In this document: positions 1 through 37,989 of the stretch, piece by piece
How the letters are laid out: each line of letters begins with the position of its first letter
How positions within the stretch are numbered: the first letter of the stretch is position 1
Origin: Phycisphaerae bacterium
GTDB lineage: Bacteria; Planctomycetota; Phycisphaerae; UBA1845
Assembly (NCBI GenBank): GCA_029260165.1
Contig: JAJDDT010000017.1
Span: 1 to 37,989, forward strand
Direction: 5' to 3'
DNA length: 37,989 nt
The notes under the pieces: model-generated
Told to the model about the DNA's origin: nothing
The model's input: the letters and a program-made list of their open reading frames with translations, nothing else
Database searches by the model: none
Position numbers and translations under genes: made by a program

Positions 1-3000
1 TCGCACCAGCGGTACCGATCAGGTCACCGTTCGGACACGCACAGTAATTACCAAAACCGGTCACCGCACAGGAAATATCGTCCGTACTGACGAACGCCTG
101 GAACGACGAACAGGTGTTTCCATAACGACGCGTGCACGATGCACAGATACCCATCGCCTCACCCGTTGGGATGTCGCAATAGTGGTAATCGCAAATGTCG
201 AGCAAATCGCTCGGCGGAACACCCATCACCCCGGCATCCACGACCGCTCCCGTGTGACAATCGCAGTCGCGGGCACAAACCCGTCCCGTAACGGGAGGAT
301 CCTTCTGGCCGGCGAGGGTAAACGCAACGTCCAGCCGTGCGTCAGCATCGGCAATATTCCACACAGCCGTGCCGGCAGCGTTGGACGCAATCTGCTGGGC
401 AGGTTCGCCGTTGGAATTAGTCGTCGCAATCCAGCCGATGTTGTACCGACCGAGCGTCGGCGAGACAGGAGCGATCGACAACCAGTTCTTCTTGTTCTTC
501 TCGATCTGCCTCATGGCAGGATCAAGATCAGAGAAGTCCATCACGATTTCCCAAATCGGATTACCTGCGAAAACCAAACCGGAATCCGAGAACGTAAACG
601 CCGGGTCATAAAGATTCTTGGACTGGCTGAAGCCTCCGTCCGCAGCAATCACCTCAATGCTGCCGGCCTGACAGGTATTGGGGGCTCCCGCCAGTGACGG
701 ACTCGGCGCACATTCGATCGTCGGAATACCACCACCGAAGAGACACTGGCACTCGGCGTTGTCAACGCAAAGCGTAGGTCCAACCGTCGGAACCCCGTTC
801 GGGCCCGCCCCGCCGCCACCCTGATTGATGACAAGGGAGAACGAATCCAAGGTCCCTGAAATGCCGGCAGCATTGTCAACAACGGTCAGAGTCCAGTCGC
901 CGAGCTTGTCGCTGCCGTTAAACGGCGCCAGCGACTCGGTCGGAATCCAGTCCCCACCCATCCCGTCAATACAGGTCAGTGGGTTGGCAGAATTATCATC
1001 GAAGACCGACCCGACAAAATCAGCCGCTCCCGGGAACACCGCACAATTGGTGATCTGACTTCCGTCAAACAGCGTCACGACTGTGGCACCATGCTCCAGC
1101 GTGATGGTCAGGTCCGAGATAAAGCCATGCGAGACGTTCACGACAACGTCCAGATCATTGATCGTGTCGCTGTCTATCACCGTGATGACCTTGCTCGCGC
1201 CGGTCGGAAGATTGTCCGGAACCGGGACAGCCGTCAGGTCACTGTCAATGGTTTTGGTCGTCGGCGGAGCGGCTGCATCGTTGATGATCGCCACGTTGAT
1301 GCCGAAGTAATCATCCGGCGTGTTCAGACACGGAATCGCAACGCAATCGCCGGGAACACTTCCAGCGCCGCAAGGCTCTGCATCCCCGAGTGTACAAACC
1401 GCACAGAGGGCATCGACAGCACCATTGCAGATACCGAGGGTGCCGCAGGCAGCGTCGTTGAAGTGAACGAAGTAGGCTGTGATGCTGTTGAGGAAACACG
1501 GATTGGGTGTGGTTCCCTTCAGCGTGAAATCGTCCGCCGTCGCAAAATAGGTTCCGGCAGGAATCCCAACGATATCGTTGCTCGCGTAATTCGAGCCAAA
1601 CGCCGTCGGCCCGTTCGGAGCACCGTTGTCCCAGGTGCAGGAATCGTCGACGCCGCAGGTTGCATTCGCACACTCGATTCCGCCTGCCGTAAACTGACCG
1701 CCCATACTGGAGCAATCGCCCGCCAACAGACGCTGACAGGTGCCGTCCGAGAAGCAACACGCCCCACTTCCACACACAGGTGCCAAAGCCGAGCACGCCA
1801 GACCAGACCCGAATCGCGAACCTGTCGCACAGTCGATCGGCAGAACACCTTCCTGCTGATCACCGGTCAGGTCATCGCAACAGCAACCGGGAGCCGGCAC
1901 ACAATCGATCGAAAGCGAACCATTGCCCTGATCGAGCGCGCCCGCGCCAGCCACACGAATCAGATACGACTGACCTGCGGTCACCGTTGCGGTGGCGGTT
2001 GACGTCCCGCCCGTGCAGGCAACATCGTCGTCGTTGCAACCGATTTCGGCACCCACGCAAGGTGCGTCGTGAATTACAACAACCGTGTCAAATCCAGCCT
2101 GATCACAGGTCGTCGCCGTCAGCGTACCGGTGCAGGACGCGGTGTAGTCAAACCACACGTCGTTGGCGGCACTGGCGTTACAAGTCGCCAGAGGTCCGTC
2201 CGTTCCCGCGCCCGTGTTGTCAAAGTGTACCGTTCCGTCACCCGCAGGCGTCGCAGCCGCACACAAATCATTGGCAGGGGTCAACTGCTTCTGACCGGAA
2301 AGCGTGAACTGAAGACCGAACCGTGTCGCGGGATCAAGACCCGTGCCACAACCCGTCGGATCAGGAATGCAGTCAGCAGAGGTGCCGGGGCCATTGCCAC
2401 ACGGATCGTCCTCCGCCGGACTACACACCGTACCCACCTGAGGTGTCCCCGCCGCACAAACATTGGCGTTGTCACCTGCATTGCCACCGATGTCGACAAA
2501 CGTGCCGGTACCGCCCAAGCCAACCGGAATAAATTGCTGCGCCCGATTCAGATAGGACACGTCCGACAGCATGAAGAAGGCCACTCCCTCATCGGTTAGA
2601 TCCATGTGCGCGATAACACCAAGCCAATACTTCGTATCCTTCTTCAATTTCATTGTCACGGGAATCGCGAGGTCATAAGCCCGCGGCATCAAATCCGTAC
2701 GGACACAGTCCGCTACGGTCGTACCAGCACCGCAGTCTGGAACGCCACTGATCGGACCACAGGTTGCGCCCGCATTGGGCGTACCAGCCGCACATCGGAA
2801 TCCCGAATTGGTACACAACATTCCCGGAATCAACGTCGTCGTGTACGAGCCCTGTGCAAAGAACTGCTGATAGACCACGTTGCCCGTGAAGCCGAACTCG
2901 TTCTCGGCCACGTTGACCACCGGAGTGCAACCGGGCCCCTTGCCGAGGCCGGCGGGCAAACCGTTGTCTTCGCACACAGCGACCGTGAAGCCCTCAATAA

Positions 3001-5743
3001 CACTGGGCAACGTGCCGTCGAAGCCATCTCCCATAAGGAACGACGTATCGAGCATGGTCATGAGACACGGATTGTCGCCTGTGTCATTAAGCTCAAAATC
3101 ATCCATCGTCACGATGAAGCGGTCCGAGTCAGGCAGCCCCGCGACCGGCTCGTTGAAAAACACGCTCGACGGACTGCCAAAATCATCAAGAAACGCACCA
3201 CTATCCCAGCCACAGCCCTCCTGGCATACGAAACCGAGGTCGGCACAATTCGCATCAAGATGCGGTGTTCCGCCAATCGCCAGACAGTCGGCAAAGGTCA
3301 ACTCATCGCACTGCTTGGCCGCACCACCACCGATGTCGTTGGCGATGTCGAGCGACCACTGGAACAGATTCCCGGTGTTGCCGTTGTTGAGATTGTCATC
3401 GATCGTGATACTCCACGTCCCGTTCTTCTCCAGACCGTCGAAGACCGCCAGCGGATTGGCAGGACGCGCACCATTGACGGGCGAATCCAGGCCGTCACCG
3501 TCAACCACCCAGTCAGAGACGGCTTCGTCGTTGAAGGTCAACTTGCTGCCAACCTCGCAACCGGCTGCGCTACAGCCATCAGGCGAACCGATGTTCATGC
3601 TGCCAACGTGGTGGTTCTGGTGAAGCACAGCCGTCGCCCCACCCGGAGCGGTCACAGTAACCGTCAACTCACTTCGATCGGGATGCGAAAGCACAAGATC
3701 GACATCCACGTCGCCCATAATGCCGGTGTCGGGAACGAAGAATTCATGCGTGAGACTACCGCCGTCAACCAGCGGCAAACCGGTACCATCGACCGGGATC
3801 ATTGGCGTCCCCTGACCCACACCAATCTTGAAATTCTTGACCTGACCGCCCAGATTGCAACACGCGATCGTCGGCGTCGCACAAGCGGGCGGGTCGGTGC
3901 AGATCGTCACGTCGCTGTTCACGACGATATCGAATTCACCAATGTCAGCCGCGCCAAATCCACCGACCTCAATCAGATAGGTCGTCCCTGCTTCAGAACA
4001 CCACGTCGCTTCGCCGTGCTCGAGGGGCGTCCCGCAATCGTCGTCGCCAAACGCCGCGCAGAAGCGATCGAGGCAGTCATCGCAGTACACATTCAGGACC
4101 GAATCAAACGCCGCCTGCGTGCTGCCACACAGCGACGCCGTCAGCGTGTTGCCGTCACCGACCACCGAGTACCAGACACCCTGAAAACCCGTCGAACCGC
4201 TTCCGCAATCCACGTTGCCATCGCCCGTTGCGGTGATGTTCTGCTGATTGAGTACCGGCGTACCGATGGTCAACGGTGTCGCGGCATCACAATCATCATT
4301 GGCCGGCGGCGGACCGCAAAGGTCCGTGCCGTTGAGGGCACAGGTCGTTCCCAGCGTCTGCGGCGTACCACCCATCGTGAGGCAGTCATCCACCTTGAGA
4401 TCATCGCACATGTTCGGACCGGTACAACAGGCAACCGTCGGATCCTTGGCAACGCTGATGTTCAACACGATCTCGTCGACACCGAGTCCAACGATACCGA
4501 ACAAACCAACCGCCGCGTAGCCATCCCAGGCGGTCAACGCGCCGCCGAACTGGTTCGTCACATTGACAGGTGGAGTTGCAAACACCGAAACGCCGCCACT
4601 CAACATGTCCAGCGTGGCGGAAATAATAATGTTCGGCTGCGGCACCCAATCCAGCGCATCGGTCGGATCCTCAATGCAATCAACAGCCGTGGTCCCCACA
4701 CCACAAGGTTCCGCAACCGCCGGGTCACAGGCCATACCATCAAGGGGTGTGCCGGGGGCACAGATCGTCGACGTCACGAAAATCGCGTCGCCACCGCCAA
4801 CAAGAATGAACTCAAACTCGTCGGGACCAGCCGGCGGGCAATCGAGGAAGCCCGGAAACAAATCGGTCGTGGCCAGGGCACCTGCCGTACCGGTGATCGT
4901 CAGCGTGATGTCCAGCTTGTCTGCCGGTACACCGCCGACCGCCGTTTCAGTAATCGCAGGCTGAATGGCATTGCACATCCCCGCCGGACAGTTGACGCCG
5001 ACACCAGGTGCACACGGTGTGACACCGTCGTTGCAGAATCCCAGAATGTCCGGGCCAAGGCTGTAGACGTCCAGATCTTCCATGATCCCGTCAAAGGTCA
5101 CATTGTCATCATCGTTCGGCAGACCAACGCCGTCGCCGGGAGCACCGAGAGCACACACACCGCTCAACACCCCACCCGGAAGGGCTGCGAGCGCCAAGGT
5201 CATATCGTAAGTCGAACCGGTGGGGCTTGCCGCCGTCGGACCATTGTGGGCCTGATGTCCACCACGACGCATCCTGCGATTCATCGACTCCATCTGAAGC
5301 CGCTTCACGCCGTCAAGACGATGAGCATCGAAAACGCCGACGCTGCCGCCCTTTGCCAAGGGCACAACCGTCGCAACCTGATCGAGACCCGCCTGTGCCA
5401 ACTGCTGACGGACAACATCCACCGACTGGGCGTTGGGCTGAGGTCCGACGAAATCGGCCCGCAGGACCGCCGTATCGGCCAGGACCACTGTGGGGGCCTC
5501 TAACTGCGATTCCTGCGTATCAACAACATTCTTGCTCTTGGATTCGACAACAAGGCCGACCAACAAACCATCTTCCGTGACGGCGGAAGCGGACTCACTG
5601 GTCAAGGCAGCACTCTGCTTGTCCAGTTGATCCTCCGCGGTCGCCGGTCGATCCGAAATCCCCCCCAGGATGGCCATTGCACCCAAAAGGGCAACAACCG
5701 CCGTAATCTTCACAACACGATCCGCACCACTCGATTCACCCAT
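1..5743 (-). CDS. Giant modular secreted protein, Cys-rich, with two P/Homo-B-like domains (partial; C-terminus beyond the left edge)
   Basis: Translating the minus strand from ATG at 5743 gives an open frame to the window edge (about 1,914 codons, no stop reached). A GGAG ribosome site lies about 8 nt upstream. The N-terminus has a hydrophobic export segment (about residues 10-28). Approximate order: an ACC-type Cys box (434-470); a pre-peptidase-C-like beta domain (478-608); a proprotein-convertase P-like domain (635-800, with LVLSHPDRSELTVTVTAPGG); a WDxGA/DDFxL/NPC domain (844-1150); a second pre-peptidase-like domain (1155-1281); a GACCFSDGTC box (near 1324); a second WDNGA domain (1369-1815) interrupted by a second P-like domain (1510-1640); and the start of a C-terminal GFGNYCxCPN module (1820 onward). 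P domains are known as beta-sandwiches beside proteases, but no protease motif is visible here. The role is inferred to be extracellular or cell-surface; ligand unknown. Confidence 0.85.
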   Translation of the reverse strand, partial: MGESSGADRVVKITAVVALLGAMAILGGISDRPATAEDQLDKQSAALTSESASAVTEDGLLVGLVVESKSKNVVDTQESQLEAPTVVLADTAVLRADFVGPQPNAQSVDVVRQQLAQAGLDQVATVVPLAKGGSVGVFDAHRLDGVKRLQMESMNRRMRRGGHQAHNGPTAASPTGSTYDMTLALAALPGGVLSGVCALGAPGDGVGLPNDDDNVTFDGIMEDLDVYSLGPDILGFCNDGVTPCAPGVGVNCPAGMCNAIQPAITETAVGGVPADKLDITLTITGTAGALATTDLFPGFLDCPPAGPDEFEFILVGGGDAIFVTSTICAPGTPLDGMACDPAVAEPCGVGTTAVDCIEDPTDALDWVPQPNIIISATLDMLSGGVSVFATPPVNVTNQFGGALTAWDGYAAVGLFGIVGLGVDEIVLNISVAKDPTVACCTGPNMCDDLKVDDCLTMGGTPQTLGTTCALNGTDLCGPPPANDDCDAATPLTIGTPVLNQQNITATGDGNVDCGSGSTGFQGVWYSVVGDGNTLTASLCGSTQAAFDSVLNVYCDDCLDRFCAAFGDDDCGTPLEHGEATWCSEAGTTYLIEVGGFGAADIGEFDIVVNSDVTICTDPPACATPTIACCNLGGQVKNFKIGVGQGTPMIPVDGTGLPLVDGGSLTHEFFVPDTGIMGDVDVDLVLSHPDRSELTVTVTAPGGATAVLHQNHHVGSMNIGSPDGCSAAGCEVGSKLTFNDEAVSDWVVDGDGLDSPVNGARPANPLAVFDGLEKNGTWSITIDDNLNNGNTGNLFQWSLDIANDIGGGAAKQCDELTFADCLAIGGTPHLDANCADLGFVCQEGCGWDSGAFLDDFGSPSSVFFNEPVAGLPDSDRFIVTMDDFELNDTGDNPCLMTMLDTSFLMGDGFDGTLPSVIEGFTVAVCEDNGLPAGLGKGPGCTPVVNVAENEFGFTGNVVYQQFFAQGSYTTTLIPGMLCTNSGFRCAAGTPNAGATCGPISGVPDCGAGTTVADCVRTDLMPRAYDLAIPVTMKLKKDTKYWLGVIAHMDLTDEGVAFFMLSDVSYLNRAQQFIPVGLGGTGTFVDIGGNAGDNANVCAAGTPQVGTVCSPAEDDPCGNGPGTSADCIPDPTGCGTGLDPATRFGLQFTLSGQKQLTPANDLCAAATPAGDGTVHFDNTGAGTDGPLATCNASAANDVWFDYTASCTGTLTATTCDQAGFDTVVVIHDAPCVGAEIGCNDDDVACTGGTSTATATVTAGQSYLIRVAGAGALDQGNGSLSIDCVPAPGCCCDDLTGDQQEGVLPIDCATGSRFGSGLACSALAPVCGSGACCFSDGTCQRLLAGDCSSMGGQFTAGGIECANATCGVDDSCTWDNGAPNGPTAFGSNYASNDIVGIPAGTYFATADDFTLKGTTPNPCFLNSITAYFVHFNDAACGTLGICNGAVDALCAVCTLGDAEPCGAGSVPGDCVAIPCLNTPDDYFGINVAIINDAAAPPTTKTIDSDLTAVPVPDNLPTGASKVITVIDSDTINDLDVVVNVSHGFISDLTITLEHGATVVTLFDGSQITNCAVFPGAADFVGSVFDDNSANPLTCIDGMGGDWIPTESLAPFNGSDKLGDWTLTVVDNAAGISGTLDSFSLVINQGGGGAGPNGVPTVGPTLCVDNAECQCLFGGGIPTIECAPSPSLAGAPNTCQAGSIEVIAADGGFSQSKNLYDPAFTFSDSGLVFAGNPIWEIVMDFSDLDPAMRQIEKNKKNWLSIAPVSPTLGRYNIGWIATTNSNGEPAQQIASNAAGTAVWNIADADARLDVAFTLAGQKDPPVTGRVCARDCDCHTGAVVDAGVMGVPPSDLLDICDYHYCDIPTGEAMGICASCTRRYGNTCSSFQAFVSTDDISCAVTGFGNYCACPNGDLIGTAGA

Positions 5744-6510
5744 TACTAATTCTCCGTAACATCCTTCAAGCTCCGTCCCGGACTGCCCGAGCCTCGCCTC
5801 CACTCGAGCACGTTTACTTTACCCGCCGCACCTGACAACCACTCGCCAACGGAATGAGTTCCTGCCATCTGCGACAAAATTTGAAAGGGAACAGCACGAT
5901 TGACCAACAGGCAATCTCCTTGCGAAGCGACCAGCGTTTGCAGGAGAAAGGACCAATCTGCGTGTTTCCTCGCTTTTATCTGCGTTACTCAAAAACCGAC
6001 ATGGAGAGATTGTCGAACAGGCTCAAACCGCGTTTCCGCAGTCGGTGGACTCTTCCACGCCACCTGTTCGCCGCTCTTTCCACTCCAAAACGAACGCCAC
6101 TCGTACTGACGTCTGACCGGGAAAACCACGCCCAAACGCCGGACAGGCCGCGAACCGGGAGATTCCCGCATCACGAACCGGTCCTGATAACGCCCCATTT
6201 TTATCAAATCCAGCGATCAGATGCAAGCCTGATTTCGGAGAATTCATCCCCAGGATAGCCAATCGCTTGTTACTCACACTGAAAAACGCAACGGGATAGT
6301 TACATTTTTAACGCGTGTCTGCAATTTTTCCGTCGCCAATGACTTTTCAGCACCACTGGAACGCAAAGTTCCGGAGGACATGACCCCGCCCATCCCCAAC
6401 CTGCCGGTTTTCACGCATGTAACGAATGGTAAACCTCGGCAAAACCGCGATTCTGCCTTGACCGAAACCCACGCCCTGCCGGGAGCGTCAATTGAGAGAA
6501 AACTGCAGGA
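5744..6510. other. Gene-poor intergenic region
   Basis: About 770 bases lie between the start of the giant secreted-protein gene and the end of the exosortase operon. Short open frames on both strands have no recognisable domain, signal peptide or credible ribosome site. No tRNA cloverleaf, strong hairpin terminator or direct repeat was found. The stretch must hold the promoter of the giant gene, but I could not identify a convincing -35/-10 pair. Confidence 0.6.
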
Positions 6511-7215
6511 TTATTTCGACCGGGGGGTTGAACGAATCGTCGCCCAGGCGAGCAGGCGATCGACGTCGGTTCGCCTGAATGCAACTGCCAACCAGATGAT
6601 CAGCGGGACGAGGTAGGAAGTAGCCATCACCTCCGTGGCGAAACCAAGCAACCGGCCCAGGATATAAGTCCAAAATGGTCCTGCATGGTACAGGCTGTGC
6701 GGTCCGTCGCCGTGGAATCCCGCAAGGATCAGGATCGCAAATCTGGACAGGCTGAACAAAATGCAAAGGCTTCCACCCAGGAGCAAAGACAATGCCCGAC
6801 GTTTATTCGTCATGGGAGTTGCCATCAGGAGGGCAACAAAAAACGCAAGGGGAATAACAACAAGGTGCATGCTCGAGGTCGGAATTGGTTTGGGCGGAGG
6901 TGGTTGTCCCGGTGTCCCCGCGATCCTGAGATTGGCGAGGGCAACGAGCAGATCGTGGTCAAGGTCCGGCTTGATTCCATACCTGGAATTCCCGCGCGCA
7001 ATACTCTGCACCTGAACACCCGCCGAGGTTCCGAAGATTCCCCGCCCCTCGGTCATGGCGGGTAAACCACCCCACAGATCGCAGGTGAGATACTGCATGG
7101 TCGCAGCCACTGATTCGGAGCAGGTCTCCCGCCAACCAGGCCACGGCGCCACCAGAATTGCGAAGATTCCGACCAGTTTGATGACGAACCACGCGATCGC
7201 GGACCGACTGCTCAT
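6511..7215 (-). CDS. Multi-pass membrane protein, putative exosortase-associated partner
   Basis: This 234-residue protein has several predicted membrane segments: about 8-24, 118-133, 140-165 and a C-terminal pair around 180-212. A soluble, extracytoplasmic-looking section of roughly 90 residues follows the first segment. Its ATG overlaps the exosortase stop codon by four bases (ATGA), so the two are very likely translationally coupled. I see no catalytic motif. Small exosortases of the XrtH type are often encoded next to a dedicated membrane protein. Position and topology suggest the same relationship here, but the assignment rests on context more than on sequence. Confidence 0.6.
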   Translation of the reverse strand: MSSRSAIAWFVIKLVGIFAILVAPWPGWRETCSESVAATMQYLTCDLWGGLPAMTEGRGIFGTSAGVQVQSIARGNSRYGIKPDLDHDLLVALANLRIAGTPGQPPPPKPIPTSSMHLVVIPLAFFVALLMATPMTNKRRALSLLLGGSLCILFSLSRFAILILAGFHGDGPHSLYHAGPFWTYILGRLLGFATEVMATSYLVPLIIWLAVAFRRTDVDRLLAWATIRSTPRSK

Positions 7216-7814
7216 GATGCCAACTCAACCTGCCGCCTCGTCGCACGAAGCGCCCAGATAATCCAGAACAAAAGCGCCAGAATAATAAACGCGGGCTGCC
7301 AGACATCGACGTGCATGATGTGAAACCATTCCGGGATATAGAGCCTCACATAGTAGAGGCTGACGATGCGGACGAGGTTGATCGACAGCAGGACAACCGT
7401 TCCGACCAGAATCCCGGGGATTTTCAGCCGAAACCGCAAGGGCGACGCAAGAACAGCCGCGACGAACAACGCCGACGGGAAAATCGCGTCACAACCATGT
7501 TTGATTTGCAGCGAGCAGTTTTGGCCCATCACGCCGGCACCGGAAACCCTGACCCCCTCGCCGAACAGATTGAGCAGCCAACCCGATACAATCGCGTTCC
7601 AGTTCAGATAGGTCTCGAACGGACCTGTCGCCGAGAAATAGCCGAAGAAGAACACGGTGAACGGGACCATGATGACGGCGAAGGTAACGACGAACGTAAA
7701 TACAGGCCTTTTGCCCAACGGATAGCGCTGAGCGTCATCCAGAGTAGTCTGCACGGCATCTCCGTTTGGGTCGTTTTCCGCCATTCGATTTTTTTCGCTG
7801 CTCTTTTTGCCCAC
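7212..7814 (-). CDS. Exosortase/archaeosortase family transpeptidase, XrtH-like
   Basis: This 200-residue multi-pass membrane protein carries the three signature residues of the exosortase/archaeosortase family. They are Cys108 in HGCDAIFPS, Arg149 in INLVRIVSLYYVR, and His165/His168 in WFHIMHVDVWQPAF, each next to a membrane helix. Family members cleave C-terminal sorting tails (PEP-CTERM and relatives) of exported proteins and pass them to a surface acceptor. The short length without extra domains fits the XrtH-like group better than long EpsH-type exosortases. Translation may start at GTG 7814 or at ATG 7784 (residue 11); neither has a strong ribosome site. It is the first gene of a two-gene operon. 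None of the proteins whose C-termini are visible in this window shows a matching sorting tail, so its substrates are probably elsewhere. Confidence 0.82.
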   Translation of the reverse strand: MGKKSSEKNRMAENDPNGDAVQTTLDDAQRYPLGKRPVFTFVVTFAVIMVPFTVFFFGYFSATGPFETYLNWNAIVSGWLLNLFGEGVRVSGAGVMGQNCSLQIKHGCDAIFPSALFVAAVLASPLRFRLKIPGILVGTVVLLSINLVRIVSLYYVRLYIPEWFHIMHVDVWQPAFIILALLFWIIWALRATRRQVELAS

Positions 7815-7854
7815 GGTCCGGTGCCGTCCCCCTGCCGGTGCTCCACTACTCGTC

Positions 7855-7953
7855 GTTTGATGGTCGGGTGGCCCATGGCTTCAGCCGTGGGGGAGTCGAA
7901 TCCCAGCCAGCCATCGAGTCCCCCATCTCTAGAGAGGTGGGCCACCCATCAAC
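7855..7953. repeat. REP-like double-hairpin inverted repeat
   Basis: Two 20-base hairpins stand in inverted orientation: CCCATGGCTTCAGCCGTGGG at 7872-7891 and CCCATCTCTAGAGAGGTGGG at 7922-7941. Both have the same CCCA/TGGG ends, a T-G wobble at the same place and a two-base loop, but different inner stems. Outer flanks GGGTGG (7866-7871) and CCACCC (7942-7947), and inner flanks AGTCGA and TCGAGT, also pair. The whole block is therefore a larger inverted repeat with a hairpin in each arm. This resembles paired REP/BIME-type intergenic elements and has no coding potential. Confidence 0.7.
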
Positions 7954-8120
7954 CCGGGATTATGGGCTGAAAGAACCATCGTCGCCAGTGAAAGGCAACG
8001 TCGGATCCTCCCTGGTTTCATTCGCTCAATCCGTCGTGCACCGCCAATGCGAGGCAGCTTCCCATACCACAGGTCCCGCGTCAGGACGTAACCGGTTCGT
8101 AACGACGTACCGCTGCACGG

Positions 8121-8150
8121 TTGAATGGCTAAGCAATGCTCTCGTATGAT
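8121..8150 (+). promoter_or_regulatory. Sigma70-like promoter for the DUF1573-thioredoxin gene
   Basis: TTGAAT (8121-8126), an 18-base spacer and TATGAT (8145-8150) match the housekeeping promoter pattern well. It lies about 114 bases upstream of the chosen ATG. The same TTGAAT -35 element occurs in two other candidate promoters of this window. Confidence 0.5.
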
Positions 8151-8263
8151 CCGATCGTGACAGGAGGATCGCTCGTCTTCGGGTGGGCACGCCAGGTCGC
8201 AACCCGTGCATATTGAAACGTCCTTACGGACTAGGAACGCTATTGCTAATTTTGGAGAGTGTC

Positions 8264-10411
8264 ATGATGGATCAGTCAGTTCACAACAAATGGATCAGCC
8301 TCGTCAGGGCGTCGGCTTGTCGCCTTGGCCTGGTCGCCGCAATCGCGGCGTCGCTGATGGTATCGCCAACGCTTCTTGCGCAGGGAACGCTCAAGGGTGC
8401 CAAGCCCAAGGTCAACGCGAAGAGTGTCAAGGCAGCCGAGACAACAAAGGGGGCAGCGACCGGGCCGCGGATCAAGGCGGCCGAGCCGGTTCACGAATTC
8501 GGTGAGGTATGGAAAGGTGACAACATTGAACACACTTTCATCATCGAAAACACCGGTACCGAGCTTCTGAAGATATCCAAGGTCAAGCCAAGCTGCGGAT
8601 GCACCCTGACGGGCGCGTACGACAAGGAAATCCCACCGGGTGGGAAGGGCAAAATTCCGGTGCGCATCAGCACGAAGAAGCTGCGTTCGAAAATTACCAA
8701 GAACGTGACGGTCGATTCGAACGATCCGAACACCCCAAAGTTTCGCCTTTCGATCAAGGGTTCGATCAAGGACCGCTTCGTGATCGATCCACCCGATGCG
8801 GGGTCGTTCGGTCGCATTCAGCCCGGTGCCAAACTCGAGCGCATCCTGACGCTGACCAACAACATGGAAAAACCCGTGAAGCTGTCGCTCGCGAAGAATC
8901 CGACGAAGGAGGGGGCCTTTGTCGCCGAGCTGGCAGAAACAACCCCGGGTCAGGTCTACACGCTGACAATTCGTGGTGAGGGCAAGTATCAGGAAAAGGT
9001 CAATCGCGCGAATTTCCGCGTGACGACGGACATGCCCAAGACCCCGTTCATCGACGTTTCCGCGTCGGCCTACCTGCCACCCCGCCTGGAAGTGAATCCT
9101 CCGGAGATCATCATTCCCAAGGCGGTCGCTCGCGAACGAACCCAGCGCGTCTCGGTTCGATTTAACACCGTCGAGCAGTACAAGGTCACCGGCGCGACGA
9201 TTGACGATCCAGCGGTCAAGGTGTCGTTCAGTGACGACAGCCGGGGTCGGCACTATGTCTCCATGGATCTGCCCGCCAACTATCAGCCCTCCGCCAAGGG
9301 CAGTACGTTGAAAATCCAGACCGACGATCCGAAGAACAAAAACATCAATGTGAAGGTCGCTCGCCGGCGTGCGGCTGCAAAGACTCCGCGTCAGCGTCCC
9401 GCGATGCAGCTTTCCGGCAAGAAGGCCCCGGCCGCCAGCTTCGTGCTCGCATCGGACGAAAGCAAGTCGATCAAGGTCGATGACGGCAAACCCACGTTCA
9501 TGTTCTTCTACGCCTCGTGGTGCGGGTTCTGCAAGCGTGCCCTGCCGCAGGTCGACGCGATCTATCAGGAACTCAAGGACGAAAACATCAATATCGTCGC
9601 CGTCAATCAGGACTCGCTGAAAGAACAGGGAGCGACTGGTCCTCGTGCCCGCACGAAAAAGCAGGTCACGGATCAGTGGAAGGACTTGAAGGTTTCGTTT
9701 CCGCTGGTGTTTGATCCGGACAAAACCGGACGAAGCAAATACCTCGTTCAGAGCTTCCCGACCATGTTCCTGGTCAACAAGGACGGCAAGGTCGAGCGGG
9801 TTTACGTCGGCGGACGGGCTGCCGGCGATGGTACGCTCAAGAAGGACATCACCGCCATCCTTGCCGGCAAATCGCTCGGGCCGCAGAAAGTTGCGGCTGC
9901 AACCCCAGCCCCAAAACCGCGTAAGAATCCGATCATGGAACTCGTTGGCAAGCCTGCTCCGGCAGCCACCTACTCACTCGCCTCAGGCGGGACGATCAGC
10001 ACGAAGGATACGGGCAGCGTGACGCTCCAGATGTACTACGCCTCGTGGTGCGGCTTCTGCAAACGATCGCTGCCGCAGATGAGCACGATGTACAACGGCA
10101 TGAAGGACAAGGGTGTCAAGTTTGTGGGTATTTCGCAGGACACGCTGGTCGAGGATGGCGCCAAGGCGAAAGGTCGTGCCAAGACGAAAGCCTTCGTCAT
10201 GAAGCAATGGAAAGATCTGGGGGCCACCTTCCCGCAGGCGTTCGATCCGGAAAAAGCCGGCAGAAGCAAATTCAAGGTCAGCGGTTATCCGACGCTGGTG
10301 TTGCTCGACAAGGACGGCAAGGTTGCCAATGCGTATGTTGGCGCTGGTGCGCTTTCCGACGGCAGCCTGAAGAAGGACATCGAGAAGCTGCTTGCTGGAA
10401 AATCCAAGTAG
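8264..10411 (+). CDS. Secreted DUF1573 protein with two tandem TlpA-like thioredoxin domains
   Basis: ATG at 8264 was chosen because GGAG lies seven bases upstream and a signal peptide follows directly, with likely cleavage after LLAQ near residue 40. An in-frame upstream extension lacks these signs. The product is 715 residues. Residues about 73-170 form a DUF1573 immunoglobulin-like domain, with the typical VHEFGEVWKGD start and PSCGCT. A further beta-rich region runs to about 370. Two thioredoxin-like domains follow (about 388-545 and 562-715), each with an intact WCGFCK site (Cys420/Cys423 and Cys596/Cys599), a cis-Pro region (SFPTM, SGYPT) and near-identical surroundings, so one arose by duplication of the other. 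The inferred role is periplasmic or extracellular thiol-disulfide exchange. A promoter and a terminator flank the gene, so it is probably monocistronic. Confidence 0.9.
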   Translation: MMDQSVHNKWISLVRASACRLGLVAAIAASLMVSPTLLAQGTLKGAKPKVNAKSVKAAETTKGAATGPRIKAAEPVHEFGEVWKGDNIEHTFIIENTGTELLKISKVKPSCGCTLTGAYDKEIPPGGKGKIPVRISTKKLRSKITKNVTVDSNDPNTPKFRLSIKGSIKDRFVIDPPDAGSFGRIQPGAKLERILTLTNNMEKPVKLSLAKNPTKEGAFVAELAETTPGQVYTLTIRGEGKYQEKVNRANFRVTTDMPKTPFIDVSASAYLPPRLEVNPPEIIIPKAVARERTQRVSVRFNTVEQYKVTGATIDDPAVKVSFSDDSRGRHYVSMDLPANYQPSAKGSTLKIQTDDPKNKNINVKVARRRAAAKTPRQRPAMQLSGKKAPAASFVLASDESKSIKVDDGKPTFMFFYASWCGFCKRALPQVDAIYQELKDENINIVAVNQDSLKEQGATGPRARTKKQVTDQWKDLKVSFPLVFDPDKTGRSKYLVQSFPTMFLVNKDGKVERVYVGGRAAGDGTLKKDITAILAGKSLGPQKVAAATPAPKPRKNPIMELVGKPAPAATYSLASGGTISTKDTGSVTLQMYYASWCGFCKRSLPQMSTMYNGMKDKGVKFVGISQDTLVEDGAKAKGRAKTKAFVMKQWKDLGATFPQAFDPEKAGRSKFKVSGYPTLVLLDKDGKVANAYVGAGALSDGSLKKDIEKLLAGKSK

Positions 10412-10456
10412 CCAGGACTGCCCGAGGGCGAATCGCCCGAACGGACTGATTTCATC

Positions 10457-10494
10457 AAAGGCCCGTGCTGCGACAAGCAGCGCGGGCCTTTTTT
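10457..10494 (+). terminator. Rho-independent terminator after the DUF1573-thioredoxin gene
   Basis: A strong stem pairs AAAGGCCCGTGCTGC with GCAGCGCGGGCCTTT around a GACAA loop and is followed by a run of six T. It lies 46 bases after the stop codon. Confidence 0.85.
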
Positions 10495-10530
10495 CAAGCA
10501 AGGCCCCCCCGCCATTGATAAAATCAGTAC

Positions 10531-10558
10531 TTGACAAATGCCGTTTTCAATGTAACAT
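10531..10558 (+). promoter_or_regulatory. Promoter candidate for the TPR - FG-GAP/UnbV operon
   Basis: A perfect TTGACA (10531-10536) is followed after 16 bases by TAACAT (10553-10558), which is preceded by TG as in extended -10 promoters. It sits just after the upstream terminator and about 45 bases before the first possible start of the TPR gene. Confidence 0.5.
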
Positions 10559-10602
10559 GGTGACTTGAATTTCTGTGGTCAGAGTTCAGGAAAACCAGGT
10601 CT

Positions 10603-12171
10603 GTGGTCACGAAAACGCGCCATCCAAGCCATCGCGGGACAAGACGTTCCGGGAGAGATTCCCGGAGGAGTGGGTCCGATAAACGGTCTCGTGACCGCCG
10701 GGTACGGTCTGTTTCCAACGCGATGGTCGTTCGTCGGAGGAAACGATCGCGTATCATTCTGTTCGCGGCAGCGGTGGGGGTTTGCGCTGCAGCGGCCGCC
10801 TTTTTCATACGCCCATCCCCCCCACCGCTGGTCGTCAAGCCCCTCCATATGAACGAACTCGACCCGGTTTTGCAGAAACTGGTCAGGGAAAAACTCGCGT
10901 TGGCGGAGGCAGACCCGTGGAACGACAGACACCACGGGATCCTCGGTCTGGTGTACTCAGCCAACGACATGTTCGCCGAGGCACTTGGGAGTCTGGAGGT
11001 TGCGTGTCGTCTGGAACCTGAAACCCCCGACTGGTCGCTGCACGCTGCCACCGCGGAGTCGAAACTGGGCCAACTGGATCGCGCGATTGATCGTCTTTCC
11101 GCAACGCTCGGGAAGCACCCGGATTTTGCACCCGGTTACGACTCACTGGGCCATCTGTTGCTGCAGTCGGGGCAGCCTGCTCTGGCTGGCGAAAAATATG
11201 AGCGGCTGGTGTCTCTCGCACCGGACAGGGTTTATGGGTACGTTGGGCTTGCTGATGCGCGAAACCGGCAGGGGCGTTATGCGGAAGCGGCTGATCTCGC
11301 CCGGGAAGCGCTTTCGCTTGACCCGGATTACAAGACCGCCCACCACCTTCTCGGATTGGCATACAGGGGATTAGGGAAGCGTGAAGAAGCCCGATCCGAG
11401 CTGGCCCGGGGAATCGGCGCGAAGAAACGGTTCATGCCCGACGATTCCGCCCGATTGCTGGCTGGTTTTTCGTCGGGAATCATGGCCCAGATTTCACAGG
11501 CGGAGTTCCTGTTTGACAGTGGAAAGCATGGAATGGCGATCTCGATTCTTGCGAAGGCACTGAAAAGCCGCCCGAACGACACGACCGTTCTGAACAATCT
11601 GGCGGCGGGGTATCTGAAAACCGATCAGCCGGAGCGTGCCCTGGAGTTGCTTGTTCGCGCGGCCGGGATCGACCCAAATCAGTTCGCGACCTACCTCAAC
11701 ATGACCGAGGCTGAGATGCAGATCGGGAACATCAGCGAGGCGATTCAACAGGCAGAGCGTGCATTGGAGCTGGCGCCAAATCTTGGACACGCTCACGAGT
11801 CTTATGGTATGGCGTTGGTTGCGGCGGACAGATTTGAAGAGGCCCGTGTGCAGCTTACCGACGCCTTACGTCTGGACTCCACGAAGCCCGCCGTTCACAT
11901 TGCCCTTGGGGAGGTGTGTGCCCGACTCGATCTCATGGAAGAGGCGAAAGAACAATTCGCGCTTGCATCACGACGGATGCCGAATCATCTGCCCGCCCAT
12001 GTCAACCTCGGACTGCTGTCGTTGAATATGGGCGACCTTGGTCAGGCGGAGCGGGCGTTGGCGTCGGCAGAGAGAATCGCGATGGACCATCCGCGTGTAC
12101 GCCTTCTGCGAAAGCAGTTCGACGAAACAGGCAACCACCAGGATCGGATCAGAAGCGATGAGCCTCGATAA
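10603..12171 (+). CDS. Membrane-anchored tetratricopeptide-repeat protein
   Basis: The open frame gives 522 residues from GTG 10603; ATG 10723 (residue 41) is an alternative start. The choice is unclear because residues 1-50 are a highly basic, low-complexity stretch and neither start has a strong ribosome site. A single membrane helix follows (about 51-69). From about residue 85 to the end there are around twelve TPR helical pairs, with the usual A/G-x-x-L-x-x-x-G and A-x-x-x-x-P spacing. The topology suggests a short cytoplasmic tail and the TPR scaffold outside the membrane. TPRs mediate protein-protein contacts. The gene overlaps the next one by 14 bases, and TPR genes next to ASPIC/UnbV genes are a recurrent pairing in planctomycetes, so the two products probably act together. 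Confidence 0.88.
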   Translation: MVTKTRHPSHRGTRRSGRDSRRSGSDKRSRDRRVRSVSNAMVVRRRKRSRIILFAAAVGVCAAAAAFFIRPSPPPLVVKPLHMNELDPVLQKLVREKLALAEADPWNDRHHGILGLVYSANDMFAEALGSLEVACRLEPETPDWSLHAATAESKLGQLDRAIDRLSATLGKHPDFAPGYDSLGHLLLQSGQPALAGEKYERLVSLAPDRVYGYVGLADARNRQGRYAEAADLAREALSLDPDYKTAHHLLGLAYRGLGKREEARSELARGIGAKKRFMPDDSARLLAGFSSGIMAQISQAEFLFDSGKHGMAISILAKALKSRPNDTTVLNNLAAGYLKTDQPERALELLVRAAGIDPNQFATYLNMTEAEMQIGNISEAIQQAERALELAPNLGHAHESYGMALVAADRFEEARVQLTDALRLDSTKPAVHIALGEVCARLDLMEEAKEQFALASRRMPNHLPAHVNLGLLSLNMGDLGQAERALASAERIAMDHPRVRLLRKQFDETGNHQDRIRSDEPR

Positions 12172-13918
12172 GGGCGCCACCATCAAACCTCCTTCCGATA
12201 AGGGTGTCCTCCTGGTATCTGCCATCGTGGTCGCTGTCGCCCTGCCGTCGGCGTACGTCTGGTTGGGAAATCGCCCGCAGGAAGGACGATCGAACGGTCC
12301 TTTGGTGCGGCACGTCGAGGCAGAAGTCGCATGGTTTGAGAACGTCCTGGATCGCTCCAATATCGATTTTGTCCATTCGACCGGCCCGACGCGGTTTTTG
12401 TTTCCTGAAATCATTGTCGGCGGTGTCTGCGCATTCGACTACGACAACGACGATGACGTGGATTTGTACTTTGTGCAGGGGGCGGACATCTCCAATTTGG
12501 GGAAATGGACGCGAGGGAACCGACTCTATCGAAATCATGGCGACGGGACGTTTGAGGATGTGACGGTCGCCGCCGGTGTCGGCGATACGCAATGCGGTGT
12601 CGGTTGCACAACGGCTGACCACGACGGGGACGGTGATGTGGACCTGTACGTCACCAACGTGGGTCCCAACGTGTTGTATCAAAACAACGGTGACGGTTCG
12701 TTTTCTGATGTGACGGACGTCGCCGGGGTTGGGGACGAATCGTTCGGATCGAGCAGTGCTTTTTTCGATTTCGACAACGACGACGATCTCGATCTGTTCG
12801 TCGTCAACTACATTCGCTGGTCACCCGGGCAGGAGTTGACGTGCTATCACAATTCCGGTGCCCGGACCTACTGCTCTCCGAACAACTACAATGCCCCCGC
12901 TCCGGATACGCTCTATCGCAACAACGGCGACGGCACCTACACCGATGTCAGTGACACGTCCGGGATTCGGCAGAATTTCGGCAACGGACTCGGGATCGCA
13001 TGCGATGACTATGACGGTGACGGATTTCCCGACGTGTTCGTCGCCAACGACGGCATGTCCAATCAACTCTGGATGAACGACGGTCGGGGTGGGTTCCAGG
13101 ACGAAGCGTTGTTGGCGGGCTGCGCGGTCAACGGCATGGGGGCTGCCGAAGCGGGGATGGGCGTTCAGAACATCGACATTGACAACGACGGCGACCGCGA
13201 CCTGTTCATGTCCCATCTTCGCGAGGAAACCAATACGCTCTACCAAAATGAGGCTGGCTGGTTTGACGACAATACCGCCGTCGCCGGGTTGGGCGGAGCG
13301 AGCCTGAAATTCACCGGATTCGGGTTGGCGTTCGCCGATTTCAATCACGATGGGCACCTTGATCTGTACATCGCCAACGGACGCGTGACGCGTCATGACC
13401 CTGCCCTTGATCCGAATGACCGATTTGCCGAGCCGAACCTGCTATTCTCGTCGAACGCACCGGCTCGGTTCGCCGAGGTCTTTCCGCGCGGGGGCACGAC
13501 CGAGCCACTCGTTCACACGAGCCGTGGGACTGCACTGGCTGACCTTGACAACGACGGCGACCTGGACCTTGCCGTAGCCAACACGAATGCAAAACCCTAC
13601 CTCCTGATGAACATCGCCCCGAAATCAGGGAACTTCATCCAATTCCGGATTCCGGAAAAAAACGGGTCCGATGCACTCAACGCCGTGGTGATGGTCGAAA
13701 CGAGCCGGGGACGACAATACCGCACGGTCCAGACCTCCTATGGATACCTTGGCAGCAACGACGTGCGCGTTCATTTTGGCCTGGGTGACGCCGCACGGGT
13801 CGATAACGTCGTGATTTCATGGCGGGACGGGACGCAAAGCACCTTTGGCCCGCTCCGGGCGAACCGTACGCATGTCCTTTCGCGGAGCGATGCCACCTAC
13901 GCTGCCGGCTTTGAATAG
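12158..13918 (+). CDS. FG-GAP/VCBS repeat protein with C-terminal ASPIC/UnbV domain
   Basis: ATG 12158, inside the last codons of the TPR gene, gives 586 residues beginning with a short tail and a membrane segment (about 17-36). Further in-frame upstream codons would only overlap the TPR gene more. Residues about 85-480 carry repeated calcium-binding FG-GAP/VCBS motifs such as DYDNDDDVDLYF, DHDGDGDVDLYV, DYDGDGFPDVFV and DIDNDGDRDLFM, which indicate an integrin-alpha-like beta-propeller. Residues about 508-565 match the ASPIC/UnbV domain, with the diagnostic GYLGSNDVRVHFGLG and VVISWRDG. The protein is inferred to be membrane-anchored and extracytoplasmic, stabilised by calcium. The binding partner is unknown; the overlapping TPR gene is the obvious candidate. 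Confidence 0.9.
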   Translation: MSLDKGATIKPPSDKGVLLVSAIVVAVALPSAYVWLGNRPQEGRSNGPLVRHVEAEVAWFENVLDRSNIDFVHSTGPTRFLFPEIIVGGVCAFDYDNDDDVDLYFVQGADISNLGKWTRGNRLYRNHGDGTFEDVTVAAGVGDTQCGVGCTTADHDGDGDVDLYVTNVGPNVLYQNNGDGSFSDVTDVAGVGDESFGSSSAFFDFDNDDDLDLFVVNYIRWSPGQELTCYHNSGARTYCSPNNYNAPAPDTLYRNNGDGTYTDVSDTSGIRQNFGNGLGIACDDYDGDGFPDVFVANDGMSNQLWMNDGRGGFQDEALLAGCAVNGMGAAEAGMGVQNIDIDNDGDRDLFMSHLREETNTLYQNEAGWFDDNTAVAGLGGASLKFTGFGLAFADFNHDGHLDLYIANGRVTRHDPALDPNDRFAEPNLLFSSNAPARFAEVFPRGGTTEPLVHTSRGTALADLDNDGDLDLAVANTNAKPYLLMNIAPKSGNFIQFRIPEKNGSDALNAVVMVETSRGRQYRTVQTSYGYLGSNDVRVHFGLGDAARVDNVVISWRDGTQSTFGPLRANRTHVLSRSDATYAAGFE

Positions 13919-14135
13919 GGATTTCCCCACCTGAACGCGACTCACTCCCGACGGTCGACGGGGCGACCCTTGAATTTCCGAACCATATCCGGCACAGTAT
14001 GGAGGTCGGCGTACAGGCCTCATTGACCTTGGCAGTACCCCCAGCGTCAGCCGGTCGTCGCGAGATAATGGCAGAATACGGTCCGTGCACGCGTCCGGAC
14101 CATTGCCACTGAGGGACCCCTTTGGGAGGAACGGA

Positions 14136-17100
14136 ATGCCTGCAACACGGCGAGTTGAGTACGATGGAAGAAATATTCCGGGTTCAACACTGACCTGGGC
14201 ATCCGCCTTGGTTGCTGTTTTCGCGCTGGTTCATCCTGCGAACGCACAATGGATCCAGTTCCAGGATGAAACATCTCAGCGACTGGTTGCAAATCCCGCC
14301 GTCGGGACCGCAGACGTCGAGGAAAAGGATTACGCATGGGGAGACGTCGACAACGACGGCGACATCGACGTCGTCTGCGTGCGAAAACAACCGTTCACGA
14401 CGGCAGGCCGACGCACGAACGTGCTTTTCCTGAACGAGGGTATTGTGGAAGGCCATGCAGTCAACGGCGTGCTCGTTGACCGCACCGACCTGTTTGCCGT
14501 CGCCTCGGATGTTGCCGGTGACAGCGGATTCAGCACACCCACCAACGATCGGGACGTCGTATTGGCTGACGTCAACAACGACGGCTGGCTTGACGTCGTG
14601 ACCGCCACGACCCTGAGCGAGGGTCAGCCCAGGCACATTTCGCACCCGCGTATTTACATCAACCTTGGCGAATCGGCTGGAAGCTGGCTTGGTTTTCGCT
14701 ACGAGGATGCCCGGTTTCCGCAGTTGTTGTCGATCCCGGGGGGCGTCGCTTCGCCACCCCGCTTCTGCTCCGTTGCATTTGGCGACGTCACCGGAGACGA
14801 CATCCCCGATCTCTATTTTGGTGACTACGATTCCGGTCCCCAGCCACACACCGACATGAACGACCGGCTGCTCATCAACGACGGGAGCGGCACTTTTGTG
14901 GACCAGAGCACGCAACGCATGACGGCTGAGATGCTGCAATCCGCGTTCGGGACATCCGTCGCCATCGCGGACATGAACAATGACGGTGTCAACGACATCG
15001 TCAAGGACACCGCGTTGAACCCGCCGCAACGCATTTCGATCAGCTACAACAATCCCGCCAACGAAGGGCTTTTCAACCAGTTTGATATTATTTACGAAAT
15101 CGCGCCGTATTTCATCTCAGTCGATGATCTGAATCAGGACGGAAACCTCGACATCGTCATCACCGACGACGGGGCGGATCGATATTTCATCAACCAGGGA
15201 AACGGGCCGGGGAACATGGCGACGTTCAGCAACAATGTCCTGCTGCGCGAATCAGGCACAGACGGTGAATTCGGAAGCAACTCGATCATCGCCGACCTGA
15301 ACAATGATGGTCACAACGACGCGATTGTTTGCGACGTGGACGTCGACGGGTTCGGTTGTTCGCGCCAGACCCGCATTTACCGCAACCTGGGAAACCTGCC
15401 CGGCATCACGCTTCAGGAGCAGGGAACCGGCGGTATCCCTCCGAACCTGTTGGTCGGCGTTCACGATATGGCGGTCTTCGACATTGACGGGGACGGATGG
15501 AAGGATCTGCTCATTGGTCGCTGCTCGAGTACGGAGGTCTGGATGAATCAGCCTCCGACAGGGCTGACGTTCAGTTATCCCCAGGGATTGCCCGCGTTTG
15601 TCACGCCGAACCAGTTGTTCACGTTCCAGGTTCAGATCTCCGTCACAGGCGGCGGCATACTGGATCCCTCAAGCCCTCAAATGCACCTGTCCGTCGACGG
15701 GGGTGCGACATCGACGACTTCATTAACGCAAATCGGTGCAGGGCTGTACGAAACAACCCTGCCGGCGTCGGCCTGCGCGACACGGTTTTCGTTCCATTTC
15801 AGCGCCCAAACCCAGGGCGGCGGCATCGAAACGGATCCGTCCAACGCTCCCGCCGGCAGGTTCAACGCGTCCGCGGCAGCAGGAACAGCCATCACGTTTA
15901 CTGACGAGATCGAGGGAGACGTCAGCGGGTGGACCATCGTCAATGATCCCGCCCTGCTTTCGGGCGCATGGGAGCAGGCTGACCCGAACGGAACGTTGTC
16001 CGGAGCCTTGCAAGCCGCTCCTGAAGATGATGCGACCCAGGCAGCCAACGCCGTGATGGCGTTTATCACGGAAAACGCGCCGGCAGGATCCACCGCGGGC
16101 GCGGCAGACGTGGACGGTGGTCCCACGCATCTGATCACACCTGAATTCGCATTGGCAGGAACCGACGCCACCATCTCCTGGCAGCAGTGGTTCTTTACAA
16201 CGACGGGGTCGGCGGATGTTCTTGATGTTTTTGTCACGAACTCACCCGGTGATGCGGGTTGGGTCCTCGTGCAATCAACCGACGGCACGAGCGGATGGGA
16301 GACTGCGTCATTTACCGTTGGAGATTTTGTCACACCGACCAATCAGGTTCGCGTGCGGTTCACTGCGTCCGACTCACCCAACGATTCGATCACCGAAGCC
16401 GGTATCGACAACCTGCAGTTACAACAACTGGTCTGCGCGGGTTGCACCAACGCAAGCTGCGACGACGGGTTGTTCTGCAACGGCCCGGAGACCTGTCAGG
16501 GATCAACCTGCCTGCCTGGAATTTCGCCATGCAGCCTGAACGAGGTGTGCGACGAAACCGGCACCGCCTGCGTCGATTGCCTCAGCGCGGGCGATTGCGA
16601 CGACGGACTGTTCTGCAACGGAGCCGAAACCTGCGTTGGCAACACTTGCACCGCCGGTTCGGATCCATGCCCCGGGCAACTCTGCGATGACGGACCGGAC
16701 GTGTGCGTTGACTGCCTGACCAATGGCGACTGCGACAACGGTGACGATTGCGATGGTATCGGGACCTGCACCGGTGGCGGCGTCTGCCAGCCGGGCTCCG
16801 CGCTCGACTGCGACGACGGATTGTTCTGTAACGGCGTGGAGTCCTGCTCCATGGGGGCGTGTGTTCCGGGAACCAGCCCGTGCGGCAGCTTCTGCGACGA
16901 GGATTTCGATTCCTGTGATCTCGCGCTCCAGCCACGCATGGGAGACCCGGTTCGCGGGTTGTCCGCAGCGGAACGCACGTTGTTCGATGCGGGGCTTGTC
17001 GCATTCAATCGCGATTTTGACGAAGGCAGCGGCCTCGGGCCCATCTTCAATCAGGATAGCTGCGGCTCGTGTCACTCCGTGCCCACCACCGGCGGCTCGG

Positions 17101-19193
17101 GAACGATTCAGGTGCGACGCTTCGGCCAGGCGCTGAAAGGCGGATTCGATCCCCTCGATTCGCTGGGTGGCTCGCTGCTACAGTTCAACGGTCTCAACGA
17201 AATGTGTTTTGAAGTCATTCCTCCCGAAGCCAACATCACAGCCAATCGCCTGACACCGTCCATCTTCGGTGGCGGTCTCGTTGAGACTATTTCCGACGCG
17301 GACCTGCTCACCAACGCAAACACCCCACCGAGCGGCAGCGTCAGCGGAATCGCCCACATGGTACAACCGCTCGAGGACCCGTTTGGACCACAGCGCGTCG
17401 GACGATTCGGCTGGAAGGCACAGGTCGCCACGCTACTGACGTTCTCAGGCGATGCGGCGCTGAACGAGATGGGGATTACCAACCGACTCGTCACAACCGA
17501 AAACGCGCCCAACGGCGATTTGGCTGCGTTGGCAGCGTGCGACACCGTCGCCGACCCCGAGGATGGTCCTGACGGTCTGGGATTCCACTTCATCGATCGC
17601 ACCACGCACTTTCAACGCATGATGGCTGCCCCGCCGCAAACGCCCCGGTCCGGCATGACCGGTGAAACAATTTTCATCAGCATTGGCTGCTCAGACTGCC
17701 ACATTGCGACTCCGTTCCTGACCGGATCAACCGATATTGCGAGCCTGTCCGACCGAACGATCAAGCCATACTCGGATTTCCTGCTGCACGACATGGGTCT
17801 GCTGGGTGACGGCATCGTTCAGGGAGCGGGTACGGAACGCGAGATGCGGACACCCGCACTCTGGGGCGTGCGCGTGCGCGATGTTTTGATACACGACGCA
17901 CGGGCGGCTGGTGGAACATTCACCTCGCGGGTCGTCGATGCGGTGGCTGCCCATGATGGCGAAGGTGCTCCCTCTGCTGCCAACTTTGCTGCCCTGTCGA
18001 CCGTTGACCAGAATGCGATCGTCCGGTTCCTCGATTCACTCGGTCGGGCGGAGTTCGATCACGACGGTGATAACGTCGTCGAAATCCCCGATTTCAACGC
18101 GTTCAAGCAATGCTTTGATTCCGTGGTCACCGTCACGCCCGATGACGAATGTGCCATTTCTGATTTCGACCGGAACGGCGACGTCAATCTCGACGACTAC
18201 CAGGCCTTCCTGTTGGCCTATGACGGGTTGCAGGAGGATTGCAACGGTAACGGCACGCTGGACATCACGGACATCCTGAACGGAACCAGTCCGGACGTTA
18301 ACCTTGACGGGCGCCCCGATGAATGTGCAGCCTTCTGCGCGAACGATTGCGATTGCATCGATTCGGACGCGTGCAGCGTCGACGTCTGCACCGACAATCT
18401 CTGCGAAAACTTCACAGGACTGCGGTATGGGGACGTCCAGTCGCCGTATGGCGGCGTGGTCCAAACGTCAGATATTTTGTGCGCGGTCGTCGGTTTTGGT
18501 AACTATTGTTCCTGCCCGAATGCGGATATTGCCGGGTGCGGTTCCAGTGGGGTTCCGATTCAAACGAACGATATTCTTGCCATCGTGGATGCATTCGGGG
18601 GGACGGACCCATGTGGGTGCCCGTTCTCGACAGGACCGATGGCGGCGTCCGGATCATCGCCGTCCGCTGCGGTCGAAACCATCGTGCCCGGTCCAGCCGC
18701 AACCATTTCGCTGGTCGCGCATGACAAATCCGCAAGACCGGGCGGGACCATTCGAATTGACGCATTCGTCTCCGGCGCGGCAGGCCTTCGCGCATACGAG
18801 GTGGGACTCACTGCCACGGTGGGACGCGGAAAGGACGTTTCCGTATCGAAAATGATTATCGATGACGCAAGAACCGATTTCGTTTTCGCCGGTGGTTTGG
18901 CCATTTCCGCCTTTGACAACAATCGAAGCCGTCTGGGAAGTGTTTCAAATGCCGGTCCGGTTGACGTGCCGCATCGCGAACAGCACTACATTGGTACTTT
19001 CTTTCTTGTGATTCCAACGAAAGCGGCAGGTGCAATGCGTGTTTCTGTGCAGGATTCCAACACAGCGATTTGGCAGTCACCGATCGATCGAATTGGAATC
19101 ACCGCCGTTGAAGAACTCCATATTCCGCTGACGAACCCCCGACAGGTGCCGATCAGCAGCGTCGATGGTGTTTCGGGCATGCGAGTCCGATAA
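14136..19193 (+). CDS. Giant secreted FG-GAP / DUF1111 di-haem oxidoreductase-like / dockerin-like / cohesin-like protein
   Basis: ATG 14136 follows GGGAGGA by seven bases and opens a signal peptide ending near PANAQ, giving 1,685 residues. Residues about 45-520 hold seven FG-GAP/VCBS calcium repeats. Residues about 600-755 form a beta-sandwich ending in PNDSITEAGID. Residues about 770-930 hold repeats of the CDDGLFCNGxExC type. Residues about 935-1300 match the di-haem DHOR (DUF1111) family, with haem sites CGSCH (Cys976/979, His980) and CSDCH (Cys1185/1188, His1189), plus KPYSDFLLHDMG and MRTPALWGVR. EF-hand/dockerin-like loops follow (1307-1385), then a Cys module with GFGNYCSCPN (about 1399-1494), then a cohesin-like beta domain (about 1510-1665). 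Both haem motifs are intact, so redox activity is possible. The fusion of these parts is unusual. Confidence 0.88.
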   Translation: MPATRRVEYDGRNIPGSTLTWASALVAVFALVHPANAQWIQFQDETSQRLVANPAVGTADVEEKDYAWGDVDNDGDIDVVCVRKQPFTTAGRRTNVLFLNEGIVEGHAVNGVLVDRTDLFAVASDVAGDSGFSTPTNDRDVVLADVNNDGWLDVVTATTLSEGQPRHISHPRIYINLGESAGSWLGFRYEDARFPQLLSIPGGVASPPRFCSVAFGDVTGDDIPDLYFGDYDSGPQPHTDMNDRLLINDGSGTFVDQSTQRMTAEMLQSAFGTSVAIADMNNDGVNDIVKDTALNPPQRISISYNNPANEGLFNQFDIIYEIAPYFISVDDLNQDGNLDIVITDDGADRYFINQGNGPGNMATFSNNVLLRESGTDGEFGSNSIIADLNNDGHNDAIVCDVDVDGFGCSRQTRIYRNLGNLPGITLQEQGTGGIPPNLLVGVHDMAVFDIDGDGWKDLLIGRCSSTEVWMNQPPTGLTFSYPQGLPAFVTPNQLFTFQVQISVTGGGILDPSSPQMHLSVDGGATSTTSLTQIGAGLYETTLPASACATRFSFHFSAQTQGGGIETDPSNAPAGRFNASAAAGTAITFTDEIEGDVSGWTIVNDPALLSGAWEQADPNGTLSGALQAAPEDDATQAANAVMAFITENAPAGSTAGAADVDGGPTHLITPEFALAGTDATISWQQWFFTTTGSADVLDVFVTNSPGDAGWVLVQSTDGTSGWETASFTVGDFVTPTNQVRVRFTASDSPNDSITEAGIDNLQLQQLVCAGCTNASCDDGLFCNGPETCQGSTCLPGISPCSLNEVCDETGTACVDCLSAGDCDDGLFCNGAETCVGNTCTAGSDPCPGQLCDDGPDVCVDCLTNGDCDNGDDCDGIGTCTGGGVCQPGSALDCDDGLFCNGVESCSMGACVPGTSPCGSFCDEDFDSCDLALQPRMGDPVRGLSAAERTLFDAGLVAFNRDFDEGSGLGPIFNQDSCGSCHSVPTTGGSGTIQVRRFGQALKGGFDPLDSLGGSLLQFNGLNEMCFEVIPPEANITANRLTPSIFGGGLVETISDADLLTNANTPPSGSVSGIAHMVQPLEDPFGPQRVGRFGWKAQVATLLTFSGDAALNEMGITNRLVTTENAPNGDLAALAACDTVADPEDGPDGLGFHFIDRTTHFQRMMAAPPQTPRSGMTGETIFISIGCSDCHIATPFLTGSTDIASLSDRTIKPYSDFLLHDMGLLGDGIVQGAGTEREMRTPALWGVRVRDVLIHDARAAGGTFTSRVVDAVAAHDGEGAPSAANFAALSTVDQNAIVRFLDSLGRAEFDHDGDNVVEIPDFNAFKQCFDSVVTVTPDDECAISDFDRNGDVNLDDYQAFLLAYDGLQEDCNGNGTLDITDILNGTSPDVNLDGRPDECAAFCANDCDCIDSDACSVDVCTDNLCENFTGLRYGDVQSPYGGVVQTSDILCAVVGFGNYCSCPNADIAGCGSSGVPIQTNDILAIVDAFGGTDPCGCPFSTGPMAASGSSPSAAVETIVPGPAATISLVAHDKSARPGGTIRIDAFVSGAAGLRAYEVGLTATVGRGKDVSVSKMIIDDARTDFVFAGGLAISAFDNNRSRLGSVSNAGPVDVPHREQHYIGTFFLVIPTKAAGAMRVSVQDSNTAIWQSPIDRIGITAVEELHIPLTNPRQVPISSVDGVSGMRVR

Positions 19194-19633
19194 CCGAGCC
19201 ATCCAGCAACGTGGTTTTTTAGAACAAATTAAAGCAAAAATCGAACTTACTGATGGCTTGAATTTGGACCGTCGTTCGGTGATACTCTAGATGTGATCGT
19301 TCTGCGGGGGAACCAACCGCGGGGCTGGTAGGGAGATTTGGAAGCGGAAGGGGTTGGCTTTGGGGAATGTGGGCCAACCGGTTCGGATTCTGGTCGTACG
19401 ATGTTGCGGCGACCTGGGCCGTGCCTTGCTGTTGTGTTCCTGCCTTGATCGAGTGACATTGGATTACAAGCACTGATGTCGTGGCGCGTTGTTCGTTTGG
19501 AAGAATGTTTTTGGTGCGACCGGATATGGTGCTGGTCGCGCAACGCGTGACGCTGAGGCTGCGTGAGAAACAGATGACGCCGGTGCCTATGGAATGGCGC
19601 GCGGCACACACGAAAGAGGAAAGGAAAGAAAGC
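19194..19633. other. Long leader/intergenic region before a dockerin-like secreted protein gene
   Basis: About 440 bases separate two rightward genes. A promoter candidate sits at 19258-19286, which would leave a transcribed leader of about 340 bases. The leader can form local hairpins, for example GGTTGGC pairing with GCCAACC around 19354-19380. No known riboswitch consensus was recognised. Open frames here have no supportable features. Confidence 0.5.
19258..19286 (+). promoter_or_regulatory. Promoter candidate with TTGAAT -35
   Basis: TTGAAT (19258-19263), a 17-base spacer and GATACT (19281-19286) form a sigma70-like promoter upstream of the secreted-protein gene at 19634. Spacing is optimal and the -35 equals that of two other candidates in this window. 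Confidence 0.45.
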
Positions 19634-20944
19634 ATGAGATTTGCGCACTGCTGTCTTCTGGGCGTTTTGGTGTTGGGAGGCGGAACCGCGTTGGGCGGTA
19701 ACGGCCGAATATTCTTCATGCCCGCCGGTGAGGACCCCTCCAATTCGACGCCTGGAGAGAATTTTGTCGTTACGGTTGATCCCGAAACAACGTTGACCAT
19801 GGTCGCCTACATTGAGAATGTCGGTGTCCTCATCGAGCAAACCTCGATTTCGGGTCTCTGCAGTTATGCCAGTTCGTCAGGTGGTGGTGACATGCAGTTC
19901 GCTTTCGAGGGGGTTCGCATTGATACAACTCGCCCGGACTATTTGCTGGCTTTCGGAAGTGGTTTTCCCGCGTTGGACTTTGGGCAGTGTCTCGATGATG
20001 TCGCGTGCAATGTGGGGCAGGATTGCCCTGGAAACAGCACATGCGTCGACAATCTCTGCACACTGGTACGTCCCCGCGCCGGGATCGTTTCATTCGGCGG
20101 TCCGGTCTTCGTGACCACCCCTCGGTACATTGGCGAACTCGACTATGAGATCCCGGCTGATGCATCGGGAGAATACAAGTTCATCCCTGCTTGTCTCGAA
20201 ATTGGGGGTGAATGCCTTCAGATTGGCACCGGTATTGAGGCGGGTGCCCTGCCAATCGCGGCTGATGGCCTGACCATCCGACTCCCGGACCCACCGGCAC
20301 CTGACCCTGTGATCGTCCACGAGGACGGACTTGAGGGGCAGACGCGACCATTCAGTGGATACATCGATCCGCGGTCCGAACGCAATAGTGACCTGACCGA
20401 CGCAGGGGTCAGTTCAGCTCAGGTTCGGTTCAACACACCGGTGTTTGGTTCACCGGATGGTTTTGCACTGACAACGTTCAATTTCTTTGTCACCCAATCA
20501 GACGGCAATTCCGCCCCGGACGTGACAGGTCTGACCGACATCGACGGAGACGCTACCCACTACGAGGTCGTGCTGGACCGCCCCATCACGCCGCAGGTCT
20601 GGACCACCATTCGCGTCGTTGCATTCAATGCGGACGGTACGCGTATCGCCGACAACGGCAACCAGGGACCGGGTGTTAACGAAGTTGACCGAATTGACAT
20701 TGGTTTTTTGCCGTGTGATGTCGATCAGAGCGGATCGTGCAGTCCGATCGACCTGTTCCGATTCCGTCAACTAATCAACAATCCAGGTCAGGAGCCGGAC
20801 CAGGGTACGCGGGGCGATGTGTTGGACATGGACCGAAACGACATGGTCTCGCCGGTGGATCTGTTCCGATTCCGTCAGTTGATCAACGGTGTGCCACCTG
20901 CAACGATACCATGGTCAGGGCAGTCGATCGGGTCTCGTCCGTAA
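19634..20944 (+). CDS. Secreted protein with SbsA/Ig-like domain and C-terminal dockerin-like module
   Basis: ATG 19634 was chosen because a purine-rich AAAGGAAAG site precedes it and a signal peptide follows (about residues 1-22); upstream in-frame codons lack both. The product is 436 residues. Residues about 25-225 are a beta-rich region containing a small Cys cluster (CNVGQDCPGNSTCVDNLC). From about 235 (PFSGYIDPR) to 355 there is an Ig/SbsA-like domain. The last 75 residues form a two-loop calcium-binding module with DVDQSGSCSPIDLFRFRQLI and DMDRNDMVSPVDLFRFRQLI, close to type I dockerins, ending in a short W-x-G-x-S...RP tail. The last two domains are paralogous to those of the LVIVD protein at 26912-29560. 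The catalytic or ligand role is unknown; an extracellular protein that docks through its C-terminus is inferred. Confidence 0.85.
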   Translation: MRFAHCCLLGVLVLGGGTALGGNGRIFFMPAGEDPSNSTPGENFVVTVDPETTLTMVAYIENVGVLIEQTSISGLCSYASSSGGGDMQFAFEGVRIDTTRPDYLLAFGSGFPALDFGQCLDDVACNVGQDCPGNSTCVDNLCTLVRPRAGIVSFGGPVFVTTPRYIGELDYEIPADASGEYKFIPACLEIGGECLQIGTGIEAGALPIAADGLTIRLPDPPAPDPVIVHEDGLEGQTRPFSGYIDPRSERNSDLTDAGVSSAQVRFNTPVFGSPDGFALTTFNFFVTQSDGNSAPDVTGLTDIDGDATHYEVVLDRPITPQVWTTIRVVAFNADGTRIADNGNQGPGVNEVDRIDIGFLPCDVDQSGSCSPIDLFRFRQLINNPGQEPDQGTRGDVLDMDRNDMVSPVDLFRFRQLINGVPPATIPWSGQSIGSRP

Positions 20945-20971
20945 CCCGTTCTGTTCATTTGGAACTTCCGC

Positions 20972-21009
20972 AGCCCCGGTGGTCGATCGATCATCGGGGC
21001 TTCTTTTTT
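20972..21009 (+). terminator. Rho-independent terminator after the dockerin-like protein gene
   Basis: AGCCCCG pairs with CGGGGCT, with the stem extended by wobble pairs around GATC, followed by TTC and six T. It lies 27 bases past the stop codon and just before the end of the convergent spermidine-synthase-like gene. The T-run is on the plus side only. Confidence 0.8.
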
Positions 21010-21028
21010 GCGAACCTGCCAATCGCGT

Positions 21029-23221
21029 TCATCGCAAGACGCTTAGAATATCGCAGTACTGATCCGTCCACAGCGGCCCGCGCGTTGATGACTTCACGAC
21101 CTGCCACTGATGGCTGTCTGCAAAGGCCTTGAGGTCCGCCTCGTCGCGCGCAAGCACAACATAGTGCGACATCATCTTTCCGTCGGCCAAGAGTTCCTCC
21201 GTAACCTCCGCATCAAGCCTTCTCAAACAAAAGATGTCCAGCTCGCCGGCTGCCCTTGCCAGGACAGGCTCGAGATTGAAGAAACGATTCGAGATATGGA
21301 ACACGACCATTCCGTCGTCTCGCAGCTTGTCCAGGTACATCCTGATCGCCTCGACGGAAATGAGGTGGGTGGGGACAGCATCACCGCTGAACGCATCAAG
21401 GACAATCAGTCCGAACTTCCCGTCAGGCTCCTCCGTCATCGTGAGCCGACCATCACCCGTCACGATCTCGATTTTTCCTTCTGATTCAGCCAGGAATGAA
21501 AAGTAACCACTGCTGTATGCGAGACGTTCGATGGCTGGGTCCAGCTCGAAAAACGTTAGGGATTGTCCTGGCTGGGCGTAGCTCGCGATGGAACCAACAC
21601 CCAGACCGATGACCGCGATCGGTGATTCGTCGCGCCTCCCGTTCAGAACCTTAAAGACGTCACCGATGGGCCCGGTTCGATGGTAGTACGAGAGTGGTTC
21701 TGTCGCACGGTCCGGTTCCACTCGCTGGCGACCATGGTCGGTCCCTGCGTGCACAAGCATGCGGAATCGTCCCGCCGTATCAACCAGCACATGCTTGACG
21801 CCAAAGAAATTCCGCTCGACGTGCAGCTTGTCCCCGGCGTTGCCACCAACGTACAAACCGATCGCCGTCATCAGGGACGCAAAGCACAAACCGAACCGAA
21901 CGGGCCTCTTCCGGGAAGCGACGCAGACGATGGCTGGTACGCCGAAGAGGATAACGAACACGCCTCGGCTCAGGGTCGCATTCGACAGGTCGAGCACACC
22001 AACGATCACGGCGAGTACGAGTGCCAACCCCATGGCGAAGATCACGTCGTTGCGTTTTGATACATCAGTCGATTTCGGCGTCCGCCTGACGAGACACGCC
22101 ACAACAAGGACAAGCGGGTACTCGATCACCGTGTCAAAGACCAGCGGCGCTACGATGGCGTTGAATACCCCCCCGAGTACACCGCCGACCGACATCCACA
22201 GAAAGAATTCAGTGAGGTTGGCGGCTGCGGGTCGAGCGTCTGCCAATTGCGCATGACAGACCATCGAGCAAACGAAAAACGCAGCCAGGTGCACCATGAT
22301 GAGCAACCATGGCATGTTCAATTCCTCGAACATGAGCAGCGCCAACGGCAGAACAATGATCGGCATGACGCGGGACATTGTCGCCGTGGTAACCAGTGGG
22401 CGTTTCGAGAAGACAATAATGAACGTCAGCAAATACAATGCCAAGGGAACGACCCACAGCAACGGCACCGCAGCTACGTCCGTCGTGATGTGCGTGGTCA
22501 CGCCGAGCATGAGACTCGACGGCACGAACGCAAACACCATCCACCACCCCCGCTGTCCCCATGTGATGGTCGGGCTGGGGTTGTGTGACCCGTCCGCGCG
22601 CATCGCGGAGTCGACGAGACCCTGCCGCCGAGTCTTCATGAGAAGTGATCCCACGCATATCGCGAACATCGCGACGAGCGTCACATAGCCGATCGACCAT
22701 GCGGAGGCCTGCTGGTCCAACATCGAGACACGCTCGATGAGAAACGGGTAGCCCAACAGCGCGACGAGGCTGCCGATGTTGCTGGCTGCGTAGAGAAAAT
22801 AGGGGTCGTGGGCATCCTTATGGTCGGTGGCTGCGAACCACCGTTGCAATAGTGGAGCTGAGCTTGAGACGACAAAGAAAGCCGGTCCGACGTGCACCAG
22901 CAACGAAAGCATGAGCCACGACACCGGCTCGTCACCCGGTCGCGGGCCGTCGATGTTGGCCAGCGCGATCGGCAACACGATCAACGGCGTGAGCATGACC
23001 AACAGGTGCACGACGGCTTGTGTTTTCACACCAAACCAGCGTATCGAGCCGTGGGCGTACGCGTACCCCGCCAGTAAAATCGCCTGAAAGAACACCATGC
23101 AGGTATTCCAGACGGCGGGCGTTCCACCCAACTTGGGCAGGAGCATCTTTCCGACCATGGGCTGAACCACGAACAGCAAAGATGCGCTAATCAGGAGTGT
23201 GACCGAAAACAGAACAACCAT
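21029..23221 (-). CDS. Membrane-fused spermidine synthase-like protein
   Basis: ATG 23221 follows a TAGGGGA ribosome site and gives 730 residues. The first about 470 residues contain around a dozen hydrophobic helices, resembling the transporter-like half of fused MFS/spermidine-synthase proteins. It includes a conserved-looking VVQPMVGKMLLPKLGGTPAVWNT start. From about 480 a Rossmann methyltransferase-fold domain of the polyamine aminopropyltransferase family begins, with IAVIGLGVGSIASYA for nucleoside binding, FELDP as the acidic strand end, GDGR, and VLDAFSGDAVP with the catalytic-type Asp. Soluble spermidine synthases transfer an aminopropyl group to putrescine; membrane-fused homologues are widespread but their substrate is unclear. 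It is the last gene of the mreBC cluster, 83 bases after mreC. Confidence 0.85.
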   Translation of the reverse strand: MVVLFSVTLLISASLLFVVQPMVGKMLLPKLGGTPAVWNTCMVFFQAILLAGYAYAHGSIRWFGVKTQAVVHLLVMLTPLIVLPIALANIDGPRPGDEPVSWLMLSLLVHVGPAFFVVSSSAPLLQRWFAATDHKDAHDPYFLYAASNIGSLVALLGYPFLIERVSMLDQQASAWSIGYVTLVAMFAICVGSLLMKTRRQGLVDSAMRADGSHNPSPTITWGQRGWWMVFAFVPSSLMLGVTTHITTDVAAVPLLWVVPLALYLLTFIIVFSKRPLVTTATMSRVMPIIVLPLALLMFEELNMPWLLIMVHLAAFFVCSMVCHAQLADARPAAANLTEFFLWMSVGGVLGGVFNAIVAPLVFDTVIEYPLVLVVACLVRRTPKSTDVSKRNDVIFAMGLALVLAVIVGVLDLSNATLSRGVFVILFGVPAIVCVASRKRPVRFGLCFASLMTAIGLYVGGNAGDKLHVERNFFGVKHVLVDTAGRFRMLVHAGTDHGRQRVEPDRATEPLSYYHRTGPIGDVFKVLNGRRDESPIAVIGLGVGSIASYAQPGQSLTFFELDPAIERLAYSSGYFSFLAESEGKIEIVTGDGRLTMTEEPDGKFGLIVLDAFSGDAVPTHLISVEAIRMYLDKLRDDGMVVFHISNRFFNLEPVLARAAGELDIFCLRRLDAEVTEELLADGKMMSHYVVLARDEADLKAFADSHQWQVVKSSTRGPLWTDQYCDILSVLR

Positions 23222-23304
23222 TGCAATCCCCTACCGGTTGCGATTCTTATCGGCAGGATGTCGCCACAGCGGGAATGATCGTCCGACAGGTGGCCTGACG
23301 GGTG

Positions 23305-24228
23305 CTAATCCCCGGTCACGGCGTCGCGATCGACGACATAGAGGCGTCTGACGGCGGCCAGGTCGATGCCTGTTTCGACTTCAAGGATGTAGAGCAGTGC
23401 GTTATCAGGGTCCGGATAAATGCGCGAGACATTGCCAATGCTGAGCGACGGCGGAAGATTCGGGTCGTCCGGCAGGGTCAGAACGACGTCGCCCACGCGG
23501 ATGTCTCCGTCGTCCACATAGCGGTGGTGTACGTCGCGGATATCGATCCCCGTGTCGCCACGTCCGAGAAACCAGAAAACCGCGTCAGAGCCGACGAATG
23601 CGTCGTCCTGGACGCGTCCCACGGTGATGGGGATTTTCGTGGCGGGGTCGTTGAGAAGGCGGACGCGCGACGTGAACGTGCCCGCGTGGTCAATCATGCC
23701 AACCAACGACTCGCCCGAAAGAACCGCCAAACCGTTCCGGGCACCTTCCCGGGCAGACAGGTTGATCTCCATGCGCGATACGACGGCGTCTCTGTTGGCA
23801 AAACCGCGTCGGGTCCCGCCGAGAATCAACTTCGACCGTCGCCAGATACCGGCGTCGTCTGCAATGGCTCGCGTGGGAATCAACACCCCGGAAGCACCAA
23901 GCCCGCGTCCGCGAACGCGGGTGAGCATTTGGACCTCTCCGCGCAGATGAGCATTCTGGGCGGTCAGCGACTCGACCGCACGTCGCAGGGACGCAACCTC
24001 AACGCCGTCAACGGAATCACCATCGTCCCCGCCACCACGCAACCAACAAGCCACATCACCGACGACACGCGAGGCTGCGTCCTGAAACGGGGCGAACACC
24101 TGAACCATTCCGCCCGCTCGTCGCGTGATGGAGCGGGGCAACATGATCGCAACCAGTGCGAAAACGCAAACCACCCCGACGAGTCGTTTGGACGTCATCG
24201 CCCGAATGTTTTTTTCACGACACGACAT
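23305..24228 (-). CDS. mreC: Rod shape-determining protein MreC
   Basis: The frame from 24228 gives 307 residues; ATG 24198 (residue 11) is an equally plausible start just before the membrane helix (about 14-30). A coiled coil follows (about 78-102, with VESLTAQNAHLRGEVQML). After it comes the beta-rich MreC core, with VLSGESLVGMIDHAG, TSRVRLLNDPATKIPITV and a C-terminal strand ending in RRLYVV. The length is normal for the family. MreC links the MreB filament to the periplasmic peptidoglycan machinery. It lies 78 bases downstream of mreB, the canonical order, but no MreD-like gene follows it. The next gene is instead the membrane-fused spermidine synthase homologue. Confidence 0.88.
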   Translation of the reverse strand: MSCREKNIRAMTSKRLVGVVCVFALVAIMLPRSITRRAGGMVQVFAPFQDAASRVVGDVACWLRGGGDDGDSVDGVEVASLRRAVESLTAQNAHLRGEVQMLTRVRGRGLGASGVLIPTRAIADDAGIWRRSKLILGGTRRGFANRDAVVSRMEINLSAREGARNGLAVLSGESLVGMIDHAGTFTSRVRLLNDPATKIPITVGRVQDDAFVGSDAVFWFLGRGDTGIDIRDVHHRYVDDGDIRVGDVVLTLPDDPNLPPSLSIGNVSRIYPDPDNALLYILEVETGIDLAAVRRLYVVDRDAVTGD

Positions 24229-24306
24229 GCGTCACTGGTAACACCGAATGCACACATGTGCAATACTTGTTCGTGATGTTCACGGGATGAAATGATAACC
24301 GACCGT

Positions 24307-25362
24307 CTACTCGTCGTCGGCGTCGGACTCCATCGTGTCCTTCCACGCCGCGAGGTTGTCGAGATAGACGGCTGTCCCACGCGCCACACAACTCAACGCA
24401 TCGTCCGCGACGACACAGTCCAGCCCGGTCCCCGCAGTCATCGCTTCAGCCAAACCGTGCAGCAACGCACCCCCGCCAGCCAGATGAATTCCGCGCTCGA
24501 CCAGATCAGCAGCCAGTTCCGGTTCCGCCTGTTCCAGCGCACGCGTGGTACACTCGATGATTTTCCCGACCGGCTCACGCAGCGCGTCGCGTACCTCGCT
24601 ACTGCTGACCACCGTTCGCCGGGGCAGTCCGCTGATCAAATCCCGACCGCGAACCTCGGTCTCGCGCTCACCGTCCTGGAACTCACTGACCGAACCGATC
24701 CCGATCTTGATCCGCTCTGCCGTCTGGTAGCCGATCATGAGATTGTAGGTTCGACGCATGTGGTTGATGATGGCTTCATCGAGCTTGTCACCGGCGACGC
24801 GGATCGACTCGCACACGCTGATGTCCGCCAGCGACATGATCGCGACCTCGGTCGTCCCGCCTCCGATATCCACGATCATGGACGCAATCGGCTCGGCGAT
24901 CGGCAAACCCGCCCCGATACCAGCCGCCATCGGCTCTTCGATGAGGTAGACACGCCTCGCTCCCGCCCGCTCAGCCGAGTTGTACACCGCTCGCTTCTCG
25001 ACGGCGGTGATCCCGGATGGTATGGCGATCACAACACGCGGTTTGACGAACCGACTTCGGCCGTGAACCTTGCGGATGAAATACCCGAGCATGGCTTCGG
25101 TGATGTCGAAATCCGCGATGACACCGTCCTTGAGCGGACGGATGGCTTCGATCGATCCGGGCGTCTTGCCGAGCATCTCCTTGGCCACGACACCCACGGC
25201 GTTGCCGTTGTCCAGCACCTGACTGGTGCCGCGACGTACCGCCACCACCGATGGTTCGTTCAGGACGACACCCTCGCCCTTCACGCATACCAACGTGTTG
25301 CAGGTACCTAAATCAATACCCATGTCGACGCTGAAAGCGCCAAGTAAGGAGTCGAAAATCAC
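24307..25362 (-). CDS. mreB: Rod shape-determining actin homologue MreB
   Basis: The product is 351 residues, full length for MreB, starting at GTG 25362 with GAGGA about ten bases upstream. The actin-fold nucleotide motifs are intact: phosphate-1 GIDLGTCNTLV (15-25), connect-1 and EEPMAAGIGAGL (142-153), phosphate-2 DIGGGTTEVAIMSL (165-178) and adenosine motif HLAGGGALLHGL (293-304). The N-terminal MIFDSLLGAF resembles the short membrane-binding segment of MreB. MreB polymerises under the inner membrane and positions cell-wall synthesis. The gene follows a 48-residue membrane peptide by 36 bases and precedes mreC. MreB distribution among planctomycetes is patchy, which makes an apparently functional copy informative about lineage and cell shape. 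Confidence 0.95.
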   Translation of the reverse strand: MIFDSLLGAFSVDMGIDLGTCNTLVCVKGEGVVLNEPSVVAVRRGTSQVLDNGNAVGVVAKEMLGKTPGSIEAIRPLKDGVIADFDITEAMLGYFIRKVHGRSRFVKPRVVIAIPSGITAVEKRAVYNSAERAGARRVYLIEEPMAAGIGAGLPIAEPIASMIVDIGGGTTEVAIMSLADISVCESIRVAGDKLDEAIINHMRRTYNLMIGYQTAERIKIGIGSVSEFQDGERETEVRGRDLISGLPRRTVVSSSEVRDALREPVGKIIECTTRALEQAEPELAADLVERGIHLAGGGALLHGLAEAMTAGTGLDCVVADDALSCVARGTAVYLDNLAAWKDTMESDADDE

Positions 25363-25398
25363 GCAGCCTTGTCCTCTTTGGTGATCAGACCTGCCGGT

Positions 25399-25545
25399 TC
25401 AAACGCCGCCCAGGGGCAACCACGAGCCGAACAACTGCTGACTCCGGACCAGAAGCAGAATCGTGGCGGTCAGCACGAACACACATGCGATCGCCAACAA
25501 CATCGTGTACACATCACTGCCCGGAGACGATTGTCCTTCGCCCAT
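25399..25545 (-). CDS. Small single-pass membrane protein upstream of mreB
   Basis: ATG 25545 follows CGGAGAA at good spacing and encodes 48 residues: a short polar N-terminus (MGEGQSSPGSDVYT), one clear membrane helix (about 14-34, MLLAIACVFVLTATILLLV) and a short tail. A longer in-frame reading from 25584 adds residues without a ribosome site. It sits 36 bases before mreB on the same strand, so it is probably co-transcribed with it. I recognise no family. It could be a small partner of the elongation machinery, inferred only from position. Confidence 0.65.
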   Translation of the reverse strand: MGEGQSSPGSDVYTMLLAIACVFVLTATILLLVRSQQLFGSWLPLGGV

Positions 25546-25681
25546 GATTGATTCTCCGCGTGTGGGGAACTGCCGACGCAACACCGCCCCAAACGTTCGC
25601 GCACATCATACACAATTCGGGAACACCTGGATATAGAGGCGACAAACGACCATGGATCGCCGGCCCGGGATCAGTCGCCCA

Positions 25682-26560
25682 TCAGGGCTGGGCGAAATGA
25701 AATGCATCGACCACGCTGTCACCCTTGCGAGATGACACCCCCCGGGACGAACTCACCAGTCGTCCGGCGGACAGATTCGGCTCAACGTCCGATATCTCGA
25801 CGTCGCCCACATATTGCCCACCACGATAGACGACAAAAACCATCCCCTTGCCAACATTGTCCGTCGATCCGACGCTAATCGTGACATGATCGCCATCGAC
25901 CGCCACCACCCGCCCGTTGATCCGCGGCGTGCTCATCGCCTGTCGCGGAGCCACCCCGGTCAGGCTCGGCTCGAACGGCGCTGACGGGGCGATTCCCGTC
26001 TGCTGCGACAGATTCTGATTTTCATCCTGGAGGATGTTGATCTGCTGAGCCTGTTGACGCTGCTGCTGCACGAAAACCGCCGCCTGGCTTGACAGCTCGT
26101 TGACCCGCTCGTTCAGGTCGATATTGCGACGCTCAAGCTCGATGTTTCGACCTTCGAGCTGCCCTCGCTGCTCATCAATGCGCTTTCTGGACTCCTGAGC
26201 AATACCCAGTTCGTTCGTAAGCCGCTGGGCAAGTGCGTCGGCGGACCGACGGTCAGCCGTCAACTGTGCGATCGTTCCCTCGTGCCTTGCAAGCGATTGA
26301 GCCTGTTCCTGGACGGTCTGTTCCAGTTCATCGATTCGGTCGAGTCGTGCCCTTGCCTGGTCGCGAATACCGGCCAACTCAGCGGAATGGGCGGCTGCGA
26401 GTGAACGCTGGTTGGCAGCGCTGATCTGCGCTTCGCGACGGTAATCCTCCGCGAGCGATTTCCAATTGTCCTGCTGCGCGATCAAACTGATCGACGCCAT
26501 CGAAAACGCGACACAAAACACCACCAGAACGACCACGAGGATCTTTGTGATTGCACTCAC
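25682..26560 (-). CDS. Membrane-anchored coiled-coil protein with C-terminal beta domain
   Basis: The product is 292 residues. It has an N-terminal membrane helix (about 5-28), a long coiled coil with heptad-like E/Q/R-rich sequence (about 35-185, including LEGRNIELERRNIDLNERV), a proline-containing linker, and a C-terminal beta domain of about 85 residues starting at INGRVVAVDGDHVTISVG. The last domain, with GSTDNVGKGMVFVVYRG and SDVEPNLSAGRLV, resembles the small barrel domains found in FlgT-like and MreC-like proteins. The overall plan (helix, coiled coil, beta domain) copies that of MreC, and the gene lies upstream of mreB on the same strand. A structural role with the cell-shape machinery is inferred. 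No terminator is visible before the small gene downstream. Confidence 0.8.
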   Translation of the reverse strand: MSAITKILVVVLVVFCVAFSMASISLIAQQDNWKSLAEDYRREAQISAANQRSLAAAHSAELAGIRDQARARLDRIDELEQTVQEQAQSLARHEGTIAQLTADRRSADALAQRLTNELGIAQESRKRIDEQRGQLEGRNIELERRNIDLNERVNELSSQAAVFVQQQRQQAQQINILQDENQNLSQQTGIAPSAPFEPSLTGVAPRQAMSTPRINGRVVAVDGDHVTISVGSTDNVGKGMVFVVYRGGQYVGDVEISDVEPNLSAGRLVSSSRGVSSRKGDSVVDAFHFAQP

Positions 26561-26911
26561 GAATCATCTCCGTTGAGGGAGTTATTCAAGCCAATGGCGA
26601 GGCGGGACAAATCGGCGAAAAATCGCCGACGAGGCCGAACCAGGAACCACGCTCCCGTTCGGCACGGCCTGATACCCGATCCCGGAAAACTACGATCCCG
26701 GGCCAAATGGCTGGTATCGACCCGCCGGCGGCAACCGACGGCATCGCTCACCGGGCACTGCAACCCACCCGGTCCATCTTCCAACCGTTTCGTATAGCGG
26801 ACAGGAGCGATCGTTGCAAGTCCCGCACCGCAGGAATGGCGGGGTATCGCGGAAATCACGCCAAACGACCGCTTCAATTGACGAGAGTCCGCGGTGGCAG
26901 GCAACAGCAGC
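26561..26911. other. Intergenic region
   Basis: About 350 bases lie between the stop of the LVIVD protein gene and the start of the coiled-coil protein gene, both on the minus strand. Overlapping short frames have no recognisable domain. No tRNA, clear terminator or strong promoter motif was found, although the promoter of the mreB cluster probably lies here. Confidence 0.5.
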
Positions 26912-29560
26912 TTATGGACGCGCCGCTTCCAACGATACAAGCTGCCAGGACCGTGTCGCAGTTCCGGCACCCTGTACGATCTGTCGAAAAACAAACAAAT
27001 CCAAAGGCGACACGATACCATCGCGATTCATGTCGAGAAAATCCACCATCGCCCCCTGCTCCGGTGTGGAAACGCCATTAGCCAAGGAACGGAACCTGAG
27101 CAAGTCGAATGGCGCAACCATGCCGTTCTGGTCCACATCACCCGGAAGAGCTGACATATCAATCCGGTCAGGCTCATTGGTTATTTCGCCCAGATTGCCC
27201 TGGTTTTCGATCCGGTTGCCAGCCATGTCCTCCACATCAGCGATGAGGGTGAACCAGCATCCTGGCGGCAGCGGCGCAACGAATTGCACCTCGACGATCG
27301 GGTTGCTGATCGCGTCGACAGAAACGATCGCCGGCGGGACTGCCCCGGTCGATTCGAGCACGAAATCATCGACCGACAAATCGCCACCACCCACCGACCG
27401 CACAGGCTCGCTGAATTGCATCACAACCCGGTCGATCCCCAGATTGAAATTCACCCCATCCGTACTCTCCAGACGCGGATCGATGTAACCGCTGAACGGG
27501 AAAACGATGGTGGGATCAGCGTCATGATCCATGACGGGTGGTGTCACATCCTCGTCGAAACACTCGATCACACGCACGGCGAATTCATCGATCGCCGCTT
27601 CGGTGATGGAATCGTTGGGGCAGTCATCGACCGAAAACTGCACGTTCAGCGTCTCGCCCGGATCGGCGAAATCGCTGAGACGGAATTCCCGCTCAACCCA
27701 CTCCGGACCGGTTGAGGTGAGGGCGGCGATCTCCTGCCACGATCCGCCACCGTCGGCTGACACAGCCACACGCAGCCTGTCCTGGGTTCCGACCCCGTTC
27801 CAGGAAAACCAGCTTGCAAAACTGATGGTCACGTCCCGCTGATCGATCACGACGGTTGGCGAGGTCAGGAAAAACGGCCCGCCGTCCACGTCCGACTGCC
27901 CAGCCCCCACGCCTGGCTCGTTGGGGGCGGTGACAAACGCCATCGATCCCTCGCCACCCGTGAAATCATCGCCCGGAGCCGACGACGTGCCCGTCGGGTC
28001 AACGCGCTTCCACCCCCCGATGTTGTTTTCGACCGACGGACAGTCCTCCGAAAAGACCGTCCATCCCTGGCTCGTCTCGAAATCGTCTTCAAAAAACGTC
28101 TGCGTGTCTGAAATCACCTCCGCAAGGTAGGTAGCCTGCGGTGCGCCGGGCGGATCAACCACCACCCCGCCGCCTGCGGTCTGAACCTCGACATAGTAAC
28201 TGACGAATGAACCACAAGGTGCCCCCGGAATCTGAGCTTCAAAAAGCTCGGCGGAAATCTGCGTAAACGGAACCGAGACCGGGTTGGCGGTCCCCTGATC
28301 CTCGGATATCACGTCGGCGAACAGCGTTACTCCATTCGCAAGGGGTTGATCGCAGCCTGGGTCGATGCGCACGGTCAGGGTCGCCCCCGCCTGCGGATCG
28401 ACCTGTTCGACCAGCCCGTCGGGATAGGCGAGCGAGAGCAGCACATCGCCAGCTGAGATGATATGCAATCCCTCCCGCACGTCGCTGATCAATATCCGGT
28501 CCCCGCCCGGCAATGGGTAAACACCCCACGCGCCCCCAAATCCGAACGGTTGCGTATCCGACGTGTCAAACCGCGCCACCTCGGTCAGAATTCTTTGCGC
28601 CTCGTCGATGTCGAGAATCACCAGACCCGCCTGATACCAGGACACGAAAACGCGATTGCCAACCACGACCACGTTGTGCGCACTGTTCGCATCAGAGGGC
28701 GGAACAACGAACGTGTCACGCAGGGTAATGTCCAGACCACCGCCAAAAGCCGGGGCCATCTCGTACAACCGAACCGGACCGCCCGTTCGTTCCTCGCCGA
28801 CCACAACCCACCGTCCGTTCGCGGAAGGCCACGCAGCGTGCGTCGACGTCCCTGACGCAGCCCCGAGAAACACCGGCCCCGCACCCGCCAGATCGGTGAC
28901 GTCGTAAACCCGGATACCACCGTTCCAGGCGCACGCGTAGAGGCGACCATCGACCACCGTGACGTCGTGGACGAAACTGCTACCGACGTCGTCGATAAAC
29001 CAGCGATTTTCGGTGATGCGTGCCGGGGGGTTGTTCGGATCGTAACCGGTCAGATCGACAATACCGACGGTCGGGTCCCGACTGTCTGCCAGGTACAAAT
29101 ATCCATTGTCGTAGAAAACGTTGTGCGCATCCGCATAGCCTTGCGTGGAAATCCACGTCAGATGTCGCGGGTTAAACGGGTCGCGAATGTCGACGATCTC
29201 GACGGCGTCGTTGCCGTCACCTTCCAGGGCGATGAACAACAACCCGTTGGCGGATTTGACATCCTGGGCGGACGCGAAATTGTTCGGCGGTTCAACGACC
29301 CATTCGAGAAATCGATCCGGCTCGCGCGGGTCCGAGATATCGAAAAAATGGACCTTGTTGTCTCCAAATTGTCCGACAAACGCGATGTCGCCATCGGCCC
29401 ATACATCCGCGTACGACCCGGAATCCACGTCACCCTGACCGGTCAGGACCAGTTCGATCGGACAGTCACCCGCGTCTGCGGATGTGGCAGGAAACAGTGA
29501 CGAGACGATCAGACAAACAATCAAACGAGAAATGATGCGGGGCGTGAGGTGGTCGTGCAT
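26912..29560 (-). CDS. Secreted LVIVD-repeat protein with Ig-like and dockerin-like C-terminus
   Basis: ATG 29560 starts an 882-residue protein with a signal peptide (about 1-30, ending near TSADAG). Residues about 32-385 carry LVIVD-type beta-propeller repeats, for example FFDISDPREPDRF, VEIVDIRDPFNPRHLTW, IRVYDVTD and LVILDIDEAQR. Residues about 390-500 are a beta domain. Residues about 500-680 form a sandwich with DVDGGPFFLTSP and PNDSITEAAIDEFAV, closely similar to the central module of the di-haem protein at 14136. An Ig/SbsA-like domain begins at PFSGYIDPRLES (about 687). A dockerin-like pair with DVDQNGMVAPFDLLRFR and DMNRDGIVSPLDLFVFRQIV ends the protein (about 800-865). It is inferred to be extracellular. 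LVIVD repeats are of unknown function, and no enzyme motif is present. Confidence 0.87.
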   Translation of the reverse strand: MHDHLTPRIISRLIVCLIVSSLFPATSADAGDCPIELVLTGQGDVDSGSYADVWADGDIAFVGQFGDNKVHFFDISDPREPDRFLEWVVEPPNNFASAQDVKSANGLLFIALEGDGNDAVEIVDIRDPFNPRHLTWISTQGYADAHNVFYDNGYLYLADSRDPTVGIVDLTGYDPNNPPARITENRWFIDDVGSSFVHDVTVVDGRLYACAWNGGIRVYDVTDLAGAGPVFLGAASGTSTHAAWPSANGRWVVVGEERTGGPVRLYEMAPAFGGGLDITLRDTFVVPPSDANSAHNVVVVGNRVFVSWYQAGLVILDIDEAQRILTEVARFDTSDTQPFGFGGAWGVYPLPGGDRILISDVREGLHIISAGDVLLSLAYPDGLVEQVDPQAGATLTVRIDPGCDQPLANGVTLFADVISEDQGTANPVSVPFTQISAELFEAQIPGAPCGSFVSYYVEVQTAGGGVVVDPPGAPQATYLAEVISDTQTFFEDDFETSQGWTVFSEDCPSVENNIGGWKRVDPTGTSSAPGDDFTGGEGSMAFVTAPNEPGVGAGQSDVDGGPFFLTSPTVVIDQRDVTISFASWFSWNGVGTQDRLRVAVSADGGGSWQEIAALTSTGPEWVEREFRLSDFADPGETLNVQFSVDDCPNDSITEAAIDEFAVRVIECFDEDVTPPVMDHDADPTIVFPFSGYIDPRLESTDGVNFNLGIDRVVMQFSEPVRSVGGGDLSVDDFVLESTGAVPPAIVSVDAISNPIVEVQFVAPLPPGCWFTLIADVEDMAGNRIENQGNLGEITNEPDRIDMSALPGDVDQNGMVAPFDLLRFRSLANGVSTPEQGAMVDFLDMNRDGIVSPLDLFVFRQIVQGAGTATRSWQLVSLEAARP

Positions 29561-30048
29561 GGTATGGAAGGCTCCAAATCGACGTTGAATCTGTCCGGGT
29601 CATTTTAGTGTCGCCTCGGATACGCCGACCGCCACTTTTCGATGTACTCGCCCACGCCGATTATACCCGCCGGCGAATTCCGGAAGCAATCGCAAGCCGG
29701 TTCCCCGGTCGATCATTTATGGGTCTTTCGCATTCAGACGTGAATTATTCCAATCCCGCCACAATTGCAGAGCAATACGCACGGCACCCGTTGCGATTGC
29801 ATGAATACCGGACCATTTTGTTTTGTTCAGCACGGATGCAAAATGGCTCCATTGACTGCCGTGAGCGGCGTGGATACGCTCAAATGGGGGATGGGTGCAG
29901 TGTGCCGGAATCGTGAGATTTCGGGCGGATGTCGTCGCGATGTTGTCGTGGCGGGCGAGGCTATTTGGGGAAGATTCATCCGACGGTTGGTGCGCGCGTT
30001 CCCGGGCAACCGACGACGCGCACCTCGGAACACCGGAATGGGAGTCCT
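29561..30048. other. Intergenic region between divergent genes
   Basis: About 490 bases separate the LVIVD protein gene and the lipoprotein gene, which point away from each other. A weak rightward promoter candidate (TTGACT at 29852 with GATACG at 29873, 15-base spacing) is visible. No coding sequence or structured RNA was recognised. Confidence 0.5.
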
Positions 30049-32748
30049 ATGTCCGTAAAGAAGCGATTGCTCATCGCAGTCACCTTGGGATTGAGCTTGT
30101 CTGTGACGGGTTGCGGGTTGACCTCCCTGCTCGCGTTTTTGGCGGGTGGTGGTGATCTGCCATTGCAGAACAGCAGCTTTCCGGACCTGCCGGGTCGCCA
30201 GATCGACACGGCTGCCAACGTTGTTGTGCGTGTGATCAACGAAAGCAGCAGGTCGGCGGACGTCTCGGTCGAATTTCTGCTCGAACGTCGCAAGGTGCAC
30301 GAAGCCTTCCTGCGAACCCGATCGCGTGTGCCCAACGCCGATATCGGTCCCGAGCTGACCGACACAATCAACATCACCGGCCAATTTCCCGACGGCACAC
30401 CGACCGTCCCTGCCAACCTCCTTTTCGCCCGTGATTTCGAAGAGGACTTTGTTTTTGACTACATCATTCGTGATCCCGACGTGCCCACACCTGATGGTGA
30501 TGCGGACAGCGTGGACGACGACAATGACAATTGTCCGAACATCTCCAACGCCGATCAGCAGGACCGCGACGACGATGGTATCGGTGATGCGTGCGACAAC
30601 TGCCCGAACGATACCAATCCCGAACAGGAAAACAACGACGGCGATACGTTCGGGGATGCGTGTGACAACTGCATCGAACTGACCAACGCAGACCAGGAGG
30701 ATATCGACAACGACGGTATCGGTGACGGATGTGATGATGACGATGACGGTGACGGCGTCGCCGACGAGGTGGACAACTGTCCCGACGTGGCCAACCCCGA
30801 CCAGATTGACATTGACGCGGACGGTGCGGGCGACGCATGCGATGATCTGTTCGACCCAGCCGTGATACCCATCCCGACACCCGGAGGGGGGGGCGGTTCC
30901 GTTGATCCGCCGATCACGGATTGTAACGGAAACGGGATCGATGACGCCGTCGATCAAGTCAACTGCGATTCGCCATTATGCGAGGATTGCAACGGCAACG
31001 GAATCCTCGACGGTTGCGAAAACCTGGCGGACTGCAACAAAAACATGGTCCCCGACGAATGCGACATCGCCGACGAGGATTCTCCCGATCAGGACGGCAA
31101 CGGTGTTCCCGACGAGTGTCAGCAACCGGGAATCTGGTTCGTCGATGACGATGCACAGTTCGACCCTGCACCGGGCGACCCGCGCGTCAGCGACCCGAAC
31201 GAGAACGGCACGGCGGAACACCCGTTCGACGCGATTCAGGAAGCCATCGACGCATCTGACGACGATGATCTGATTTCGGTCGCCCCCGGTACCTACACCG
31301 ACATCGGTAATCGCGACCTGAACACGCACGGCAAAAAAATCCGGATCATTGCGAACGGAAACTCCCCCCAACTCGGCTTCGAGCAGGCGATTATCGACTG
31401 CCAGGCGTACTCCGGGGACGCACACCGTGCCTTTACGTTTGAAGGCGACGAAACACCTGACACCGTCGTTTCCGGATTCACGATTCGCGAGTGCCACGAA
31501 CTCAACGGCGGAGCCATTCTCGTTCAGAACCACTCGCGACCGACGCTCAGGAATCTCGTCATCCGAAACAACGGCGCGGACGACAGCGGTGGCGGCATTT
31601 ACATCACCGGAACCGCATCACCGACCCTCGAGAACGTCAGCTTCATCAGCAACATAGCCGAAAACGGGACTGGGAGCGGAGCGGCCTGCCTCGGCAACAG
31701 TGAACCCTTGTTTTTCAACTGCGTGTTCTCCTTCAACGGTGGCGACGATCACGGTGGACGCGGCGAACAGATTCGCGGCTGCCCCATCGCGTATGGCACC
31801 GCCTTCGCCGCGTGCGACGATGCAAAACCCAAAATCAGGAACAGCCTGTTTGAAAACAATTTCGGCAACGAGGCCGGTGCGATATCCCTCGGTTGCAACG
31901 CGTATGGAGAGTTCAGCCGATGCAAAATCATCGGCAATCAGGGGACCGTCGGCGGGTTGTCCGTGTCCGACAGCACGACAGCCACCTTCCACAACTGCGA
32001 ATTCCGCGACAACTTCGGCGAGCATGGCGCGATGTACGTCAACGGACTCGCCAACGTCGAGTTCGCCAACACCCTGTTCACCCGAAACACAGCCACCACG
32101 GGCGGCAGTCTGATGGGTATGGGCACCGGCAAGTACTCGGATCCGCAGGTACAGTTTTTCAACTGCACCGTCGCACGCAACAACGCAAAGGACGGGTTCC
32201 TGATCGATCAATCCTCGTCAGGTTCCTCTGAATTTTTCAGCTCCATCCTGTATTTCAACCAACCCCCGACTTTTGGTTCCTACAGCTCATTTTCCTTCTG
32301 CGACATCGAGGGCAGTATCATCGAGAATCGTTTGAACGCGGGTGACAGGAGCGGAGACGGAAACATCGATCGGGACCCCGTGTTTGTGAATCCCGACGGC
32401 GGTGATTTTCGACTGGATCGCGGGTCGCCCTGCATCGACGTCGGATCCAATATCCTGACCACCACGGACGTCCTCGATCTTGACGGTAACGGAACACTCA
32501 AGGAGCTGTTGCCGGTCGATCTCGATGACCTCCCGCGTTTTGTCGACGACCCATGGGTTCCCGACAACAGCCCCCTGCCCATCATCGACATGGGTGCGTA
32601 CGAAAGGCCCGTCATCGAATGTCAGGATTCCGCGGAATGCAACGACGACAATCCCTGCACGAACGACATCTGTGACCCGGGTGAAAACGGCGCGGACGCA
32701 CGAGGCTGCTTCAACGTCGACAACGACAAAAACCCGTGCCCTGATTAG
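30049..32748 (+). CDS. Lipoprotein with thrombospondin type 3 repeats and a right-handed beta-helix
   Basis: ATG 30049 follows GGGAG and opens a lipoprotein signal peptide with lipobox LSVTGC (Cys about 21), giving 899 residues. This rules in 30049 over upstream in-frame codons. Residues about 148-275 hold TSP3-type calcium repeats (DNCPNxxNxDQxDxDxDGxGDACD). Residues about 287-360 hold further DCNGNGxxD and VPDEC repeats. Residues about 361-850 form a parallel beta-helix of the choice-of-anchor Q type, opening with IWFVDDDA and [13 protein letters not shown], containing many NCxFxxN-like rungs and closing with [10 protein letters not shown] short Cys cluster ([18 protein letters not shown]) ends the protein. 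It is inferred to be a lipid-anchored surface protein, possibly binding polysaccharide as other beta-helices do. No catalytic triad was identified. Its stop codon overlaps that of rnpA. Confidence 0.88.
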
Positions 32749-33125
32749 CCATCGGACGAATCAACTCTGACTTCGATTTTCCCAACCGCCCGCGCGATCA
32801 ACGTCGGCAGCGCGCTGCGGTATCGCTCCAGCGAAGCCCCATCCGCCTTTTTGACCACGCAGACACAATCCACCCCGCGAGGCAGGTCGTGCTGCTCCAG
32901 CCGATACGCCTCGCGCAACAGTCTTTTCACCCGGTTCCGCCTGACGGCGTTTCCGATCCGCCGTCCGACGCTCAACCCGATTCGCGAATAGTCCAGCCCA
33001 TTGTAACAGGCGAAAACAACCAGATGACCATTGCCCGCCGCACAACGAACGGCAAACACACGATCAAAATCACGCTGCAATCGCAGGTGCAGTCGCCTGG
33101 AAAATGTAAACCCCGAATCAGCCAT
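32745..33125 (-). CDS. rnpA: Ribonuclease P protein component
   Basis: This 126-residue basic protein has the RnpA signature [20 protein letters not shown] and RLLREAYR (about residues 48-74), and an N-terminal [13 protein letters not shown] that matches the family's RL..DFxxVF. RnpA binds the RNase P RNA and helps mature tRNA 5' ends. The length is typical. Translation probably starts at ATG 33125; there is no visible ribosome site, so leaderless or weak initiation is possible. Its 3' end overlaps the convergent lipoprotein gene by four bases. The usual upstream neighbour rpmH is absent. Confidence 0.93.
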
Positions 33126-33184
33126 TATTTACACGCAAAACGCCCAAAACCGCTCACACACGCGTCATGGTCCGGTCGATACCA

Positions 33185-33213
33185 TTGAATGCACCCGCTG
33201 CGCGTCCTATACT
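33185..33213 (+). promoter_or_regulatory. Sigma70-like promoter for the low-complexity TPR protein gene
   Basis: TTGAAT (33185-33190), exactly 17 bases, then TATACT (33208-33213), which differs from the -10 consensus by one base. It lies about 70 bases before the ATG at 33283 and is divergent to rnpA. Confidence 0.6.
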
Positions 33214-33282
33214 AAACGTGTGCGGGGGCGATGCCCATCGTGAAAACACCGTGATCCTGACCACCAGGACGAGGACACCGAA

Positions 33283-34941
33283 ATGCACATCCGAAGATTC
33301 CACGAATTCGCGATCTCCCTGATGGTGTTGTTACTCGTCACGACGACCGTCGCAAACGCACAGGTCCGCGTCAACAACCGTGTCAACAGTTCGATCACAC
33401 CCGCCGCCAACAACGTCCCCAGGGTCGAATCCCTCGGACGTTTCGGTGGACGGAGCCTCGCCGATACCGACTTGCGACAGATCAGCCGACCGCTGAATTT
33501 CAACTCATCGTTCAACGCACCTGCCTCGATCAACTCGGTGACCCCAACCCTCCCGTCATTCTCATCCGGCAGCTTCGGTGGCAGACTGAATTTCGGAACG
33601 ATCAATACCCGGATACCGTCCGTTGGTAACACGCCGTCACTGACAATACCACCCCTGTCGATAGGCACGCTGCAAATACCTTCCTTCTCGTCACCTTCCA
33701 GCACCCTGCCGGGCACGTCGGGAATCACCAGTTCGCTCGGGAACCTCGCACTGCCGACGCTTCCACCAGTCACCACAACCCTGCCCGGTTTCACATTCGA
33801 CGAGGAGGAACTCCTCGGAGCAAGCCCCATCCTCAGCCCATCCAGCAACCTCGGATTCCAGGTCGACCCCTCGCTCACCATGCAAAATGTCGAATTCGCC
33901 AAATCATTGGGCATCAGTCCGCTTGGCGCGAATAATTTCGGCCTGTCGCCCTGGTCAACCACCATTGACCTGTCTCCACCCTCGAATCTCGCCTACCAGG
34001 ACCGCGACACGCCCGATCGCGGGATCGATCCCTCTATTCCCACGCTTGAAGAATCGGGCCAAACTGGAAAAATCGATCCGTTGAAATCCGGGCTGACCCG
34101 ATACGACGAACACGATCGAAAATCCGTCCGCGACAACATTTTCAACGCAACCGACGCCCTCGACATCGACCGCCTCACCTCGGGACAATCCGCATGGGAC
34201 AGCAATCCGCTCGTCCCTCAGCCAACCACACCCGGCGGTCCAGTCACCGCCACCCCCGGCGGACTCTACGGTCGCATGAAACAGACCGTCGCCATGATCG
34301 AGTCGATCAACACGCGCTCAACCGAGCTTGCAAAGAACAGCGATAGCGTCCCCTCGGTCCGGGCAGAACTCGATGTTTCACGATCGTTCCTTATCGAAAC
34401 CAATGACACACCGCTCGGCTCCTTCACCTCCGGATCGCTCGACCCATCGGAACAGTTCACCACGTCAGCCGAGAAACACCTCCGCGACGGCAACTACCTC
34501 CGCGCCCTTGCCCATTACGAAGTCGCCCTGACCGCCGATCAGTCCAACCCGCTCAACCACCTGGGCCAAGGCATCGCCTACATCGGAGCGGGTGAATACT
34601 ATAGTGCCGTCCGCCGCATCGAACGCGCCATCGACATGTTCCCTGAAATCGCCTACTTCAAATTCGACCTGACCCGGTTCATCACCGACGCAGACCTCCT
34701 CGACGTCCGCCGAGCAGACCTCGAAACCAGGCTGGCTGAACACGAGGATTACCGCTACCGATTCCTGCTCGGTTTCATCGAATACCACATGAACCTCGAA
34801 AAATTCGGCCTGAAAAACCTCGAAAACGCCGCCGCAAACGCCCCCGCCGATTCCGCCATCGCAAGATTCCCCAAAATCCTGAAAACCGGCAACGACTTGC
34901 GGGCACTCAAACCCACTGCCGACACGGCGGAACTACCATAA
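33283..34941 (+). CDS. Secreted Ser/Thr/Pro-rich protein with C-terminal TPR-like repeats
   Basis: ATG 33283 follows GAGGAC at seven-base spacing and opens a signal peptide (about 1-27, ending near VANAQ), giving 552 residues. Residues about 28-200 are low-complexity, rich in Ser, Thr, Pro, Asn and Gly (for example LPSFSSGSFGGRLNFGTI and IGTLQIPSFSSPSSTLPG), and look disordered. A mixed linker follows. From about 385 to 460 there are two TPR-like helical pairs (HLRDGNYLRALAHYEVALTA and HLGQGIAYIGAGEYYSAVRR), with further helices to the end. I do not recognise a specific family. An exported adaptor or scaffold role is only a guess. Confidence 0.82.
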   Translation: MHIRRFHEFAISLMVLLLVTTTVANAQVRVNNRVNSSITPAANNVPRVESLGRFGGRSLADTDLRQISRPLNFNSSFNAPASINSVTPTLPSFSSGSFGGRLNFGTINTRIPSVGNTPSLTIPPLSIGTLQIPSFSSPSSTLPGTSGITSSLGNLALPTLPPVTTTLPGFTFDEEELLGASPILSPSSNLGFQVDPSLTMQNVEFAKSLGISPLGANNFGLSPWSTTIDLSPPSNLAYQDRDTPDRGIDPSIPTLEESGQTGKIDPLKSGLTRYDEHDRKSVRDNIFNATDALDIDRLTSGQSAWDSNPLVPQPTTPGGPVTATPGGLYGRMKQTVAMIESINTRSTELAKNSDSVPSVRAELDVSRSFLIETNDTPLGSFTSGSLDPSEQFTTSAEKHLRDGNYLRALAHYEVALTADQSNPLNHLGQGIAYIGAGEYYSAVRRIERAIDMFPEIAYFKFDLTRFITDADLLDVRRADLETRLAEHEDYRYRFLLGFIEYHMNLEKFGLKNLENAAANAPADSAIARFPKILKTGNDLRALKPTADTAELP

Positions 34942-34984
34942 AAAACTCTCGCAGCCCGCAGGCTGACCGACTAGTCTGTTCGGA

Positions 34985-35518
34985 ATGAGTTACGACTTCT
35001 TCATCTACGACGTCGGTGCTGATCCGTCTGCACCAACCTCCCCCCCGGAATATTTCGACGAGGAAACAGGCGATCCCATCATCGAGCCGGTGACCGAACA
35101 GAAACTAAAGCTCATGCGAACGGTCGCAGCCCGATTGCAGAGAGAATATGCAAGATTGTCAGTCTCTGAGTCGAACATGAAGTCCACCGAGGGCGAGCAG
35201 AATGACAGTGGGCCGTCTATCCACGCGAACGACATGGACGACGGATTCGGAATGTCGTTTGATATTCTTCCGGCCAGTATCGAAGTGAATCTGCCCTATC
35301 TTGCGCAAGGTGCCGAAGCTCATCGCGCAATTCGACAGCTCATTGACTGCATGAAAGCAATCGAGGATTGCACGCCGTACAGGACGTACGACCCACAGCT
35401 TGATAGGGTCCTCGATCTGAACAACGATTTTGACGAGGTCGTCGCAACTTACGCACCGATTGTGGAACGCCTGCACGGGGCGGAAAACTCAAACAAACCG
35501 TGGTGGAGATTCTGGTAG
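34985..35518 (+). CDS. Hypothetical acidic protein
   Basis: The product is 177 residues from ATG 34985, without a signal peptide or membrane helix, so probably cytoplasmic. It is acidic in the N-terminal half (EYFDEETGDPIIEPVTEQ). Segments near residues 82-105 (DDGFGMSFDILPASIEVNLPY) and near the end (YDPQLDRVLDL) look folded. It ends in a basic-aromatic KPWWRFW. I do not recognise a family. The start has little ribosome-site sequence (GGA adjacent to ATG). It lies 43 bases after the preceding gene and ends 15 bases before the convergent deiminase gene. Confidence 0.7.
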   Translation: MSYDFFIYDVGADPSAPTSPPEYFDEETGDPIIEPVTEQKLKLMRTVAARLQREYARLSVSESNMKSTEGEQNDSGPSIHANDMDDGFGMSFDILPASIEVNLPYLAQGAEAHRAIRQLIDCMKAIEDCTPYRTYDPQLDRVLDLNNDFDEVVATYAPIVERLHGAENSNKPWWRFW

Positions 35519-35533
35519 GCAACCCGCCGAATC

Positions 35534-36817
35534 TCAAACAACCCACTCCCCACCGACACAAACACCCTTAATCACGCTCGCGTCACAGCCAAACACCAGC
35601 GACGTCAACAGCGTTTCCTTCGTCCACCCCGCCAACTGCGGCGCGTTCAGATCAACCACGACAAAATCGGCATGTTGCCCTACCGAAATCCGGCCACAAT
35701 CAACATTCAACGACCTCGCCCCGCCCTCGGTCGCCACGCGCATCAACCCCTCCGCCACCGACCCGCCACGGCCCTTGAACACGCCCCGCCCCTCATGCTG
35801 CAACCGCTGCCCATACTCCAGCAGTCGCATCTCCCCCAGCATATCGATCCGGTTGTTTGAATCCGACCCCAGACAGATCGCCCCGCCATCCGCCCACATC
35901 CCCGCCGCCGCTGAAATCCCGTCGCCCAGATTCGCTTCAGTCAGCGGACAAATGCAGATATTCGCCCCGCGATCGATATACCGAGACATGTCGCCCGGAT
36001 CGGTGTGCGTACAGTGCACCGCCGTAAACTCGCGTCCCACGGGCAGCCGATCCAGCAGCAACTCCATAGGCCTCATCTTGTGATGCAGCAGGCACATATC
36101 AATTTCGCGTGGCTGCTCCTCGACGTGCATGTGCATGACCATCTTGTTTTCCGACGCGTACTCATGCAACCGAACGACATCATCAATCGGCACGGCGCGG
36201 ATGCTGTGCGCCACCAACCCCTGCCGCTGCAAATCACGATCGACCAACGCATCGACGCGCGCGACGTTTTCCAAAAACGCGTCAATCGAGTCCGCCCCGA
36301 ACCGCCGCTGCCCACCTTCCAATGGCTGACCGATGTCCCCGGTCATGTAGCACGCGTTCAGCAGCACCATCCGAATGCCTGCCTCGCGCGCCGCCGACAA
36401 CACCAGTTCATCAAACGCAAACCCGCCGCACGTCTCGTCATGGTGAAAATAATGAAACTCTCCCACCGTCGTGATCCCGCACCGCAGCATCTCCCGAAAC
36501 GCCTGCACGCAAACCGCGAAAAACCGCTCCGCCCCCAACTCCCCCACCAGCCGATACATCTCATCCCGCCAAACCCAGAAATTCCCGCTCTTCTCCGGAA
36601 ACGTCTCCGCCAACCCGCGCAACCCGCGCTGAAAAGCATGTGAATGCGCATTCACAAACCCCGGCAAGAGCGCACACCCCTCCAGCCGCTCTGTCGCCCG
36701 ATCGTTCCCCGTCCCCACCCGCGAAATCCGACCATCCGCCCCAACCTCAACCCGCACCCCATCCTCGAACCGCCCGTCAAGGTAGGTCCAACCAGCTTCC
36801 AATACTTGTCTCGTCAT
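35534..36817 (-). CDS. hutF: Formimidoylglutamate deiminase-like amidohydrolase
   Basis: This 427-residue amidohydrolase carries metal and active-site motifs of the HutF branch: GFVNAHSHAFQRGLRGLAE (His58, His60), GEFHYFHHD, MVMHMHVEEQP, FTAVHCTHTDPGDM and CLGSDSNNRIDM. The C-terminal ISVGQHADFVVVDL is typical of the family's beta domain. HutF converts N-formimidoyl-L-glutamate to N-formylglutamate plus ammonia in one branch of histidine degradation. The FHYFHHD and HAFQRG motifs favour HutF over guanine or chlorohydrolase relatives. No other hut gene is in the window, so it is either isolated or acts on a related iminated substrate. The ribosome site is weak. Confidence 0.85.
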   Translation of the reverse strand: MTRQVLEAGWTYLDGRFEDGVRVEVGADGRISRVGTGNDRATERLEGCALLPGFVNAHSHAFQRGLRGLAETFPEKSGNFWVWRDEMYRLVGELGAERFFAVCVQAFREMLRCGITTVGEFHYFHHDETCGGFAFDELVLSAAREAGIRMVLLNACYMTGDIGQPLEGGQRRFGADSIDAFLENVARVDALVDRDLQRQGLVAHSIRAVPIDDVVRLHEYASENKMVMHMHVEEQPREIDMCLLHHKMRPMELLLDRLPVGREFTAVHCTHTDPGDMSRYIDRGANICICPLTEANLGDGISAAAGMWADGGAICLGSDSNNRIDMLGEMRLLEYGQRLQHEGRGVFKGRGGSVAEGLMRVATEGGARSLNVDCGRISVGQHADFVVVDLNAPQLAGWTKETLLTSLVFGCDASVIKGVCVGGEWVV

Positions 36818-36859
36818 GATTCTTGCATACTCAGGATTTTCTTCGCCTTCTATCTACGA

Positions 36860-37792
36860 CTACCTGTCTGCCACATTTGCTTTTTTCCGGCGGACCGAAT
36901 CGAGAAGTTGCACAATTGCTCGCTCATGTCTGCTAGACAGCGCATAATGCTCAACTATCGCCGACGATGCAATCAAGATATACACGCCCACTTCAAAGGC
37001 TAATTGAGATGGCCGGTTTCTTTGCCCACTGGCCTTTTGCGAAACGCGAATAACGCCCGCACCAGTTGCATCAACGTGCAAGAACTCCTTGAACGCAAGC
37101 GGACGAGAATGAGCTGCTGCATCTCCGAGTCGTCGCATGGGGTCTTGAAAAAGACGGAACTGCTTGACTCGGGTGGCGAGTGGACCGATCTTTTCATTAA
37201 GCGACATGTTTCTCCACCTCTTCTCTCCTGGTGAAGCGCAACTCTTGCCTCGCGTAATCCAATCATATCTGGCACGCCTGTGGCGATAGACTACTTGCTG
37301 GGCCCATGGATGCACGCCAACCACACTCTTGGTCGTCTTTTTGATTCGCCGACAATAGTCCTTGAATTCGTCGAATTCGTCATGCGCTGCTTCAATAGAC
37401 AAGAGTCGATTGAGTCTATCGATACCAAGTGGCCCGTCTAGCAAATAGGATATGTCGATGGCCGAATCCAAGATTGACCGACCCACGAGGCTGGCGTCAA
37501 GCGTTCGGCGTGACGATACTAATGAAACGACAGCCCTACCACTTTGCGCAGACTTGGCTAAGAGGCCGAATACCCAAATATTGAAGGGGCTAAGGCTTTT
37601 GGTGTCGTTACACTCCGCAAGAACTCGATCGACGACTTTGGTAGAAAGACCGAGAAACCGAACTCGATCCGCTACCATGATTGACCACCGCTGGCGGCGA
37701 TAATCGAAAATGCCAGACTTAACATCAACGTATCGCACCCCCAAAAAATAACAGGCCCAACCCAGCCCACGAACAAGGGTATTCCATCTCAA
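36860..37792 (-). CDS. DUF5677-like hypothetical protein, possible recent acquisition
   Basis: The frame from TTG 37792 gives 310 residues; ATG 37678 (residue 39), with GGTGG eight bases upstream, is the likelier start and gives 272 residues. The protein is helical and basic. The segment SSRRTLDASLVGRSILDSAIDISYLLD resembles the conserved core of DUF5677 proteins, and a later DAAAHSRP fits the His-containing part of that family. Function is unknown. Base composition is visibly more AT-rich than in the surrounding genes, and the codon use differs, suggesting horizontal acquisition. It lies 42 bases upstream of the deiminase gene on the same strand. Confidence 0.6.
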   Translation of the reverse strand: MRWNTLVRGLGWACYFLGVRYVDVKSGIFDYRRQRWSIMVADRVRFLGLSTKVVDRVLAECNDTKSLSPFNIWVFGLLAKSAQSGRAVVSLVSSRRTLDASLVGRSILDSAIDISYLLDGPLGIDRLNRLLSIEAAHDEFDEFKDYCRRIKKTTKSVVGVHPWAQQVVYRHRRARYDWITRGKSCASPGEKRWRNMSLNEKIGPLATRVKQFRLFQDPMRRLGDAAAHSRPLAFKEFLHVDATGAGVIRVSQKASGQRNRPSQLAFEVGVYILIASSAIVEHYALSSRHERAIVQLLDSVRRKKANVADR

Positions 37793-37989
37793 CTAAGCAC
37801 GCAAGATATCGCGACGGCAGCGGATTGCGCACGAATACTGGCCATCTTAGGGCGCGCTCATAAATAACATGAACGATTTTCTGTTGGGTTTTCTGTCGGA
37901 AGGTCGATGATGTTGTTGGATGCAAGACACACAAACCATCAGTCGCATTCGATGCAAGTACCGTGCGCTTCGCGTGGAGATGGACGAAC

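Follow-up and report, generated by a model that had tools for sequence, protein, structure and literature searches.

The window considered here, the whole stretch of 37,989 nucleotides that was analysed, encodes a large protein with a di-haem oxidoreductase (DHOR) domain and raises the question of what the C-terminal end of this protein is for. A reading made from the sequence alone had noticed cohesin-like features there, and the two segments it singled out, ARPGGTIRIDAFVSG and GTFFLVIPT, both lie within the last ~165 residues of the 1702-aa open frame. Its remark that two nearby proteins have dockerin-like ends agrees with Pfam, which places them in the products of 26912-29560 and 19481/19634-20944. 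Our computations show the fold of the terminal domain, its distant kinship with cohesins, its position at C-termini, its pairing in tandem with a dockerin-like module and its spread at family level.

The locus

The features are collected in Table 1. By eye, the likely true start of the host protein is ATG 14137, which is preceded by GGGAGGAACGG and followed by a hydrophobic signal-like stretch. The EF-hand-like pair that follows the DHOR domain matches EF-hand_7 at E 0.099 in a scan of the whole protein; scanned as an isolated stretch, it matches PF00404 at E 0.0016 and EF-hand_7 at E 0.00096, all below the cut-offs. The dockerin-like module that adjoins the terminal domain is absent from the sequence-only reading.

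The open frame of the next gene extends from 19481, and its PF00404 match reaches 16.9 bits, below the cut-off. The variant cohesin-like domain of this protein had also gone unnoticed. Its family matches the profile of the terminal domain at P 2.9e-21, but its direct match to cohesins is weak (P 3.4e-4, 31 columns). Another addition is the protein of 2-5818, whose dockerin-like module is of the tail type; this module runs off the contig end, and therefore any terminal domain there falls outside the window.

Table 1. Positions of the features discussed, in coordinates of the window
Feature	Position	Strand	Basis or remark
1939-aa open frame with proprotein-convertase P-domain	2-5818	-	tail-type dockerin-like module at 14-133
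Host protein, 1702 aa as open frame	14085-19193	+	FG-GAP repeats, Cys-rich repeats, DHOR, two dockerin-like modules, cohesin-fold terminal domain (predicted)
DHOR di-haem oxidoreductase domain, residues 1055-1319	17247-18041	+	PF06537, E 5e-27
First dockerin-like / EF-hand-like pair, residues 1323-1375	18051-18209	+	Pfam scan, all scores below cut-offs
Tail-type (Cys-rich) dockerin-like module, directly before terminal domain	18417-18626	+	alignment A5
Terminal domain, predicted cohesin fold, ~165 residues, runs to stop codon	18696-19190	+	alignments, profile comparison, AlphaFold2 model
Terminal-domain family signature D-x-x-R-x-D-[FY]-x-F-x-G ... D ... R-[LIV]-G	18861-18932	+	conserved columns of A1/A4
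Next gene: signal-like N-terminus, variant cohesin-like domain with Cys-rich insert, middle region, C-terminal dockerin	19634-20944	+	start by eye (AGGAAAGGAAAGAAAGC-ATG)
Variant cohesin-like domain of 19634 protein	19700-20272	+	A4 model matches 19871-19978 (E 0.028) and 20069-20182 (E 0.0077)
Ordinary type I dockerin-like module ending 19634 protein	20717-20869	+	PF00404 E 0.00213, 0.0077; isolated 2.8e-4; below cut-off
Type I dockerin ending 882-aa choice-of-anchor protein (26912-29560)	26996-27145	-	PF00404 29.1 bits, cut-off 22.9

Fold and descent of the terminal domain

Pfam and NCBIfam scans give the terminal domain no named family. PF00963, the cohesin family, has no match in the window's copy at E <= 10, its gathering cut-off not being reached, and only one of the genome's 25 copies matches it at E <= 1 (E 0.059). 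When the domain alignment was searched against the sequences of the Protein Data Bank, a mitochondrial ribosomal protein accounted for the only two matches, both of them weak (E 0.35 and 0.43), and the viral collection searched with the domain yielded no relative.

Structure prediction, which had been suggested as a check, gave an AlphaFold2 model of moderate confidence (pLDDT 59, pTM 0.60) that matches solved cohesins. In Foldseek, cohesins or chains bearing a cohesin account for 30 of the 31 matches at E <= 1e-3. VIA-align superimposes the model on 2vo8 with Z 11.5 over 122 residues at 2.6 A, and such chains make up 45 of 50 among the matches listed, counting 2o4e, which is titled merely a protein-protein interaction module; the other five are an adhesin CLIPPER domain and parts of glycoside hydrolases. 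Ten strands are assigned, the middle part is unreliable, and the residues that bear the signature (59-93) have pLDDT < 50. Since the confidence of the model is moderate, the nine-strand order expected of a cohesin is unproven.

Comparison of families points the same way. The profile of the terminal-domain family matches that of cohesins with P 2.6e-6 over 139 collinear columns, against P 0.11 for the reversed profile and 0.15-0.77 for ten column shuffles. With the cohesin HMM, 17 of 76 domains exceed 10 bits and none of the 76 reversed sequences does; profile and HMM left out two of 30 cohesin loci, L094 and L095, whose matches are short. Two copies from the genome itself pass 10 bits. The window's own copy scores -0.4 bits and its reversed sequence 2.1, so that the sequence link to cohesins rests on the family. 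Because there are 24 further full copies in the genome, and because the reversed and column-shuffled controls do not give the cohesin similarity, the observation exceeds chance. Modelling and profile comparison thus support the earlier call of a cohesin fold, in the form that 18696-19190 encodes a divergent member of it, from a family distantly related to cohesins.

A recurrent C-terminal tail

The genome holds 25 full copies of the terminal domain (the window's and 24 others, all at E <= 5.1e-33), one terminal-type copy per protein. In all 25 the domain ends no more than 22 residues from the stop codon, and in 22 the last residue is R or K. A divergent, Cys-rich dockerin-like module precedes the domain in 21; two of the remaining four are cut by contig ends and two are preceded by a degenerate dockerin-like module. 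Searched for in its turn, this module has 25 matches in the genome, 24 of them among the matches listed. When G000 and G001 are combined, the terminal domain follows in the same frame after 44 of the 49 tail-type modules listed; four of the other five are cut by contig ends and one is an extra internal copy. Distances of the two modules correlate over 19 tails (Mantel r 0.53, 0 of 2000 permutations).

The bearers, which are probably exported, include peptidases, oxidoreductases, propellers and scaffold-like proteins, with N-terminal domains unrelated to one another. An M12-type peptidase, a lamin-tail protein and a P-domain protein each have the tail or its dockerin-like part, and one scaffold-like protein (L118) combines a terminal domain with three variant cohesin-like modules, four cohesin-like modules in all, and with a dockerin-like module. 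In the 21 of 25 tail proteins scanned (the other four are short truncated frames) no glycoside hydrolase family occurs, so the set does not look like a cellulosome. One beta-helix tail protein passes a Pel9A-like (pectate-lyase-type) model with 27.1 bits against 25.2.

What is the module in front of the domain? A Pfam scan of the window's copy gave no family at E <= 10 and hence no PF00404 match, and a profile of the module stays below significance against ordinary dockerins (Prob 0.8, or 4.5 after the addition of seven modules from relatives). A chained step leads from A5 to the related G020 modules at E 2.4e-11; PF00404 finds these at E 3.2e-4 and 0.002, short of its cut-off. Two repeats are visible; their last loop position is always D (D19, D52), and the other calcium ligands are mostly lost (A5). 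AlphaFold2 predicts two helices (21-31 and 54-64), with pLDDT 42, too poor for a structure search. The identification of the module as a dockerin is thus indirect. Calcium dependence of the window's module is doubtful because its loops are without most of the usual ligands.

What the tail might do

Our preferred reading, in which we have slightly less than even confidence, is that the divergent cohesin-fold domain and the dockerin-like module form a C-terminal tail on about 25 proteins and link exported enzymes in a surface assembly. Once exported, one tail would use its cohesin face to take up the dockerin-like module of another tail-bearing protein; alternatively, the partner might be an adaptor with several cohesin-like modules. 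In this way enzymes would stay together on the cell surface or close to it, with no classical scaffoldin involved. A bolder version would have each tail supply a socket (the cohesin fold) and a plug (the dockerin-like module), so that dozens of unrelated enzymes join head to tail in a scaffold-free surface network of lineage-matched pairs. We think this version unlikely.

A tail found on many proteins and ending in R or K would also suit a sorting signal. Both modules might pack as one rigid C-terminal unit that is read, and perhaps cleaved, by an export or outer-membrane anchoring machine, with no protein network at all. The C-terminal place in all 25 full copies, the single copy per protein in this genome, the unrelated N-terminal domains of the bearers and the joint inheritance of the two modules all agree with this. 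Yet cohesin-like variants also occur internally, and in threes, and in some relatives the domain precedes a dockerin or Cys-rich repeats and is not at the end of the chain. Moreover, by eye none of the 25 tails has a PEP-CTERM end or a transmembrane helix, though the genome encodes exosortases (six exosortase-like genes). The type IX marker SprA_N has no match in this genome, but none in any control genome either, so that its absence carries no weight here. On balance we regard a sorting or anchoring tail as somewhat unlikely. The distance to a tail domain is about 3 kb for one of the six exosortase-like genes and about 7 kb for another, which can be chance with 25 tails in 4.4 Mb.

The distribution of the domain bears on two further possibilities. 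It is present in 30 of the 60 genomes searched, and in 27 of 36 from its own family; these counts, like those of the tail-type module and of ordinary dockerins, come from at most 64 to 100 candidates scored per genome. None was found in 391 other genomes sampled across the phylum, where at most nine candidates per genome were scored at E <= 1e-8 and weak relatives could escape. In some relatives the chain that bears the domain has no dockerin, and these copies look secreted. For eight of them we looked at loci of 13 kb; dockerin-type matches lie nearby in three, which we do not count as evidence.

Such copies would fit a cohesin fold repurposed for binding glycan or another surface ligand, in the manner of a carbohydrate-binding module, as would a family signature unlike that of Pfam-detected cohesins. 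What makes this improbable to us is that, in the genera where the domain serves as a tail, it stands in tandem with a dockerin-like module. In addition, our own mapping on the profile alignment places the signature on cohesin strands 5 and 6, and according to PMC8063739 the dockerin-binding face of a solved complex is formed by strands 8-3-6-5. Least probable of all is the pairing named in the sequence-only reading, in which the domain would bind the ordinary dockerin that ends the 19634 protein: the genes adjoin and both proteins have cohesin-like and dockerin-like modules, but a 440-base gap separates the genes, and that dockerin is the weaker candidate because its type occurs in 60 of 60 genomes with or without the domain, in numbers independent of it (Spearman rho 0.08, p 0.53), while the tail-type module was found only in genomes with the domain (15 of 15).

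Comparison with known systems

The claim of an undescribed system was too strong, since a cohesin-dockerin 'planctosome' of freshwater planctomycetes, Nemodlikiaceae, had been proposed in 2019 (PMC6461901). In that paper its parts are M12B-type peptidases, a lamin-tail-domain protein with P-domains and an adaptor with dockerin and cohesin. Like the tail, these are planctomycete cohesin and dockerin modules in a non-cellulosic setting, and a tail-based assembly may, by this analogy, be close in concept to the planctosome hypothesis. In the planctosome model, as there described, cohesins in an anchor and an adaptor bind peptidases, whereas here a cohesin-fold family undetected by Pfam stands beside a divergent dockerin-like module on about 25 proteins. 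The literature searched gave no earlier description of this family or of the tail arrangement. Should the tail bind in the manner of cohesins, assembly by cohesin and dockerin would be commoner in planctomycetes than Pfam annotation shows, and would serve peptidases and redox enzymes, not cellulases.

PF00963 cohesins of cellulosomal scaffoldins resemble the terminal domain in predicted fold and in a profile match that is collinear along almost all of the domain. They differ in that the latter lies below PF00963 detection and has another signature motif. Scaffoldins also carry several cohesin copies, whereas here a single copy sits at the C-terminus of the enzyme itself. If both halves are indeed present on every enzyme, the logic of assembly would be unlike the scaffoldin model, and lineage-specific versions of the tail, if real, could be a source of new orthogonal binding pairs.

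Comparable in placement are cohesins from unrelated organisms that rank among the best structural matches, those of Clostridium perfringens glycoside hydrolases (2vo8, 2jh2, 2w1n) and of Archaeoglobus fulgidus (2xdh). They too are found on enzymes themselves, outside cellulosomes, and they bind dockerin-bearing partners. We know of no case in which a tandem dockerin-cohesin tail recurs across a genome. The X module-dockerin (XDoc) dyad of type II cellulosomal systems, complexes of which are among the titles of the Foldseek and VIA-align matches, also has a beta-sandwich next to a dockerin at the C-terminal end. In the tail described here, by contrast, the beta-sandwich is cohesin-like and lies C-terminal to the dockerin-like module.

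The di-haem protein and its neighbours

The window is one entire contig (C28) of a 4.43 Mb genome in 119 contigs. The di-haem protein has FG-GAP repeats and a di-haem oxidoreductase domain (PF06537, E 5e-27); its C-terminal part is almost without Pfam matches. Across the genome PF00963 has 11 matches at E <= 10, of which two pass its cut-off; the terminal domain of this protein is not among the 11. The sequence-only reading had called this domain cohesin-like, quoting two motifs that are indeed present in the ORF, and had pointed to dockerin-type ends on two nearby proteins. Both ends are there; one passes the Pfam cut-off and the other does not.

Features of the window and one further locus
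Feature	Position	Strand	Description
P-domain protein	2-5818	-	tail-type dockerin-like module interrupted by contig end
Redoxin protein	8183-10411	+	DUF1573, Ig-like and redoxin domains
Two-gene stretch	10603-13918	+	TPR protein, then FG-GAP protein with ASPIC/UnbV domain
Di-haem protein	14085-19193	+	ORF with terminal domain
Tail-type module	18417-18626	+	Cys-rich, dockerin-like
Terminal domain	18696-19190	+	predicted cohesin fold
19634 protein	19634-20944	+	variant cohesin-like domain, middle region, ordinary dockerin
MFS/spermidine synthase-like protein	21029-23221	-	fused; 50.3 bits vs NCBIfam cut-off 40
L118 (G000:C6:34000-41614)	2348-5242	+	965 aa: three variant cohesin-like domains, tail dockerin-like module, terminal domain

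A predicted cohesin fold

The AlphaFold2 model of the terminal domain (four input sequences) is all-beta except for three helical residues, with mean pLDDT 59.2 and pTM 0.60; residues 59-93 and 150-167 fall below 50. Cohesins or cohesin-containing chains made up 30 of its 31 Foldseek matches in the PDB at E <= 1e-3, the sole exception being Spo0M. VIA-align 2 gave 2vo8 as top match (Z 11.5, 122 residues, 2.6 A), and 45 of the 50 rows listed were cohesins or cohesin-bearing chains. Structure prediction bears out the earlier call: as modelled, the terminal domain has the cohesin fold.

Similarity in sequence points the same way, for the family and not for the window's own copy. A profile of 48 terminal domains matched one of 28 planctomycete PF00963 domains with P 2.6e-6 and probability 88.7, the alignment spanning 139 collinear columns; the 25 own-genome copies alone matched it at P 8.1e-5. 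As controls, the reversed target gave P 0.11 and ten column shuffles 0.15 to 0.77; five rotations, which preserve long stretches, still matched. Six members of the target profile, searched against the PDB, found only cohesins or scaffoldin chains (30/30 sequences at E <= 0.01); two of these carry the label endoglucanase, and VIA-align 2 lists the same entries as cohesin complexes. With the cohesin HMM, 17 of 76 terminal domains exceeded 10 bits (best E 4.6e-5 at Z 10000) versus 0/76 reversed. Only two own-genome copies did so, and the window's copy scored -0.4 bits, its reversed sequence 2.1. Judged by sequence, the cohesin link is strongest in the relatives' copies.

A family at protein ends

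With the single domain as query, the genome yielded 26 matches at E <= 10, of which 25, the query included, stood at E <= 3.6e-6. A 42-member profile gave 49 at E <= 1: 25 full copies (E <= 5.1e-33) and otherwise mostly pieces of the variant domain and contig-end fragments. A stop codon follows within 22 residues of the domain end in all 25 full copies, and the last residue is R or K in 22 of them. Upstream of these copies lies a tail-type module in 21 cases, a contig end in two and a single degenerate repeat in two.

This Cys-rich module, with two dockerin-like repeats (alignment A5), directly precedes the terminal domain, and the two together form what we call the tail. Of the modules matched in this genome and its congener, 49 were listed (24 of 25 and 25/25 respectively), and 44 of these precede a same-frame terminal domain; contig ends cut four, and the remaining one is an additional internal copy. 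The tail recurs in other genera with varying dockerin flavour: ordinary calcium-loop sequences in one genome (G020), and a distinct type, PDGF-x-N-x-x-D-x-N-H-A-L, in two others (G030 and G021). That the tail-type module is itself a dockerin is suggested indirectly: it matches the G020 modules at E 2.4e-11, and these match PF00404 at 3.2e-4 and 2e-3, under the cut-off. Compared directly with ordinary dockerins, its profile gave a probability of 0.8, and of 4.5 once seven modules from relatives were included. Alone it gave a poor AF2 model (pLDDT 42), and most calcium ligands are absent from the window's copy. Distances in the two tail modules correlate across 19 tails (Mantel r 0.53, reached by 0/2000 permutations), a correlation that common descent alone can produce.

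In the congener, locus L152 (G001:C27, 1203-2561, +) holds a tandem pair of terminal-type domains, then a tail dockerin-like module cut off by the contig end. In this genome (G000), the window's contig and contigs C4, C15, C34, C107 and C114 break off inside tails, and the C34 and C76 tails share 95% DNA identity; near-identical tails thus seem to break the assembly. Two exosortase-like genes (G000:C89:28477-28845 and G000:C116:14223-14684) have a tail domain at a distance of about 3 and 7 kb.

A variant cohesin-like domain stands upstream in several tail proteins, and its copies in this genome mostly contain a Cys-rich insert. Seventeen variant sequences matched the terminal-domain profile at P 2.9e-21 (reversed 0.15); compared directly with the cohesin profile, they gave a weak match (P 3.4e-4, 31 columns). 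The L118 protein is the most scaffold-like that we saw.

Distribution

The terminal domain occurs in 30 of 60 genomes at E <= 1e-3 (own included), 27/36 in the family and 3/24 in the rest of the order, with at least 63 matches in one genome (64 candidates scored there). A sample of 391 other genomes from the phylum gave no match at E <= 1e-8 (no more than nine candidates scored per genome). The named matches are to a Phycisphaerae MAG, to a Planctomycetota MAG that shares an identical protein with G014, a member of the window's family, and to a contig assigned to candidate division KSB1. The KSB1 contig has a tail domain nearly the same as this genome's copies and is probably a binning error. 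In a tree without support values, most own copies cluster with the congener and five (L021, L030-L033) elsewhere; the tails of G030 and G021 group together, and a separate group holds most copies without an in-chain dockerin.

Ordinary dockerins occur in 60/60 genomes, and their count is unrelated to the domain count (rho 0.08, p 0.53). Counts of Pfam cohesins (24/60 genomes, rho 0.61) and of tail-type modules (15/60, rho 0.66) track it, and all 15 genomes with the module have the domain. These correlations are confounded by relatedness of the genomes, and the module's model was derived from modules beside terminal domains.

What the tail might do

Pfam matches at E <= 0.01 were present in ten of 21 scanned tail proteins (of 25) and absent from eleven. 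The ten comprise an M10 metallopeptidase, an M12-type metallopeptidase, a subtilase, a DHOR protein, an FG-GAP protein and a beta-helix protein, the last of which also passes a pectate-lyase-type model. Of the other four, one is a lamin-tail protein and one a glucose/sorbosone dehydrogenase, with additional matches under cut-off to an endonuclease/phosphatase-like domain and to cytochrome c, respectively; a third has Vgb-lyase and MauG matches and a fourth a TSP3 match, all under cut-off. Glycoside hydrolase families were not seen in the 21. From signal-like N-termini, spotted by eye, we infer that tail proteins are exported.

As the likeliest reading, we suggest that the tail would link exported enzymes via cohesin-dockerin-type contacts. 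These might be made in trans, tail to tail, or through adaptors such as L118. Conserved positions of the terminal domain are D-x-x-R-x-D-[FY]-x-F-x-G, D, R-[LIV]-G, Y-x-G-T-F and A-x-G. By our own mapping through the profile alignment, the signature would fall on cohesin strands 5 and 6, in a low-confidence part of the model; in a solved cohesin complex, the sheet formed by strands 8-3-6-5 is where the dockerin binds (PMC8063739). The same fold could also have been repurposed for ligand binding, or the tail as a whole could be a sorting or anchoring signal.

Comparison with known systems

Our literature search did not find the term 'GC-type dockerin', and the cohesin/dockerin literature listed for planctomycetes (20 papers) or Phycisphaerae (10 of 155) holds no description of this tail; a survey of non-cellulosomal modules (PMC3035643) lies outside that scope and may mention it. 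A 2024 survey of cellulosome bacteria names one organism of the planctomycete group, Limihaloglobus sulfuriphilus, whose largest scaffoldin has at most two cohesins (PMC11557425). The 'planctosome' of Nemodlikiaceae (PMC6461901), a term found in four papers of the literature searched, is the nearest published idea.
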